64,000 nucleotides of DNA, taken from NCBI GenBank assembly GCA_001800975.1, contig MGWK01000057.1:1-64000 (forward strand), read 5' to 3'. The position numbers were made by a program, and so were the translations under genes. Every line of letters begins with the position of its first letter. Position 1 is the stretch's first letter. Below, in pieces: positions 1 through 64,000 of this stretch. This stretch comes from Flavobacteria bacterium RIFCSPLOWO2_12_FULL_35_11 (lineage in GTDB: Bacteria > Bacteroidota > Bacteroidia > Flavobacteriales > Flavobacteriaceae). The notes under the pieces were generated by a model. That model was not told the DNA's origin. It was given only the letters and a program-made list of their open reading frames with translations, and ran no database searches.

Positions 1-41
1 TTCATTAAAAAAAATTAATATGTTAATTTTATGTTAAAATG

Positions 42-66
42 TAGTACTATGTTTTGCATAATACTA
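42..66. promoter_or_regulatory. Inverted repeat, candidate operator of the DUF4870-PadR operon
   Basis: The arms TAGTACTAT (42-50) and ATAATACTA (58-66) match as an inverted repeat at 8 of 9 positions around the 7-base centre GTTTTGC. The site overlaps the predicted -33 element of the first gene. The second gene of the operon encodes a PadR-family repressor, and PadR proteins commonly autoregulate through dyads at their own promoter, so PadR binding is a reasonable inference. A 16-base stretch of the site (49-64) recurs exactly upstream of the citrate synthase gene. Confidence 0.45.
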
Positions 67-85
67 TATAAAATTCATACATTTG
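53..85 (+). promoter_or_regulatory. Predicted Bacteroidota-type promoter of the DUF4870 operon
   Basis: TTTG at 53-56 and TACATTTG at 78-85 are separated by 21 bases, which fits the Bacteroidota -33/-7 consensus TTTG and TAnnTTTG. The start codon of the first gene follows at 112, giving a leader of about 20 bases. Prediction by motif only. Confidence 0.6.
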
Positions 86-111
86 TATAAGAATTAAAAA
101 ATCATATAATT

Positions 112-483
112 ATGGTCACTCAAAATGATAAAACTTACAGTTCCATTACCCACTTAAGCAGTTTTTCGGGATGGATTTTTCCTTTAGGGAATGTGATTGC
201 GCCTTTCGTGTTATGGTCGGCCAAAAAAAACGAAAGCGCTTACATTGACATGCACGGAAAAGCTGTCGTGAATTTTCAGTTGAGCTTAATGCTCTACTGC
301 TTTTTACTGGCATTGCTAATACTGCCGCTTACAATTTTTACGCTTGGATTGGGATTGATAGCTGTTATATTGGGTATTATTCCGGCACTAATTTTAATCG
401 TTGCCACTATCATTTCGGCCAGCATAAAAGCAACCAATGGGGAACATTACCATTATCCATTCACCATAGAATTTATTAAATAG
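112..483 (+). CDS. DUF4870 (Tic20-like) small membrane protein
   Basis: A 123-residue inner-membrane protein of the DUF4870 family, whose biochemical role is unknown. An N-terminal hydrophobic patch (about 20-38, SGWIFPLGNVIAPFVLW) is followed by the conserved region with HGKAVVNFQ (about 48-56) and a long hydrophobic double helix (about 57-105). The pattern H(G/N)-(R/K)-x-x-x-NFQ before two membrane helices is typical of the family. It is the first gene of an operon with a PadR regulator (19 bases downstream), a PspC protein and a GIN-domain lipoprotein. That grouping recurs in flavobacteria and suggests a role in envelope homeostasis. The ATG at 112 follows a good promoter. Family assignment is fairly sure; function is inference. 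Confidence 0.85.
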   Translation: MVTQNDKTYSSITHLSSFSGWIFPLGNVIAPFVLWSAKKNESAYIDMHGKAVVNFQLSLMLYCFLLALLILPLTIFTLGLGLIAVILGIIPALILIVATIISASIKATNGEHYHYPFTIEFIK

Positions 484-502
484 CACATTTAAAACACTAC
501 TT

Positions 503-829
503 ATGAAGATAGAAAACACAAAAGCGCAAATGCGAAAAGGAGTTTTAGAGTACTGCATACTTTCCATATTACAACATGGCGATGCTTATACCTCTGAAAT
601 TTTATCGGAGCTGAAAGACGCAAAGTTATTGGTTGTTGAAGGAACCGTTTATCCTTTATTAACACGATTAAAAAATGTTGGTTTGCTGAACTACCGTTGG
701 GAAGAATCAACATCTGGACCACCAAGAAAATATTATGGGCTCACTGAAACAGGCAAATTATTTTTAAAAGAATTAAATACTACCTGGAGTGAACTTGTAG
801 AAGCAGTAAACTTAGTAACCAAAAAATAA
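503..829 (+). CDS. PadR family transcriptional regulator
   Basis: A 108-residue DNA-binding protein with the PadR winged helix-turn-helix (about 10-85): RKGVLEYCILSIL, then GDAYTSEILSEL, then the wing segment with VEGTVYPLLTRLKNVGLL and GPPRKYYGLTETG. The C-terminal helix needed for dimerisation is short, as in the single-domain PadR-s2 subgroup. PadR proteins are mostly repressors of membrane stress or efflux genes, often of their own operon. Here the gene lies between a DUF4870 gene and a PspC gene (11 bases downstream). The inverted repeat at 42-66 is a candidate target. The inducing signal cannot be told from the sequence. Confidence 0.93.
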   Translation: MKIENTKAQMRKGVLEYCILSILQHGDAYTSEILSELKDAKLLVVEGTVYPLLTRLKNVGLLNYRWEESTSGPPRKYYGLTETGKLFLKELNTTWSELVEAVNLVTKK

Positions 830-840
830 ATCAACGAAAA

Positions 841-2577
841 ATGAATAAGACTATAAACATAAATTTAGGAGGCATCTTCTTTCATATTGATGAATTAGCC
901 TATCAAAAACTAAAACTTTATTTAGATGCCATTAGACGATCTTTAAGTGATGACCCACAAGGAAGAGACGAAATCTTAAATGATATTGAACTTCGAATAG
1001 GAGAATTACTTTCGGAAAGAATTACCAATGACCGCATGGTTATAAACGACAGCGACATTGATGAAATCACCAAAATAATGGGAAGGCCCGAAGATTATTC
1101 AGTGGATGAAGAACTTTTTGAGGATGAACCAAAATATAGTAAAAGCACCTCATCAAAAAAATTATTCAGGGATGCCGACGATAAGTTTTTAGGCGGCGTT
1201 TGCTCGGGATTGGCCCATTACTTTGGAATGGATGTTATTTGGATGCGCTTATTGTGGTTGGTATTATTTTTCTTTTTTGGTACCGGATTTCTAGTTTACA
1301 TATTATTGTGGATCTTAATTCCTCAAGCTGAAACCACAGCCGAAAAATTACAAATGAAAGGCGAACCGGTAAATATCAGCAATATTGAGAAAAAAATTAG
1401 AGAAGAATTTCAAGATGTATCTTCCCGGGTTAAAAACGGCGTAAATGAAGTTACTGATACCGTAAGAAACGCAGAATTTAAAAATAAAGCGAAGTCGGGA
1501 ATTCAAGAAGTCATTGATACCCTTGGCAAAATTATTCTTACCATATTCAAAGTCTTTGGGAAATTTATTGGCGCCTTATTGATCTTTATTGCATCAGCGA
1601 CCTTAATCGGGTTAATAGTTGCGGCATTTTCAGTAGGAAGTATAGAAATACTGGGATTTGAAGGAGATTTCATGGAATATCCACCTTTCTTTTTTGATTC
1701 TATAATGCCAATGTGGCTCTTAGTGGTTTTTGGATTTTTAGCCATCGCAATACCGTTTGTGGTTTTGTTTATGCTTGGTTTAAAAATTCTTTCAAGCAAT
1801 GTGAAATCATTTAGCACCACCACAAAATTATCGCTTTTGGGCGTTTGGATCATAGCCATCCTCGGATTAAGTTTTGCAGGAATCAATTTTGCAACACAAA
1901 CCGCTTATGACGGCGTTCACAATCAAACGGAAAATCTGCCAATAGCTGCTCTTGATACAATTACAATTAATATGATTGGCAATGACAGTTTGTCAAATGA
2001 AAAAGAGTTGCGCAGAGATCATAATTATGAAACCGTGTTTGATAATGATGTGGAGAAATTATATTCGACCAGGGTTAATGTAGATATTAAATCGACCGAT
2101 AAAGCGACTGCATTTGTTAAAATCAGAAAGGAATCTGACGGTAAAAATCGTTTAACCGCAAATAAAGATGCTGAATCTATTGAATATAAATTCAGTTTAT
2201 CAGAGAAAAATCTTGTGCTAAACGGCTACTTTTTATCAAATTTAAAAAATAAATTCAAGGACCAGTTAATTGATGTTACAATTTATTTACCGGTTAATTC
2301 CGTTGTTTATTTAGACGCTTCAACACAAACGTATTTGAATGACGTGGACAATGTTCAAAATATTTTTGATGGAGATATGCCAAAACATTATTACAAAATG
2401 ACTGAAAATGGTTTGGAATGTTTAGACTGCGATCCAAGTATATTTGGTGACGACTTCAAAAGAGACAACGAAAACTTTAAATTGAATATTGATGAAAATG
2501 GTGTTGAAATTAAAGTAAACGATGGCGATAAAAATGCGGAAGTTACCATTGATGAAAATGGCGTTAAGGTTGAATAA
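841..2577 (+). CDS. PspC domain-containing membrane protein
   Basis: A 578-residue inner-membrane protein. An N-terminal cytoplasmic region of about 100 residues carries a conserved pattern rich in charged residues (for example RDEILNDIELRIGELL). The PspC domain follows at about 105-165, with LGGVCSGLAHYFGMD and a membrane helix ending in LLWILIPQA. Three further hydrophobic segments lie at about 230-265, 290-318 and 327-352. The C-terminal ~220 residues are soluble and resemble the adhesin-like domain often fused to PspC in Bacteroidota. In enterobacteria PspC is a sensor in the phage shock response to membrane damage, but no pspA is present here and control is probably through the upstream PadR. 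The role in envelope stress is inferred. Confidence 0.92.
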   Translation: MNKTININLGGIFFHIDELAYQKLKLYLDAIRRSLSDDPQGRDEILNDIELRIGELLSERITNDRMVINDSDIDEITKIMGRPEDYSVDEELFEDEPKYSKSTSSKKLFRDADDKFLGGVCSGLAHYFGMDVIWMRLLWLVLFFFFGTGFLVYILLWILIPQAETTAEKLQMKGEPVNISNIEKKIREEFQDVSSRVKNGVNEVTDTVRNAEFKNKAKSGIQEVIDTLGKIILTIFKVFGKFIGALLIFIASATLIGLIVAAFSVGSIEILGFEGDFMEYPPFFFDSIMPMWLLVVFGFLAIAIPFVVLFMLGLKILSSNVKSFSTTTKLSLLGVWIIAILGLSFAGINFATQTAYDGVHNQTENLPIAALDTITINMIGNDSLSNEKELRRDHNYETVFDNDVEKLYSTRVNVDIKSTDKATAFVKIRKESDGKNRLTANKDAESIEYKFSLSEKNLVLNGYFLSNLKNKFKDQLIDVTIYLPVNSVVYLDASTQTYLNDVDNVQNIFDGDMPKHYYKMTENGLECLDCDPSIFGDDFKRDNENFKLNIDENGVEIKVNDGDKNAEVTIDENGVKVE

Positions 2578-2670
2578 TTACAACTCAGCCATAAAATTCA
2601 ACAAGTCAACTTAAAAAAATAGATTAAAGAATCATTATAAAATACTTTTGAAATAAAAAACAACCAAACA

Positions 2671-3405
2671 ATGAGAACTTTAGTGAAAATTACCATTTTA
2701 ATTTCAATTTACCTGACACTGCTTTTCACAACAACATCTTGTTTTGTAGATGGTGTTATTGGTATCAGAGGAAACAGAAATGTGGTTTCAGAAGAGCGAT
2801 CAATCAGATCCGATTTTGAAATAATTAATGTGCAACAGGGAATTAATTTAACCATTACACAAGGAAAACCAACTGATATTCGCGTTGAAGCCGATGAGAA
2901 TATCTTAGATTTATTGATTACGGAAGTAAAAAATAATGAGCTAAATATTTATTTTGAAAAAAACGTAAATCAAGCCAAAGCTCGAAATGTGTATTTAACA
3001 ACCGAAAACATTTCAAAAATAAAGGCGTCAAGCGGTGCATCGGTAAAATCGGAAAATACCATACAGGCAACATCGTTAGATCTTGATTCAAGCAGTGGAA
3101 GCACCATGAAAATTCACGCAAGTGCCAATTATATTAAAAGTGAGTCGTCAAGCGGTTCCAGTATCAAACTATACGGAAAATGCAATACATTCTCAGCCGA
3201 AGCAAGCAGCGGAAGTAACATAAATGCACAAGAACTTAAAACTGCAAATGCGAAAACAGCAACAAGCAGCGGCGCCAGCATTGATGTATTTGTCACCGGT
3301 AAATTAACGGCAAAAGCAAGCAGTGGCGGCGATATTGATTATGAAGGAAACCCTTCAGAAGTTGATAAAGAAACCTCGTCGGGCGGCAGTGTTTCAAAAA
3401 ACTAG
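2671..3405 (+). CDS. GIN-domain (DUF2807) lipoprotein
   Basis: A 244-residue exported lipoprotein. The signal peptide (about 1-24) ends in the lipobox-like TTSC, with the lipidated Cys at about 24. The rest is a head-GIN / DUF2807 domain predicted to form a right-handed beta-helix. It contains a ladder of Ser-Ser-Gly steps spaced about 15-20 residues apart (SSGASVKSE, SSSGSTMKI, SSGSSIKLYG, SSGSNINAQ, SSGASIDVF, SSGGDIDYE, SSGGSVSKN). Such domains are thought to mediate adhesion or surface interactions; no enzyme motif is visible. It is the last gene of the operon with PspC (93-base gap) and is followed by a strong terminator. Domain call is secure, role is not. Confidence 0.92.
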   Translation: MRTLVKITILISIYLTLLFTTTSCFVDGVIGIRGNRNVVSEERSIRSDFEIINVQQGINLTITQGKPTDIRVEADENILDLLITEVKNNELNIYFEKNVNQAKARNVYLTTENISKIKASSGASVKSENTIQATSLDLDSSSGSTMKIHASANYIKSESSSGSSIKLYGKCNTFSAEASSGSNINAQELKTANAKTATSSGASIDVFVTGKLTAKASSGGDIDYEGNPSEVDKETSSGGSVSKN

Positions 3406-3492
3406 TTTTTAACTAATAGTATTGAGAATTGAGAAATCACTGAATCAAAATTAATCTAACGATTGATAGATATAAAATTTAATTTAATATGC

Positions 3493-3525
3493 AAGTAGGC
3501 TCATTATATATGAGCCTACTTTTTT
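3493..3525 (+). terminator. Intrinsic terminator after the GIN lipoprotein gene
   Basis: A perfect 12-base stem (AAGTAGGCTCAT at 3493-3504, ATGAGCCTACTT at 3510-3521) with loop TATAT is followed by a T run. It lies 87 bases after the stop codon and closes the four-gene operon. Confidence 0.9.
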
Positions 3526-3675
3526 AATTTTAATTTCCTAAATATCAGATAACTATAGGGATGTTCGACCATTTCTTGAAATAATTTGCCCTAAATACTA
3601 ATACTATACTCCCAAATTTGATCAAAAAAAAACACTATTTACAAAACATTTAACAGATAATAACTGGGAGTTGCC

Positions 3676-3683
3676 TACATTTG
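3676..3683 (+). promoter_or_regulatory. Predicted -7 element of the 602-residue protein gene
   Basis: TACATTTG matches TAnnTTTG exactly. No TTTG is found at the expected -33 distance, so the promoter is weak or activated. The start codon is 50 bases downstream. Confidence 0.5.
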
Positions 3684-3733
3684 TACCCAAAAATAATAAT
3701 TATTTGTAAAAAAATAATTTAAGACCAAAAAGT

Positions 3734-5542
3734 ATGCAACAAAAAAACAACCCACATTCATTTCATATACCAGTAATGGGGATTGCTTTTACAATAGACA
3801 CCCCTATTAAAATTGCAAAATATGGTATTTCTTCTGTTATTTCAATTGTAGATGACATCATCATTGAAAAAATGAATGAATATTATTCAGGAAAATTTAA
3901 AATCCCATATCAAGAAATTTCAACAAAAGTAGAGGATTATAGAGCTAAAAGAATTACCTCCTATTTAAATACGGTAGATATTATCGTAAAACAAAAATTT
4001 GAAAATCTAAAAAAGAGCTTCGAACAGAAAAATAGTGAATTTGAAAAATATATGGACTTGCTTCCTGATTTTTCTGAGTTAAAACAAAATTTCATTCAAA
4101 CAATTCATAATAATACGGTTAAAGAAGATTTAAGTAATTGGATTCAAAACAACCTAAAACCAGGAAGTATTGATGTAAATATTATGACAAAATTGGACAA
4201 ACCCAATTATAGCAAAAAAGACTTATTGCCTATTGAATTTAATGATGCACACGCAGCATTAAGAGGTTTTGCGAACAGCACTTTGGAATCATCTGTGGTA
4301 CTTTCTGCCGGAATGAATCCAAGATTGTACAGTTATTTTGAAAACTTCAATGATTTTTTCCCAACTGAAAACAATGAGCTGAAAAAGAAAATAATTCTAA
4401 AAGTAAGTGATTACAGATCTGCTATTATTCAAGGAAAATTTTTAGCCAAAAAAGGGCTTTGGGTTTCTGAATACAGAATTGAATCTGGTTTAAATTGCGG
4501 TGGGCACGCTTTTGCGTCTGACGGCTATTTATTAGGTCCGATTTTAGAGGAATTCAAAATGAACAAGTCGGTTTTAATCGATGAAATTCATGGAATATTG
4601 GTTGAAGCATTAAAAAGCAAAGGAAAACACATTCCTGTTGAGCCATTAAATTTAGCGATTACAGTTCAGGGAGGTGTTGGTACTCACGAAGAACATGAAT
4701 TTTTATTGGACAATTATAATATTGATTCCGTGGGTTGGGGCTCTCCATTTTTATTGGTTCCGGAAGTAACCACGGTTGATGCTGTGACCAGAGAAGCTTT
4801 GAGGGCTGCCACTGAAAAAGATTTATTTTTAAGCAATATTTCTCCTTTGGGCGTTCCTTTTAACAGTTTAAGGGGAAACACCAATGAGATTCTTAAAAAC
4901 GAAAGAATTGCCGCTGACAAAGCCGGCAGTGCTTGTACGAAAAAATTTCTGTCTTCAAATACAGAATACACCGAAAAAGTAATTTGCACGGCTTCAAAAA
5001 AATACCAAACCATCAAATTAAATGAACTAAAACTTGAAAACTTAAGTTCAAGTGAGTTTGCTGAAAAAGCCAATAAAATTACCGAAAAAGCCTGTTTATG
5101 CGAAGGATTGGCCAATGCTGCATTCATTAATTATGATATTGAACGAAAAGGCGAAAAACAAGGCGTTGCAATTTGCCCGGGACCAAATATGGCTTATTTC
5201 ACAAAAGACCTTACTTTAAAAGAAATGGTAGACCATATTTATGGCAGAGCAAATGTGATAGAAACAAAAAACCGTCCGCATATGTTTATTAAAGAATTGG
5301 CGATGTATGTTGATTATTTTTCTAACAAAGTTGATGAGTTTAATGATTCTTTCAATGTGAAACAACAAAAATATTTAACCACTTTCCAAAGTAATTTAAA
5401 TGATGGTATTGAATATTACCAACAGTTGTTTTCCGATACAAAAATTTATTTTGAATCAAATAAAGAAGCATTATTAAGTGAGTTGGAAACTTTAAAAATT
5501 GAACTCTTCAATATAAAAATTCCGCTTTTAGTTAAAGCATAA
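3734..5542 (+). CDS. Putative FMN TIM-barrel protein, nitronate-monooxygenase-like, with Cys-rich C-terminal half
   Basis: A 602-residue soluble protein that I do not recognise by name. Several segments resemble the nitronate monooxygenase / PfaD TIM barrel. These are an N-terminal strand-turn (IPVMGIAFTIDTP, about 14-26), a Gly-rich turn (VQGGVGTHEEH, about 315-325), and a phosphate-site-like stretch (DSVGWGSPFLLVPE, about 334-347). The last is followed by a segment comparable to the ALxAxxxD...GxPxxxLRN tail of that family. Six Cys lie in the central and C-terminal part: C255 (in NCGGH), C401, C418, C454, C456 (CLC) and C481 (CPGP). They could ligate an Fe-S cluster or a metal. The ends of the protein are helical. 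It stands alone between two terminators, so context does not help. Fold assignment is inference; the substrate is unknown. Confidence 0.6.
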   Translation: MQQKNNPHSFHIPVMGIAFTIDTPIKIAKYGISSVISIVDDIIIEKMNEYYSGKFKIPYQEISTKVEDYRAKRITSYLNTVDIIVKQKFENLKKSFEQKNSEFEKYMDLLPDFSELKQNFIQTIHNNTVKEDLSNWIQNNLKPGSIDVNIMTKLDKPNYSKKDLLPIEFNDAHAALRGFANSTLESSVVLSAGMNPRLYSYFENFNDFFPTENNELKKKIILKVSDYRSAIIQGKFLAKKGLWVSEYRIESGLNCGGHAFASDGYLLGPILEEFKMNKSVLIDEIHGILVEALKSKGKHIPVEPLNLAITVQGGVGTHEEHEFLLDNYNIDSVGWGSPFLLVPEVTTVDAVTREALRAATEKDLFLSNISPLGVPFNSLRGNTNEILKNERIAADKAGSACTKKFLSSNTEYTEKVICTASKKYQTIKLNELKLENLSSSEFAEKANKITEKACLCEGLANAAFINYDIERKGEKQGVAICPGPNMAYFTKDLTLKEMVDHIYGRANVIETKNRPHMFIKELAMYVDYFSNKVDEFNDSFNVKQQKYLTTFQSNLNDGIEYYQQLFSDTKIYFESNKEALLSELETLKIELFNIKIPLLVKA

Positions 5543-5544
5543 TT

Positions 5545-5582
5545 TTCAAAAAAAGACTGCCTTTTACGGCAGTCTTTTTTTT
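5545..5582. terminator. Bidirectional terminator between convergent genes
   Basis: The stem AAAAGACTGCC (5551-5561) pairs with GGCAGTCTTTT (5568-5578) around TTTTAC. It has a T run on the right and an A run on the left, so it serves the plus-strand 602-residue gene and the minus-strand Rrf2 gene. Confidence 0.9.
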
Positions 5583-5602
5583 ACTTATAAACTTAATTTC
5601 GA

Positions 5603-6025
5603 TTAATCGGCAGTTCCGCAATGAAAATTAGCCAATGTCTTATTTTCTAGTATTTTTAAGGTACTGTCACGCACTTCTGCCATTAAAATATTTAAGCTGC
5701 AACGCTCCTCGCTTTTACAATCATCACATTTTTCGTAGTAATTTAAACTAACGCAAGGCAACATAGCAATTGGTCCTTCGAGCAACCTAATTACTGTGGA
5801 AACTTTTATTTCATTCGGGTTTTTAATCAAATAATAACCACCTCCTTTTCCTTTTTTGGAGGAAAGGATTCCGCTCTTTTTTAACGTCAATAAAATACTT
5901 TCCAAAAACTTTTTTGAGATGTTCTCCGATTCTGAAATATCTGAAATTAAAATTGGAACATTTGGCTCTTGTTTGGCAAGATAGCTCAACGCTTTAAGTC
6001 CGTATTTTGTTTTTTTAGAAAGCAT
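5603..6025 (-). CDS. Rrf2 family transcriptional regulator, probably Fe-S containing
   Basis: A 140-residue Rrf2/IscR-type winged-helix regulator. The N-terminal helix-turn-helix starts MLSKKTKYGLKALSYLA and continues through the recognition helix SKKFLESILLTLKKSGI and the wing KGKGGGYYL. Cys are clustered in the segment PCVSLNYYEKCDDCKSEERC (about 90-110), in the position where IscR and NsrR bind an Fe-S cluster; four Cys are available here. The regulator probably senses iron-sulfur status, redox state or NO. It is the last gene of a three-gene minus-strand run, 27 bases after the CtlX-like gene, so it may regulate those enzymes, though Rrf2 proteins also act elsewhere. The family is sure; the ligand is inferred. 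Confidence 0.92.
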   Translation of the reverse strand: MLSKKTKYGLKALSYLAKQEPNVPILISDISESENISKKFLESILLTLKKSGILSSKKGKGGGYYLIKNPNEIKVSTVIRLLEGPIAMLPCVSLNYYEKCDDCKSEERCSLNILMAEVRDSTLKILENKTLANFHCGTAD

Positions 6026-6052
6026 TTTTAAATTTAATCAATGTGAATTTAA

Positions 6053-6991
6053 TTATTCGTTTTTAGGTAAAAAAACTTCGGCCATCATACAACGTGCACT
6101 TCCGCCTCCGCAGGCTTCAATGGTGTCCAATGAACTGTAAAGTATTTTACCGTGCTTTTCAAGTTGGTTAATTTGCTGCTTCGTTAAACTTTCAAAGGCC
6201 GAGTTTGACATCACAATGTAACGCTCATTATTACTTCCCAAAACCTGAAGCATATTCCCGGCAAAACTATTGACCTGTTCCTCTGTAATAGAGATAATTT
6301 CCTTCTTGTCTTCCTTTAAATGTTTAATAACGTCTTTGCGTTCCTTTTTATCATCAATACTGTCTAAACAAATTACTGAAAATTTTTCACCCAAACACAT
6401 AATTACGTTGGTGTGGTAAATTGGCAATCGTTTGTCATTCAACGTTTGATTTGCAACAAAAGAAACAGGCGTAAATTCAAAATCTTCACAGAATTCAATC
6501 AACAAATCTTCATCTGCTCTTGGCGATAAGGCGCAATATGCTTTTCCGTTCACCCTGTCTAACAACAAACTTCCTGTTCCTTCCAAATATATTTTTTCTT
6601 CTTCCGCAGAAGTATAATCGACCACATTATTGATTTGATAACCTAAATCTTCCAGCGTTTCTAATATATCTTCTCTCCTTTCCAATCGCCTGTTTTCGGC
6701 AAACATTGGGTATAAAGCAACATCTCCATTTTCGTGAAATGAGATCCAATTATTTGGAAAAATGGAATCTGGCGTGTCAGTTTCTTTTGTGTCATTAACA
6801 ACGATCACATTTACGCCAACCGCCTTTAGTTTTTCAACAAAATTATCAAACTCTTGTAGCGCTTTAAATTGTACTGTTTCGGGCGTTAAACTTTCTAAAA
6901 CTTTTTGATAGTAATTATTCACTGCAGTTTGCTCATTCATTCGGAACAAAACCGGGCGAATCATTAAAATTGTATTTGTAATTTGTTGCAT
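6053..6991 (-). CDS. ctlX: Arginine deiminase-related amidinotransferase-fold hydrolase (CtlX type)
   Basis: A 312-residue enzyme of the pentein (guanidine-modifying) superfamily, closest in appearance to the citrulline-utilisation hydrolase CtlX. Visible marks are the start TNTILMIRPVLFRMNEQT, the segment PDSIFPNNWISFH (about 95-107) containing family-typical acidic and Asn residues, LEGTGSLLLDR (about 145-155), the His motif YHTNVIMC (about 203-210), and the C-terminal catalytic Cys C301 in CGGGSARCM. Members cleave or hydrolyse guanidino or ureido groups of arginine-like compounds. The start at 6991 lies 4 bases from the upstream pentein gene, so the two are almost certainly translated from one transcript. 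The exact substrate (citrulline, arginine or a methylated form) cannot be told. Confidence 0.88.
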   Translation of the reverse strand: MQQITNTILMIRPVLFRMNEQTAVNNYYQKVLESLTPETVQFKALQEFDNFVEKLKAVGVNVIVVNDTKETDTPDSIFPNNWISFHENGDVALYPMFAENRRLERREDILETLEDLGYQINNVVDYTSAEEEKIYLEGTGSLLLDRVNGKAYCALSPRADEDLLIEFCEDFEFTPVSFVANQTLNDKRLPIYHTNVIMCLGEKFSVICLDSIDDKKERKDVIKHLKEDKKEIISITEEQVNSFAGNMLQVLGSNNERYIVMSNSAFESLTKQQINQLEKHGKILYSSLDTIEACGGGSARCMMAEVFLPKNE

Positions 6992-6995
6992 AATG

Positions 6996-7910
6996 TTAAT
7001 CTCTAATTAATGGCAATGTTGAACATCTTAATAATCCTTCTTGTTTTGATATTTCTGCGTATGGTATTTCTTCAACGGTAAAACCTTGTTCTCTCAACCA
7101 ATTATTAAGTCTTGTGAAGTTTTTTTCTGAAACCACCACTTCATCCGATATTGAAAATATATTAGAAAACATCTGATACATTTCATCTTTTGTAATGTGA
7201 AACATATTTTCTTTTCCAAATAAATTTACCAAATAATTATAGTCGTTTTCATCTCTAAAACCTTCTTTATGTATGATGGCTTTATTTTTTCCTAACGGCT
7301 GAAAACAACAATCCAAATGCAGTGCATTTTCTCTGGCATTTGTATTCGATTTAACCAAATCAAACTCCTTAACAATTTTATTGGGAAATAAATTTTTAAT
7401 AAAATAAACCCCTTTCATATTGGTTCTGGCTGTGATAAGATTTTTATAATCATCGCCTTTATATGTTCCAATAAAAATATGGTTGTTCCATAGCATTACG
7501 TCACCGCCTTCAAAATGGACATCGTCGGAAGCTTCAATAATGTTATTTGGATCAATTTGATCCAGCACATACTGAATGGCTTCTATTTCCTTTTCCCTGT
7601 CGGGCAAAATATTTGATTTAAACAACTTATTTTCAATAACAAAGGCAATATCTCTCGAAAAAATTTGATTGTAATTTTCAATCACTTTTGGCCTGAACAC
7701 TTTCACATTGTATTTTTCGAATACTTTGTTAAAAGCTTCCATTTCCAGCACCATATCCTTTTCAATAGGATAGGTCCCTACTTTGATATGTTCCAATGAT
7801 TTAGGATCATATGCCTCCTCAAGTTTTGGAATTGGACCATTGCTGATTGCAGTGCCCAAAACCACAGCTCTAAGTCGAGAAGTCTCATTGAGAACATTCA
7901 GTTTTATCAT
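6996..7910 (-). CDS. Arginine deiminase / dimethylargininase family protein
   Basis: A 304-residue pentein-fold enzyme, a second guanidine-group hydrolase or amidinotransferase. Seen in the sequence are the substrate-binding motif FEGGDVMLW (about 133-141), the catalytic His region LHLDCCF (about 198-204) and a C-terminal nucleophile Cys, C296 in LLRCSTLP. The acid-Gly-Gly-Asp, His and Cys positions match the arginine deiminase / DDAH catalytic set. The gene heads a run with the CtlX-like enzyme and an Rrf2 regulator, suggesting an arginine/citrulline or methylarginine catabolic step. Whether it is a deiminase, a dimethylargininase or an amidinotransferase is open. Confidence 0.87.
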   Translation of the reverse strand: MIKLNVLNETSRLRAVVLGTAISNGPIPKLEEAYDPKSLEHIKVGTYPIEKDMVLEMEAFNKVFEKYNVKVFRPKVIENYNQIFSRDIAFVIENKLFKSNILPDREKEIEAIQYVLDQIDPNNIIEASDDVHFEGGDVMLWNNHIFIGTYKGDDYKNLITARTNMKGVYFIKNLFPNKIVKEFDLVKSNTNARENALHLDCCFQPLGKNKAIIHKEGFRDENDYNYLVNLFGKENMFHITKDEMYQMFSNIFSISDEVVVSEKNFTRLNNWLREQGFTVEEIPYAEISKQEGLLRCSTLPLIRD

Positions 7911-7929
7911 ATATCGTAATTTTAACGTA

Positions 7930-7968
7930 AAAATAAAGAAACCCCATAACTTAATATGAGGTTTCTTT
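7930..7968 (-). terminator. Terminator of citrate synthase gene
   Basis: AAAGAAACC (7935-7943) pairs with GGTTTCTTT (7960-7968), with extra pairing CAT/ATG inside. On the minus strand it is followed by a U-rich stretch. It lies 24 bases beyond the gltA stop and just upstream of the pentein operon. Confidence 0.75.
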
Positions 7969-7991
7969 ATATATTTAAAAAAAAGTTGAAA

Positions 7992-9278
7992 TTATCTTTC
8001 TTTAAATTCTTTAAATGGACGTAATGGTTCACCAACGTATAATTGACGTGGACGGCCAATTGGCTCTCCGTTTTCACGCATTTCTTTCCATTGTGCAATC
8101 CATCCCGGCAAACGGCCCACAGCAAACATAACTGTAAACATTGCCACAGGAATTCCTAAAGCTCTGTAAATTATTCCTGAATAGAAATCTACGTTAGGAT
8201 ATAATTTGCGTTCTGCAAAATATGGATCTTTAAGCGCCACTTCTTCTAAGTGTTTTGCAATTTTTAAAACTGGATCAGTCAAATTAAGATCTGCAAATAA
8301 TTCATCGGCTGCTTTTTTAATAATTCGGGCTCTTGGATCAAAGTTTTTGTAAACCCGGTGTCCAAATCCCATTAATCGGAAAGAATCATCTTTATCTTTA
8401 GCTCTATTGATAAACTTATCTACATCACCGCCATCTTTTTCAATTTCTTCCAACATTTCTAATACAGCTTGGTTTGCACCACCGTGAAGATGTCCCCATA
8501 ATGCAGAAACTCCTGCAGATACTGATGCAAACAATCCTGCTCCAGAAGAACCCACCATACGAACTGTTGAAGTTGAACAGTTTTGTTCATGATCCTCATG
8601 CAAAATTAGTAATTCATCAAGTGCCTTAACTGCAATTGGATTTATCACATATTGCTCTGTTGGCAATTTAAACATCAACTGCATGATATTTGAAATGTAG
8701 TCTAATGAATTGTCGGAATAGTTTAATGGCAATCCATTATTTCTTCTATGTGCCCAAGTTGCCAATACCGGAAATTTACCTAATATTTTAGTAACCGCAT
8801 TGTACATATCTTCTTTTGAGTTAACATTTACGATACCTGGATTGAAGGCAGTAAGCGCACTCGTTAAACTTGACAACATACCCATTGGGTGCGTTGATTT
8901 TGGAAAACCTTCAACGATATCTTTCATTTCTTCATTTACCATTGAATTCTTTTTGATATCAATCTGAAATTTTTTGAATTCTTCTTTTGTTGGAAGTTCT
9001 CCAAATATGATTAAAAATGCCACCTCTAAGAAACTCGCTTTTTTAGTCAAATCCTCTATGGAATATCCTCTGTGTCTTAAAATTCCTTTTTCACCATCTA
9101 AAAAAGTTATTTTACTGGCGCAGGAACCTGTGTTCTTATACCCAGTATCTAATGTGATTAAGCCTCCAGTTACGGTTCTTAATGTTGTAATATCCATGGC
9201 AATTTCATCTTCAGTTCCTACTAAAACTGGAAACTCATATTTTTTGCCGTTAAATTCTAAAATCGCTTTATTTGACAT
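7992..9278 (-). CDS. gltA: Citrate synthase
   Basis: A 428-residue type II (hexameric-family length) citrate synthase that condenses oxaloacetate with acetyl-CoA at the entry of the TCA cycle. The N-terminal small beta-domain begins FNGKKYEFPVLVGTEDEIAMD, and LDTGYKNTGSCASKITFLDG matches this type. Catalytic motifs include GHLHGGANQAV and GFGHRVYKNFDPRA (active-site His residues), and the CoA-site and Asp region VDFYSGIIYRALGIP. It is a single gene with its own terminator. The upstream region holds a perfect palindrome (9375-9397) that may be an operator. Confidence 0.98.
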   Translation of the reverse strand: MSNKAILEFNGKKYEFPVLVGTEDEIAMDITTLRTVTGGLITLDTGYKNTGSCASKITFLDGEKGILRHRGYSIEDLTKKASFLEVAFLIIFGELPTKEEFKKFQIDIKKNSMVNEEMKDIVEGFPKSTHPMGMLSSLTSALTAFNPGIVNVNSKEDMYNAVTKILGKFPVLATWAHRRNNGLPLNYSDNSLDYISNIMQLMFKLPTEQYVINPIAVKALDELLILHEDHEQNCSTSTVRMVGSSGAGLFASVSAGVSALWGHLHGGANQAVLEMLEEIEKDGGDVDKFINRAKDKDDSFRLMGFGHRVYKNFDPRARIIKKAADELFADLNLTDPVLKIAKHLEEVALKDPYFAERKLYPNVDFYSGIIYRALGIPVAMFTVMFAVGRLPGWIAQWKEMRENGEPIGRPRQLYVGEPLRPFKEFKER

Positions 9279-9371
9279 CGCTTATATAGATATATTAATG
9301 TTATTAAATTATTTATTATTAATTATCACGAATCTAATGAATTTTATAGGGAATTTATATGATTTAAGTCA

Positions 9372-9397
9372 ATGTTTTGCATAATACGTATGCAAAA
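9372..9397. promoter_or_regulatory. Perfect palindrome upstream of gltA, candidate operator
   Basis: TTTTGCATA (9375-9383) and TATGCAAAA (9389-9397) are perfect inverted 9-base arms around ATACG. The 16 bases 9372-9387 (ATGTTTTGCATAATAC) are identical to 49-64, upstream of the DUF4870-PadR operon. The site lies about 95-120 bases upstream of the gltA start, between gltA and the eno terminator. It is not followed by a U tract in the gltA direction, so it looks like a protein-binding site, not a terminator. Confidence 0.5.
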
Positions 9398-9411
9398 CGT
9401 ATACATTGTTA

Positions 9412-9448
9412 CATACAAAAAAAAACCGAAAGAATTCTCGGCTTTTTT
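9412..9448 (-). terminator. Terminator of enolase gene
   Basis: On the minus strand GCCGA pairs with TCGGT, extended by A/T pairs, around GAATTCTT. A run of nine T follows. It lies about 20 bases past the eno stop. Confidence 0.85.
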
Positions 9449-9467
9449 GCTATATAAAATAGAATCC

Positions 9468-10781
<1,314 letters not shown>

Positions 10782-10861
10782 TTACTGCAAGGTACAATTT
10801 TCAGGTCAAATTTTATGTAAATTAACCTGATTAATACGATAACGTTTTCGTTTTATTTTGA

Positions 10862-10899
10862 TCAAAAAAAGCCTTTAACGCTATGGCTAAAAGCTTTTT
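10862..10899 (-). terminator. Terminator of carA
   Basis: On the minus strand AAAAAGCTTTTA pairs imperfectly with TTAAAGGCTTTTT around GCCATAGCG and runs into a T tract. It begins about 5 bases after the carA stop codon. Confidence 0.75.
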
Positions 10900-10903
10900 A
10901 AAT

Positions 10904-12010
10904 TTATTGTTTTGATGCTTTTATATTTTCAATAAACTGGTCAAACAAATAGGATGAATCGTGTGGTCCCGGACTGGCTTCCGGATGATATTGAACCGAA
11001 AAACAATTTTTATTTTTCATTTTCATACCCGCCAGTGTTTCATCATTTAAATGAACATGCGTAATTTCAAATTCAGGGTGATTTTCAACTGCTGTTTTAT
11101 CAACAACAAAACCGTGGTTTTGCGAGGTTATTTCACCTTTTCCAGAAATTATGTTTTTTACCGGATGATTTATTCCGCGATGCCCATTGTGCATTTTATA
11201 GGTAGCAATGCCATTTGCCAAAGCAATTATTTGATGTCCCAAACAAATGCCAAACAAAGGTAAATTTTGGTTGATAATTTCTTTGGCCACTTGTTGCGCC
11301 GCAACTAAAGGTTCTGGATCGCCAGGTCCGTTTGACAAGAAAAAACCATCGGGATGAAATGAATTCATTTCCTCAAAAGTTGCGTTAAAAGGAAATACTT
11401 TTATGTAGCAATCTCTTTTTGCCAAATTTCTTAAAATATTCTTTTTGATGCCTAAATCCAATGCTGAAATTCTATAGGTTGCGTTTTCATCTCCAAAATA
11501 GTAAGATTCCTTTGCAGAAACCTTTGAAGCCAATTCCAATCCTTTCATATCAGGGACGGCATTTAATTTTTCTTTTAATGCATCAATATCAGTTTCCGTA
11601 GAAATAATGGCATTCATAGCGCCTTTATCTCTAATATAACGGACAACGGCTCTAGTGTCTATATCAGAAATTGCCATTAAATTTTGCTTTTCAAAATAAT
11701 TCTCCAAGGAATCTTGTGCATTTACCCTTGAATAATTAAAACTGAAATTCTTGCAAATTAACCCGGCAATTTTGATGGAATCAGATTCAATTTCCTCATC
11801 ATTTATTCCATAATTTCCAATATGCGCATTCGTTGCCAGCATTAACTGACCAAAATAAGAAGGATCTGTAAAAATTTCCTGATAACCAGTCATTCCTGTA
11901 TTGAAGCAAATTTCTCCAAATGCTGTACCGTCTCTTCCAATTGATTTTCCTTCGAAAATTGTTCCATCAGCCAAAAGCAAAATTGCCCTTTTACGTTTTG
12001 TATATTTCAT
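10904..12010 (-). CDS. carA: Carbamoyl phosphate synthase small (glutaminase) subunit
   Basis: A 368-residue subunit that hydrolyses glutamine and channels ammonia to CarB for carbamoyl phosphate, used in arginine and pyrimidine synthesis. The N-terminal CPSase small-chain domain shows FGEICFNTGMTGYQEIFTDP. The class I glutamine amidotransferase domain has SNGPGDPEP, the nucleophile elbow FGICLGHQI and the His-Glu pair in QYHPEASPGP. It lies directly downstream of the ribosomal operon but is separated by a terminator and has its own -7 element. carB is not in the window. Confidence 0.97.
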   Translation of the reverse strand: MKYTKRKRAILLLADGTIFEGKSIGRDGTAFGEICFNTGMTGYQEIFTDPSYFGQLMLATNAHIGNYGINDEEIESDSIKIAGLICKNFSFNYSRVNAQDSLENYFEKQNLMAISDIDTRAVVRYIRDKGAMNAIISTETDIDALKEKLNAVPDMKGLELASKVSAKESYYFGDENATYRISALDLGIKKNILRNLAKRDCYIKVFPFNATFEEMNSFHPDGFFLSNGPGDPEPLVAAQQVAKEIINQNLPLFGICLGHQIIALANGIATYKMHNGHRGINHPVKNIISGKGEITSQNHGFVVDKTAVENHPEFEITHVHLNDETLAGMKMKNKNCFSVQYHPEASPGPHDSSYLFDQFIENIKASKQ

Positions 12011-12040
12011 CCGTTTTTGTTACCTTTTTATTAGTCGCGT

Positions 12041-12048
12041 CAAATTTA
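12041..12048 (-). promoter_or_regulatory. Predicted -7 element of carA
   Basis: On the minus strand the sequence is TAAATTTG, an exact TAnnTTTG match, 30 bases before the carA ATG. No clear -33 TTTG is seen because the rplQ terminator occupies that place. Confidence 0.5.
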
Positions 12049-12053
12049 AATAT

Positions 12054-12090
12054 AAAAAAAAGGATAAACTATAAATAATTTATCCTTTTA
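12054..12090 (-). terminator. Terminator of the ribosomal protein operon
   Basis: The perfect 10-base stem AAAGGATAAA (12059-12068) / TTTATCCTTT (12079-12088) is followed on the minus strand by a T run (A at 12054-12060). It ends the long operon after rplQ. Confidence 0.88.
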
Positions 12091-12110
12091 ATAATATCAA
12101 TGAGTTGTCA

Positions 12111-12578
12111 TTATTTTGTTTCTTTACTGTCAACTTTAGCTTCAACAGTTTCTTCCACCTTTTTAGTTTTTCCTCTTCGAGTGGTTTTCTTTTTAGCTTT
12201 ATTGTTTGGATTGTAATTTGGGTTGTAATCAACCAATTCAATCATAGCCATAGGCGCATTATCTCCTTGACGACTTCCCAATTTAATGATACGAACGTAT
12301 CCTCCTGGTCTGTCGGCCACTTTTACAGAAACTTCTTTAAACAATTCTGTAACCATGAATTTATTTCTCAAATAGCTAAATACAACTCTTCTGTTGTGTG
12401 TTGTGTCATCTTTAGACTTTGTAATTAAAGGCTCTACAAATTGACGTAAAGCTTTTGCTTTTGCAACCGTGGTATTAATACGTTTGTGCTCTATTAAGGA
12501 ACAAGCCATATTAGCAAACATTGACTTTCTATGTGCTGTTTTTCTTCCTAAGTGATTAAATTTCTTTCCGTGTCTCAT
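12111..12578 (-). CDS. rplQ: 50S ribosomal protein L17
   Basis: L17, 155 residues, binds 23S rRNA near the tunnel exit. The N-terminal core ([18 protein letters not shown]) is standard. A charged Lys/Glu-rich tail after about residue 125 ([16 protein letters not shown] and on) extends beyond the ~120-residue E. coli protein, as is common in Bacteroidota. It is the last gene of the superoperon, 36 bases after rpoA. Confidence 0.98.
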
Positions 12579-12614
12579 CTCTTATGTTATCTTAATTAAA
12601 ACCTGAGTTTTAAA

Positions 12615-13607
12615 TTAATCTTTATCTAATTTGTATTTGCTTAAATCCATTCCAAAACTTAACCCTTTTATATGAACCAATTCATCTAATTCAGTTAAAG
12701 ATTTTTTTCCAAAATTACGGAACTTCATTAAATCGTTTTTATTGAATGATACCAAGTCTCCCAAGGTGTCAACTTCTGCAGCTTTTAAACAATTTAGTGC
12801 TCTTACGGATAAATCCATATCCACTAATTTTGTTTTTAGCAACTGGCGCATATGTAAAGATTCTTCATCATATGTTTCAGTTTGTGCTATTTCATCAGCT
12901 TCTAAAGTGATACGCTCGTCAGAGAATAACATAAAATGGTGAATCAATATTTTTGCAGCTTCTGTTAATGCATCTTTAGGAGAAATTGAACCGTCAGTAG
13001 TAATATCAAATACTAACTTTTCATAATCTGTTTTTTGCTCAACACGAAAATCTTCCACAGCATATTTTACATTTTTAATGGGTGTAAAAATTGAATCTGT
13101 AAAAATGGTTCCCAATGCAACGCCAGATTTTTTATTATCTTCTGCAGGTACAAAGCCTCTTCCTTTTTCTATGGTAATTTCAAAATCCAATGTAACAGAT
13201 TTCTCCATATTACAAATAACCAAATCGTGATTTAAAACTTGAAAACCAGAAATGTATTTTTGTAAGTCACCGGCAGTTAACTGCTCGTGTTTAGAAATTG
13301 AAATGTTTACTGTTTCTCTATCAGAATCTTCAATTTGTTTCTTAAAACGAACTTGTTTTAAGTTCAAAATAATTTCTGTTACGTCTTCAACAACTCCTTT
13401 AATTGTTGAAAATTCATGTTCAATACCTTCAATACGAAGTGAGGTTATTGCAAATCCCTCTAATGAAGACAACAACACTCTTCTTAAAGCATTCCCAACA
13501 GTTAAACCAAATCCTTGTTCTAACGGTCTGAATTCAAATCTACCGTTAAAATCGGTAGAATCAATCATAATTACTTTATCGGGCTTCTGAAAATTTAAAA
13601 TTGCCAT
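12615..13607 (-). CDS. rpoA: RNA polymerase alpha subunit
   Basis: A 330-residue alpha subunit. The N-terminal dimerisation domain includes [20 protein letters not shown], which nucleates polymerase assembly. The C-terminal domain (about 250-330) has the two helix-hairpin-helix elements, seen in [16 protein letters not shown] and [16 protein letters not shown], that contact UP elements and activators. Its place between rpsD and rplQ is the usual alpha-operon order. Confidence 0.99.
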
Positions 13608-13629
13608 AATTGAATTGGTATCTTTAAAA

Positions 13630-14235
13630 TTATTTAGAGTATAACTCTACGATTAATTGTTCCTTGATATTTTCTGGAATTTGAATTCTTTCAGGAACAC
13701 TAACAAAATTTCCTTGTTTGGTTTCTGAATTCCAAGAAAGCCATTCGTAAACATCACTTCTGTTAGCCAAAGAATTTTCAATAGCCAACAATGATTTTGA
13801 TTTTTCTCTTACAGCAACAACATCACCTGCATTTAATGAATAAGAAGGTATGTTAACCAACTCTCCATTTACAGTGATATGACGGTGAGACACCAATTGA
13901 CGTGCAGCACTACGACTAGGTGCAACACCCATTCTGTAAACTACGTTGTCTAAACGACATTCGCAAAGTTGTAATAAAATTTCACCAGTAATACCTTTAC
14001 TGCTTGAAGCTTTTTTAAATAAGTTTGCAAATTGTCTTTCCAAAATACCGTAAGTATATTTTGCTTTTTGCTTTTCAGCCAACTGAATAGAGTATTCAGA
14101 TTTTTTTCCTCTACGACGGTTAGCACCGTGTTGTCCTGGAGGATAATTTCTTTTTTCAAAAGATTTATCGTCTCCAAAAATTGCTTCTCCGAATTTACGG
14201 GCAATTTTAGTTTTTGGTCCTGTATATCTTGCCAT
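13630..14235 (-). CDS. rpsD: 30S ribosomal protein S4
   Basis: S4, 201 residues, a primary 16S rRNA-binding protein. It has no N-terminal zinc-binding Cys set, and carries the S4 RNA-binding domain (about 90-150; [20 protein letters not shown] and the His-rich HRHITVNG). In many bacteria S4 represses its own operon at the mRNA level. Here an 86-base gap with complementary arms precedes the gene (see 14251-14303). Confidence 0.98.
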
Positions 14236-14250
14236 TTCTAATTATTATAT

Positions 14251-14303
14251 GATAGGGATTATGAATTAAGGCTAATCCTTCGATAATCTTACAAAATCCT
14301 ATC
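14251..14303 (-). promoter_or_regulatory. Foldable leader between rpsK and rpsD
   Basis: GATAGGGATT (14251-14260) and AATCCTATC (14295-14303) can pair with one bulge. Inside lies a second hairpin, AAGG (14268-14271) with CCTT (14277-14280). Most gaps in this operon are under 25 bases, so an 86-base structured gap just before the S4 gene suggests a translational control site or a processing site. This is inference from base pairing only. Confidence 0.4.
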
Positions 14304-14321
14304 GGTTAAAATTTAATTTAA

Positions 14322-14705
14322 TTATACTCTTCTTCTTTTCGGTGGTCTGCAACCATTGTGTGGCAATGGAGTAACATCGATAATTTCTGAAACTTCAATT
14401 ACTAAATTGTGAATTGATCTGATTGCAGATTCTCTACCGTTACCTGGTCCTTTTACATACACTTTCACTTTTCTCATTCCTGCTTCATGTGCTACTTTAC
14501 CACAATCTTCAGCAGCCAATTGAGCAGCGTAAGGCGTGTTCTTTTTAGAACCTCTAAATCCCATTTTTCCAGCTGATGACCATGAAATTACATCACCTTT
14601 TTTATTGGTAAGTGATATAATAATATTGTTAAATGAAGCCGTAATATGTGCTTGACCAACTGCCTCAACAATAACTTTGCGTTTTTTTGTACTTGCTTTC
14701 GCCAT
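14322..14705 (-). CDS. rpsK: 30S ribosomal protein S11
   Basis: S11, 127 residues, on the 30S platform. The conserved core is present ([32 protein letters not shown], and the C-terminal [15 protein letters not shown]). It lies 13 bases after rpsM. Confidence 0.98.
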
Positions 14706-14718
14706 AATATTTTAGTTA

Positions 14719-15093
14719 TTATTTAGTTGCTTTTTTCTTGTTAGCTACAGTTTTTCTTTTTCCTTTTCGAGTTCTAGAATTGTTCTTAGTTCTTTGCCCT
14801 CTTAAAGGTAATCCAGATCTATGACGAATACCTCTATAACATCCAATATCCATTAATCGCTTAATGTGCAATTGAATTTCTGAACGCAATTCACCCTCAA
14901 TATTGTAGGTTCCTACCTGCTCTCTGATTCCGTGAATTTCGTCGTCTGTCCAATCTTGAACTTTCGTGCTTTCGTCAACTTTTGCATTAGCCAAAATTTC
15001 TTTAGCTCTGCTGTTTCCAATTCCGAAAATATAAGTTAAGGCAATAACACCTCTTTTATTTTTTGGAATATCAATACCTGCTATTCTTGCCAT
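14719..15093 (-). CDS. rpsM: 30S ribosomal protein S13
   Basis: S13, 124 residues, in the head of the 30S subunit at the intersubunit bridge. It starts [19 protein letters not shown] and has the helix-hairpin-helix [14 protein letters not shown] and the basic tail [19 protein letters not shown]. Two bases separate it from rpmJ. Confidence 0.98.
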
Positions 15094-15095
15094 AA

Positions 15096-15212
15096 CTATC
15101 CTTGTCTTTGTTTAAATCTAGGATTCTTTTTATTGATTACATATAATCTGCCTTTTCTACGCACAATCTTGCACTCGGCACTTCTCTTTTTTACTGATGT
15201 TCTAACTTTCAT
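15096..15212 (-). CDS. rpmJ: 50S ribosomal protein L36, zinc-free form
   Basis: A 38-residue protein reading [20 protein letters not shown] from its ATG at 15212 and ending in NPRFKQRQG. The overall pattern is L36. Of the usual CxxC...C...H zinc ligands only the Cys at position 14 remains; positions 11, 27 and the final His are replaced. It is therefore the C-minus, zinc-independent type. It sits in the conserved place between infA (10 bases) and rpsM (2 bases). Confidence 0.97.
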
Positions 15213-15222
15213 CGTTAATACT

Positions 15223-15438
15223 TTAATATCTGTAAGTAATTCTTGCTTTTGTTAAATCGTATGGACTCATTTCGAGTTTAACTTTATCTCCAGGTAATAA
15301 TTTTATATAATGCATACGCATTTTACCTGATATATGTGCTGTAACTATATGTCCGTTTTCCAACTCTACACGAAACATTGCATTAGACAAAGCTTCTGTA
15401 ATGGTTCCGTCTTGTTGTATTGCTGGTTGTTTTGCCAT
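15223..15438 (-). CDS. infA: Translation initiation factor IF-1
   Basis: IF-1, 71 residues, a single S1-like OB fold that binds the 30S A site. Conserved motifs are [20 protein letters not shown] and [17 protein letters not shown]. Its ATG overlaps the secY stop by one base, which indicates translational coupling. The position between secY and rpmJ is usual in Bacteroidota. Confidence 0.98.
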
Positions 15439-16769
15439 TATGCTATTGCTTTTCTTTTTGTTCCCGTTTTCATTAAGCCATCATAATGACGGTTTAATAA
15501 ATGAGAGTTAATTTGTTGTATGGTATCAATTGCAACACCCACCATAATTAACAAAGATGTACCTCCGTAAAACAATGCCCAAGACTGCGTTAATCCAAAA
15601 TTAATAACTATTGCTGGCAATATAGCCACAAGAGCCAAAAATATAGATCCAGGGAATGTTATTAAAGACAATATTCTGTCCAACATTTCAGCTGTATCTT
15701 TTCCAGGTCTAATTCCCGGAATAAAACCACCGCTTCTTTTTAAATCATCAGCCATTTTATTGGTTGGAATTGTAATTGCGGTATAAAAATAACTAAACAC
15801 TATAATTAATAATGCGAATACCATATTGTACCAAAACCCAAACATATTTGAAAACTCAATCCCAACTGTTTTTATTGAATCATTTGATGAACTGGCCATT
15901 AATGCAGGGGCAAACATAATTGCCTGAGCAAAAATAATTGGCATAACACCTGATGCATTCAATTTTAAAGGAATATAATCCCTTGATCCAACATTCTTAA
16001 TGTTTCCTGCAACCGTTTTTCTTGCGTACTGAACAGCAATTCTGCGAACAGCGGTAACTAAATACACACTTATAAGAATTACTAACAGCCAAACAATCAC
16101 TTCAATCAAAATCATGATCAAACCACCATTTGAAGCCGTAACTTTTGAAACAACTTCTTGTATAAACGCTGATGGAAAACGAGCAATAATACCAATCATA
16201 ATTAATAATGATATTCCATTACCAATTCCTTTATCAGTTATTTTTTCACCCAGCCACATTGCAAAAACAGTACCTGATGTTAAAACAACCATTGAAGTTA
16301 ACCAAAACATACTTCCACTGATGTAGATAGCGGATGATGGTATTAATTGGTAGATATTTGTAATATACGCCGGTCCTTGAACCATTGTAATTGCAATTGT
16401 TAACCAACGCGTAATTTGATTTATTTTCTTTCTGCCACTTTCACCGTCTTTTTGCAGTTTTTGTAAATAAGGAACCGCGATTCCCATTAATTGAACTACA
16501 ATTGAGGCTGAGATATAAGGCATAATACCTAACGCTACAACTGATGCTTGTGCGAAAGCACCTCCTGTAAACATATCCAATAAACCTAAGATTCCACCAC
16601 CGCTTGTTTGATTTTGAAGTGCTGCTTGCGCAACAGTAATATCAATACCCGGAAGTGGCACTTGAGCTGCAAAACGATAAATTGCCATAAATCCAAGTGT
16701 CAATAGTATCTTATTTCTAAGTTCTTCTATTATCCAGATGTCTTTGATGGTTTGAATAAACTTTTTCAT
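15438..16769 (-). CDS. secY: Protein translocase subunit SecY
   Basis: The 443-residue channel subunit of the Sec translocon, with ten predicted membrane helices. Conserved parts are [12 protein letters not shown] near the start, the plug region after [18 protein letters not shown], the cytoplasmic loop [21 protein letters not shown], and [14 protein letters not shown]. It follows rplO by about 11 bases. adk and map, which often follow secY, are absent. Confidence 0.98.
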
Positions 16770-16780
16770 CTATTATCTTT

Positions 16781-17233
16781 TTATAGCGTTTCTACTGAAC
16801 CACCCGCATTTTCAATTGCAGCTTTTGCAGTGGCAGTAAATTTATGAACAATTACATTTAATTTCGCTTTTAACTCACCATTTCCTAATATTTTTACCAG
16901 GTCATTTTTACGGGCCAAACGATTTTCAACTAAAATATCCATTGTTACTGCATCAGTGATTTTATTGTTATCAACCAATTCTTGTAACTTGTGTAAGTTT
17001 ACGCCTACATATTCCTTACGGTTTATATTTTTAAAACCAAATTTAGGAACACGTCTTTGTAAAGGCATTTGACCACCTTCAAAACCAACTTTTCTAGAAT
17101 ATCCTGAACGTGATTTAGCACCTTTGTTACCTCTGGTAGCAGTACCACCTTTTCCGGAACCTTGGCCTCTACCAATACGTTTACCTTGATTTTTAACTGA
17201 CCCTTCAGCAGGCTTTAAGTTATTTAATGTCAT
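16781..17233 (-). CDS. rplO: 50S ribosomal protein L15
   Basis: L15, 150 residues from the ATG at 17233; an upstream in-frame GTG at 17236 is less likely. The Gly-rich, basic N-terminal arm (GKRIGRGQGSGKGGTATRG) and the globular end VIVHKFTATAKAAIENAGG are typical. Confidence 0.97.
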   Translation of the reverse strand: MTLNNLKPAEGSVKNQGKRIGRGQGSGKGGTATRGNKGAKSRSGYSRKVGFEGGQMPLQRRVPKFGFKNINRKEYVGVNLHKLQELVDNNKITDAVTMDILVENRLARKNDLVKILGNGELKAKLNVIVHKFTATAKAAIENAGGSVETL

Positions 17234-17244
17234 CACTTTATAGA

Positions 17245-17427
17245 TTATTTAATTTCTTCAACAGAAACTAAGTGTTTAACTTTATGTACCATTCCAAGAA
17301 TTGCCGGGGTAGCATCATGTTCAACTACCTGATTCATCTTTTTCAAACCAAGCGCCTCAAGAGTTCTTTTTTGTCTTTGAGGACGTCTAATTTTACTTCT
17401 AACTTGCGTTACTTTTATTTTTGCCAT
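17245..17427 (-). CDS. rpmD: 50S ribosomal protein L30
   Basis: L30, 60 residues, the usual short bacterial form (AKIKVTQVRSKIRRPQRQKR, then a VEHD-containing strand). It lies between rpsE and rplO with gaps of 13 and 11 bases. Confidence 0.97.
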   Translation of the reverse strand: MAKIKVTQVRSKIRRPQRQKRTLEALGLKKMNQVVEHDATPAILGMVHKVKHLVSVEEIK

Positions 17428-17440
17428 CGTGCTTCTTGTT

Positions 17441-17965
17441 TTATCCGTTAAATACTTTTTCTAAAGAAATTCCTCTTTCTTTAGCAATCATACTGGCGCT
17501 ACGAAGTTGCAATAATGCGTCAAACGTTGCTTTTACAACATTATGTGCATTTGATGAACCTTGTGATTTTGAAAGCACATCGTGCACACCAACTGATTCA
17601 AGGACTGCACGTACTGCACCACCAGCAATAACTCCGGTACCGTGTGAAGCTGGTTTTAAAAATACTTTAGCTCCGCCAAACTTACCTTTTTGTTCGTGAG
17701 GTAATGTTTGTTTTAAAATTGGAATTCTAATTAAATTTTTCTTTGCATCTTCAATTGCTTTTGCAATCGCTGAAGCTACATCTTTAGATTTACCCAATCC
17801 GTGTCCAACAACACCATTTCCGTCTCCAACTACAACAATAGCCGAAAAACCAAATGCTCTTCCTCCTTTAGTTACTTTGGTAACTCTATTAACACCAACT
17901 AAGTGATCTTTTAGTTCTAACCCACTAGGTTTAACTCTTTCTACGTTATTGTAGTTTTGATACAT
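17441..17965 (-). CDS. rpsE: 30S ribosomal protein S5
   Basis: S5, 174 residues, important for decoding accuracy. It has the double-stranded-RNA-binding-like N-terminal domain ([20 protein letters not shown]) and the C-terminal domain with [19 protein letters not shown]. Confidence 0.98.
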
Positions 17966-17971
17966 AATTTA

Positions 17972-18325
17972 CTAAAATTTTAAACCTGCTTCTCTTGCAG
18001 CGTCTGCTAGAGCTTTAACTCTACCGTGATACAAAAATCCGTTTCTGTCAAATGCAACTGCCTCTACTCCAGCGCTTATAGCTTTTTCAGCAATATTTTT
18101 GCCTACTAATTTTGCGATGTCTGTTTTGGTTCCTGTTGATTCAATTTCTTTATCTCTTGATGAAACTGATACCAAAGTGGTACCTAAAGTATCATCTATT
18201 AATTGAGCATAAATTTCTTTGTTACTTCTAAACACTGATAATCTAGGTCTAGCAGCTGTACCAACTAAAATTTTTCTGATTCTATGCTTAATTCTTACCC
18301 GTCTTTCAAGCTTTGATAATGCCAT
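17972..18325 (-). CDS. rplR: 50S ribosomal protein L18
   Basis: L18, 117 residues, binds 5S rRNA. The segments [20 protein letters not shown] and the C-terminal [20 protein letters not shown] are characteristic. Confidence 0.98.
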
Positions 18326-18338
18326 AATACTCTAATGA

Positions 18339-18884
18339 TTATGCAGATTTACCTGCTTTTTTTCTTAATAATTCTCCTACAAACTTAACTCCTTTTCCTT
18401 TGTAAGGCTCTGGTTTACGCAATGAACGAATCTTTGCTGCAACGGCACCTACAAGTTGTTTATCAAATGAAGTTAACTTGATAATTGAATTTTTTCCCTT
18501 TTCTAAAACTGTCTCTACCGTAACTTCTGGAGCTACTTCTATAACTATATTGTGAGAAAAACCTAAAGCTAAGTCCAATACTTGCCCTTGGCTTGTTGCT
18601 CTATATCCTACACCAACAAGTTCTAATTCTTTAGTCCATCCTTTTGAAACACCTTCAATCATATTGTTAATTAAAGCTCTGTATAATCCATGTTTTGCTT
18701 TATGGACTTTACTTTCAGATGGTCGATCAAAAGTGATAATTCCATCTTCAACCGTAACTGTAATATCATCAGTAATTTTCTGAGATAACTCTCCCAATTT
18801 TCCTTTTACAGTAATTACATCGTCTTTAATTTCAAATGTAACTCCTGCTGGTAAGGTAATCGGATTCTTTCCTATTCTTGACAT
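18339..18884 (-). CDS. rplF: 50S ribosomal protein L6
   Basis: L6, 181 residues, two repeated alpha/beta domains at the base of the L7/L12 stalk. It starts MSRIGKNPITLPAGVTF and ends with the signature region RKPEPYKGKGVKF. Confidence 0.98.
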   Translation of the reverse strand: MSRIGKNPITLPAGVTFEIKDDVITVKGKLGELSQKITDDITVTVEDGIITFDRPSESKVHKAKHGLYRALINNMIEGVSKGWTKELELVGVGYRATSQGQVLDLALGFSHNIVIEVAPEVTVETVLEKGKNSIIKLTSFDKQLVGAVAAKIRSLRKPEPYKGKGVKFVGELLRKKAGKSA

Positions 18885-18901
18885 CTTTGTTTAGTTCTTG
18901 A

Positions 18902-19300
18902 TTAATATACGTAACATAAAACTTCCCCACCAACATGCTCTAGACGTGCATTTTTACCGGTCATTACACCTTTTGAAGTAGATATTATTGCAATACCTAA
19001 CCCGTTTAATACACGTGGCATTTCTTCTGCTCCAACATATTTACGTACTCCTGGAGTACTTACGCGTTGTAACTTTTTTATCACGGAAGCTTTAGTAGCT
19101 TTATCGTACTTTAAGGCTATTTTAATAGTTCCCTGAACGATGTTATCCTCAAACTTGTAGCTTAAGATGTAACCTTGATCAAATAAAATCTTGGTTATTT
19201 CTTTTTTAATTTTTGAAGCCGGAATCTCAACAACTCTGTGGCCTGCCATAATTGCATTTCTAACTCTGGTTAGATAATCTGCGATTGGATCTGTAATCAT
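18902..19300 (-). CDS. rpsH: 30S ribosomal protein S8
   Basis: S8, 132 residues, a central 16S rRNA-binding protein. The ATG at 19300 (MITDPIADYLTRVRNA) is the family start. The longer open frame to 19354 adds 18 residues that do not belong to S8. The C-terminal signature GVMTGKNARLEHVGGEVLCY is intact. The 63-base gap to rpsN is larger than its neighbours. Confidence 0.98.
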   Translation of the reverse strand: MITDPIADYLTRVRNAIMAGHRVVEIPASKIKKEITKILFDQGYILSYKFEDNIVQGTIKIALKYDKATKASVIKKLQRVSTPGVRKYVGAEEMPRVLNGLGIAIISTSKGVMTGKNARLEHVGGEVLCYVY

Positions 19301-19363
19301 TTTTATTAATTTTGCGGTTTTGGTTTTCAATATTATTATTGAACCTAAAACCAATTTATAATT

Positions 19364-19633
19364 TTACCAACTTGCTTTTCTAACACCTGGGATTAATCCT
19401 TGATTTGCCATCTCACGAAATGTTACACGTGATAATCCAAATTGTCTGATATATCCTTTTGGTCTTCCTGTTAATTTACAACGATTGTGCAAACGTACTG
19501 GAGATGCATTTTTTGGCAGTTTTTGTAATGCTTCATAATCACCGGCTTCTTTCAAAGCTTTGCGTTTATCAGCATACTTAGCAACTATCTTTCTTCTTTT
19601 AACCTCACGGGCTTTCATCGATTCTTTTGCCAT
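19364..19633 (-). CDS. rpsN: 30S ribosomal protein S14, zinc-free long form
   Basis: S14, 89 residues. It has the long, zinc-independent form: no CxxC pairs, only one Cys in [19 protein letters not shown]. The C-terminal [11 protein letters not shown] is standard. Three bases separate it from rplE. Confidence 0.98.
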
Positions 19634-19636
19634 TTC

Positions 19637-20191
19637 CTAATTCTTTTTAAAAGGTAAACCTAGTTCAGTTAATAATGATTTTGCTTCTTTATCAGTAGAA
19701 GCAGAAGTTACAAAGGTAATATCCATACCGCTAATTTTATTAACTTTATCAATATCAATTTCAGGGAAAATAATTTGTTCCGTAATACCTAAATTGTAAT
19801 TTCCTCTACCATCAAAACCAGTGGCTTTAATTCCGTTGAAATCTCTAACACGAGGTAAAGCAGTTGTTACCAACCTGTCTAAAAATTCATACATTTTATT
19901 ACCGCGTAAAGTTACTTTAGCGCCAATTGGCATCCCTTTACGTAATTTAAAAAATGCGATATCTTTTTTAGATATGGTAGCCAATGCTTTTTGACCAGAA
20001 ATTTTAGCCAACTCTTCAACAGCATAATCAATTAATTTCTTGTCGGCTACTGCAGCGCCTACTCCTTTATTAATTACAATTTTTTGTAATTTAGGAACTT
20101 GCATTACATTTTTGTAACCGAATTCTCCAGTAAGAGCTTCTATTACTCTACTGTTGTACTCTTCTTTAAGTCTTGGTGTATTATTTGCCAT
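19637..20191 (-). CDS. rplE: 50S ribosomal protein L5
   Basis: L5, 184 residues, binds 5S rRNA and contacts the P-site tRNA. The ATG at 20191 is preferred; the GTG one codon earlier (20194) overlaps the rplX stop by one base and could also start. Motifs include [33 protein letters not shown] and the C-terminal [16 protein letters not shown]. Confidence 0.97.
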
Positions 20192-20193
20192 CA

Positions 20194-20499
20194 CTAAATT
20201 GCTTTATCAGATTTTTTTGAAAACCTAACTTTTTTGTCTCCTTCTGTTCTATAACCAACTTTTGTTGCTTTTCCATTCTCAAGCAACATTAAATTAGAAA
20301 TATGAATTGAAGCTTCTTTTTTCACAATACCTCCTTGTGGGTTTTGTGCGCTAGGTTTTGCATGTTTAGATATCATATTGACACCTTCAACAATTGCTCT
20401 GTATTTTACTGGAAATATTTTAATAATTTTCCCTTCTTCACCTCTATGATCACCTGCCGTAACTTGAACAGTATCTCCTGATTTTATCTTTAACTTCAT
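20194..20499 (-). CDS. rplX: 50S ribosomal protein L24
   Basis: L24, 101 residues, an assembly initiator with a KOW domain ([20 protein letters not shown]). The following segment [20 protein letters not shown] is typical. The stop codon touches the rplE start. Confidence 0.98.
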
Positions 20500-20514
20500 A
20501 ATCGTATAAGTTTA

Positions 20515-20883
20515 TTAAAGCACTTCAGGTGCTAATGACACAATTTTCATAAATTGTTTTTCACGAAGTTCTCTTGCAACAGGACCAAAAACGCGAGTCC
20601 CTTTCATTTGTTCAGCAGCGTCCAACAATACACAAGCATTGTCGTCGAATCTAATATAAGATCCGTCTTTTCTTCTGATTTCTTTCTTCGTTCTAACAAC
20701 TACTGCTTTTGCAACTTGACCTTTTTTTACTGATCCATTTGGAGTAGCATCTTTAATAGCCACAACAATTTTATCACCAATAGATGCATATCGTTTTCTG
20801 GTTCCTCCTAAAACGCGGATAACTAAAACTTCTTTTGCTCCAGTATTATCTGCTACTCTTAATCTTGATTCTGTCTGTAACAT
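20515..20883 (-). CDS. rplN: 50S ribosomal protein L14
   Basis: L14, 122 residues, at the subunit interface. It starts [19 protein letters not shown] and ends [15 protein letters not shown]. All conserved segments are present, including [13 protein letters not shown]. Confidence 0.98.
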
Positions 20884-20885
20884 AA

Positions 20886-21143
20886 TTATTTAGCTCTTTC
20901 TAGGATTTCTACTAACCTCCAACGTTTAGATTTACTCATTGGACGAGTTTCCATTATTTTAACAGTATCTCCAATATTGCAATCATTTTTCTCATCGTGA
21001 GCCACATATTTTTTAGTGCTTAACACGAATTTTCCGTACATAGGGTGTTTCACTTTTTTAACTTCAGCCACAACAATAGATTTCTCCATTTTGTTACTTG
21101 AAACTACACCTATTCTCTCTTTTCTAAGATTTCTTTTTTCCAT
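20886..21143 (-). CDS. rpsQ: 30S ribosomal protein S17
   Basis: S17, 85 residues, an OB-fold 16S rRNA-binding protein ([37 protein letters not shown]). Two bases separate it from rplN. Confidence 0.98.
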
Positions 21144-21155
21144 CTTTACTTCTGA

Positions 21156-21353
21156 CTACAATGATTGTAATTCTCTTTTAGTTAATTCTGTAGCTAAACG
21201 TGCCACATCTCTTCTAAGGGCTCTCAATTGCATTGGAACTTCCAATGGTGTAATTGCATGAGCCATTTTTAGATCGTTATAACTCTTCTTTGAACTTCCA
21301 AGTTTTTCTTGTAACTCGTCAGTTGATAATTCTATAATTTCTGATTGTTTCAT
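21156..21353 (-). CDS. rpmC: 50S ribosomal protein L29
   Basis: L29, 65 residues, a two-helix protein near the tunnel exit. The ATG at 21353 (MKQSEIIELSTDELQEKL) is chosen. The longer frame to 21383 would add 10 non-family residues and run into rplP. The C-terminal helix RALRRDVARLATELTKRE is standard. Confidence 0.96.
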   Translation of the reverse strand: MKQSEIIELSTDELQEKLGSSKKSYNDLKMAHAITPLEVPMQLRALRRDVARLATELTKRELQSL

Positions 21354-21369
21354 TTTTTCTAATCGGTTA

Positions 21370-21798
21370 TTAAGCGTTATCAAAATCTCTAGCCACCATA
21401 AACTTTGTTTTCACAGGAAGTTTTTGAGCCGCTAAACGTAAAGCTTCTTTTGCTATATTCATTGGAACTCCTCCTACTTCAAACATAATTCTACCTGGTT
21501 TAATTACACATACAAAATATTCAGGAGCACCTTTACCTTTACCCATACGTACTTCTAATGGTTTTTTGGTAATTGGCTTATCTGGAAATACTTTAATCCA
21601 TAATTGACCTTCCCTTTTCATATGACGTGTTGCTGCAATACGAGCTGCTTCAATTTGACGTGATGTAAGAAAGGTTTGTTCCAAAGATTTGATTCCGAAC
21701 ATTCCATTTGAAAGTTCATGTCCTCTTTGTGAATTCCCGCTCATATTTCCCTTGCCCTTCTGTACTTTACGATATTTTACTCTCTTTGGCTGTAACAT
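21370..21798 (-). CDS. rplP: 50S ribosomal protein L16
   Basis: L16, 142 residues, organises the A-site region of the 23S rRNA. It starts [19 protein letters not shown] and includes [20 protein letters not shown], which carries the conserved Arg hydroxylation-type region. Confidence 0.98.
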
Positions 21799-21821
21799 TT
21801 TACCTTCTAAATTTTAAAAAT

Positions 21822-22547
21822 TTATTTTCTTCTACGAGGTTGTGATTTTTTCGGAGCATCTCCTCTTTCTGGTTTTCCTGTCGGTTTTTTAGACAGTCCA
21901 ACTAGTGGAGATAATTCTCTTTTACCATAAACTTCGCCTTTCATAATCCATACTTTTACACCTAATCGGCCGTAGGTAGTATGTGCTTCAACAAGTGCGT
22001 AATCAATATCAGCCCTAAAGGTTGAAAGAGGAATTCTTCCTTCTTTGTAGTTTTCTGAACGTGCCATTTCAGCACCATTTAAACGACCTGAAATCTGAAC
22101 TTTGATCCCTTCAGCATTCATACGCATAGTTGCAGCAATTGCCATTTTTATTGCTCTACGGTATGAAATTCTGTTCTCAATTTGGCGAGCGATACTAGAT
22201 CCTACCAAACGAGCGTCTAATTCTGGACGTTTAATTTCAAAAATATTGATTTGAAAATCTTTCCCAGTAATCTTTTTAAGCTCTTCTTTTAACTTGTCTA
22301 CCTCTTGTCCACCTTTCCCGATAATAATACCTGGTCTTGCAGTAGTGATAGTAACGGTTACAAGTTTAAGTGTACGCTCAATAATTACTGTTGAAACACT
22401 TGCTTTAGATAATCGAGCATTTACATACTTTCTTATCTTATCATCTTCAGCAATTTTATCTCCGTAGTCTCTACCACCATACCAGTTAGAATCCCATCCT
22501 CTGATAATTCCTAAACGATTTCCTATTGGATTTGTTTTTTGTCCCAT
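21822..22547 (-). CDS. rpsC: 30S ribosomal protein S3
   Basis: S3, 241 residues, at the mRNA entry channel. The KH domain shows [20 protein letters not shown]. The C-terminal domain has [18 protein letters not shown] and [18 protein letters not shown] basic Pro/Lys-rich tail follows. Confidence 0.98.
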
Positions 22548-22553
22548 TTCTAC

Positions 22554-22964
22554 TTATGATTGATTGCTTACAATTTTACTTCCTAAGACTAATGTTACGT
22601 GATTAGAACGTTTTCTAATACGATGTGCACGACCTTGAGGTGCCGGTCTTAATCTTTTTAACATTCCTGCGCCGTCTACAAATATTTCTTTTACGAAAAG
22701 ACCTGCATCTTCAATACTTGCTGTTTCATTTTTGGCTTGCCAGTTTGAAATAGCGCTTGACAATAATTTTTCAAGATTAATTGAAGCTTCTTTTGAATTG
22801 AATTTCAAGATTTGAAGTGCTTTTTCAACTTCAACACCTCTAACCAAATCCGCAACTAAACGCATTTTTCTAGGTGATGTAGGACAACCTGTAAGTTTAG
22901 CAAAACCTAATTGCTTCTTATCATCTTTTATCTGCTGTGCTCTTATTTTTTTTCGAACTCCCAT
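22554..22964 (-). CDS. rplV: 50S ribosomal protein L22
   Basis: L22, 136 residues, with the loop that lines the exit tunnel ([20 protein letters not shown]). The N-terminal helical part includes [14 protein letters not shown]. Confidence 0.98.
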
Positions 22965-22973
22965 GATACCTAC

Positions 22974-23252
22974 TTATTTTTTACCTTTATTTTTTGCTCC
23001 ACCATGTCCTCTGTAAGAACGTGTTGGCGAAAACTCTCCTAATTTATGACCTACCATATTTTCAGTTACATAAACCGGCACAAACTGACGACCGTTATGT
23101 ACAGCAATTGTTTGCCCTACAAATTCCGGTGTAATCGTTGATGCTCTAGACCATGTTTTGATTACTGATTTACTTCCTGATTCCAAGTTGCCTTGAACTT
23201 TCTTTTCTAGTTTACGAAAAACGTAAGGTCCTTTTTTTAATGAACGTGCCAT
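22974..23252 (-). CDS. rpsS: 30S ribosomal protein S19
   Basis: S19, 92 residues, in the 30S head. It starts [12 protein letters not shown] and carries the signature [19 protein letters not shown]. Confidence 0.98.
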
Positions 23253-23259
23253 ATATCAA

Positions 23260-24084
23260 TTATTTTTTTCTACGTTCTATAATATATTTATTACTCGCTT
23301 TGGTCTTAGATCTGGTTTTGTAACCTTTTGCAGGTATTCCATTTCTTGATCTAGGGTGCCCTCCTGAAGATTTACCTTCACCACCACCCATTGGGTGATC
23401 GACAGGGTTCATCACCACTGGTCTTGTTCTTGGTCTTCTTCCTAACCAACGAGATCTACCGGCTTTACCGGAAACCAATAATTGATGGTCACTATTTGAC
23501 ACTGCGCCTATGGTAGCCATACAAGTTAAAAGAATCATTCTAGTTTCACCTGAAGGCATTTTCACAGTTGCATATTTACCGTCTCTTGCCATTAATTGGG
23601 CAAAAGCACCTGCACTACGAGCTAAAACAGCTCCTTGACCAGGATGTAATTCTATACAAGAAATTGTTGTTCCTAACGGAATTTTGCTAAGCAATAAAGC
23701 ATTTCCAACATCAGGAGTTGCTCCTTCGCCAGCCATTACTTTTTGATCAACTTTTAAACCATTTTGAGCAATTATATATCTCTTTTCTCCATCTGCATAA
23801 AACAACAAAGCTATAAAAGCTGTTCTGTTTGGATCATACTCAATAGTTTTTACAATTGCAGGAACACCATTTTTATCTCTTTTAAAATCGATAATACGGT
23901 ATTGCTTTTTATGACCGCCGCCAATATAGCGCATAGTCATTTTTCCATTGTTGTTTCGACCTCCAGATCTTTTATTCGGTGCTGTTAAGCTTTTTTCCGG
24001 CTTATCAGTAGTAATGGTGTCGAACCCGTTTACTACTCTAAAACGCTGACCTGGTGTTATTGGTTTTAATTTTCTAACTGACAT
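23260..24084 (-). CDS. rplB: 50S ribosomal protein L2
   Basis: L2, 274 residues, required for subunit joining and peptidyl transfer. The OB and SH3-like domains are complete. The C-terminal segment [20 protein letters not shown] carries the conserved His of the family, and the end is basic. Confidence 0.99.
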
Positions 24085-24096
24085 TTTTTATGTTTC

Positions 24097-24387
24097 TTAG
24101 ATATTGCTGTAAAAATCAATAGTTTCTCCCTCTGCTAACTGAACTATTGCTTTTTTATAAGCTCCAGATTTTGCTTGAACCATACCACTTTTTGTGAATT
24201 TGGTATTGCGTTTAACTGGGTAGTTCATTGTTTTAATACTAGAAATTGCAACACTGTAAGCTTTCTCTACAGCATTTTTAATTTCAAGTTTATTAGCTCT
24301 TTTATTTACAACAAATGCGTATCTGTTTAATAATTCGCTTTGACTTGTCGCCTTTTCCGTTATAATAGGTTTAATTAAAATATTCAT
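24097..24387 (-). CDS. rplW: 50S ribosomal protein L23
   Basis: L23, 96 residues, the docking site for trigger factor and SRP at the tunnel exit. It starts MNILIKPIITEKATSQSE and shows the family pattern FVVNKRANKLEIKNAVEKAY. Confidence 0.98.
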   Translation of the reverse strand: MNILIKPIITEKATSQSELLNRYAFVVNKRANKLEIKNAVEKAYSVAISSIKTMNYPVKRNTKFTKSGMVQAKSGAYKKAIVQLAEGETIDFYSNI

Positions 24388-24396
24388 ATCTGTTAC

Positions 24397-25026
24397 CTAT
24401 TTACTTAAATTAATTTCTATCCCTTCTAAAGAACTTTCTGAAAGGACTATTTTATTTGCATTTAATAATTCGTAAGTACTTAAACCTGAGTTGATTACAG
24501 TTTTAGATCTTTTTAAATTACGCGATGACAAATATACATTATTATTTGACTCAGCCAACACAAATAAACATTTTTTGTTTTCAATACCTAGAGCTCCTAA
24601 AACTGCAGTAAAACTTTTAGTTCTTGGAGTTTCAAAATTAAAGTCTTCAACAACGATAATATTGTTCTCTTTTGCTTGAATACTTAATGCTGATTTACGA
24701 GCTAATTTCTTTAAATTTTTATTCAATTTAAAAGAATAATCTTTTGGTCTCGGTCCAAAAACACGTCCACCACCTCTAAATACAGGAGATTTTATACTTC
24801 CTGCACGAGCGGTACCAGTACCCTTTTGTTTTTTAATTTTACGAGTGCTTCCAGAAACTTCAGCTCTTTCTTTAGCTTTGTGGGTTCCTTGTCTCTTATT
24901 GGCCAAAAATTGCTTTACATCTAAATATACCGCATGGTTATTTGGCTCAATTCCATATACAGCATCAGAAAGTTCCACTTTTCTTCCTGTATCTTTTCCT
25001 TGTATGTCTAAAACTGATACTTCCAT
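24397..25026 (-). CDS. rplD: 50S ribosomal protein L4
   Basis: L4, 209 residues, with the tunnel loop ([20 protein letters not shown], then [14 protein letters not shown]). In enterobacteria L4 represses the S10 operon by binding its leader. Here the only long structured gap lies upstream of rplC, so a comparable loop is conceivable but unproven. Its ATG overlaps the rplC stop by one base. Confidence 0.98.
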
Positions 25027-25643
25027 TATTTCTGAATAATTACATAAGCGTTTTTATGACCAGGAACACATCCTTTAACCACAAGTAAATTCTTTTCAGG
25101 AACCACTTTTAAAACTCTTAAATTTTGAACTGTAACTTTATTTCCTCCCATTCTTCCACCCATACGCATTCCTTTGAATACTCTGGCTGGATAAGATGAT
25201 GCACCTAATGATCCAGGAGCTCTTAAACGGTTATGTTGACCGTGTGTTGCTTGTCCAACCCCGGCGAAACCGTGACGTTTTACAACACCTTGAAAACCTT
25301 TACCTTTTGAAGTTGCTGAAATATCAACAAATTCTCCTTCTACAAAAAGTTCAACTGTTAGTTGATCTCCTAATTTGTGCGCATCTTCAAATTCTTGAAA
25401 TTCAATGACTTTCTTTTTAGCAATTGTGCCAGCTTTTTTAAAGTGACCATCTAAAGCTTTATTAGAGCTTTTTGCCGTTTTGTCATCGAAACCAAGTTGA
25501 AGGGCTTTGTACCCGTCTACCTCTAAGGTTCTGACTTGGGTGACTACGCATGGACCTGCTTCGATTACTGTACAAGGAATGTTTTTCCCGTTTTCGTCGA
25601 ATAAGCTGGTCATTCCGATTTTTCTACCTATTAACCCAGACAT
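25026..25643 (-). CDS. rplC: 50S ribosomal protein L3
   Basis: L3, 205 residues, near the peptidyl transferase centre. It starts [19 protein letters not shown] and has [20 protein letters not shown], which contains the conserved loop Gln. It is the first gene after the 217-base gap and its hairpins. Confidence 0.99.
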
Positions 25644-25680
25644 TCTAATTTAATTATTAATTATTATTCTACTTTTATTC

Positions 25681-25711
25681 AAAAAAACAGGGTTAAAATA
25701 CTTCAACCCTG
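25681..25711 (-). terminator. Terminator-like hairpin between rpsJ and rplC (possible attenuator)
   Basis: CAGGGTT (25688-25694) and AACCCTG (25705-25711) form a perfect 7-base stem. On the minus strand the stem is followed directly by seven T. It lies only about 40 bases before the rplC start. No good TAnnTTTG promoter is visible between it and rplC, so it probably acts as an attenuator controlling read-through into the rplC-rplQ genes. Confidence 0.65.
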
Positions 25712-25759
25712 ATGTATTTTTTTTCGTTTTTCCTTCGTCAATCGCTCCGGACATGTCTT

Positions 25760-25853
25760 GAAAGGATCTCCCTTTCAGTTTAGTTTTGTTGAGATTCCGA
25801 AATAAATTCGGAATGTATTCAACTAATTATTTTCTTACTGAATAAGAAAATAA
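25760..25853 (-). promoter_or_regulatory. Structured leader upstream of rplC
   Basis: Three more perfect hairpins precede the terminator-like one. They are TTATTTTCTTA / TAAGAAAATAA (25827-25853, 11 pairs), ATTCCGAA / TTCGGAAT (25794-25814, 8 pairs) and GAAAGG / CCTTTC (25760-25776, 6 pairs). Together with 25681-25711 they fill the only gap above 100 bases in the 17-kb operon. The arrangement fits an autoregulatory ribosomal protein leader. Base pairing is visible; the regulator is unknown. Confidence 0.5.
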
Positions 25854-25860
25854 AGTTTCA

Positions 25861-26166
25861 TTACACCTTAATCTCTACTTCAACGCCGCTTGGAAGTTCT
25901 AACTTCATTAAAGCATCAATAGTTTTTGATGAAGAACTATAAATGTCTAACAAGCGTTTGTAAGAACTCAATTGGAATTGCTCTCTAGATTTTTTATTTA
26001 CGTGCGGAGAACGCAACACTGTAAAAATCTTTTTATGTGTAGGTAATGGAATTGGTCCGTTTACAACAGCACCAGTACTTTTTACCGTTTTAACGATTTT
26101 CTCAGCAGATTTATCTACCAAATTGTAATCGTATGATTTTAATTTTATTCTAATTTTTTGACTCAT
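25861..26166 (-). CDS. rpsJ: 30S ribosomal protein S10
   Basis: S10, 101 residues, a 30S head protein and transcription antitermination factor NusE. It starts [20 protein letters not shown] and has [20 protein letters not shown]. It follows fusA by 18 bases, so it is cotranscribed with the str genes, and is cut off from rplC by the structured gap. Confidence 0.98.
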
Positions 26167-26184
26167 CGTTTAATAATTTAGAGA

Positions 26185-28302
26185 TTATCCTTTGGCTTTT
26201 GCTATTACTTCTTCTGCAATGTTATTTGGTGTTTCAGCATAATGTGAAAACTCCATTGATGACGTTGCTCTACCTGATGACAATGTTCTTAAGGTGGTTA
26301 CATAACCAAACATTTCTGATAATGGCACAGTAGCTTTTACAACTTTTGCACCAGCTCTATCATCCATAGCAGTTACTTGACCTCTTCTTCTGTTTAAATC
26401 ACCTACAATATCCCCCATGTTAACTTCCGGAGTAACTACGTCGATTTTCATAATTGGCTCAAGAATTACAGCTTTTGCAGCTCTTGCAGCAACTTTATAT
26501 CCCATTTTAGCTGCCAATTCGAATGACAATGCATCTGAATCCACTGCGTGGAAAGATCCGTCGTATAAAGTAATCTTCATGCTATCCATTTCGTATCCTG
26601 CTAAAGGACCGTTTTTCATAGCCATTTTAAATCCTTTTTCAATGGAAGGAACAAACTCTTTTGGTACGTTACCACCTTTAATGGCGTTAACAAATATCAA
26701 TCCTGTTTCACCGGCCTCGGCAGGTTCCATCACAAATTTAATATCAGCAAATTTACCACGTCCACCAGATTGTTTTTTATAAACTTCACGGTGATCCGCT
26801 TTAGCGGTAATAGCTTCTTTATATTCAACTTGTGGTTGACCTTCGTTTACTTCAACTTTAAACTCACGTTTTAAACGATCAACAATAATTTCTAAGTGTA
26901 ACTCACCCATTCCTGAAATAATTGTTTGACCAGAAGCTTCATCAGTTTTAACAGTAAATGTTGGATCTTCTTCGGCCAATTTACTTAAAGCCATTCCTAA
27001 TTTATCAACATCAGCTTTTGTTTTAGGCTCAACGGCAATACCAATAACTGGATCAGGAAAGTTCATTGATTCCAACACAATTGGAAACTTTTCATCACAC
27101 ATGGTATCCCCAGTTTTGATGTCTTTAAATCCAACACCAGCACCAATATCTCCAGCTTCTATATAATCAATTGCGTTTTGTTTGTTGGCGTGCATTTGGT
27201 AAATACGTGAAATACGTTCTTTTTTACCAGAACGACTATTCAATATATAAGAACCTGCATCTAAACGCCCAGAATATGCTCTAAAAAATGCCAAACGACC
27301 AACAAAAGGATCGGTTGCAATTTTAAATGCAAGCGCAGCAAATGGTTCTTTTACACTTGGCTTACGCAATTCTTCTTTTTCTGTATTTGGGTTAATACCA
27401 ATCACACCTTCTTTATCAATTGGTGCAGGTAAATAACGACAAACTGCATCTAATAAAAACTGTACGCCTTTATTTTTAAACGCAGAACCACAAACCATAG
27501 GAATGATTGACATATCCATCACAGCAGCACGAAGCGCAGCATGCACTTCATCTTCAGTAATAGAATCTTCATCTTCCATATATTTTTCCAAAAGATGTTC
27601 ATCATAAGCAGCAACTTCTTCAATAAGTTTACCACGTAATAATTTTGCTTCTTCTTTTAATTCATCTGGAATTTCAACAACATCAAAAGTTGCTCCCATT
27701 GTGTGATCATGAAAAATAATCGCACGGTTTTTTATCAAATCAACAATCCCTCTAAAGTTTTCTTCATCACCAATATTAATAACGATAGGCACTGCATTAG
27801 AACCTAACATTTCTCTAACTTGTTGACAAACACTTAAAAAGTTGGCACCTTGACGGTCCATTTTATTAACGAAACCAATTCTTGGAACTTTGTAGTTATC
27901 GGCCAATCTCCAGTTAGTTTCAGATTGTGGCTCAACACCATCCACTGCACTAAATAAGAAAACCAAACCATCTAATACTCTCAAAGAACGATTTACTTCA
28001 ACAGTAAAATCAACGTGACCGGGAGTATCAATAATATTAAAGTGATAACCCATTGCATCAGCAGTAGGTTCACCGTTTTCTGTAGGGAATTTCCATTCAC
28101 AAGTTGTAGCAGCAGAAGTAATTGTAATACCTCTTTCTTGCTCTTGCTCCATCCAGTCCATAGTTGCAGCACCATCATGCACTTCACCTATTTTATGAGA
28201 CACACCCGTATAATAAAGAATTCGCTCTGTGCAGGTAGTTTTACCCGCATCAATATGAGCCGCAATTCCAATATTTCTTGTATATTTTAAATCTCTTGCC
28301 AT
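26185..28302 (-). CDS. fusA: Elongation factor G
   Basis: A 705-residue translocation GTPase. The G domain has the P-loop [14 protein letters not shown] (about 16-29), DTPGHVDF (G3) and NKMD (G4). Domains II to V follow, with [15 protein letters not shown] in domain IV and [17 protein letters not shown] in domain V. It follows rpsG by 9 bases in the str arrangement; tuf is not adjacent. Confidence 0.99.
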
Positions 28303-28311
28303 TTCTAATTA

Positions 28312-28788
28312 TTAAAATCTAAGGTGAGAGAATGCTTTATTAGCATCAGCCATTTTATGAACATCCACTCTTTTCTTAACTGCGGCGCCTTCTTCTTTTG
28401 CAGCAGCTAAAACCTCACCGGCTAAGCGTTGAGCCATTGATTTTTCATTACGTTTTCTTGCATATAAAATCAACCATTTAATTGCAATAGACACCTTGCG
28501 GTCTGGTCTAATTTGCGATGGAATTTGAAAAGTTGCTCCACCAACTCTGCGGCTACGAACCTCAACTTGTGGCATCACATTGCTTAATGCGTCTTTCCAA
28601 ATTTCTAATGATGATTTTTCCTGGTCTTGTTTCTTTGTTTCCACAATGTCTAATGCATCGTAAAACACTTTGAAAGCCGTAGATTTTTTACCGTCCCACA
28701 TTAAGTTATTCACAAAACGTGTTACTAACTGATCGTTAAACTTTGGATCTGGTAAAAGCACTCTTTTTTTCGCTGCTCTTTTTCTCAT
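28312..28788 (-). CDS. rpsG: 30S ribosomal protein S7
   Basis: S7, 158 residues, nucleates assembly of the 30S head. It starts [17 protein letters not shown] and includes the conserved [18 protein letters not shown]. Confidence 0.98.
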
Positions 28789-28811
28789 GTCTTTACATTA
28801 AAGTTTTTAAA

Positions 28812-29186
28812 TTACTTTTTAGGGGCTTTTGTACCATATTTAGAGCGACGTTGCGTTCTACCGTCAACACCTGCAGTATCTAATGCACCACGTACAATAT
28901 GATACCTAACTCCTGGCAAATCTTTAACCCTTCCACCTCTAACTAATACTATCGAGTGCTCTTGTAAATTATGTCCTTCTCCAGGAATGTAAGCGTTCAC
29001 CTCATTACCATTTGTTAACCTAACCCTTGCAACTTTTCGCATCGCTGAGTTTGGTTTTTTTGGTGTTGTGGTGTAAACACGTGTACACACTCCTCTTCGT
29101 TGAGGACATGAATTTAAAGCAGCCGATTTACTCTTCTTAGTTATTTTGGTTCTTCCTTTTCGTACTAATTGCGAAATTGTTGGCAT
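28812..29186 (-). CDS. rpsL: 30S ribosomal protein S12
   Basis: S12, 124 residues, at the decoding centre. The segments [16 protein letters not shown] and [18 protein letters not shown] are standard, with the Lys residues usually altered in streptomycin resistance both unchanged. It is the first gene of the superoperon, about 58 bases after a strong promoter match. Confidence 0.98.
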
Positions 29187-29243
29187 ACTGAAATTTTGTT
29201 ATAAATTACTTTTAAATATATTATGCTCTTTTCAAAGAGTTTG

Positions 29244-29274
29244 CAAATGTACAATTATTTTCTTCTTAATCAAA
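29244..29274 (-). promoter_or_regulatory. Predicted promoter of the ribosomal superoperon
   Basis: On the minus strand TTTG (complement of 29271-29274) and TACATTTG (complement of 29244-29251) are 19 bases apart, a textbook Bacteroidota promoter. The rpsL ATG is 57 bases further on. This is the best promoter match in the window. Confidence 0.75.
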
Positions 29275-29934
29275 TATGAATATATTTTATTTTTTCTAAT
29301 TAAATTAACAATATATATAATAGTTATAAAATGACATATTTTTTTTGATTTGAAAATAATGTTTAACAATTACGAATTGAATGAAAACAATTCAACGTTA
29401 ACAGATAAACTATATGAAATTGATTTTAGTTATATTTTTTAAAGTTTAAAGTTGATTTTACCAATAAGTTGCTTCATAAAAAGTGAGTCATGTCCAAATA
29501 ATATAAACAAATACAAAATCAAGGTTGAAATTGCATGACTATCTTAAAATTATTAAAACCAAGAATAATTTTAACTCTTAAAATTATATTTGAATTTTAT
29601 ATTGTGCTTTAAAGAGAAAATAATGCGGTTAAAAAATATTCACTATTTCATGTCATATTGATATTTTTAATTTATCATATTCAACAATTCCAATCCCTAA
29701 TTTTTTCAGTAAAATAAACGATGTGTTTGCATCAGCAAAAAAGATTAGGAATCTTAATCATTATGAATTTAATAATTAACAGTCTGTTTATTTTTATTAT
29801 TCGCAAAACCAAATAATTTTAATAAACCCATAACATTGAAAATCTTAACATATTTTAAGACTTTAACACTAAAAAGTTTGGTTTATTAACAAATTATTAA
29901 GATTTTTGACCTAATTAATTCAAATAATTATATA
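29275..29934. other. Long AT-rich intergenic region between divergent rpsL and susC
   Basis: About 660 bases lie beyond the rpsL promoter without a credible gene. The last ~46 bases (29889-29934) form a block that recurs before all three SusC genes in this window. The rest is very AT-rich, with no RNA structure or gene remnant that I recognise. Confidence 0.6.
29889..29934 (+). promoter_or_regulatory. Conserved SusC upstream block, copy 1
   Basis: The block contains AAATTATTAAGATTTTTGA followed by TTAATTCAAATAATTATA and then the ATG. Nearly the same bases precede the other two SusC genes (35050-35105, 41187-41245). It probably belongs to the 5' untranslated leader or core promoter; the exact TAnnTTTG consensus is not met. 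Confidence 0.55.
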
Positions 29935-32900
29935 ATGAAAACAAAGTTAAATGGTTTTTTAACGCTTTTGTTAGCGTTGATGGTGCAAATATCATTTGCC
30001 CAAGAAAAAACTGTTACAGGGAAGGTTACCGACGGAAGCGGACCATTACCTGGAGTAACAGTACTTATTAAAGGTACCAAAGCAGGTACACAAACGGATT
30101 TTGACGGAAATTATTCCATTAGAGCAAATACTGGAGCGGTGCTTCAATTTAGCTTTGTTGGGATGAAAACCGTAGACCAAGCAATTGGCGCTTCTAACAC
30201 CATCAATATTGTGATGCAGGAAGATGCTCAAAGCTTAGACGAAGTTGTGGTTACAGCTTTGGGAATCAAGCGTGAGAAAAAGAGTTTAGGTTATGCTACA
30301 CAAGAAGTAAAAGGAGATGCTGTAAATACAGTTAAGGATCCTAACTTTGTGAACTCATTATCCGGTAAAATTGCTGGTATTGATGTTAAAAGTAGTGGAA
30401 CAATGGGTGGATCAACTAACGTAATTATTCGTGGTTATTCATCTTTATTCGGTAATAACCAAGCTTTATTTGTTATTGATGGTGTACCAGTCAGTAATTT
30501 AAATACCAATTCCGGCGGCCAAACTACTGGTAGAGGTGGTTACGATTTTGGAAATGCTGCGCAAGACATCAATCCTGATGACATTGAATCCATTAACGTT
30601 TTAAAAGGTGGTGCTGCTACTGCTTTATATGGTTCAAGAGCTGCGAATGGTGTTGTTGTTATTACGACAAAAAAAGGTGCTGGTGTTGTTAAACAAGGCA
30701 TTGGTGTAACGGTAAACTCTTCTGTTACTTTCAATAAATTTAATGAAGATACTTTTACTAAATACCAGAACGAATATGGTGCAGGATACTTTAATGGATG
30801 GCATCCAGGAGGCTTTTATTTTGAAGATCAAGATGGAGACGGAACTGATGAAGCTTATGCCCTATCCGATTGGGATGGTTCATTTGGTACTGTGCCATTT
30901 GATTCAAATTTATTAGTTCACCAGTGGAATTCTTGGTACCCACAATTACCTGATACTTATGGCGTTGCTACTCCTTGGGTCGCTGGAAAAAATGGACCGG
31001 CTTCAGTATTTGAAACAGGAACAACTCTTTTTAACAGCGTAGGTATTGATGGCGGCAATGAGCAAGGTACTTTTAGATTGGCTTATACCAAATTAGATCA
31101 AAAAGGAATTATGCCAAATAGTTCAATAATAAGAGATAACGTTGATTTTAGCGGAAGCTACAAACTTAATGAAAAATTAACCGCAGCTGCAAAAGTAACT
31201 TATGTTAAAACCGCAGGTAAAGGACGTTATGGAACTGGTTACGACTCTGAAAACTTCATGCAAACTGCAAAACAATGGTGGCAAACCAATGTGGATGTGA
31301 AAGAACAAAAAGCTGCTTATTTTTTAACTCGTGAAAACATCACTTGGAATACATCATACATTAATCACGATCTTAGTGCAATTTATCATGACAATGTTTA
31401 TTTTATGCGTTATGAAAATTTTGAAACAGATTTAAGAAACCGTGTTTTTGGTAATGCGTCTTTAAATTATGAGATTAATGATTGGTTAAGCATTTTTGGT
31501 AGAGTATCTTTTGATACTTATTCCGGAAATCAAGAAGAGCGTATCGCTAATGGAAGTACAAATTCTCCATCAAAATATAGTATTTTCAATGAGTCATTCA
31601 ATGAAAATAATTATGACTTAATGGTAAACTTTGATAAAGACATTGCTGAAAATCTAAATTTCAAAGCAGTAATAGGGACAAATGTCATGAGACAAAATTA
31701 TTCAAGTATTTTCGCCAGCACAAATGGTGGTTTAAATGTTGATCGTCTTTATGCTTTAAGAAATTCAAAAAACCCTATTAATGCACCTACACAACGTGAA
31801 TATTTAATGGGTGTTGATGGTTATTATGCAAATGCTTCTCTTGGTTTTGACAATATGATATATGTTGAAGGATCTTACAGAATGGATATTGCTTCAACCT
31901 TACCTACTGATGACAATAAATATAGTTATTACGGGGTTTCAGGTAGTTTACTGTTTTCAGAATTAATAGAATCAAATTTGATGTCTTTTGGTAAATTAAG
32001 AGTAGGATATGCTAAAACAGGTAATGCAGCAGGCCCTTTACAATTGTATAACACTTATGATTTAAACACGCCAGTAGCAGGTAACGCATCGGCTTCATTG
32101 CCATCTACCAATAACAACTCTAATCTTACCAATGAAGAATCGAATGAAGCTGAAATTGGTTTAGAGATGAAATTCGCAAAAAATAGATTAGGTTTTGATA
32201 TCTCTTTATATGATAAAAAATCAAAAGATTTATTGACGCCAGTTACAGTTACTCCTGCAATTGGTTATAGCGGCCAATGGCTTAATGCTGGAGAGGTTCA
32301 AAACAAAGGTATTGAAATTTCATTATCTGGTTCACCTGTTAAAACTGATAATTTTGAATGGAAAATTGATGTGAATTGGGGTAAAAATGAAAGTGAGGTT
32401 TTATCATTGGCTTCTGGCTTAGAAAATCTTCAGTTGGCTAGCTTACAAGGAGGTGTTTCTATTAATGCATCTGTGGGCGAACCTTACGGAATGATTAGAG
32501 GTACTGATTATGTGTATCATGAAAATGGTGGCAGACTTATTAATCAAACAACTGGTGCTTATGTAAAATCAGGTCCAAATGAAAACTTAGGAACATTCCA
32601 AGCAGATTGGAAAGGTGGTATCAACAATAGTATCAGGTATAAAGATTTATCTTTTAGCTTTTTAGTTGATATGCAAAAAGGCGGTAAAGTATTTTCATTA
32701 GACACTTGGTATGGTTTTGCTACTGGTTTAACTCCGGAAACTGCCGGTCTTAATGACTTGGGCAATCCAATGCGTCTTACACTTGCTGAAGGTGGTGGTA
32801 TATTACTTGATGGCGTGAAAGAAGATGGAACACCAAATACGGTAAGAACAAGAATGGACTATTATTCTAATGCATTGGGATATGGTAAAGCTGTAAATGC

Positions 32901-33159
32901 ACAACATGTTTATGATGCAGGCTATATTAAACTAAGAGAAGTTTCTTTAGCGTATACATTACCTAATAAATTTCTTAAAAACACCTTCATTCAAGGGCTT
33001 ACTTTATCAGCCATTGGTAGAAATTTATGGATAATTGACAAATCATTGCCTTATGGAGATCCAGAAGCTGGGTTAAGTTCAGGTAATGTTCAAGGTTACC
33101 AATCAGGAGCATATCCATCGACGAAAGATTATGGATTTAGTGTTAAATTACAATTCTAA
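29935..33159 (+). CDS. SusC/RagA family TonB-linked outer membrane protein, pair 1
   Basis: A 1074-residue outer-membrane channel that imports oligosaccharides or peptides with its SusD lid, powered by TonB. The signal peptide (about 1-22) ends at SFAQ. A carboxypeptidase-regulatory-like domain (about 25-103; VTDGSGPLPGVTVLIKGTKA, DFDGNYSIRA) leads to the TonB-box-like EVVVTALG. The plug (about 115-245) has VIIRGYSSLFGNNQALFVID and the SusC signature LKGGAATALYGSRAANGVVV. A beta-barrel ends in the C-terminal Phe. A short acidic loop at 298-306 (DQDGDGTDE) resembles a calcium-binding site. The paired susD follows 11 bases later. The substrate is unknown because no enzyme gene is linked. Confidence 0.96.
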   Translation: MKTKLNGFLTLLLALMVQISFAQEKTVTGKVTDGSGPLPGVTVLIKGTKAGTQTDFDGNYSIRANTGAVLQFSFVGMKTVDQAIGASNTINIVMQEDAQSLDEVVVTALGIKREKKSLGYATQEVKGDAVNTVKDPNFVNSLSGKIAGIDVKSSGTMGGSTNVIIRGYSSLFGNNQALFVIDGVPVSNLNTNSGGQTTGRGGYDFGNAAQDINPDDIESINVLKGGAATALYGSRAANGVVVITTKKGAGVVKQGIGVTVNSSVTFNKFNEDTFTKYQNEYGAGYFNGWHPGGFYFEDQDGDGTDEAYALSDWDGSFGTVPFDSNLLVHQWNSWYPQLPDTYGVATPWVAGKNGPASVFETGTTLFNSVGIDGGNEQGTFRLAYTKLDQKGIMPNSSIIRDNVDFSGSYKLNEKLTAAAKVTYVKTAGKGRYGTGYDSENFMQTAKQWWQTNVDVKEQKAAYFLTRENITWNTSYINHDLSAIYHDNVYFMRYENFETDLRNRVFGNASLNYEINDWLSIFGRVSFDTYSGNQEERIANGSTNSPSKYSIFNESFNENNYDLMVNFDKDIAENLNFKAVIGTNVMRQNYSSIFASTNGGLNVDRLYALRNSKNPINAPTQREYLMGVDGYYANASLGFDNMIYVEGSYRMDIASTLPTDDNKYSYYGVSGSLLFSELIESNLMSFGKLRVGYAKTGNAAGPLQLYNTYDLNTPVAGNASASLPSTNNNSNLTNEESNEAEIGLEMKFAKNRLGFDISLYDKKSKDLLTPVTVTPAIGYSGQWLNAGEVQNKGIEISLSGSPVKTDNFEWKIDVNWGKNESEVLSLASGLENLQLASLQGGVSINASVGEPYGMIRGTDYVYHENGGRLINQTTGAYVKSGPNENLGTFQADWKGGINNSIRYKDLSFSFLVDMQKGGKVFSLDTWYGFATGLTPETAGLNDLGNPMRLTLAEGGGILLDGVKEDGTPNTVRTRMDYYSNALGYGKAVNAQHVYDAGYIKLREVSLAYTLPNKFLKNTFIQGLTLSAIGRNLWIIDKSLPYGDPEAGLSSGNVQGYQSGAYPSTKDYGFSVKLQF

Positions 33160-33170
33160 AAATATATAAA

Positions 33171-34604
33171 ATGAAAAAAATACTTATAATAGCCTTTCTG
33201 ATAGGTATCACATTCTCTTGTGAAGACTTTGAAGGATGGAATGTGGACGAAAAAAGTCCAAGTGAAGTACCGGCTAGCTATTTGTTGACTAGTGCTCAAA
33301 GAAATTTAGCCGTATCGATGACAAGTACAAATGTGAACAACAATGTTTTTAAATTGTTTGCGCAATATTGGACTGAAACTCAATATACCGATGAAGTGAA
33401 TTACGATTTAACAGCTCGAAATATTGGAGGCAACTTTTTCACAGCTATGTATAGAGATGTACTTATTGACTTACGTGAAGTAAAAAGATTAACCAATGCT
33501 GATGAATTCCTTGATGCCAATACCAAAGCCAATCAAATAGCTATAACTGAGCTTATTGAAATTTATGTTTGGCATGTATTGGTTGATACTTATGGTGATG
33601 TCCCTTATAGCGAAGCGTTAGCGGGAGTAGATAATTTATTACCTAAATATGATGATGATGCTGCTATTTATGCTGATTTATTTACCCGTTTAGATGTTGC
33701 TTTATCTCAATTAAATAATGGTGGTACTTTTGGAACAGAGGATTTAATTTATAACGGAGACACCGATAATTGGAAAAAATTCGGAAATTCTTTAAAATTA
33801 AAAATGGCAGTTCAAACTGCTGATTTTGATGCAGCGAGATCTAAAACTTTAGCAGCACAAGCAGTAGCTTCCGGAGTATTTACTTCTACGGCTGATGATT
33901 ACGCTTTTCCTTTTCAGCTAACACCTCCACATACAAATCCTATTTGGACAGACTTAGTGCAATCAGGTCGTAATGATTTTGTGCTAACAAATACTTTTGT
34001 GAGTTTAATAACGCCACTAAATGACCCTAGAGCTTCTGTTTTTATGGATGACAATAAAGTGCCTTATCTTGGGGCAACTTATGGTACTGGTGTTTCTTAT
34101 GTAGACTATACACATATCGGTGATTTATGGCATACAGAAGATTTAGAAGGTATCCTGTTAAGTTATTCAGAAGTTCAATTTTTGTTGGCTGAAGCTGTTG
34201 AGAGAAACTTAATTACTGGTAATGCTGCAACATATTATAATGCTGGTGTAACGGCTTCTATTATCTATTGGGGAGGTTCACAGGCAGCTGCTACAACGTA
34301 TTTAGCGCAACCAAGCGTTGCTTACGCTACAGCTGGTGCTAACTGGAAACAAGTAATTGGAAATCAAAAGTATATTTCACTTTATGGTAGAGGTTTTGAA
34401 GCTTGGAGTTCTTGGAGATTATTAGATTACCCTAATACTTTTGTAAGACCTGCTATATCTGGAGAAGCTGTTCCTAGACGTTATATTTATGGAAATGGTG
34501 ATGCTGATGTTAACGGCGTTAACTATGAAGCTGCAAGTGCCGCTATGGGTGGTGACTTAAAATCTTCTAGAGTATTCTGGGATATCAAAGGTCTAGGAAA
34601 CTAA
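33171..34604 (+). CDS. SusD-like surface lipoprotein, pair 1 (SusD-like_2 type)
   Basis: A 477-residue substrate-binding lipoprotein that forms the lid of the SusC channel. The signal peptide ends in the lipobox TFSC (Cys about 17), followed by the acidic EDFEGW, which suits surface export in flavobacteria. The sequence has the features of the SusD-like_2 family: an early ASYLLTSAQRNLAV helix, DTYGDVPYSEAL, YNGDTDNWKKFGNSLKLKMA (TPR-like core), and YSEVQFLLAEAVERNLI with YISLYGRGFEAWSSWR near the end. It pairs with the preceding SusC and is closed by a terminator. The ligand is unknown. Confidence 0.95.
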   Translation: MKKILIIAFLIGITFSCEDFEGWNVDEKSPSEVPASYLLTSAQRNLAVSMTSTNVNNNVFKLFAQYWTETQYTDEVNYDLTARNIGGNFFTAMYRDVLIDLREVKRLTNADEFLDANTKANQIAITELIEIYVWHVLVDTYGDVPYSEALAGVDNLLPKYDDDAAIYADLFTRLDVALSQLNNGGTFGTEDLIYNGDTDNWKKFGNSLKLKMAVQTADFDAARSKTLAAQAVASGVFTSTADDYAFPFQLTPPHTNPIWTDLVQSGRNDFVLTNTFVSLITPLNDPRASVFMDDNKVPYLGATYGTGVSYVDYTHIGDLWHTEDLEGILLSYSEVQFLLAEAVERNLITGNAATYYNAGVTASIIYWGGSQAAATTYLAQPSVAYATAGANWKQVIGNQKYISLYGRGFEAWSSWRLLDYPNTFVRPAISGEAVPRRYIYGNGDADVNGVNYEAASAAMGGDLKSSRVFWDIKGLGN

Positions 34605-34656
34605 GTAATTAAGATTACTGAGTTTAGTTTTCAAAGACTATTAAATTTAATATTAT

Positions 34657-34689
34657 AAAAACCGCTTAATAAAAATTAAGCGGTTTTTT
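34657..34689 (+). terminator. Terminator of SusCD pair 1
   Basis: The perfect 14-base stem AAAAACCGCTTAAT (34657-34670) / ATTAAGCGGTTTTT (34675-34688) has loop AAAA and runs into a T tract. Confidence 0.92.
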
Positions 34690-34962
34690 CTATTTTATGT
34701 TACAAATAAACCAGAAAAGTTGCTAAAAACATAAAAAATTAATAAAGTAAAGTTGGCTATAATAGAAATTAACAATAATATAACTCGCTTATAAAACCTT
34801 ATATAATAAAAGGTCATTGAAAGATTTTATTACACAGCCAACCAATTATTTCAAACTTTACATGCTAAAACATATGTTACATATTACATATAATAGTTGA
34901 AATACATGTAATGCGTTAGGTTCAGAAAAAAACCATTAGTTACTATTAGAATATTCAAATGT

Positions 34963-35105
34963 GCAACCAAGTAAAAAAACTATCATCTATTATAATATAT
35001 CATAAACCAAAATACTTTAATATATTCCTCATACTTTAACAAAAAATTAGGAATATTAAGAAATTATTAAGATTTTTGATATTAATTAATTCAAATAATT
35101 ATAAG
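34963..35105 (+). promoter_or_regulatory. Conserved SusC upstream block, copy 2
   Basis: This aligns with 41101-41245 over its full length, and its last ~50 bases also match 29889-29934. It most likely carries the promoter and leader of pair 2. Confidence 0.55.
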
Positions 35106-38100
35106 ATGAAAACAAAGTTTAATGGATTTTTAACGCTACTACTGGTGTTACTCGTGCAAATTACGTTTGCGCAAGAAAAAACTGTTACAGGTAAAGTCTC
35201 CGACGCAAGCGGTCCGCTACCGGGAGTAACAGTACTTATTAAAGGTACAAAAACAGGTACCCAAACTGATTTTGACGGAAATTATTCCATTAAAGCAAAT
35301 ACTGGAGCGGTGCTTCAATTTAGCTTTATTGGTATGAAAACCATTGATCAACCTGTAGGCGCATCCAACAGCATCAATATTGTGATGCAAGAAGATGCTC
35401 AAAGCCTAGAGGAAGTGGTTGTAACGGCTGTAGGTATTTCCAGAAGAGAAAAGGAACTGGGATACAATGTTCAAAACGTTAGTGCAGAACAAATAAATGC
35501 CAAACCCAATGCCGACATTGTGAACTCCTTAGCTGGAGCCACTTCAGGTGTGCAAATTGTAAGTTCTTCCGGTGAAGCTGGGGCGTCTACTTATATGACA
35601 ATTAGAGGATCTGCATCTATTACTGGAAATAACCAACCATTATTTATTGTAAATGGTATGCCCATTATTTCAGGAGGTGGAAGTAGCGGTGTTGGAGGTA
35701 CTAACTCCTCTAGTAGATCAATTGATATTAACCCTGACGATGTAGCTTCAATTTCAGTTTTGAAAGGTGGTGCCGCAACTGCGTTATATGGTGTACGCGC
35801 AGCTAATGGTGCCGTAATTATTACTACAAAAAGTGGTAAAAACTTAACAAGTAAAAAAATAGAATTTCATTCTTCTTATGGAATTGATCAGGTTTCTCAA
35901 CTTCCTGCTATGCAAAAAAAATATGCCCAAGGGCTTAATGGAACTTGGATTGGCGGTAATGCTAATTCCTGGGGTCCTGAAATATCAAGCCTTGAGTATA
36001 ATGGAGATGCTACATATAAATGGGATCCATTTGGACGATTGGTACCAGAAGGAACTGGAAATGGAACTCCTGCAAAATATTATAATCCCTACGATTTTTT
36101 TCAAGACGGAGCAGTAAGTAAAAATGGGATAAGTATTAGTAACGGAAATGATCAAGGTAATTTTTTCTTCTCTATTTCAAATTTACAACAAGAAGGTATT
36201 ATTCCAAACAATGAATATGGAAGAACTACTCTACGTTTAAATGCTTCAACTAAGCTATCTGAAAATTCAACTTTTGGGGCAGATTTAGCTTACACCAATT
36301 CAAGGGCTGTGCAAATTCAAAAAGGGTCAAACGTATCCGGAATTATGCTGGGTCTTTTAAGGAGTGCAACTACATTTGACAATAGTGCAGGATATGAATT
36401 CCCTGATGGAACGCAAAGAAATTACCGAAATGGTGGTGGATATGACAATCCATACTGGACGGCCAATAATATTAAGTTTGATGAAGACGTAAACAGATTT
36501 ACGGGTGGGATTAATTTTAACATAAAATTCGCAGAGTGGTTCAATGTATCTTATAACGGAAGTGTTGACTGGTATAACAGACGTTATAGAGACCAATTTA
36601 AAATTGGATCTAGAGGTAATCCTACTGGTTATTTAGCTGAATACCAATATTTTGGAAGCGTTGTGAATTCCGACCTTTTGTTTAACTTTCAAAAAGAGTT
36701 TTCTGATGATTTTAGTACAAAATTAACACTTGGTAATAACTTTTATTCATCATACGGTAAAAGTTTATTTGCAAATGCAACTCCCCTTTCAATTCCAGAT
36801 TTTTATCAGCTAAACAATACGAGTAATAATACTGCCTCAAGTGGTGTTGGCCAATCTAAAACAATGGCTGTTTTTGCTGATCTTCAATTGGCGTTTAAAG
36901 ATATGTTATTCTTAAGTTTAACTGGAAGAAATGACTGGGCAACAACAATGCCGGAAGCAAATGATGATGCTTTTTATCCTTCAGCCAGTTTAGGTTTTGT
37001 TTTCACAGAAATAGAAGGATTAAAGAACAATTCAGTGCTAAGTTATGGTAAATTAAGAGCTTCTGCCGCAAAAACGGCAAACATTGCTCCTGCATACCAA
37101 ACTTCCAACTATTTCTTTGCAGCAACAGCCGGCGATGGTTGGACAAACGGAGTTAATTTCCCTTACCAAGGACAAACAGGATTTGAAGTTGGAACAGGCC
37201 TTGGAAATCCAGATTTAAAACATGAAACTCAAGAATCTTGGGAAGTAGGTGCCGATTTGAGATTTTTACATAACAGATTAGGTCTAGATGTTACCTATTT
37301 TAAAAATGTAAATACAGATTTATTAATGTCAGTTCCTATTGCTAATTCTTCAGGGTTTTCATCGGTGTTTTTAAATGCTGCTTCAATGGAATCTAAAGGA
37401 ATTGAAATCAGTTTGAATGCCAATCCTATAAAAAGTGAAGACTTTAACTGGGAATTCGTAGCCAATTTCACTAAATTTACCAATATAGTAACAGCTTTAT
37501 CTGAAGGTGTTGATAATGTATTTCTTGGTGGTTTTACAACTCCTCAAGTACGTGCAGTAGTTGGTCAAGAATATAGAAGTATTTTTGGAGAAGACTGGTA
37601 TAGAGACAGTGCTGGAAATGTTTTAATTAATGATGATCCGACTGATAGTTACAGAGATGGTTATCCAATGACAAATACTGCTCAAGGATTGGTTCCAATT
37701 GGTGACTTTAATCCAGATTGGACTGCTAACATTACCAATACTATGACCTATAAAAATTTATCATTATCATTTTTAATTGATATAAAATCAGGAGGACAAA
37801 TGTATAATGGTACCGCTTTCGCCATGAACTCTTTCGGAACTTCTGAAAGAACCGTTAATAGAGAGGTTTATTACAATGCTGATGGCAGTATTAACTTTAA
37901 CACTACACCTGCACAAAACCTAGTGGTTATGAATGGTGTTTATGGCCATATCGCTACTGACGGAAGTACTGTTTCAAATGGTGTTACCAACGTAACCCCA
38001 GTTGTGCAAGATCAAGCTTGGTTTCAAGGACAAGGCAGTAACTTTGGAGGAGGTCCATCTTCTGCAGCTATGGAGCCTGCTGATTGGGTAAGATTAAGAG

Positions 38101-38312
38101 ACATTACATTAGCTTATAATTTGCCTAAAATTGGAAAGGTTCTTAAAGAAGGGCAAATATATGTTACCGGTAAAAATTTATGGGTAAGCACACCATATTC
38201 CGGTATTGATCCTGAAACTAACTTGAGTGGTGCAGACAATGCACAGGGAATGGATTATTTTAATAGCCCAGGTACAAAATCTTATATGGTAGGTGTTAAA
38301 CTAACGTTTTAA
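35106..38312 (+). CDS. SusC/RagA family TonB-linked outer membrane protein, pair 2
   Basis: A 1068-residue SusC channel counted from the ATG at 35106 (MKTKFNGFLTLLLVLLVQ). A frame extension to 35076 lacks signal-peptide character and covers the conserved leader. Signal peptide, regulatory-like domain (about 25-103) and TonB-box-like EEVVVTAVG are nearly the same as in pair 1. The plug then diverges but keeps MTIRGSASITGNNQPLFIVN and LKGGAATALYGVRAANGAVI. The barrel ends in VKLTF. The paired susD begins 16 bases after the stop. Substrate unknown; TonB-dependent uptake of a glycan or peptide is inferred from the family. Confidence 0.96.
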   Translation: MKTKFNGFLTLLLVLLVQITFAQEKTVTGKVSDASGPLPGVTVLIKGTKTGTQTDFDGNYSIKANTGAVLQFSFIGMKTIDQPVGASNSINIVMQEDAQSLEEVVVTAVGISRREKELGYNVQNVSAEQINAKPNADIVNSLAGATSGVQIVSSSGEAGASTYMTIRGSASITGNNQPLFIVNGMPIISGGGSSGVGGTNSSSRSIDINPDDVASISVLKGGAATALYGVRAANGAVIITTKSGKNLTSKKIEFHSSYGIDQVSQLPAMQKKYAQGLNGTWIGGNANSWGPEISSLEYNGDATYKWDPFGRLVPEGTGNGTPAKYYNPYDFFQDGAVSKNGISISNGNDQGNFFFSISNLQQEGIIPNNEYGRTTLRLNASTKLSENSTFGADLAYTNSRAVQIQKGSNVSGIMLGLLRSATTFDNSAGYEFPDGTQRNYRNGGGYDNPYWTANNIKFDEDVNRFTGGINFNIKFAEWFNVSYNGSVDWYNRRYRDQFKIGSRGNPTGYLAEYQYFGSVVNSDLLFNFQKEFSDDFSTKLTLGNNFYSSYGKSLFANATPLSIPDFYQLNNTSNNTASSGVGQSKTMAVFADLQLAFKDMLFLSLTGRNDWATTMPEANDDAFYPSASLGFVFTEIEGLKNNSVLSYGKLRASAAKTANIAPAYQTSNYFFAATAGDGWTNGVNFPYQGQTGFEVGTGLGNPDLKHETQESWEVGADLRFLHNRLGLDVTYFKNVNTDLLMSVPIANSSGFSSVFLNAASMESKGIEISLNANPIKSEDFNWEFVANFTKFTNIVTALSEGVDNVFLGGFTTPQVRAVVGQEYRSIFGEDWYRDSAGNVLINDDPTDSYRDGYPMTNTAQGLVPIGDFNPDWTANITNTMTYKNLSLSFLIDIKSGGQMYNGTAFAMNSFGTSERTVNREVYYNADGSINFNTTPAQNLVVMNGVYGHIATDGSTVSNGVTNVTPVVQDQAWFQGQGSNFGGGPSSAAMEPADWVRLRDITLAYNLPKIGKVLKEGQIYVTGKNLWVSTPYSGIDPETNLSGADNAQGMDYFNSPGTKSYMVGVKLTF

Positions 38313-38328
38313 TTAACAAAATTTAATC

Positions 38329-39711
38329 ATGAAAAAAATAAATAATTTTAATATAAAAAATTTAATACTGGTATTTACACTAGTATTAATGGCGACATCG
38401 TGCTCAGATTGGATAGATCACGATTTAAATACAGATCCTGATTCTCCTGCAGATGTGCCAATGAACCTTTTATTGCCATCTATACAGCAGAAAATGGGTT
38501 ATTCATTGCTTGGTAATGATGCAGTTAGAACTAATAATATCTGGACCCAACATTTTGATGGTGTGGATCGCCAGTCTTATACCGAAGCTAGATATCAAAT
38601 TACGCCAGCTGATGTAAACAACCTTTGGTCATCAGTGTACACTGGGATGATGATAAACACGTCTATTTTAATCAATAAAGCGAAAACTGAAGGTGCTGAA
38701 TCTCCAAATTTTGCAGGCGTTGGTCAAGTTTTAATGGCTACCACTTTAGGTATTACAACAGATTTATTTGGGGATATCCCTTATAGTGAAGCCCTTTCAG
38801 GTTCTCAAAATATATTAAAGCCAGCATATGATTCTCAAGAATCAATATATGGAAGTATTTTTAGCCTATTGGATGAAGCTGTTGTTAATTTAAGCAGTAC
38901 CACTAATGCCTTTCAGGTTAAAGGTGATGTATGTTATAATGGTAATGTGGATAAATGGAAAAAAGCGGCATATTCTATTAAAGCTAGGCATACTTTACAA
39001 CTTTCCGGAAAAAAAGGAAATGCTGCTTATACAGATGCTTTAGCAGCTGTAGCAAATGGATTTTCATCAAATGCAGATGACCTTAAAGTTCCTTTTGAAG
39101 ATGCAAATAGAAACCCTATATTTCAGTTTATGGAACAAAGAACCGATATTAGAATGGGTGGAACTTTCATAGATATGTTGCTTGACAGTAATGACCCAAG
39201 ACTTCCTTTTTATGCAGCCAAAGATAGTGATGGAAACTACTCTGGCAGTGCAGCTGGATCTCAAAACCCAGATGCTTCACGCCCAGGTTCTTATATTGCA
39301 AGTTTTAACTCTTCTGTTTCTTTAATGACTTATTCTGAGTTGAAATTTATTGAAGCTGAAGCCAGACTTATGCTTGGACAAGCTGGAGCGCAACAAGCAT
39401 ATGAAGCCGCTGTGGCAGCCTCTGTTTTAAGAGTTACAGGTAGTGCAAATACTGCTTGGTTAGTGGCAAACATTAATGGTGTACCAGTTACTTTACAAAA
39501 TATTATCGAACAAAAATATATTGATGGTGTTTCAACAAATCAACCATATGCTGATTATAGAAGAACTGGTTTTCCTGTCTTAACTATCGCTCAAGGCGCG
39601 CTTATACCTTCTATACCAGTAAGGTTTCCATATCCACAAAGTGAGTTCGATTATAATAATGAAAACGTGCCAACAGTTGTTTTAACAGACAAAGTATGGT
39701 GGGATCAATAA
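38329..39711 (+). CDS. SusD-like surface lipoprotein, pair 2 (SusD-like_2 type)
   Basis: A 460-residue lipoprotein. The signal peptide ends at MATSC (Cys about 25), followed by SDWIDHD with acidic residues fitting surface exposure. Family landmarks are VPMNLLLPSIQQKMG, TTDLFGDIPYSEAL (compare DTYGDVPYSEAL in pair 1), YNGNVDKWKKAAYSIKARH and MTYSELKFIEAEARLMLG. It pairs with the preceding SusC and is followed 19 bases later by a third lipoprotein gene. Confidence 0.95.
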   Translation: MKKINNFNIKNLILVFTLVLMATSCSDWIDHDLNTDPDSPADVPMNLLLPSIQQKMGYSLLGNDAVRTNNIWTQHFDGVDRQSYTEARYQITPADVNNLWSSVYTGMMINTSILINKAKTEGAESPNFAGVGQVLMATTLGITTDLFGDIPYSEALSGSQNILKPAYDSQESIYGSIFSLLDEAVVNLSSTTNAFQVKGDVCYNGNVDKWKKAAYSIKARHTLQLSGKKGNAAYTDALAAVANGFSSNADDLKVPFEDANRNPIFQFMEQRTDIRMGGTFIDMLLDSNDPRLPFYAAKDSDGNYSGSAAGSQNPDASRPGSYIASFNSSVSLMTYSELKFIEAEARLMLGQAGAQQAYEAAVAASVLRVTGSANTAWLVANINGVPVTLQNIIEQKYIDGVSTNQPYADYRRTGFPVLTIAQGALIPSIPVRFPYPQSEFDYNNENVPTVVLTDKVWWDQ

Positions 39712-39730
39712 TCAATAAAATTATAGAATA

Positions 39731-40621
39731 ATGAAAAATATCTTAAAACATTTTATACTTATAGCAGTTACTATTTTAGGAACTGTTTCTTGTGAATATG
39801 ACGAAACAAGTTTTGACTTGCAGTCAGATGCTCCAGACCCTAACGCAACTTATTATATCCAGTTTAAAAACGCATCAAAATCTTTACAAACTGGAGTTGC
39901 TGAAGATGGTAGTCTTGTAGATATCTCAACAACTGTAACTGTTGGTTTATTAGGTCTTCCACGAACAGAAGCCACTGTTGTAAATTTTACAATAGACCCG
40001 GCTACAACTATTAGTCCAAATATGTATCAGCTATCTGCTACATCTATTACTATTCCTGCTGGAGAAACCACTGGATCAATTAGTTTAGTAACTAATACAG
40101 AACTAATGCCTGTTGCTGAAGTTTTAAAATTTATTTTAAATGTTGATGCTGGTGAGAATACTGCCACTGCTGGTACAAGGCTTGAATATAAATTAGAAAG
40201 AATTAACTTTTGTCTTTTAACACTTTCTGACTATGTAGGAACCTGGACTGGTACTGATTCTTGGGGTTATCCAACTGAAGTTACCACTAGTTTAGTTGGC
40301 GGCAAATTAATGATGAACGGCATAGGATTCGGCTGGTTTCAAGATTGGTGGGGCGAGGTAATTGTTACGAATAACCCTGTTGAGGTTGACGTAAATTTAA
40401 TAACTGGTGATTTTGTTATAAATGATGCAAAACAAACAGTTCCTTATTTGGTTTCAACTTATCTTGGTGCCTTACAGCCAGCTTATAAAATTAAAGCTTC
40501 TGGGAAAATAACGAGTACTTGTGAACAAATAATTGAATTTACATATTCATTCGATCAAGGCGGCTATTTTAATGGAACGGCTTGGGGCCCGGCTTTTAAG
40601 GAAGTTATAAAACATAACTAA
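39731..40621 (+). CDS. Surface lipoprotein of SusCD pair 2, SusE-like position
   Basis: A 296-residue lipoprotein with signal peptide ending GTVSC (Cys about 21) and acidic EYDE after it. Residues ~40-155 look like a beta-sandwich of the DUF1735 / BT_3987-N type, with SATSITIPAGETTGSISL. The C-terminal half (about 160-296) is Trp- and Gly-rich (GTWTGTDSWGYP, GFGWFQDWWGE), which suits glycan or ligand binding. Its place right after SusD matches surface glycan-binding (SusE/F-like) proteins. No catalytic motif is visible. A strong terminator follows. The function is inferred from position and fold. Confidence 0.8.
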   Translation: MKNILKHFILIAVTILGTVSCEYDETSFDLQSDAPDPNATYYIQFKNASKSLQTGVAEDGSLVDISTTVTVGLLGLPRTEATVVNFTIDPATTISPNMYQLSATSITIPAGETTGSISLVTNTELMPVAEVLKFILNVDAGENTATAGTRLEYKLERINFCLLTLSDYVGTWTGTDSWGYPTEVTTSLVGGKLMMNGIGFGWFQDWWGEVIVTNNPVEVDVNLITGDFVINDAKQTVPYLVSTYLGALQPAYKIKASGKITSTCEQIIEFTYSFDQGGYFNGTAWGPAFKEVIKHN

Positions 40622-40662
40622 TATTTCAAATAATTAAATTTCACTCGAAATTATAATTGACT

Positions 40663-40694
40663 AAAAACCACCTCACATGAGGTGGTTTTTTTTT
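40663..40694 (+). terminator. Terminator of SusCD pair 2
   Basis: AAAAACCACCTCA (40663-40675) and TGAGGTGGTTTTT (40678-40690) are fully complementary and followed by more T. Confidence 0.92.
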
Positions 40695-41100
40695 ATAAAA
40701 ATAGTCATGTTCCAATGCAAAAAAACCAAAGAATTAACACTTTGAAAAAATTGATAAACAATTATGACATATCTTGGACAATGTAAATTATGTTTTTAAT
40801 TAAAATATGGTCTTTAAATACATCTTATTTTTTAAATCAAACATGGAAAAAATACTATTTATACAAGAATTCCTTTTTACCATTAACCTGCATAGAATCC
40901 TTTTCCTTAATTTCCTGTGAATGGCTAAGAATTACTTTCATGCAAGATTCTATCGAAAAATTATCGCCATTTTGAGAATATATACAGATAAAAAAACAAA
41001 AACTATATAAATAAAGCGCCTCTTAATTTAACTATTTTTCTATCCAATTTTAAAAATAGCTCATTATTTATTGCGATTAATATAGAAGTAAAATCTTTAC

Positions 41101-41245
41101 GCAACTAAATAATCAAACTATCATCTACTATAATATAACGAAAACCTTAATGATTTACTATATTCTCAATGCCTTAACAAATAAATTAGGAATATTAAGA
41201 AATAATTAAGATTTTTGAAAATTAATTAATTCAAACAATTATAAC
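41101..41245 (+). promoter_or_regulatory. Conserved SusC upstream block, copy 3
   Basis: This aligns with 34963-35105 from GCAACYAA to the start codon. The shared core AATTAAGATTTTTGAAA...TTAATTAATTCAAACAATTATAA precedes the ATG of pair 3. Confidence 0.55.
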
Positions 41246-44200
41246 ATGAAAACAAAGTTAAATGGATTTTTAACGCTGCTACTGGCGTTGCTTGTGCAAG
41301 TGACATTTGCGCAAGAAAAAACTGTTACTGGGAAAGTCTCCGATGCGAGCGGACCGTTACCTGGTGTAACAGTGCTTATTAAAGGTACCAAAACTGGTTC
41401 CCAAACTGATTTTGACGGAAATTTTTCCGTGAGAGCCAACACAGGAGCTGTATTGCAATTCAGTTTTGTTGGTATGGAAACTGTTGAAAGAACTGTTGGT
41501 GCTTCCAACATTATCAACGTTACTATGCAAGAAAGCGCTGAGTCACTAGAAGAAATAGTGATTATGGGTTATGGATCTCAACGAAAAACTGAGATCACAG
41601 GTTCTACAGTACAGGTTAATGCAGATGCTATTGCACAAGTTCCTGTTTCAACTGTTGACCAAGTATTACAAGGTAAAGTTGCAGGTTTGGTATTTAGCGG
41701 TAACTCAGGCACGCCTGGTTCTGCAAGTGATATTCGAATAAGAGGGGTTAGTTCCATTACGGCAGGAAATGAACCTTTATACGTAATAGACGGGGTGCCA
41801 ATGAATAATAATAACGTATCTGCAACAACTGCAGGATCTTCCTTATCTGCATTGTCAAGTATTAACAGTGCCAATATTGAAAGCATTACCGTTTTAAAGG
41901 ATGCTTCTGCCACAGCAGCATATGGTGCCCGTGGAGCCAATGGGGTTATTGTAATTACAACCAAAGGTGGTAAATCAGGCAAGACAACTTTTAATTTTAG
42001 TTCATCCTACGGTGTTTCAAATGATGCCATTGATGGGCCAACTGTCTTAACTGGCGCTGAAAGAGAAGAACTTTTTTATGATGCCTTATTTAATACTTAT
42101 GGTGCTGCTAATGGATTTAACCGTGCAGGAGCAGAAGCTTATTACCTTTCAAAATTAAATATATTTGGAACTTCTTATTCGGCTTGGAATGCAGCTGGAA
42201 GGCCTGAAGCAAATTGGGCCAAAGTGATTACCAATAAAGATGCCCCAATACAAGAATATAACTTATCTGCAACTGGAGGAGACGAAACCTCAAGTTTTTA
42301 TACCTCATTAGGTTATTTCAAACAAGAATCTACCGTAATTGGGTCTACATTTGATAGAGTCTCAGGAGCTTTAAATTTTAATAAAGATTTATCAAGCAAA
42401 GTAAAATTTAGCACAAGAAATTCTGCTTCACATACTTTTCAAGATGGGTTGTTAGAAGCAAGTGCCTATTTTTCTTCTCCTCGAGCAGTTAAATATTTTA
42501 TGCCTCCTGTTCAACAGCCTTATACTGATACAGGGGAAATTAACGTTTTAGTTCCCGGCACTTCATTACCAAATCCATTATGGATTGCTGAAAATGATAT
42601 TGATAACTCCAAACTTACAAGAATTATAACCAACAATTCACTTACTTGGGAAACTCCAATTGAAAATTTAATATTCACTACAAGAGCGAACATTGATTAT
42701 CAAGTTTATAATTACAAAAATTATAGAAACAGGGTTCGTGGAGATGGCGCAAGTCTTAAAGGTACCGGTTGGCAAGCCCACAGTAATACTGCAACTTATG
42801 TATTTCAAAATTCATTAGATTATACTTTTGAAATAAACGATAATCATAAAATTGATTTTAAAGCATTGCAAGAATTTCAAAAAAATAGATACTACTATTT
42901 ATCTGCAGTTGGTAACAATTTTGCCGATGACGATATCAATAACTTGGCATCTGCCGGTAACCCTACTGGTGCATATTCTGAATTCACGGATTGGGCAATA
43001 GCTTCCTATTTAGGTACGGTTCACTATACAGCCTTTGACAGCAAATATGTACTTGACGGTACATTTAGAAGAGAAGGAAGTTCACGTTTTGCTCCTGAAA
43101 ACAGATGGGGTAATTTTTGGTCTATTGGTGCTGCATGGAATATTTATAAAGAAGCCTTTTTGGCCGACAATAGCGTGATCAGCAATTTAAAACTAAGAGC
43201 TTCTTACGGAGTTACAGGTAATGCCAATATTGGCTTAAATCAATACCAGGCTTTGTTAGGTTATGGAACTAACTATGCCGGTGAAAGCGCTGTAGTCCCA
43301 ACTAATTTTGGTAATAGCGATTTATCTTGGGAAACTTCAAATACCTTAGATCTAGGTATGGATTTTGGATTATTTCAAAATAGAATTAGTGGATCTTTTG
43401 GTTATTATCAAAGAGAATCTAATGATTTATTATTAAATGTGCCACTTTCATTGACATCTTCCTTTGCTAGCCAAACCAGAAATATTGGTAGCATGGAAAA
43501 CAAAGGGTTTGAATTGGAAATGAATTTCAGTATCATTGAATCAGAAGATTTCAACTTTTCTATTGGCGGAAATATGGCGACCACAGAAAATGAGGTGACA
43601 AAATTGGCCAAAGACAATAACGGCGATGAAATTAACATAACTGGTACTACACAAAGAGTTGAAACTGGCCACCCAGTTTACGGATGGTATATGCCAACTT
43701 GGGCAGGGGTTGATCCTGCAAATGGTGATGAATTATGGTATGTAGAAGGTGAAGGAAGTGCCACCACCAATAACTTTAACAGTGCAAAACAAGTTTGGCA
43801 AGGCGGAAGTGCTATCCCTAAACTAACTGCAGGTTTAAATTTACATGTAGATTATAAAGGCTTTAGTATAGATGCAAGTGGGTATTATGCTGGTGGACAT
43901 AAAGTTTACGAAGAATGGCACTTATACACACAATCACCAAGTAGATATCCTACACAACTTTATCAAGGGTTGAACACATTGATGGATAGATGGCAAGTAC
44001 CTGGAGATGTTACCCGTTTCGGTAGAATGCAGTATAATGCACCACCTTGGCAACGGTATTCAAAATTCTTATATGATGGGGATTATTTAAGAATAAAAGA
44101 CGTAACCTTTGGTTATGACTTTAATAATGAAATAACAGACCTTGTTGGTTTTGATGACATTAGACTTTTTGTTCGCGGAACTAACTTATTCACATGGGTA

Positions 44201-44308
44201 AAAGATGACTTGTTATTGTACGACCCAGAAGTTAGCGCTAATGGTTTTACATCATTAACCACACCACCTGTTAAGTCAATAATTTTTGGTATTAACGTTA
44301 AATTTTAA
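41246..44308 (+). CDS. SusC/RagA family TonB-linked outer membrane protein, pair 3
   Basis: A 1020-residue SusC channel. Its first ~95 residues (signal peptide and regulatory-like domain) almost match pairs 1 and 2. After SLEEIVIMGYG the rest is clearly different, with plug motifs IRIRGVSSITAGNEPLYVID and LKDASATAAYGARGANGVIV. It keeps the ALYG/AAYG signature and ends in INVKF. The classical LKDASAxAxYG pattern places it in the more common SusC subgroup, unlike pairs 1 and 2 (LKGGAATALYG). A RagB/SusD gene follows 6 bases later. Confidence 0.96.
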   Translation: MKTKLNGFLTLLLALLVQVTFAQEKTVTGKVSDASGPLPGVTVLIKGTKTGSQTDFDGNFSVRANTGAVLQFSFVGMETVERTVGASNIINVTMQESAESLEEIVIMGYGSQRKTEITGSTVQVNADAIAQVPVSTVDQVLQGKVAGLVFSGNSGTPGSASDIRIRGVSSITAGNEPLYVIDGVPMNNNNVSATTAGSSLSALSSINSANIESITVLKDASATAAYGARGANGVIVITTKGGKSGKTTFNFSSSYGVSNDAIDGPTVLTGAEREELFYDALFNTYGAANGFNRAGAEAYYLSKLNIFGTSYSAWNAAGRPEANWAKVITNKDAPIQEYNLSATGGDETSSFYTSLGYFKQESTVIGSTFDRVSGALNFNKDLSSKVKFSTRNSASHTFQDGLLEASAYFSSPRAVKYFMPPVQQPYTDTGEINVLVPGTSLPNPLWIAENDIDNSKLTRIITNNSLTWETPIENLIFTTRANIDYQVYNYKNYRNRVRGDGASLKGTGWQAHSNTATYVFQNSLDYTFEINDNHKIDFKALQEFQKNRYYYLSAVGNNFADDDINNLASAGNPTGAYSEFTDWAIASYLGTVHYTAFDSKYVLDGTFRREGSSRFAPENRWGNFWSIGAAWNIYKEAFLADNSVISNLKLRASYGVTGNANIGLNQYQALLGYGTNYAGESAVVPTNFGNSDLSWETSNTLDLGMDFGLFQNRISGSFGYYQRESNDLLLNVPLSLTSSFASQTRNIGSMENKGFELEMNFSIIESEDFNFSIGGNMATTENEVTKLAKDNNGDEINITGTTQRVETGHPVYGWYMPTWAGVDPANGDELWYVEGEGSATTNNFNSAKQVWQGGSAIPKLTAGLNLHVDYKGFSIDASGYYAGGHKVYEEWHLYTQSPSRYPTQLYQGLNTLMDRWQVPGDVTRFGRMQYNAPPWQRYSKFLYDGDYLRIKDVTFGYDFNNEITDLVGFDDIRLFVRGTNLFTWVKDDLLLYDPEVSANGFTSLTTPPVKSIIFGINVKF

Positions 44309-44314
44309 GAAATC

Positions 44315-45679
44315 ATGAAAAAAATAAATTTTATATATACATTAGTTTTCATAGGTTTACTATCATTTACGGCTTGTTCAACGGATGATTTAGAGCCTAG
44401 CTTAGAGCAAAATAAACTTGTTGAAGGAAGTATTGTAGATGTCAGTAATCTATTTGGAATATTAAAAGGATCATATGATATCCTTTCATTAACAGGCTAT
44501 TACGGAAGAGATTTTATAATAAATAATGAGGTAAGAACAGACAATTGCTTTGCAAATGGCAGTTCAGGGCGTTTTACTACGGAGGCTTCATTTAGTTACA
44601 ATGCAAATTCTGGCTATATGTGGGATGAGGCTTATAGAGCTTTAGCAGGTGCCAACATAATAATCAATACAGATGTTACAAAATTAACAGGAGATCAAGC
44701 TTATGGAAAACACCTGCAAGGACAAGCCTACGCAATAAGAGCTTTGGTACATTTCGATTTGTTAAAATCGTATGGTCAACAACACGTTGGCGGAACCTTA
44801 GGTGTGCCTTATGTGAAGGAATTTAAAGGAAGTGACCTTTATCCTGCACGTAATACTGTTCAGGAAGTTAAAACCTTTATTATGGAAGATTTAAATTCAG
44901 CTTTTACGTTGATGGACGAGGCATTCTATGATAAAAGTAAGCAATTTATGTCCAAATTTACTGCTAAAGCGTTAGAATCAAGAGTGGCTGTTTATTTTGG
45001 AATGTGGCCTGAAGCAAAACTTGCCGCTGAAGCTGTAATAAATTCGAATCGATATAAAATTATACTTGCTGGCGACTATGTTGCATCTTGGGGTCAAGAT
45101 GGATCTTCAAATTCTATTTTTGAGTTGGCATTTAGTTCAACAGATAACCAAGGTATAAACGGTTTAGGATACATCTACAGAAAAGGCACATCAGGTAGCT
45201 ATGGAGATGTTCAAGTATTAAACGAAGTTGCAAACCTATATGAGGTTGGCGATGTTAGAGCCGGAATATTAGGTTATGAAGGAACCAGATTAATAAATAA
45301 GGGTAAATTTCCTGACCTTACAGGTTTCGATAATGTTTCTGTAATTAGATATGAAGAAGTTATTTTAAATTATGCCGAAGCTTTATTTGAAACTGGTGGA
45401 GATGCATTAACTCAGTTAAATAAAATCACCTCAAATAGAGGTGCATCTGCATATACTGTTGTTACTAAAGATAATATTCTTAATGAAAGAAGAAAAGAAT
45501 TAATTTTTGAAGGTTTCCGTTATGATGATCTATTAAGAACAGGAAAATCTATTGTGAAATTTTCTTTGCAACAAAATATAGCAAGCACAATTCCTTATGG
45601 AGACCCTAGAATGACATGGGCAATTCCAAAAGCTGAAATGGATGCCAATTCTAATATGGTACAAAATACAGGATACTAA
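44315..45679 (+). CDS. RagB/SusD family surface lipoprotein, pair 3
   Basis: A 454-residue lipoprotein of the classical RagB/SusD type, different from the SusD-like_2 proteins of pairs 1 and 2. The signal peptide ends SFTAC (Cys about 21), followed by STDDLEPS, a good flavobacterial surface-export signal. Landmarks are MWDEAYRALAGANIIIN, GQAYAIRALVHFDLLKSYG, a TPR-like core, YEEVILNYAEALFETGG and ILNERRKELIFEGFRYDDLL at the C-terminal end. It pairs with the preceding SusC. A terminator follows at 45702. Confidence 0.96.
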   Translation: MKKINFIYTLVFIGLLSFTACSTDDLEPSLEQNKLVEGSIVDVSNLFGILKGSYDILSLTGYYGRDFIINNEVRTDNCFANGSSGRFTTEASFSYNANSGYMWDEAYRALAGANIIINTDVTKLTGDQAYGKHLQGQAYAIRALVHFDLLKSYGQQHVGGTLGVPYVKEFKGSDLYPARNTVQEVKTFIMEDLNSAFTLMDEAFYDKSKQFMSKFTAKALESRVAVYFGMWPEAKLAAEAVINSNRYKIILAGDYVASWGQDGSSNSIFELAFSSTDNQGINGLGYIYRKGTSGSYGDVQVLNEVANLYEVGDVRAGILGYEGTRLINKGKFPDLTGFDNVSVIRYEEVILNYAEALFETGGDALTQLNKITSNRGASAYTVVTKDNILNERRKELIFEGFRYDDLLRTGKSIVKFSLQQNIASTIPYGDPRMTWAIPKAEMDANSNMVQNTGY

Positions 45680-45701
45680 AATATTCTAATTTTAAATTTT
45701 T

Positions 45702-45734
45702 AAAACCATCCGTCAAAAGACGGGTGGTTTTTTT
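45702..45734 (+). terminator. Terminator of SusCD pair 3
   Basis: AAAACCATCCGTC (45702-45714) pairs with GACGGGTGGTTTT (45719-45731) with one G-U pair and loop AAAA, followed by T. It overlaps the upstream part of the next open frame, which supports the later start chosen there. Confidence 0.9.
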
Positions 45735-45750
45735 ATTACTACAATATTCT

Positions 45751-45758
45751 TACATTTG
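45751..45758 (+). promoter_or_regulatory. Predicted -7 element of the rRNA methyltransferase gene
   Basis: TACATTTG matches TAnnTTTG. The ATG at 45763 begins only five bases later, so the transcript would be leaderless or nearly so. Confidence 0.5.
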
Positions 45759-45762
45759 CACT

Positions 45763-46515
45763 ATGGAAAATGAAACTTCAAAAATATTTGGCATTCGGGC
45801 GGTTATAGAAGCCATAAACGCTGGAAAAACCATCAGCAAAGTGTATCTGCAAAAAGACTTAAGCGGTCATCTATTTTCTGAATTAAACAGCCTTATTAAG
45901 CAACATAACATTGCAACAAGCCATGTGCCGGTTGAAAAATTAAACCGCATTTCAAAAAACGGAAATCACCAAGGTGTTGCGGCGCAAATTTCCCCTATTG
46001 AATTTTCAGATTTAGAGGAATTAATTGCTGCTGCTTTTGAAAAAACCACAACTCCCCTATTTTTGTTGTTAGATCAAATTTCTGATGTTCGTAATTTTGG
46101 AGCCATTATTAGAACTGCAGAATGCGCTGGTGTTCAAGGAATTGTGATTCAAAAACAAGGAAATGCGCCTATAAGTGCTGATACCATAAAAACTTCGGCA
46201 GGTGCGGCGTTTAAAATGCCTATCTGTAAAGTTGACCATATTAAAGACGCTATTTTTCAATTTCAGGCGGCAGATATTCAATTGGTTGCTGCCACCGAAA
46301 AAACGGATACCTTAATCTACGACATAGATTTAACGCTGCCAACAGCCATTATCATGGGATCGTAAGATAGAGGCATCAATCCGTCTATTTTAAAAATTGT
46401 AACCCACAAAGCAAAATTACCAATGCTGGGAGAAATTGACTCTCTCAACGTTTCTGTAGCTTGTGGTGCTTTTTTGTATGAAACGATCAGACAACGATTG
46501 AAGTTGAAAGGTTAA
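45763..46515 (+). pseudogene. rlmB: TrmH/RlmB-type SPOUT rRNA 2'-O-methyltransferase, interrupted by one in-frame stop
   Basis: The frame starts MENETSKIFGIRAVIEAINAG. It shows the substrate-binding N-terminal domain and SPOUT motif 1 (DVRNFGAIIRTAECAGVQGI), then reads IMGS followed by TAA at 46363-46365 (codon 201). Translation continues in the same frame with DRGINPSIL, then LPMLGEIDSLNVSVACGAF (motif 3) and LYETIRQRLKLKG, to a stop at 46513-46515. Family members have IMGSE-(D/N)-x-G, so the stop replaces a Glu codon by a single G-to-T change. The part after the stop is perfectly conserved, so the change is recent, a sequencing error, or read through. Without it the protein loses most of the knotted SAM-binding site. 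The family normally modifies G2251 of 23S rRNA. Confidence 0.88.
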
Positions 46516-46560
46516 AGATTAAAGGTTAAAGCTAAAAAGAAACTTCAAACATGCTTTGAA

Positions 46561-46608
46561 CTTCGGTCTTCGGTCTTCGGTCTTCGGTCTTCGGTCTTCG
46601 GTCTTCGG
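46561..46608. repeat. Tandem repeat of CTTCGGT, 6.9 copies
   Basis: Six perfect copies of the 7-mer CTTCGGT are followed by a partial seventh (CTTCGG). It lies between the rRNA methyltransferase pseudogene and the next gene (stop at 46617). A related run with reverse orientation and one changed base (ACCGAAGTCCGAAGTCCGA) occurs at 47633-47651. Confidence 0.95.
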
Positions 46609-46616
46609 ACTGAGCC

Positions 46617-47015
46617 TTACAAAAGCGATTTCACGTAATTTTTATGAATTTGTCGAAGATTTTTAAGTTCTTTTCGGAGTAATTTTACAAAATCCTTTCC
46701 CTGAATTTTTGTACTTTCCAACTGCAAACAATTTTGATACAGACCATCAATAAAATACCGAAGTGATTTTGCGTATTTTAATTTTAAATATGGGTTTTCC
46801 TGGCACTCAGTCTCCACAATTTTAGGAACCAATCCAAAGGCATTCATCACCAAATTATCCGCATATTTGTCTATTTTATTCATAGACAAATACATAGCTA
46901 GCACACTTTTGTCATTGCTTATATAGGAAGCAATATGTCGAGACAATTTGAAGATATCAAGCGATTTTTGATAAATCACCAGCTGATTTAGATTTTGCTC
47001 TTCAGTATTAAACAT
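46617..47015 (-). CDS. Small helical protein, possible four-helix bundle, unknown function
   Basis: A 132-residue soluble, mostly helical protein without an enzyme motif. Its size and pattern of amphipathic helices (LNQLVIYQKSLDIFKLSRHI; about 50-75; 83-105; 108-130) resemble the four-helix-bundle proteins (S23-like) common in Bacteroidota, but I do not recognise a precise family. It has a good -7 element 20 bases upstream and is divergent from the Lrp gene. The tandem repeat begins 8 bases past its stop codon. Confidence 0.7.
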   Translation of the reverse strand: MFNTEEQNLNQLVIYQKSLDIFKLSRHIASYISNDKSVLAMYLSMNKIDKYADNLVMNAFGLVPKIVETECQENPYLKLKYAKSLRYFIDGLYQNCLQLESTKIQGKDFVKLLRKELKNLRQIHKNYVKSLL

Positions 47016-47035
47016 TGGTTGTTGTATTTAGCATG

Positions 47036-47043
47036 CAAATTTA
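47036..47043 (-). promoter_or_regulatory. Predicted -7 element of the small helical protein gene
   Basis: On the minus strand the sequence is TAAATTTG, an exact TAnnTTTG match, 20 bases before the start codon. Confidence 0.5.
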
Positions 47044-47135
47044 CCTCGAAAAATAAAATTTTATATTTAATAATTAAAGCAATTGTATTAATTTAGTTTA
47101 TTAATTAATATTTTTATAGGCTAAAACTTTAAAAA

Positions 47136-47585
47136 ATGAACATAGACGCCATTAACTGGAAAATCTTGGATTGTTTACAGCAGAATGCCCGGCAATCGAA
47201 TACTGAAATTGCGCGTAAAGTTGGTATTTCTTCGCCTGCAGTTGCAGAACGCATTCATAAAATGGAAGATATTGGCATTATTGAAGGCTATCACGCAAAA
47301 GTGAGCTATATAGAAACAGGAAATCAGCTAAAAGCCATTATTACCTTGCGCGCTTTTATGGGTAGATTAAAACCATTTATTGAAAAAGTGAAAGACTTTA
47401 ATGAAGTGATAAATTGTTACAGAATCACGGGAAACGAGAATATTGTGATGGAAGTTGTGCTAAAAAATCAACAACACCTTGGAAAATTTATTGACCAATT
47501 AATTACCTATGGGGAAACCACAACACACATTGTATTGTCTAATGTGGTTGAGAATAGTCCTATTATGAAATCGGCGCATCTTTAA
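47136..47585 (+). CDS. Lrp/AsnC family transcriptional regulator
   Basis: A 149-residue regulator. The N-terminal helix-turn-helix (MNIDAINWKILDCLQQNARQ, then TEIARKVGISSPAVAERIHK) is followed by the RAM / AsnC ligand-binding domain (about 65-145; INCYRITGNENIVMEVVL). Members sense amino acids and form octamers on DNA. The region between it and the divergent 132-residue gene (about 120 bases) is the likely autoregulatory site. Target genes cannot be told from the window, although asnB lies 2.5 kb away. Confidence 0.95.
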   Translation: MNIDAINWKILDCLQQNARQSNTEIARKVGISSPAVAERIHKMEDIGIIEGYHAKVSYIETGNQLKAIITLRAFMGRLKPFIEKVKDFNEVINCYRITGNENIVMEVVLKNQQHLGKFIDQLITYGETTTHIVLSNVVENSPIMKSAHL

Positions 47586-47632
47586 GAAAAAGTTATAGGT
47601 TAAATGTTATATGTTATTTTTTGAGTTGGAAG

Positions 47633-47700
47633 ACCGAAGTCCGAAGTCCGAAAATAAACGGATCAAATTCCCCTCTTTGAGAGGGGTTAGGGGTGTGTAA
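47633..47700. repeat. Intergenic repeat-like segment with CCCCTC/GAGGGG palindrome
   Basis: ACCGAAGTCCGAAGTCCGA (47633-47651) echoes, in reverse orientation, the CTTCGGT tandem repeat at 46561. It is followed by AAATTCCCCTCTTTGAGAGG and then GGTTAGGGGTGTGTAA, with perfect stem CCCCTC (47670-47675) / GAGGGG (47681-47686). From memory such CCCCTC...GAGGGGTTAGGGG strings recur between genes in flavobacteria; this copy has no terminator T tract. Confidence 0.55.
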
Positions 47701-47780
47701 AAAACATGAAAAGAATAAAAATTTTAAAAACCGATAACACTAATCAGGGAAGTGCAGTTCAAGCTTTCACCTTTAGCCAT

Positions 47781-49904
47781 TTAACTGTTAAGAATCATCA
47801 AAGCCAAACGAATTTTAAAATATTCCATTTCAGCATTTAAATGGTCAAAATAGGGTTTTAAAGTTGCCGGGCTTTCCAAGGCTTCTTTTGCTTTTCTAAC
47901 CTGTTCAACTTCTTCTGCAGTCACAAAATCATAAATATTGATATCTTTTCCGTCGGCATATAATTTGGCTAAATGGGAGAATATGGTGGTTGGGCTCAAG
48001 TTTCTTTTTAACGCAATCTCATCGATGGTTAATCCTTCCTTGTACAATTCATAAGTAACTTGATACGTGTCTCCTTTTTTCTTTTTCTTCTCCGTCTTTT
48101 CACCCATAAATGAAATGATTTCCCCAATAAATTCATCGCCGTAAACTTCCAGCTTTCGTTGGCCAACGCCACTTATCTCCAAAAAATCTGATTTACTCAT
48201 AGGCCTTGCCCTTTCCATTTCTTTTAAAGAAGCATCACTAAAAACCAGATAGGCAGGAATATTTTCTTCCAAAGAAATTTGATGGCGCAGTTTGCGCAAA
48301 CGCTCAAACAATGTGTCCTTTTTAGCTTTCGTTGCTTTTGGTTCTTTTTCAACAACTGCTTGTTCTATAACTGAAATTGGATAGGTTAAATTTACCTGTT
48401 TATTTTCAAACAACACCTTTTGCGAGAAATCCGTCAGTTGCAGTGCATTATTTTTGTGAAAAGCAATTTCGCAAATCCCCTGATTTATTAATTGAATAAT
48501 ATATTGCTGCCAATCGCGCCAAGAAATGTCTTTTCCCACGCCGTGAGATTTCAATTTATCGTACCCTTTATCTATTATTGTTGCATTGTGCGCCCCTCGC
48601 AACACATCAATCACAATTCCTGTGGCTTCAGATTCTTTAAGCCTTGAAATGACTGAAAGTGCTTTTTGGGCGATAGTTGTGCCATTAAAAAATTGGGGCG
48701 GATTTCTACACACATCGCAATTCCCGCAATTTTCTGATAATAATTCTCCAAAATAACTCAACAATATTTTTCTTCTGCAAGCTGTTGCTTCAGAAAATTG
48801 TTGCATTCTTTCCAATTTGGCAAGCTGAATATCTTCGTTTGAAGCGCCTGCCGCAAAATTCCGCAACTGAATTACATCGGCATAACTATGAAATAACAAA
48901 GCATTCGCTTTTACGCCATCTCGTCCGCAACGACCAATTTCCTGATAATAGCCTTCAATATTTTTGGGCATATTGTAATGAATTACCCAGCGCACATTCG
49001 ACTTGTCTATCCCCATTCCAAAAGCAGTAGTGGCGCATATTATTTGCGTTTTGTCGAACAGAAAATCCTCTTGCGTTTTTGTTCTTTCCTCAAAACTCAA
49101 ACCAGCGTGGTATGGCATTGCTTTTATGCCGTTTTGCTTCAATTTTAATGCCAGTTGCTCGGTCGATTTTCGGCTTAAACAATAAATAATGCCGGCTTCA
49201 TTTGGTTTTTTATTGATGAATTTAATAATTTGCGAAACACGGTCATTTGCCGGACGCACTTCCAATTCAATGTTTTTTCGATCGAAAGAAGCTAAAAATT
49301 GTGTGGCATTCGGTATGTTCAATTGATCAACAATATCTTGTCTTGTTGCTTTATCGGCCGTGGCGGTCAATGCAATAATAGGCGTATTGGGCAAGGTTTG
49401 TTTTAAAAATCCCAACTGCTGGTAGGAAGGACGAAAATCGTGCCCCCAAGATGAAATACAATGCGCTTCATCAATGGCAACGCAGCTTATGGATTTTTCA
49501 TTTAGAATATTTGAAAGCAAAGCCAAACTCTCGGGAGCCACGTACAAAAGTTTTATTTCTGAATTAATGACTTTATCAAAAATTCCATTTTGGTCGGAAC
49601 TTAACTGGCTGCTGTTAAAAAAGGCAGCCGGAATTCCGTTTGCGGTCAATCCGTCAACCTGATCTTTCATCAAGGCGATTAAAGGCGAGATAACCAATGT
49701 AATTCCATCGAATAACAGCGCCGGCAACTGAAAACAAACTGATTTTCCGCCACCGGTTGGCATAATCACCAAATTGTCTTTTTTGGAAAGTACCGACTCA
49801 ATAATGGCTTGCTGCTGCTCGCGAAAATTGTCGTAACCAAAATATTTTTTTAAGGTCGGTATTAGTATTGATTGGGTTTCTTTTGATAGCATTTTTTTTG
49901 GCAT
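47781..49904 (-). CDS. recQ: ATP-dependent DNA helicase RecQ
   Basis: A 707-residue RecQ helicase that unwinds DNA 3' to 5' in recombination and repair. Motif I is PTGGGKS (residues 49-55), motif II is AIDEAHCISSWGHDFRPSYQ (DEAH), and later motifs include STEQLALKLKQNG and QEIGRCGRDG. The RQC region has the zinc Cys set (ACRRKILLSYF...CGNCDVC). A winged helix, an HRDC domain (about 510-590) and a C-terminal helix-turn-helix-like tail follow. The ATG at 49904 is used; a second Met four codons later is also possible and would leave a longer leader. Confidence 0.97.
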   Translation of the reverse strand: MPKKMLSKETQSILIPTLKKYFGYDNFREQQQAIIESVLSKKDNLVIMPTGGGKSVCFQLPALLFDGITLVISPLIALMKDQVDGLTANGIPAAFFNSSQLSSDQNGIFDKVINSEIKLLYVAPESLALLSNILNEKSISCVAIDEAHCISSWGHDFRPSYQQLGFLKQTLPNTPIIALTATADKATRQDIVDQLNIPNATQFLASFDRKNIELEVRPANDRVSQIIKFINKKPNEAGIIYCLSRKSTEQLALKLKQNGIKAMPYHAGLSFEERTKTQEDFLFDKTQIICATTAFGMGIDKSNVRWVIHYNMPKNIEGYYQEIGRCGRDGVKANALLFHSYADVIQLRNFAAGASNEDIQLAKLERMQQFSEATACRRKILLSYFGELLSENCGNCDVCRNPPQFFNGTTIAQKALSVISRLKESEATGIVIDVLRGAHNATIIDKGYDKLKSHGVGKDISWRDWQQYIIQLINQGICEIAFHKNNALQLTDFSQKVLFENKQVNLTYPISVIEQAVVEKEPKATKAKKDTLFERLRKLRHQISLEENIPAYLVFSDASLKEMERARPMSKSDFLEISGVGQRKLEVYGDEFIGEIISFMGEKTEKKKKKGDTYQVTYELYKEGLTIDEIALKRNLSPTTIFSHLAKLYADGKDINIYDFVTAEEVEQVRKAKEALESPATLKPYFDHLNAEMEYFKIRLALMILNS

Positions 49905-49918
49905 TTTACCATAGTTGG

Positions 49919-49926
49919 CAAATGTA
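49919..49926 (-). promoter_or_regulatory. Predicted -7 element of recQ
   Basis: On the minus strand the sequence is TACATTTG. A TTTG lies 25 bases further upstream, a bit beyond the usual spacing. The ATG follows 14 bases later. Confidence 0.45.
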
Positions 49927-50003
49927 GGATTTTATTTTAACAGAGTTCTGCCAAAAATATTTAAGATTTCTGCCTTAACAGAAAGAACAATATAGTCAAA
50001 AAT

Positions 50004-50030
50004 AAAAAAATCCGGCTTTCACCGGATTTT
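50004..50030 (-). terminator. Terminator of asnB
   Basis: AAAATCCGG (50007-50015) pairs with CCGGATTTT (50022-50030). On the minus strand it runs into a T tract. It lies 30 bases past the asnB stop. Confidence 0.9.
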
Positions 50031-50059
50031 CTTAATTAATTCAAACAAATAAATGGCGG

Positions 50060-51730
50060 CTATTTTTTATAGGCATCAGAATGCACATTCGCCACTGCCC
50101 TTCCTGATGGATCATTCATATTTTTAAAACTTGCATCCCATTCCAACGCAATTTTTGTGCTGCAGGCAACCGATGCTTCCTGAGGCACGCAAAGTGCAGC
50201 AGCATCAGAAGGAAAATGTTCCTGGAAAATAGAACGGTAATAAAATTCTTCTTTGTTTGTTGGCGTTTGTAAAGGGAATCTGTACTTGGCGTTTGCCAGT
50301 TGCTCGTCAGTAACTTCTACGGCCACAACCTGTTTCAAAGTGTCAATCCAGCTGTATCCAACTCCGTCAGAAAATTGTTCTTTTTGTCTCCACGCCACAC
50401 TTGCCGGCAAATAACTTTCAAAAGCTTTACGCACCACCCATTTTTCCATGCGTTCACCGTTAATCATTTTGTCTTGTGGATTAATGCGCATTGCAACATC
50501 CATAAATTCCTTGTCCAAAAACGGCACACGTCCTTCAATTCCCCAAGCTGCCAAACTTTTGTTAGCCCTTAAACAATCGTACATATGAAGTTTGCTCAAT
50601 TTACGAACGGTTTCTTCGTGAAACTCTTTCTTATTTGGCGCTTTGTGAAAATATAAATAGCCGCCAAACAACTCATCTGCACCTTCTCCGGAAAGTACCA
50701 TTTTAACGCCCATTGACTTAATTACTCTCGCCATTAAATACATAGGCGTTGAAGCACGAATAGTGGTAATGTCATAGGTTTCCAGGTTGTAAACAACATC
50801 GCGAATAGCATCCAATCCTTCCTGAATGGTGAATTTTATTTCGTGGTGAACCGTGCCAATATGGTCTGCCACCAATCGAGCGGCCGCCAAATCGGGCGAA
50901 CCTTCCAATCCCACAGAAAACGAGTGCAATTGTGGCCACCAAGCCGCTTGTGTATCATCCGATTCTATTCTTTTTTCCGCATATTTTTTTGCAATGGCTG
51001 AAGTCACCGATGAATCCAAACCTCCAGAAAGCAATACTCCATAAGGCACATCCGACATTAATTGTCTGTGAACCGCCGCTTCCAAAGCATCATGAATTTC
51101 ATCAATACTTGTTTGGTTGTCTTTTACCGCCTCATAATCCATCCAATCTCTGCTGTACCATTTGGTCAATTCCCCATCTCTACTAGATAAAAAGTGCCCA
51201 GGAGGAAATAACTCAATTTTTGTGCAAACACCTTCCAAAGCTTTTAATTCTGAAGCCACATAAAATGTTCCGTTCGCATCCCAGCCCATATATAATGGAA
51301 TAATTCCCATATGGTCACGCGCAATAAAATATTCATCTTTTTCCGCATCATATAATGCAAAGGCAAAAATACCGTTCATTTCATCAATAAAATCAGTGCC
51401 TTTTTCTTTATACAAGGCTAAAATCACTTCACAATCCGATTCTGTCTGAAAGTTATATTTACCTTCAAATTGTTTGCGTAACGCCCTATGGTTATAAATT
51501 TCGCCATTTGCGGCCAACACCAATTTTTTATCTTCGCTAAATAAAGGTTGTTTACCAGAAACCGGATCAACAATTGACAATCGCTCGTGAGCCAATATCG
51601 CCTTATCATCTGCATAAATTCCACTCCAATCCGGACCGCGGTGACGGACTTTTTTAGACATCTCCAAAATTTGAGGTCTCAACAACTCTGCTTTTTCTTT
51701 TAAGTCAAACGCACAAACTATTCCACACAT
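50060..51730 (-). CDS. asnB: Asparagine synthase B, glutamine-hydrolysing
   Basis: A 556-residue enzyme making asparagine from aspartate, glutamine and ATP. The class II glutaminase domain has the nucleophile Cys2 (MCGIVCAFD), RHRGPDWSGIY and LAANGEIYNH (about 1-190). The synthetase domain has the pyrophosphate loop LLSGGLDSSV, then GEGADELFGGYLYFHKAP and GRVPFLDKEFMDVAMRI. The length matches the E. coli enzyme. It is monocistronic, divergent from the Hyf-like cluster. Confidence 0.98.
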   Translation of the reverse strand: MCGIVCAFDLKEKAELLRPQILEMSKKVRHRGPDWSGIYADDKAILAHERLSIVDPVSGKQPLFSEDKKLVLAANGEIYNHRALRKQFEGKYNFQTESDCEVILALYKEKGTDFIDEMNGIFAFALYDAEKDEYFIARDHMGIIPLYMGWDANGTFYVASELKALEGVCTKIELFPPGHFLSSRDGELTKWYSRDWMDYEAVKDNQTSIDEIHDALEAAVHRQLMSDVPYGVLLSGGLDSSVTSAIAKKYAEKRIESDDTQAAWWPQLHSFSVGLEGSPDLAAARLVADHIGTVHHEIKFTIQEGLDAIRDVVYNLETYDITTIRASTPMYLMARVIKSMGVKMVLSGEGADELFGGYLYFHKAPNKKEFHEETVRKLSKLHMYDCLRANKSLAAWGIEGRVPFLDKEFMDVAMRINPQDKMINGERMEKWVVRKAFESYLPASVAWRQKEQFSDGVGYSWIDTLKQVVAVEVTDEQLANAKYRFPLQTPTNKEEFYYRSIFQEHFPSDAAALCVPQEASVACSTKIALEWDASFKNMNDPSGRAVANVHSDAYKK

Positions 51731-52115
51731 GTTATTTTATTTTAGTTTTAATTATAATGCAAATGTGGTATATTAGTTTATATTGACAAACTTAATTACT
51801 TATTTTGATTGTTTATTGAAATATAAAAGTTAATATTTAGTAATTTATGTAAGTATAACTAACTGATTTTTTGAATTGTATTTTCATTTGAAATATTTAG
51901 TCGTTACTAATTTGTCATTTTGGGTTCACGAATTGTTGGATTTTGGACTTTTACCTGTTGCCTTTCAACTTTTTAATTATTGCTTTAACATAAAAATAGT
52001 GCTATTACTGCCTTTTTCGGAAAAAAAATACTAATTTCGTGGAATCAAATTTCCTCTTTTCCGATTTTAATACAACTTCAATAAAATACTTCCGTCAATG
52101 GAGGAAATGTTTGCG

Positions 52116-52123
52116 TAAATTTG
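52116..52123 (+). promoter_or_regulatory. Predicted -7 element of the Hyf-like operon
   Basis: TAAATTTG matches TAnnTTTG. No TTTG is seen at -33, suggesting an activated promoter. The first start codon is 73 bases downstream. Confidence 0.45.
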
Positions 52124-52133
52124 ATAGTATTGA

Positions 52134-52163
52134 AGGATATTTTCATCTGTAAAAAGATATCCT
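52134..52163 (+). promoter_or_regulatory. Leader hairpin of the Hyf-like operon
   Basis: AGGATATTTT (52134-52143) pairs with AAGATATCCT (52154-52163), ten pairs including one G-U, with a 10-base loop. It sits between the predicted promoter and the first gene. It has no T tract, so an mRNA stability or regulatory role is more likely than termination. Confidence 0.4.
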
Positions 52164-52195
52164 AAAGGATTTTAAAATTAAGACATATTATTAGT

Positions 52196-54196
52196 ATGGA
52201 TAATTTTTGGCTGATCGTTTCATCAGCAATTATAACGGGCACAGGAATTATTAGTATTCCGCTTTTGCCTTCAAGAATAAAAGCTTTCGTTAATTTTCTC
52301 TTTGTGCTATTGGTGGCAATAACAACTTCCATTCCTGCCATAAATGCGCTTTTGGGCAACCCAATGGACATTTCATTGGCCGGATCTGCATTTTTTGGAG
52401 ATATTCCCATACGAATAGATGCCTTGTCGGCCTGGTTTATATTGATTATCAACTTAACTTGCGTCAACGGTGCTTTTTATGGCATTGGTTATATGAAACC
52501 TTACCATGAGCGAAAAGCAAATCTTTCCCTGCACTGGACACTTTTTCTGATTTTTCAAACCTCGATGCTTTGGGTTTGTATGTTACAGCATAGTTTGGCG
52601 TTTCTAATTGCGTGGGAAATGATGTCTTTGTCCTCCTTATTTTTGGTAATATTTGAACATGAAAAAAAGGAAACTTTAAAAGCGGGCATCAATTATATGG
52701 TGCAAATGCACATAGGCGTTGCTTTTTTAACTGTGGCTTTTATAGGCGTATATTTCGCCCAAGGTTCGTTTGATTTTTTGGCCATAAGCGACTATTTTGG
52801 AACTAATTACAACGCTTGGCTATTCTTGCTATTCTTTATTGGATTCGGAATAAAAGCAGGTTTTATACCATTGCATTCTTGGCTTCCGCATGCACATCCT
52901 GCCGCGCCTTCCCATATTTCAGGAGTAATGTCGGGCGTGATTGTAAAATTAGGAATCTACGGAATTATTCGGGTGGCATTAATGCTGAAAAGCGAATTGC
53001 TGCTCATTGGGGAAACGGTCCTTATCATTTCAATACTTACGGGTATATTTGGGATTCTAAATGCAAGTGTGCATCGGGATTTTAAAAAAATGCTGGCTTA
53101 TTGCACCATAGAAAACATAGGCATTATTGGAGCCGGAATTGGATTGTTTCTTATTGGAACTGCATATAACAATAATATGCTTATGGTCATCGGATTGAGT
53201 GGTGCTTTGTTGCATACCTTAAATCATTCCTTATTTAAATCGTTGCTGTTTTTCTCCGTGGGTTCCGTATATCAACAAACCCACACAAGAGATATGGAAA
53301 AATTAGGCGGATTAATAAAGCAAATGCCACAAACAGCCATCTTGTTTCTTATAGGTTCCATTGCCATTGGCGGATTGCCGCCTTTAAACGGTTTTATTTC
53401 AGAATTTTTAATTTATAACGGCTTTTTGAACGGAATAAATACCATTGGACTCACCCATTCTACCTTAATGATTCTTTCGCTGGCAAGTTTGGCTTTTATT
53501 GGCGGACTTTCATTGTTAACATTTACAAAAACCTTTGGAACTATATTTTTAGGAAATCCACGCCAGCAATTGCACAGTGTGCCTTCCGAAGTTTCCCTGT
53601 GGATGCGTGCACCGCAATATTTTATTGTTGCCATTATGTTGACTATCGGATTGTTTCCCCAATTTTATTTTTCGGTGACCCTGCAACTTATTCAATCGGT
53701 GTTGCCGGCTTCAAGTATGGTTAATTTAGAAACTTTCACCCCAATGATGGCGCTTATGGGTAATGTGGGTTTATATTCCATGTTATTTTTGGCACTGCTT
53801 GTTGCCATTTATCTTTTGAGAAATTATTTCGTAAGCCATCATCCAACACAAAAAACCGCCACCTGGGGTTGTGGCTATGTGGCTCCAAATGTACAGATGC
53901 AATACACCGGAAAATCTTTTTCAAAAAGTTTAGGAAAACTCATGGATATGGTGGTAAAGGAAAAGAAAAAATATACTGAAATAGAAGCAGGGGAAATTTT
54001 TCCGCAAACAAGAAATCACAACTCGCATTTTGTTGATTTCTTTGAAAATACCATATTTGATAGGGCGACAAAACAATTGCTCAAATTTTTGAATTATTTT
54101 CAATTTATACAAAACGGAAAAGTTCAAATGTATGTGGTTTACGGTTTATTCTTCATTCTTTTGATATTTTTTGGTACTATATTTAACCTAATCTAA
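52196..54196 (+). CDS. Hyf/NuoL-type proton-conducting membrane subunit 1
   Basis: A 666-residue antiporter-like subunit of a complex I / formate-hydrogenlyase type complex, with about 15 membrane helices. The central PF00361 region has GIKAGFIPLHSWLPHAHPAA and PSHISGVMSGVIVKLGIYGI, with the Lys and His residues of the proton channel; MLAYCTIENIGIIGAG follows. The C-terminal end has the HycC/HyfB-type motif TWGCGYVAPNVQMQYTGKSF. The stop codon overlaps the start of the next, paralogous gene by one base. It is the first gene of the seven-gene cluster. The role in ion pumping is inferred from the family. Confidence 0.93.
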   Translation: MDNFWLIVSSAIITGTGIISIPLLPSRIKAFVNFLFVLLVAITTSIPAINALLGNPMDISLAGSAFFGDIPIRIDALSAWFILIINLTCVNGAFYGIGYMKPYHERKANLSLHWTLFLIFQTSMLWVCMLQHSLAFLIAWEMMSLSSLFLVIFEHEKKETLKAGINYMVQMHIGVAFLTVAFIGVYFAQGSFDFLAISDYFGTNYNAWLFLLFFIGFGIKAGFIPLHSWLPHAHPAAPSHISGVMSGVIVKLGIYGIIRVALMLKSELLLIGETVLIISILTGIFGILNASVHRDFKKMLAYCTIENIGIIGAGIGLFLIGTAYNNNMLMVIGLSGALLHTLNHSLFKSLLFFSVGSVYQQTHTRDMEKLGGLIKQMPQTAILFLIGSIAIGGLPPLNGFISEFLIYNGFLNGINTIGLTHSTLMILSLASLAFIGGLSLLTFTKTFGTIFLGNPRQQLHSVPSEVSLWMRAPQYFIVAIMLTIGLFPQFYFSVTLQLIQSVLPASSMVNLETFTPMMALMGNVGLYSMLFLALLVAIYLLRNYFVSHHPTQKTATWGCGYVAPNVQMQYTGKSFSKSLGKLMDMVVKEKKKYTEIEAGEIFPQTRNHNSHFVDFFENTIFDRATKQLLKFLNYFQFIQNGKVQMYVVYGLFFILLIFFGTIFNLI

Positions 54197-56226
54197 TGGC
54201 TTATATTCAAACATATATAGCAATATTGGCTTTGTCACTTCTGGTGATACCGTTTCTAAAAGTGAAATGGAAGGGAATCATAACGCTTTCCCTGGTTATT
54301 TTTAATGCTATATTGACTGGATATCTTGCATTGCCTGCCTTGTTGGGCGAAAAATTGGAGTTTGTATTTCAGGGATCAATTGTTACGGGTGAAATCCCTG
54401 TCAGGATTGATGCTTTGTCTGCATGGTTTATGCTGCTGATTAACTTTACTATGATTACCGGCGCGTTGTATGGATTGCATTATATGAAAGCTTACAGAAA
54501 ACAGACTTCCAACCTGACTTTACATTGCCTTGCATACCTTTTGGTTCAAACCTCGCTCACGGCCATTTGTGTGATTCAAAATTCTCTGGTATTTTTATTT
54601 GCCTGGGAAATCATGACCATTTCAAGTTTTGTGTTGGTCATTTTTGAATATTACAAACAAAATACCTTAAAGGCTGGCATCAATTTTCTAATTCAGTCGC
54701 ACGCTGGCGTTTTATTTCTGACATTGGGTTTTATATGGGTATATTATCAAACAGGATCATATGATTTTAGTGCGATAAGTCAATTTTCAGTCAACTTTCC
54801 GCCTGTGACAAGTTTGGCCTTATTTTTCTTCTTTTTCATAGGTTTTGCCGTTAAAGCCGGATTTGTGCCTTTTCATACCTGGCTTCCATATGCACATCCT
54901 GCGGCTCCATCCCATATTTCAGGAGTAATGTCGGGCGTAATTATCAAAATCGGGATTTTTGGAATTTTGCGAATGCTGCAACTCATTCAAACCGATTATA
55001 TTGTATTGGGCTATATTATACTTGTTTTTTCCGTAATTTCAGGAATTTACGGTGTAATGCTCGCCATATTACAACACAATTTAAAGAAACTCCTCGCCTA
55101 CCACAGCATTGAAAATATTGGCATTATCGGCATAGGCATTGGGCTGGGAACTTTGGGATTGGGGCAACAAAACAGTACCTTAATTTTACTTGGATTTAGT
55201 GGAGCGCTGCTTCATGTACTCAATCATTCCCTTTTTAAATCCTTGCTTTTTTACAGTGCCGGAAATGTGTATCAAACCACGCACACTATGAATATTGAAC
55301 ATTTTGGAGGTTTGGTGAAGCAAATGCCGCATACCGCAATCTTATTTCTGATTGCAGCACTTGCCATATGCGGGCTTCCGCCTTTTAATGGTTTTGTTTC
55401 CGAATTTCTTATTTACTCAGGTTTGTTTGATGGAATGGAGAGCAAAGAAATGCTCAACCTAGTGGTGCTTCTGTTTTCAGTTTTTGGGATGGTTCTTATT
55501 GGCGGACTTGCCTTACTTTGTTTTACAAAAGCATTTGGCTCCATGTTTTTAGGAAACCCCAGACATCATTTTCAGACAGAACCAAAAGAATCTGGCAATG
55601 GAAAACTGGTGCCGATGTATATGGCGGCGGCATTCATTGTTGCCATTGGACTGTTTCCGAAATTTTTCTTTTCCCTTTTGAGTGAACCACTTAAATTGTA
55701 CTTGAACAAAATAAATTATACAGGATCGGTTTCAACAACTGTTTCAATTACCGAAACCATGCAAACTATTGGCTTTAGCGCAGCGGGATTTATAGTTTTA
55801 GGATTGCTTATTTTTTTTATCAGAAGAAAAATTACAGCCAAAATGCCAAGTCCTGTTTTAACAACTTGGGGTTGTGGCTATGTTGGCGAAACCGAAAAAA
55901 TGCAATATACGGCGAGTTCATTTATTAGATCTTATCGAAAACTTGCTGAACCCATGTTATCCATCCAAAAAAGGAAAATAGAAATTGATGGTGTTTTCCC
56001 GGTTTATGGAAGGCATGAAACCCATCCTTATGACAAAATTGAAGAATGGTTTATTGATAAACCTTGGAACTTAATGAAAGTTTTCTTCGGAAAATTCAGA
56101 TTTCTGCAAAATGGAAATCCGCAATTTTATGTGCTCTACGGAGCTGCTTTTATTGCATTAATTATAGCTGTTCCGCTAATTAATGACATCATAAAAAAAA
56201 TAATTTATTTCTTAAATCAGATATAA
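54196..56226 (+). CDS. Hyf/NuoL-type proton-conducting membrane subunit 2
   Basis: A 676-residue paralogue of the preceding subunit. It shares HTWLPYAHPAAPSHISGVMS, the Lys-bearing SGVIIKIGIFGILRM, LLAYHSIENIGIIGIG, and the same C-terminal motif TWGCGYVGETEKMQYTASSF. Two tandem HyfB-type subunits replace the HyfB and HyfD pair of the E. coli Hyf cluster. One base separates it from the NuoH-type gene. It is probably an independent ion channel in the membrane arm. Confidence 0.93.
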   Translation: MAYIQTYIAILALSLLVIPFLKVKWKGIITLSLVIFNAILTGYLALPALLGEKLEFVFQGSIVTGEIPVRIDALSAWFMLLINFTMITGALYGLHYMKAYRKQTSNLTLHCLAYLLVQTSLTAICVIQNSLVFLFAWEIMTISSFVLVIFEYYKQNTLKAGINFLIQSHAGVLFLTLGFIWVYYQTGSYDFSAISQFSVNFPPVTSLALFFFFFIGFAVKAGFVPFHTWLPYAHPAAPSHISGVMSGVIIKIGIFGILRMLQLIQTDYIVLGYIILVFSVISGIYGVMLAILQHNLKKLLAYHSIENIGIIGIGIGLGTLGLGQQNSTLILLGFSGALLHVLNHSLFKSLLFYSAGNVYQTTHTMNIEHFGGLVKQMPHTAILFLIAALAICGLPPFNGFVSEFLIYSGLFDGMESKEMLNLVVLLFSVFGMVLIGGLALLCFTKAFGSMFLGNPRHHFQTEPKESGNGKLVPMYMAAAFIVAIGLFPKFFFSLLSEPLKLYLNKINYTGSVSTTVSITETMQTIGFSAAGFIVLGLLIFFIRRKITAKMPSPVLTTWGCGYVGETEKMQYTASSFIRSYRKLAEPMLSIQKRKIEIDGVFPVYGRHETHPYDKIEEWFIDKPWNLMKVFFGKFRFLQNGNPQFYVLYGAAFIALIIAVPLINDIIKKIIYFLNQI

Positions 56227-56227
56227 T

Positions 56228-57133
56228 ATGATAAGTCTTGTATTGATAGTGCTCACAAGTTTGTTTTTTATGGGACTTGTAATAAGAACCAAAAGCATTG
56301 CTTCAGGAAGAAAAGGGCCGGGGTTGTTTCAACCTATGAAAGACATCATCCGTTTGTGGAAAAAAGGCGCTGTTTACAGCAATACCACGAGTTTTATATT
56401 TCAAATTGCGCCAAGCATTTATTTCTCCTCCATCCTCATGGCTATTTTGGTGATTCCGTTTGGTCATTACAAAGGAATTATTTCCTTTGATGGCGATTTT
56501 GTGTTTTTTGCCTACGTGCTGGCGCTTGGAAAATTCTTCAGCATAATTGGAGCATTAGATACCGGAAGCAGCTTTGAAGGAATGGGAGCAAGCAGAGAAG
56601 CGCTGTATTCTATGCTGGCAGAACCCGCTTTCTTCATATTAATGGGCTCTTTTGCGCTTTATACAGGACATACTTCATTTCACGAAATATTTACTTCCCT
56701 TCATTTTGGTTCTTATATTTCTTACGGACTTGGCGCTTTGGCAACTTTTGTTTTGGTGATGATTGCGATGATAGAAAACAGTCGGATGCCGGTTGATGAT
56801 CCCAAAACACACTTGGAATTAACAATGGTGCATGAGGTAATGATTTTGGACAACAGCGGCTTCGATTTGGGATTGATTTTGTATGGCACAAATTTGAAAT
56901 TTGCGATGTACGGAGCGCTTATCGCCAATTTTTTTACCGGTTCTTTTTCTATCTTAATTTCTATCTTGATATTTTTAGGCGTTCAAATGATGTTTGCCAC
57001 CTTGGTTGGAATTTTAGAATCATTTTCGGCACGATTCAGAATGGGTAACAACGCGCAATTCATATTTACCCTTACCTCAATTTCAATATTGATTTTTTTC
57101 GGGGTTTTGCTGATTATGGGGAAATTTGTGTAG
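56228..57133 (+). CDS. NuoH/HyfC-type membrane subunit
   Basis: A 301-residue membrane protein of the respiratory-chain NADH dehydrogenase subunit 1 / HycD family, the subunit linking the membrane arm to the peripheral arm. It has eight or so helices. The characteristic acidic loop is present (FEGMGASREALYSMLAEPAF), as is the ENSRMPVDDPKTHLELTMVH segment that forms the cavity for quinone in complex I and is conserved in hydrogenase relatives. It lies in the expected cluster position. Confidence 0.95.
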   Translation: MISLVLIVLTSLFFMGLVIRTKSIASGRKGPGLFQPMKDIIRLWKKGAVYSNTTSFIFQIAPSIYFSSILMAILVIPFGHYKGIISFDGDFVFFAYVLALGKFFSIIGALDTGSSFEGMGASREALYSMLAEPAFFILMGSFALYTGHTSFHEIFTSLHFGSYISYGLGALATFVLVMIAMIENSRMPVDDPKTHLELTMVHEVMILDNSGFDLGLILYGTNLKFAMYGALIANFFTGSFSILISILIFLGVQMMFATLVGILESFSARFRMGNNAQFIFTLTSISILIFFGVLLIMGKFV

Positions 57134-57189
57134 TAGAAATATTAAATATTTGAAATATAAACTTGTTATAATTTTTAAAAATTAAAGAA

Positions 57190-57819
57190 ATGACCAACGT
57201 ATTATTAATCATATTCGCCATGTCGCTGATCTATTTAAGCATCGCCAACCGACTGATGAGTTACGTGAAGATTCTTGCTTTTCAAGGCATCTTGCTGTTT
57301 GGCGTGAGTTTTATTGAGTTGGGTGAAATGAGTCCGCTCAACCTCACCTTTATCTTATTGGAAACCATCGTTTTTAAAACCATAGCCGTCCCCTTATTTC
57401 TCAAATATGTGATCCAGCATAATGAAATTACCCGGGAAGCAGAACCATATGTGCCACATTTTATATCATTAATTGTGGTTACAACGATTGTGGTTGCCAC
57501 CTTTTTACTGTCAAATACCATTGAAAATGTCCAATTAAACAAAGTCTATTTTGTGGCGGCATTATCTGCATTATTTACAGGATTGTACCTCATTGGCACC
57601 AGAAAAAAAATCCTAACTCACGTGATGGGATTTTTGGTGATTGAAAACGGCGTTTTTATTTTATCGCTTGCGGTAGGTAACGAAATGCCAATGCTATTAA
57701 ACACAGGAATATTGCTCGATCTTTTTATCACGGTTTTGCTGCTTGGAATTTTTGTAAACAAAATTGGCGATGTTTTAAAAGATGTAGACGTAGATCAATT
57801 AAGAAAACTAAAAGATTAA
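57190..57819 (+). CDS. HyfE-type membrane subunit
   Basis: A 209-residue membrane protein with about six or seven helices, corresponding to HyfE (related to NuoK with extra helices). Segments such as LAFQGILLFGVSFIELGE and FLVIENGVFILSLAVGNEMP (with the Glu of the NuoK-type channel) support this. It follows the NuoH-type gene by 56 bases and precedes the HyfF-type gene by one base. Confidence 0.9.
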   Translation: MTNVLLIIFAMSLIYLSIANRLMSYVKILAFQGILLFGVSFIELGEMSPLNLTFILLETIVFKTIAVPLFLKYVIQHNEITREAEPYVPHFISLIVVTTIVVATFLLSNTIENVQLNKVYFVAALSALFTGLYLIGTRKKILTHVMGFLVIENGVFILSLAVGNEMPMLLNTGILLDLFITVLLLGIFVNKIGDVLKDVDVDQLRKLKD

Positions 57820-57820
57820 C

Positions 57821-59248
57821 ATGGCCATACCTTATCTCATCGGAGCAATTGCAATTGCAATCTCTTTGTTTTTTAACAGGAATAAAAAAATGAATTATAT
57901 TCTGGTGGCTATTTTTCTGCTCCTTCAGTGGGCATTTACCATCTACGAATACAACCACCAAAATATCGTGGAATTTGACTATTTTCTGCCTGATGCATTA
58001 GCTGTTTTATTGCTTATTACTGCCAGTATCATTGCAGTCCCGGCATTCTACCACAGTTATGTTTTCTTCACAAAAAATGAAGACAATCCAAGAAATAGGG
58101 CGATGTATTATGCTTCTATGGTGGTCCTGATTTTCGCATTGAGTATGGCCTATCTTTCCAATCATATTGCGGTAACGTGGATTTTTGTGGAGATGACAAC
58201 ACTTTCTGCTTCCGCATTAATTTACCACCGAAGAAATGTACGCACTTTAGAAGGTACCTGGAAATATATTTTTGTTTGTTCCATCAGCATCACATTTGTT
58301 TTTATTGGCATTTTATTTCTGAGTATTGCCGTTCAGCAACTTGGAATAAGTGACCTTACTTTTACTTCTCTCATAAAAAGGGCTGCGGAATTGGATATTT
58401 TTTGGTTGCGATTGGCATTTATCTTCATTTTTACCGGATACACCGCCAAAATAGGATTGGTTCCAATGTATACTGCCGGAATTGACGCAAAAGACAAAGC
58501 GCCTTCACCTGCCGGCGCATTATTGTCGAGCGTTTTAATGAATGTAGGATTTGTCGGAATTTTCCGTTTTTATGAAATCATCGCGCAAACATCGCTTCAT
58601 TCCTGGGCTAATAATATCATTATGATTTCTGCCGTTCTTTCCATATTTATCGCAACGGTTTATATGATTAAAGTGAAAAATATCAAAAGGATGTTCGCCT
58701 ATTCAAGTATTGAACATATGGGCATTGTGATGCTTGGCATTGCAGCCGGAGGCATTGGCTATTATGCTGCCATACTTCATATTATATTGCATTCTTTTGT
58801 GAAATCGAGTTTGTTTTTTCAAATGGGTCAAATTTACAGGGTTTACAATAGCAAAAGCATTTACGATGTGGGGAATTACTTCAAATACAACCTTACCGGT
58901 GCTATGGTGATACTTTTGGGATTTATCTCCGCAACCGCGATGCCGCCTTCGGGATTGTTTGTCAGCGAATTTTTGATTTTCCGATCCTTGTTTGAAGCCC
59001 ATTATCTTTTTGTCCTTATTTTTATTTTACTGCTGCTCACCATTATTATTTGGGCTTTCGGAAAAAATATATTTAAACTGTTATTTACGCCGGCAGTTGA
59101 TTTTAAGGACGAAAATGTAGAACACATAAAACCGTATGAATCCATTTCGCAATTTATTTTGTTGGGATTGGTTGTTTATCTCGGAATGAATCCGCCGCTT
59201 CAAATGGTTGAATTGATCAATGAAGCCGTTAAAAATTTACCGCTATAG
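57821..59248 (+). CDS. HyfF/NuoN-type proton-conducting membrane subunit
   Basis: A 475-residue antiporter-like subunit with about 13 helices, the third of its kind in the cluster. Conserved features are YTAKIGLVPMYTAGIDAKDK, APSPAGALLSSVLMNVGFVG, MFAYSSIEHMGIVMLGIAAG with its channel Glu and His, and SATAMPPSGLFVSEFLIF. It resembles HyfF, which lies next to HyfE and HyfG in E. coli. One or two bases separate it from its neighbours. Confidence 0.93.
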   Translation: MAIPYLIGAIAIAISLFFNRNKKMNYILVAIFLLLQWAFTIYEYNHQNIVEFDYFLPDALAVLLLITASIIAVPAFYHSYVFFTKNEDNPRNRAMYYASMVVLIFALSMAYLSNHIAVTWIFVEMTTLSASALIYHRRNVRTLEGTWKYIFVCSISITFVFIGILFLSIAVQQLGISDLTFTSLIKRAAELDIFWLRLAFIFIFTGYTAKIGLVPMYTAGIDAKDKAPSPAGALLSSVLMNVGFVGIFRFYEIIAQTSLHSWANNIIMISAVLSIFIATVYMIKVKNIKRMFAYSSIEHMGIVMLGIAAGGIGYYAAILHIILHSFVKSSLFFQMGQIYRVYNSKSIYDVGNYFKYNLTGAMVILLGFISATAMPPSGLFVSEFLIFRSLFEAHYLFVLIFILLLLTIIIWAFGKNIFKLLFTPAVDFKDENVEHIKPYESISQFILLGLVVYLGMNPPLQMVELINEAVKNLPL

Positions 59249-59250
59249 TT

Positions 59251-60747
59251 ATGAACGCAATTTCAATTAAAAATAACCAGCAAATTCCTTTTGATTCAAT
59301 TCCTGTTTTGGAATATGAACAATTTTTGGACTATAATACTTCATTGTTGCATCTTGATGACAATCATTGCGTAAATTATTACGGCATTCCTTATCAGGGC
59401 AACATAAAACTCATTTGCTGTATTGCTAACGATAAAGTTGGACTTATAAACATTTCTTCGTGCCTTGTTGAACTTCAAAAACCGCTTGAATCTTTTAGCC
59501 AGCACCATCTCGCTTTTGAAAAATTCGAAAGGGAAATTCACGAAAATTTCGGCATTCATTTTATCAATCATCCTTGGTTAAAACCCGTTCGTTATCCCGT
59601 TAATCAAGCTGATAAAAACAGCACGATTGCAAACTATCCATTTTTTAAGATTGAAAGCGAAGAACTGCACGAAGTTGGCGTTGGACCAATTCATGCAGGC
59701 ATTATTGAGCCGGGACATTTTCGATTTATTTGTAATGGAGAACAAATTCTTCATCTCGAAATTCAGTTGGGCTATCAGCATCGAGGCATTGAAAATTTGT
59801 TTTTGCAGAAGAAAAAATTAATTGAACTTCATACGCTGGCCGAAAATATTTCGGGAGATTCTGTTGTGGAACACACCACGGCTTTTGTGAATTTATGGGA
59901 AACTTTATGCGAACATAAAACCGATGGGGATTTGCATTTTGCAAGAACGCTTGCAGCTGAATTGGAACGCATTGCGATACATACCGGCGATTTAAGTGGT
60001 ATGTGTACCGATGTTGCCTACCAATTAGGCAGTTCTGTTTTTGGCAGATTAAGAACCCCAATCATAAACTTTTTTCAGCAATGGTGCGGAAATCGACTCG
60101 CAAAAAGCTTAATCCGTGCAGGAAAAACCAATTTCCATTTTTCTGCGGAATTGGGAGAAACCCTTAAAAATGTATTGGATAAATTTGAACCGGATTTTGA
60201 TGAAATGTGCGACGAAACTTTCGGATCTCCAACTGTTATGGGAAGATTTGAGAAAACAGGAATGGTAACTAACGAACTTGGAAAAAGCATTGGACTTGTA
60301 GGCATGTCGGCCCGAATGACCAACATAAATCGTGATATCAGAACTTCACATCCTTGCAATCTTTATGAAACTTTGGCCCACCAACCCATTCTAAAACACC
60401 ACGGAGATGTTTATTCACGCGCCCAAATCAGAAGAGAAGAAGTGAAACAATCCATTGCCTATATCAGGGATTTAATTGCTGCGATTCCTTCTGAAAATTT
60501 AAACAGAAAACCACTCTCGCAACCAACTCCCAATTCATTTGCGCTGTCGTTGACCGAAGGTTGGCGCGGAGAAATTTGCCATTGCGCCATTACAGACGCA
60601 AATGGAGAATTGTTACACTATAAAATAAAAGATCCTTCGTTTCACAATTGGTTGGCTTTGGCTTTGGCAGTTCGAAACAATGAAATTTCAGATTTCCCGA
60701 TAAGCAACAAAAGTTTCGATTTTTCTTACTCCGGACACGATTTATAA
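59251..60747 (+). CDS. HyfG/HycE-type large subunit (NuoC-NuoD fusion) without Ni-Fe ligands
   Basis: A 498-residue fusion. The N-terminal ~130 residues are NuoC-like (FEREIHENFGIHFINHPWLK). The rest is NuoD / hydrogenase-large-subunit-like (PIHAGIIEPGHFRFICNGEQ, EIQLGYQHRGIENL, ELERIAIHTGDLSGMCTDVA). In group 4 hydrogenases the Ni-Fe site is bound by a CGIC motif and a C-terminal DPCxxC motif. Here the first reads S201-G-D-S204 (ISGDSVVEH) and the second D-P-S463-F-H-N466, so all four Cys are replaced. It cannot bind a canonical Ni-Fe centre. It is probably the substrate- or partner-binding subunit of an Ehr-type complex; the substrate is unknown. Confidence 0.92.
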   Translation: MNAISIKNNQQIPFDSIPVLEYEQFLDYNTSLLHLDDNHCVNYYGIPYQGNIKLICCIANDKVGLINISSCLVELQKPLESFSQHHLAFEKFEREIHENFGIHFINHPWLKPVRYPVNQADKNSTIANYPFFKIESEELHEVGVGPIHAGIIEPGHFRFICNGEQILHLEIQLGYQHRGIENLFLQKKKLIELHTLAENISGDSVVEHTTAFVNLWETLCEHKTDGDLHFARTLAAELERIAIHTGDLSGMCTDVAYQLGSSVFGRLRTPIINFFQQWCGNRLAKSLIRAGKTNFHFSAELGETLKNVLDKFEPDFDEMCDETFGSPTVMGRFEKTGMVTNELGKSIGLVGMSARMTNINRDIRTSHPCNLYETLAHQPILKHHGDVYSRAQIRREEVKQSIAYIRDLIAAIPSENLNRKPLSQPTPNSFALSLTEGWRGEICHCAITDANGELLHYKIKDPSFHNWLALALAVRNNEISDFPISNKSFDFSYSGHDL

Positions 60748-60767
60748 TTTCAAGCAAAATAGCAATT

Positions 60768-61523
60768 ATGATTAACAATTTAAAAATACTCATCCACCAA
60801 GGAAAACAATACATTCCTGATGTAACAAATGCTGAAATCCCGGGAATTTTTAGGGGAATACCTGTCATCAGCAATGAAAAAGTGGATAAAAAAGCACTTG
60901 AAGAAATTTGTCCTACCCAAGCCATTTCAATAAATCCAGTGCAACTTGATTTGGGAAAATGCACTTTTTGCGGAGAATGCGCTATTGCTTTTCCCAACAA
61001 AATAAACTTTACCACAACCTACAAAATCGCAACCAACAGCAGAGAACGATTGGTGGTAAAAGAAGGGGAAGAAAGTCTCATTGTTCTCAACCCAGATTTA
61101 ATCAGAAAAGAAATTAGCGACTATTTTAGCGGTTCCTTAAAACTACGTCAGGTTTGTGCCGGAGGAGACGGAAGTTGCGAATTGGAACTTGGTGCCACCG
61201 GAAATGTGAACTTTGATATGGGACGTTTTGGAATTGAATTTGTGGCCTCACCGCGCCATGCCGATGGAATCGTAATTACCGGACCAATCACAAAAAATAT
61301 GGCAGCGCCTTTACAAATTTGTTATGACGCCATGCCTGAACCAAAAATTATTATTCTGGCAGGAACTGATGCCATCAGCGGAGGAATTTTTATCGATAGT
61401 CCGGCGCTGAACAGAAGTTTTTTGGAAACACACCATGTAGATTTATACGTTCCGGGAAACCCGATTCATCCGCTGACTTTTATCAATGGCATTTTGGATT
61501 TGATACGCAAAAGGAAAGCATAA
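60768..61523 (+). CDS. Ferredoxin-domain / NuoB-type small subunit fusion with degenerate proximal cluster site
   Basis: A 251-residue fusion equal in order to HyfH plus HyfI. The ferredoxin-like part (about 30-85) keeps one complete [4Fe-4S] set, C48 (ICPTQAI) with C65, C68 and C71 (CTFCGEC). The second set is lost, with Phe at position 75. The NuoB / hydrogenase-small-subunit part (about 125-245) normally binds a proximal cluster through four Cys. Here the first CxxC reads D134-G-S-C137 (with another Cys at 130), the third ligand is D201 (GTDAISGG) and the fourth is N231 (VPGNPIHP). The cluster is probably absent. It ends the seven-gene run, 20 bases after the large subunit. Confidence 0.88.
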   Translation: MINNLKILIHQGKQYIPDVTNAEIPGIFRGIPVISNEKVDKKALEEICPTQAISINPVQLDLGKCTFCGECAIAFPNKINFTTTYKIATNSRERLVVKEGEESLIVLNPDLIRKEISDYFSGSLKLRQVCAGGDGSCELELGATGNVNFDMGRFGIEFVASPRHADGIVITGPITKNMAAPLQICYDAMPEPKIIILAGTDAISGGIFIDSPALNRSFLETHHVDLYVPGNPIHPLTFINGILDLIRKRKA

Positions 61524-61543
61524 CCATTAATAAACTTATTATT

Positions 61544-61930
61544 ATGACACAATTCACCTTGCTTTTTGCCAGTATTTTAGGAGGTCTGGCAGTTGTTTTT
61601 GGCGCTTTTGGAGCGCATGCGTTAAAAAAAACACTATCAGAAGAACAATTAAAAAGTTTTGAAACCGGCGTTAAATACCAAATGTATCACGCCCTTGTGT
61701 TGCTGGTTATAGGTTTCAACTTCAAGTTAGAAACCGCTTCAGAAAAATATATGGTTTACAGTTTTACGGCGGGCATACTTTTATTTTCGTTCAGTATTTA
61801 CGGATTGGTAATTTCTTCTGCAAAAAACAAAAAACTAACATTTCTGGGTCCAGTTACGCCGCTTGGCGGTTTGCTGTTGATTATTGGCTGGAGTTTATTG
61901 GGATATGCCGTGTACACAATGCCGTTTTGA
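61544..61930 (+). CDS. DUF423 family membrane protein
   Basis: A 128-residue membrane protein with four predicted helices. The family signature is clear: FGAFGAHALKKTLSEEQLKS, FETGVKYQMYHALVLLVIG and the C-terminal TPLGGLLLIIGWSLLG. DUF423 proteins (E. coli YgdD-like) have no established function. The gene lies 20 bases after the Hyf-like cluster and could be cotranscribed, though a functional link is not evident. Confidence 0.93.
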   Translation: MTQFTLLFASILGGLAVVFGAFGAHALKKTLSEEQLKSFETGVKYQMYHALVLLVIGFNFKLETASEKYMVYSFTAGILLFSFSIYGLVISSAKNKKLTFLGPVTPLGGLLLIIGWSLLGYAVYTMPF

Positions 61931-62036
61931 TTTTTTATACACTTATAATTTCTATACGCATAGAACCTTTGCTATAAAATTTTAAGTTAATGAATCACGA
62001 TTTTTAGTTGATGATTTTTCATTGCTAATTTAATTC

Positions 62037-62118
62037 GCGTTAGTGATAGCAGCGACATCTTTTTTGAAATGCAATGAAAAAAAAGATATAGCGAATAGCG
62101 CGACCCTTGCGGTAACGC
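62037..62118 (+). ncRNA. Candidate structured RNA of a flavobacterial intergenic family (Flavo-1-like)
   Basis: Outer arms GCGTTA (62037-62042) and TAACGC (62113-62118) enclose the stem ATCTTTTTT (62057-62065) / AAAAAAGAT (62079-62087) and the strings GTGATAGCAGCG and GATATAGCGAATAGCGCG, then CGACCCTTGCGG. From memory, elements with these strings recur between genes in many flavobacteria and may correspond to the Flavo-1 RNA motif, but I cannot confirm that name. The sequence between the arms is less AT-rich than its surroundings. The strand follows the usual reading of the motif. Confidence 0.5.
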
Positions 62119-62191
62119 CCAAAATATTATTTGATTTAGTTTTCTGTTGTATAAATTATTGTAGATTTACGCTAAACCAATCAACCTTTTT

Positions 62192-64000
62192 ATGAAATTT
62201 CAACCAATTAAAGCAATTTTCATCATATTGCTAGTTGTTTCTCTTTTTAGCTGCAAAAAAACGATTACTTCTGAAGCAACTGAAGCCAATTTTGTCAAAG
62301 AAAATTACGATAAAATGGAGACGACCATTACCATGCGTGATGGCGTTAAATTGTTCACAGCCATTTATTCGCCAAAAGACAAAAGCAAAAAATACCCAAT
62401 TTTACTGCAACGCACGCCTTATAGCTGTCAGCCTTACGGTGCAGATTCATTGAAAAAAAGCATTGCTCCCAATAAATTTTTAATGGAAGAAGGGAATATT
62501 GTGGTGTATCAGGATGTTCGTGGACGTTGGATGAGTGAAGGAACTTATGACAATATGCGTGCCTATATCCCGAATAAAAAAAGCAATAAAGACATTGATG
62601 AAAGCTCCGATACGTACGATACGATTGACTGGCTGGTAAAAAATGTGGAAAATAACAACGGCAATGTGGGTACTTGGGGAATTTCCTATCCCGGTTTTTA
62701 CAGTACATATTCCACTATTGATGCGCATCCGGCTTTAAAAGCGGCTTCACCGCAAGCCTGCATTGGTGATTTCTTTTTTGATGATTTTCACCACAACGGC
62801 GCTTATTTATTGAGTTATTTCAGAGCCACTTCATTGTTTGGAACGCCGAAAGACGCACCATCCGATACGGCTTGGTATTCCGTTCCTGATTTGAAAACAA
62901 AAGACCAATACCAGTTTTTTTTAGATGCAGGTCCGTTAAGCAATCTAAACCACTATTTTCAATATGAAAAATTGGATGAAACTTCCCCACAAAACAAAGA
63001 CAAAGTGGACGATTTCTTCTGGGCAGAATTAATAGAACACCCAAATTACGATGAAGTTTGGCAAAGCAAAGGCATTATTCAGCATTTGAAAAAAATTAAA
63101 TCGTCTGTGGCAACAATGGTCGTTGGCGGTGAATTTGATGCTGAAGATTTATACGGACCTTTAGAAACCTACAAAACCATTGAAAAATACAACAAAGACA
63201 ATTACAATACCTTGGTTTTCGGACCTTGGAGTCACGGACAATGGGCAAGAACAGACGTTGAAAACAGTGTGGGAAATTATTATTTTGGTGATTCAATTTC
63301 CATAAAATTTCAAGAACAAATTGAAACAAAATTTTTCAATCATTTCTTAAAAGGAAGCGGCAATAAAAACTCAGGATTGCCTGAAGCTTATGTGTATGAT
63401 TCAGGCAAAAAAGAGTGGAAATCGTACGAAACCTGGCCGCCATCCGGCGCGGAAAAAATATCCATGTATTTGTCGGACAATCAAAAATTAACCACTTCAG
63501 AAGAAAAAGAAATTGGTATAAAATTTATCAGCGACCTAAAAAAACCGGTGCCTTATTCCGAAGATATAAAAACCGTGTTTACGCCAAAAAAATATATGAC
63601 CGACGATCAGCGTTTTGCTGCCAGAAGAGGCGACGTGTTGGTTTTTGAGACTGATATTTTGAAAGAAGATTTCACTTTAGCCGGAGATATTTTGGCAAAA
63701 CTGCAAGTGGCAACCACAGGAACCGATGCCGATTGGATTGTGAAAGTAATCGATGTGCATCCAGCTGATACGGAAGAAACAAACGAAAAAATGCAAGACC
63801 ATTTAAAAATGAGCAATTATAATTTAATGGTTCGCAGTGAGGTAATGCGGGGGAAATTCAGAAATAGTTTTACCTTTCCTGAGCCGTTTATTCCGAACAA
63901 AAAGACTGCGGTAAACATAAAACTGCAAGATGTAAACCATACGTTTAAGAAAGGGCACAAACTGCAAATTCAGGTTCAAAGCACTTGGTTTCCATTGATC
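62192..64000 (+). CDS. CocE/NonD family alpha/beta hydrolase (X-Pro dipeptidyl-peptidase-like), 3' end outside window
   Basis: The frame is open from the ATG at 62192 to the window end, 603 codons with no stop. It starts with a lipoprotein signal peptide (MKFQPIKAIFIILLVVSLFS, Cys21). The catalytic domain shows IYSPKDKSKKYPILLQRTPY, DVRGRWMSEG, the nucleophile elbow TWGISYPG (S165), the acid in VGGEFDAED (D316) and the His in GPWSHGQW (H348). A C-terminal jelly-roll domain follows, with VKVIDVHPAD and HKLQIQVQSTW. The family hydrolyses esters or amides: acyl esters, glutaryl-type amides, or X-Pro dipeptides. The lipidated N-terminus puts it in the periplasm or on the surface. Only a few dozen residues should be missing. 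Confidence 0.93.
   Translation, partial: MKFQPIKAIFIILLVVSLFSCKKTITSEATEANFVKENYDKMETTITMRDGVKLFTAIYSPKDKSKKYPILLQRTPYSCQPYGADSLKKSIAPNKFLMEEGNIVVYQDVRGRWMSEGTYDNMRAYIPNKKSNKDIDESSDTYDTIDWLVKNVENNNGNVGTWGISYPGFYSTYSTIDAHPALKAASPQACIGDFFFDDFHHNGAYLLSYFRATSLFGTPKDAPSDTAWYSVPDLKTKDQYQFFLDAGPLSNLNHYFQYEKLDETSPQNKDKVDDFFWAELIEHPNYDEVWQSKGIIQHLKKIKSSVATMVVGGEFDAEDLYGPLETYKTIEKYNKDNYNTLVFGPWSHGQWARTDVENSVGNYYFGDSISIKFQEQIETKFFNHFLKGSGNKNSGLPEAYVYDSGKKEWKSYETWPPSGAEKISMYLSDNQKLTTSEEKEIGIKFISDLKKPVPYSEDIKTVFTPKKYMTDDQRFAARRGDVLVFETDILKEDFTLAGDILAKLQVATTGTDADWIVKVIDVHPADTEETNEKMQDHLKMSNYNLMVRSEVMRGKFRNSFTFPEPFIPNKKTAVNIKLQDVNHTFKKGHKLQIQVQSTWFPLI

Follow-up and report, generated by a model that had tools for sequence, protein, structure and literature searches.

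Seven close-packed open reading frames (ORFs) on the forward strand, at positions 52196-61523 of the 64,000-nucleotide stretch of DNA analysed here (the window), encode two B-type subunits followed by C, E, F and G subunits and an H/I fusion, with 0-57 bp between consecutive genes (Table 1). The host genome is Lutibacter-like and measures 3.56 Mb. The Hyf-type layout B, B, C, E, F, G, H/I proposed in a preliminary description of this DNA was confirmed by the ORFs and by Pfam and NCBIfam matches, which agreed; Pfam was run on 19 proteins of the window, where 57 ORFs of at least 120 aa were present. The best NCBIfam match of B1 and B2 was hydrogenase 4 subunit B (E 3e-152 and 1e-144, respectively), and the other five proteins matched NADHdh, HyfE-like, HyfF/PRK08676-like, 30 kDa plus 49 kDa fusion, and Fer4 plus Oxidored_q6 fusion families in Pfam/NCBIfam; the best NCBIfam score of every operon protein was under the curated cut-off of the model.

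Table 1. Genes and ligand sites of the operon, with their positions in the window.
Feature	Positions	Strand	Evidence
B1: HyfB/NuoL-M-type antiporter-like subunit, 666 aa	52196..54196	+	Proton_antipo_M E 2e-52
B2: second HyfB-type subunit, 676 aa	54196..56226	+	Proton_antipo_M E 5e-57
C: HyfC/NuoH-type anchor subunit, 301 aa	56228..57133	+	NADHdh E 4e-31
Ehr loop of C, residues 190-203 (DDPKTHLELTMVHE)	56795..56836	+	Aligned with NuoH loop holding D213-E220
E: HyfE-type membrane subunit, 209 aa	57190..57819	+	Oxidored_q2 E 4e-5; NF008556 hydrogenase 4 membrane subunit E 2e-15
F: HyfF/NuoN-type antiporter-like subunit, 475 aa	57821..59248	+	Proton_antipo_M E 1e-41
G: large subunit (NuoC+NuoD-like), 498 aa, without Ni-Fe ligands	59251..60747	+	Complex1_49kDa E 6e-32
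G 201-204 (S-G-D-S), at HyfG CGIC (first Ni-Fe CxxC)	59851..59862	+	E. coli HyfG alignment
G 492-495 (S-Y-S-G), at HyfG C-terminal CYSC (second Ni-Fe CxxC)	60724..60735	+	E. coli HyfG alignment
HI: ferredoxin domain + NuoB/HyfI-like small subunit fusion, 251 aa	60768..61523	+	Oxidored_q6 E 6e-19, Fer4 E 3e-4
C48, C65, C68, C71 of HI: sole remaining [4Fe-4S] motif	60909..60980	+	102/102 rows and 30/30 rows
D134 + C137 of HI: former N2 ligands 1, 2	61167..61178	+	HI alignments
D201 of HI: former N2 ligand 3	61368..61370	+	HI alignments
N231 of HI: former N2 ligand 4	61458..61460	+	HI alignments

The neighbours of the operon in the window were recQ, asnB and DUF423; as described previously, no formate dehydrogenase, hyp gene or NADH module was found beside it by Pfam. 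Elsewhere in the genome, ORFs named by reading comprised nuoABCD at a contig end, a Hox-type hydrogenase and a further [NiFe] hydrogenase accompanied by hyp genes, and ORFs resembling 2-oxoacid:ferredoxin oxidoreductase (named by eye) adjoined nuo. Promoter and terminator scans at the locus gave a signal no better than chance, and scans of viral sequences yielded no virus-borne relative. When the neighbouring genes of 81 loci (80 named ones and the window) were clustered, no family outside the operon was shared by more than six of them. The commonest was a divergent CRP-like regulator (6/81 loci), followed by two families at 5 loci each (names by eye); upstream partners are under-sampled in these counts since upstream flanks are short and many loci end in or just past the operon.

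Peripheral arm and family assignment

Judged by its sequences, the complex belongs to the Ehr type within the complex I/group 4 hydrogenase superfamily, in a Bacteroidota Ehr subfamily that lacks the equivalents of both the N2 and N6a clusters. The operon encodes group-4-hydrogenase-like subunits, with a large subunit devoid of CxxC Ni-Fe ligands, which is how Ehr is defined in PMC6349859, PMC10432482 and PMC10284858. Membrane subunits of the antiporter-like, NuoH-like and HyfE-like kinds, a further Ehr feature, lie in the same cluster. Furthermore, the large-subunit tree separates 61 Ehr rows (SH-aLRT 99) from EcHyfG and EcNuoCD, which were the only non-Ehr rows in it and served to root it. 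An N2-like cluster, found in the other Ehr compared but not here, lies outside the definition given in the three papers cited. The absence of CxxC holds in Ehr only "in most cases", and a four-Cys Desulfotomaculum ruminis complex is filed under Ehr (PMC3569383). The Ehr literature consulted states the function to be unknown or never investigated; the established enzyme activity that would have contradicted the preliminary description was not found there. No earlier report of an N2-less Ehr was found in the literature searched, whose coverage leaves out the main Ehr papers, and an earlier mention is possible.

All four Ni-Fe Cys announced as missing were indeed absent from G when aligned with E. 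coli HyfG, with S201-G-D203-S204 in place of CGIC and S492-Y-S-G495 in place of CYSC. Among 92 Ehr rows, Cys was never present at position 201 and was present once at 204, and S492 and G495 were invariant (92/92). D203 occurred in 74/74 N2-less and in 18/18 to 20/20 N2-bearing Ehr large subunits but not in three HyfG/NuoD references; Allomeiothermus displayed E at this position. The motifs GPxHA, EPGHFRF, G-D and SYxGxD were common to Ehr and the window G. The 20 N2-bearing Ehr large subunits share 57 invariant residues, and 52 of these recur in ≥95% of the 74 N2-less ones, most of the Ehr core having therefore outlived N2; G136, an Ehr-specific invariant of the large subunit, has disappeared from the N2-less clade except in 3/74 rows. 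The peripheral-arm fold also appeared retained, as had been claimed: the model of G (pLDDT 83) had E. coli HycE as top match (7z0s_E, Z 35.4, rmsd 3.0, 464 aligned), and residues 112-248 of the HI model (pLDDT 85) best matched E. coli HycG (7z0t_G, Z 14.2, rmsd 1.9, 136 aligned).

At the ligand positions of the proximal (N2-equivalent) [4Fe-4S] cluster, HI reads D134, C137, D201 and N231, so that three of the four Cys are replaced, in keeping with the earlier estimate of at least half; the N6a-equivalent Cys are absent as well. Alignment of 102 fusion proteins gave CCCC at the N2 columns in 14 rows and D-x-(D/E)-(N/Y) in 88. These columns were unambiguous, which rules out merely shifted Cys, an outcome that would have overturned the preliminary description. 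The 88 rows corresponded to 83 distinct ones (L097-L101 are apparently L040-L044), and three more (L053 being L070 again) gave 86 distinct N2-less records, in which D134 (86/86), D201 (85/86) and N231 (85/86) were practically fixed; loss of N2 is hence not decay. C137 was present in 78 records, the other 8 having A, N, T or V there, a pattern by which it is a dispensable leftover Cys. The single ferredoxin-like set noted before, C48/C65/C68/C71, was present in all fusion rows examined and is presumably N6b-like. A new cluster formed by G C40, C56, C57, C252, C443 and C445, common in the N2-less clade, was considered and rejected, as five of the six were absent in one row, G026; C252 occurred also in 4/6 N2-bearing rows from other phyla.

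Membrane arm and the loop of subunit C

Alignment with references showed that B1 keeps E141, K220, K251, H344 and E403, B2 keeps E138, K220, K251, H344 and E403, and F keeps E124, K148, K210, K289 and E383. The B-type E/K/K/H/E sites were present in 102-103/103 B rows and the F-type E/K/K/K/E sites in 67-68/68 F rows. The claim that channel Lys, His and Glu are retained in three antiporter-type subunits thus held at these sites but not at M240/N241 of F, which are Lys in E. coli NuoN/NuoM and L/N in HyfF.

Subunit C keeps R28, E132, D190, E197 and R269. The NuoH-type loop is present as claimed, but "acidic" was too simple a description of it, E216 and E218 of NuoH being K193 and H195 here. Both residues belong to the Ehr motif of the loop, D(D/N)Px(T/S)HLELTMxHE. 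H195, E197, H202 and E203 were present in 63/64 N2-less rows (L163 differed at all four) and in 15/15 other Ehr rows, including Allomeiothermus, also N2-less. HLELTMxHE does not occur in E. coli HyfC or NuoH, and no earlier mention of it was found in the literature searched. In the MBS complex, the TMH5-6 loop of the NuoH-like subunit is one of three loops that bridge the arms (PMC7684303).

Distribution, phylogeny and likeness to known systems

Records assigned by name to seven Bacteroidota orders have D/x/D/N at the N2 positions; carriers include Niastella vici DJ57, Chryseolinea serpens DSM 24574 and Arcticibacter eurypsychrophilus MJ9-5. The query that retrieved the 80 named loci was derived from N2-less rows, so that all of them are N2-less by selection. 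In a phylum sample, 18/395 genomes matched, 15 of them at full length (2 N2-less, namely the window and G069, 12 CCCC, and G075, which was left out); the three partial matches were two CCCC and G288, which resembles complex I. In a class sample, 59/391 matched, and the 30 loci covered were 4 N2-less and 26 CCCC, the other 29 being left out. All four N2 Cys were present in the small subunits of the 20 further Ehr complexes sampled (14 Bacteroidota, 5 Pseudomonadota, 1 Actinomycetota), and the loss needs two changes in the tree, which bears out the expectation that loss of the proximal cluster is unusual among Ehr.

The large-subunit tree placed one loss on a single Bacteroidota branch (support 91, lower than the 95 starred by the tool), beside relatives with all four Cys; the Cys losses, which we had been advised to check in relatives, and the D-x-D-N replacement are shared by this clade. 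On this quickly built tree two losses (41 rows) were required, and 0/500 shuffles were as low. The second, apparently separate, loss was that of Allomeiothermus silvanus, with T, D, E and S at the N2 sites, again including two acidic residues, and with exactly C48/C65/C68/C71 kept. Its grouping in one clade with the N2-less Bacteroidota was disfavoured (AU P = 0.0013), although the independence of this loss may be overstated because it rests on a single long-branch row. N6a was lost in one N2-bearing branch, and N6a and N2 were both lost in the window's clade; there N6a may have gone before or after N2, as L071 (the N2-bearing tree sister) and the similar rows L189-L191 keep both sets. Median dN/dS values of 0.03-0.09 in all seven genes, with no stops in the rows compared, showed strong purifying selection at the sequence level, and gene order was kept in many loci.

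As regards known systems, Ehr, first named in Geobacter, shares with the window the subunits B-C-E-F-G-I/HI, the lack of Ni-Fe Cys and the loop (S/T)HLELTMxHE, but its other rows, apart from Allomeiothermus and the N2-less clade, keep the four N2 Cys where D/x/D/N stands here. E. coli hydrogenase 4/FHL (Hyf, Hyc) has a similar gene order and similar folds; in contrast, the window operon has neither the four Ni-Fe Cys nor the four proximal [4Fe-4S] Cys, no HyfA or FdhF, and two B genes instead of a HyfD gene. Complex I (Nuo) has a homologous core and membrane arm, whereas the window operon lacks the NADH module (NuoEFG), the N2 set and the N6a Cys, with D134/C137 at the N2 tandem Cys and G202 at the column of the NuoD Tyr, a residue of the quinone site. 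The Mrp Na+/H+ antiporter has antiporter-like subunits and a possibly common mode of action, but its subunit set is without NuoH, NuoB and NuoD, while the window complex has a NuoH-type anchor and a full peripheral arm (C, G, HI). The sulfane reductase MBS of Pyrococcus furiosus is likewise derived from group 4 and has no working Ni-Fe site; it acts through a proximal [4Fe-4S] with three Cys ligands (PMC7684303), whereas Asp/Asn occupy three of the four proximal positions here and the sequence does not provide such a polysulfide-reducing cluster.

Possible modes of action

We favour, tentatively, an ion-translocating complex, antiporter-like or gated, that carries a redox sensor, over an electron-transfer enzyme; its driver is probably not ordinary electron transfer. 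Relay steps in FHL are each <14 Å (PMC9474812), and removal of one cluster therefore makes a longer gap. With N2 gone, electrons from the remaining cluster would arrive at the membrane or at the former active-site cavity too slowly to be useful, and with its electron path cut the cavity would no longer perform electron-driven chemistry. The three antiporter-like subunits would go on carrying protons or Na+. The D/D/N site may hold a fixed negative charge or a hard cation instead of a cubane. The lone cluster probably looks towards a soluble partner of the ferredoxin-like kind and would be a redox sensor gating the complex, or structural. We infer the electron gap and the D/D/N geometry from sequence comparison. 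A bolder version, possible but held with less confidence, is a complex-I-type machine without electron transfer to the cavity, in which a fixed acidic/amide site has taken the place of N2, binding a hard cation or freezing the charge, and a non-redox event (ion, ligand or metal chemistry) at HLELTMxHE moves ions; by extension, the core reaction of the Ehr family may never have needed N2. The earlier proposal that the complex might couple ion transport to an unspecified redox partner or a non-redox process was supported.

A less likely account is that a non-redox reaction at the interface cavity (hydration, hydrolysis or metal-ion exchange, for example) either powers ion flow or is powered by it, with C H195/E197/H202/E203, G H148/D203 and HI D134/D201/N231 as candidate residues. 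The conservation of HLELTMxHE and of D203 across Ehr and their absence from the E. coli and HyfG/NuoD references, the arm-bridging role of the corresponding MBS loop and the survival of most of the Ehr core after N2 loss are consistent with it. Conversely, no gene for a substrate or enzyme recurs near the loci examined, Allomeiothermus has E at 203, and the mutual closeness of the candidate residues derives from alignment, not coordinates.

It is unlikely that the complex is still a redox enzyme whose lone cluster passes electrons to an acceptor docked nearby, thus driving the pump. The invariance of C48/C65/C68/C71, kept even in Allomeiothermus, also fits electron transfer to some acceptor, and the ORFs beside nuo point to ferredoxin-linked enzymes in the genome; on the other hand, the flanks examined hold no conserved partner gene, and homologous folds place the N6b-like position far from the coupling loops. 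Geobacter Ehr proteins, whose N2 state was left out of our analysis, are commoner on formate than on hydrogen, which adds to this account, and a possible formate dehydrogenase link was raised (PMC7894505).

Quite improbable is an unusual Fe-S or mononuclear metal centre with Asp/Asn (plus Cys) ligands that replaces N2 and still conducts electrons. Asp can ligate Fe-S clusters, and this, with the frequency of C137, keeps an odd cluster at the N2 site under consideration, as does the fixation of D/D/N. Loss of C137 was paired with loss of G C445 (4/6 vs. 2/68 rows; Fisher P = 1.9e-4), the sole column among 53 comparable ones so linked, but the link may rest on two events because L150, L152 and L167 form one clade. 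The other residues tolerated at 137, and G026 with no Cys at 137, 443 or 445, argue against such a centre. That the operon is a functionless leftover of an Ehr or hydrogenase locus in decay is highly implausible: the family has seen repeated losses of cluster ligands (N6a; N6a and N2), but the low dN/dS, intact frames, retained gene order and newly fixed clade-wide residues speak against decay.

How electron transfer at N2 couples to distant membrane pumping is an open question in complex I. A family that has given up N2 while selection strongly maintains its membrane arm and interface residues constitutes a natural experiment, in which N2-less Ehr can show the role of the coupling machinery without electrons; the complex is experimentally accessible, because records of named strains carry the operon. 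The persistence of 52/57 Ehr-wide invariant residues after N2 loss constrains Ehr function.

Organization and surroundings of the operon

The genome to which the window belongs (contig C57) comprised 3.56 Mb in 98 contigs and was 99.8% complete. The seven ORFs were separated by intergenic gaps of 0-57 bp, and their Pfam and NCBIfam names matched those expected for a Hyf-like complex, the top NCBIfam scores all being below the curated cut-offs. Upstream, on the opposite strand, recQ and asnB were found. A DUF423 membrane protein gene lay 21 bp downstream of HI (the ferredoxin-small subunit fusion), and a relative of it likewise followed the HI gene in the closely related loci L098, L099 and, at a greater distance, L097. 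The window also contained a 602-aa ORF without Pfam match at E 0.001.

Elsewhere in the genome, ORFs named by eye included nuoABCD at a contig end, a Hox-type hydrogenase, and a second [NiFe] hydrogenase with hyp genes. The absence of maturation genes near the complex, as given in the preliminary description, is thus a local one.

Among relatives, a divergently transcribed CRP/FNR-like regulator (by eye) preceded the first B gene at six loci (L151, L128, L127, L138, L145, and L168), mostly of Bacteroidales/Marinilabiliales type, with one from Chitinophagales. In the divergent relative L045 (genome G026), transhydrogenase genes identified by eye as pntA/pntB-like lay close to the operon, and genome G471 carried two fusion-gene copies (L087/L096) about 7.6 kb apart on contig C17.

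Coordinates of the operon and other features
Feature	Record	Positions	Description
B1	window	52196-54196	same strand as other six
B2	window	54196-56226	same strand as other six
C	window	56228-57133	same strand as other six
HLELTMxHE	window	56795-56836	motif in C
E	window	57190-57819	same strand as other six
F	window	57821-59248	same strand as other six
G	window	59251-60747	same strand as other six
HI	window	60768-61523	same strand as other six
DUF423 gene	window	61544-61930	
602-aa ORF	window	3734-5542	
L045	genome G026	10936-13747	
L180	Allomeiothermus silvanus pMESIL01	4975-12150	Ehr operon with H/I fusion, N2 Cys lost

Cofactor sites of the peripheral arm

In the large subunit G, the two Ni-Fe CxxC motifs of E. 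coli HyfG were replaced by S-G-D-S and S-Y-S-G. The four ligand sites of the proximal [4Fe-4S] cluster (N2) in the small-subunit half of HI were occupied by D134, C137, D201, and N231, and the ferredoxin half displayed one [4Fe-4S] motif (C48, C65, C68, and C71), the CxxCxxC of the first motif and the last CP being missing; in complex I numbering, this corresponds to retention of N6b and loss of N6a and N2. AlphaFold2 models of HI (pLDDT 85) and G (pLDDT 83) retained the parental folds, matching HycG (HI residues 112-248; Z 14.2, rmsd 1.9, 136 aligned) and HycE (Z 35.4, rmsd 3.0, 464 aligned), with low confidence at residues 132-163, 477-483, and 486-498 of G, which was modelled without partners. 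All these results agreed with the preliminary description, which had proposed loss of the Ni-Fe ligands and of at least half of the proximal ones, a single remaining ferredoxin-like [4Fe-4S] set, and a preserved fold.

Orthologues were present in 7 of 38 genomes at genus level (window counted), in 1 of 296 in the order-level sample (the window's own), and, with a threshold of E 1e-22, in 18 of 395 in the phylum sample, where 15 were full-length. Records carrying the names Lutibacter, Flavobacteriaceae or Bacteroidetes supplied fusion-protein relatives at 84-94%, which makes a Lutibacter-like host probable. The named scan kept 80 loci (76 in Bacteroidota-named records, three under phylum-less names, and one labelled Fidelibacterota), mostly from MAGs whose taxonomic label may be wrong; 45 of the 80 were assigned to seven named orders (Flavobacteriales, Bacteroidales, Chitinophagales, Marinilabiliales, Saprospirales, Cytophagales, and Sphingobacteriales). 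The scan query was built from N2-less rows, so that the counts reflect conservation within the clade and not its share: the N2 Cys set was missing in 88 of 102 aligned fusion proteins and complete (CCCC) in 14, and C48/C65/C68/C71 were present in all 102. A sample at class level gave 59 matching loci; among the 30 that were read, 26 were CCCC and 4 N2-less. Across 86 distinct N2-less records (the 88 minus five repeats plus three from the class-level sample), D134 was invariant, D201 and N231 were each found in 85 (one E and one Y, respectively), and position 137 was C in 78, N in 3, T in 2, A in 2, and V in 1.

The 20 N2-bearing large subunits of Ehr (energy-converting hydrogenase-related) complexes had 57 invariant residues in common; 52 of these were each retained by 95% or more of the 74 N2-less large subunits, and Allomeiothermus retained 55. 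Ehr-specific G136 of G was lost in the N2-less clade (kept in 3/74), which had fixed residues of its own, for example N90 and S136 in HI (81/81) and Q276, W278, K285, R289 (74/74), and T245 (73/74) in G. Loss of C137 tracked that of C445 in G (4/6 vs. 2/68; Fisher P 1.9e-4), this being one of 53 comparable columns and three of the rows belonging to one clade.

Membrane arm and C-subunit loop

The channel motifs previously described in three antiporter-type subunits were confirmed across relatives. The columns of NuoM E144, K234, K265, and H348 were conserved in all 103 B rows and that of E407 in 102; 99 of the 103 came from N2-less and 4 from N2-bearing loci. Among the 68 F rows, of which 65 were from N2-less and 3 from N2-bearing loci, the columns of NuoN E133, K158, K217, and K295 were fully conserved and the TM12 site was Glu in 67. 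F lacked the TM8 Lys, as does E. coli HyfF. Two B genes occurred in 38 of 49 loci and one in 11, counting loci whose first B started >400 bp inside the record.

In the C subunit, the loop previously described as NuoH-type and acidic, which bears E216 and E218 in NuoH, was changed to D(D/N)Px(T/S)HLELTMxHE. H195, E197, H202, and E203 were conserved in 63 of 64 N2-less rows (L163 differed at all four) and in all 15 other Ehr rows, Allomeiothermus included. By alignment, we take this to be the TMH5-6 loop of MBS. Scored by these four H/E positions, HLELTMxHE, a possible positive marker of Ehr, occurred in 78 of 79 aligned Ehr C subunits and was absent from E. coli HyfC and NuoH. In the available text of PMC7684303, the TMH5-6 loop of the NuoH-like subunit of MBS is one of three loops bridging the peripheral and membrane arms.

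History of the cluster loss and possible function

In a quick tree of G alone, a subunit that does not carry the N2 trait, 40 N2-less Bacteroidota rows grouped with an SH-aLRT support of 91, short of the 95 that the tool marks with a star; their sister was N2-bearing L071 (joint support 99). The N2 state required two changes on this tree vs. a mean of 18.4 in shuffles. The second loss was that of Allomeiothermus silvanus plasmid pMESIL01, with T, D, E, and S at the N2 sites and the same four ferredoxin Cys retained; a single clade of all N2-less rows was rejected (AU P 0.0013), a result to be taken with caution given the long Allomeiothermus branch. The plasmid had a second site matching the fusion protein (268 residues at 100%). 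Separate losses of N6a were seen in other rows that bear N2 (L072, L081, L195, and L199), and L071 and the similar L189-L191 kept both clusters, so that either order of N6a and N2 loss would fit the window's branch.

Conservation of the antiporter residues argues for continued ion movement. The invariance of the lone cluster suggests that it acts as a sensor, has a structural role, or exchanges electrons with a docked partner; a sensor/antiporter complex is the reading that we tentatively rank first. In FHL, according to the available text of PMC9474812, every relay step is <14 Å. Removal of N2 would leave one cluster, with the next possible site two steps away, and this speaks against chemistry driven by electrons at the cavity. 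Non-redox chemistry there, ranked second, seems rather unlikely. Electron transfer from the cluster to a docked acceptor of another kind, third in rank, likewise seems rather unlikely. The two Asp at old ligand sites (Asp and Glu in Allomeiothermus) would approximate the net charge of an oxidised four-Cys cubane and might serve as a charge mimic or bind a hard cation. An odd electron-conducting metal centre at the N2 site, fourth in rank, is improbable. Decay ranks last and is very hard to credit, with near-orthologue dN/dS medians of 0.03-0.09 (top single pair 0.113; 6 or 15 pairs per gene) and internal stops absent in the rows compared.

Ehr complexes are known. The portions available of PMC10432482, PMC10284858, and PMC7894505 describe their function as unknown or as never having been investigated, and those of PMC6349859 and PMC7894505 propose formate dehydrogenases as partners. 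A full-text literature search, covering parts of papers and with the founding Ehr papers outside its scope, found no description of an Ehr without the proximal cluster among the matches listed. By the published definition, as worded in the available text, the window complex is an Ehr; judged from sequence against the literature searched, it appears to be new among Ehr by its cofactor content.
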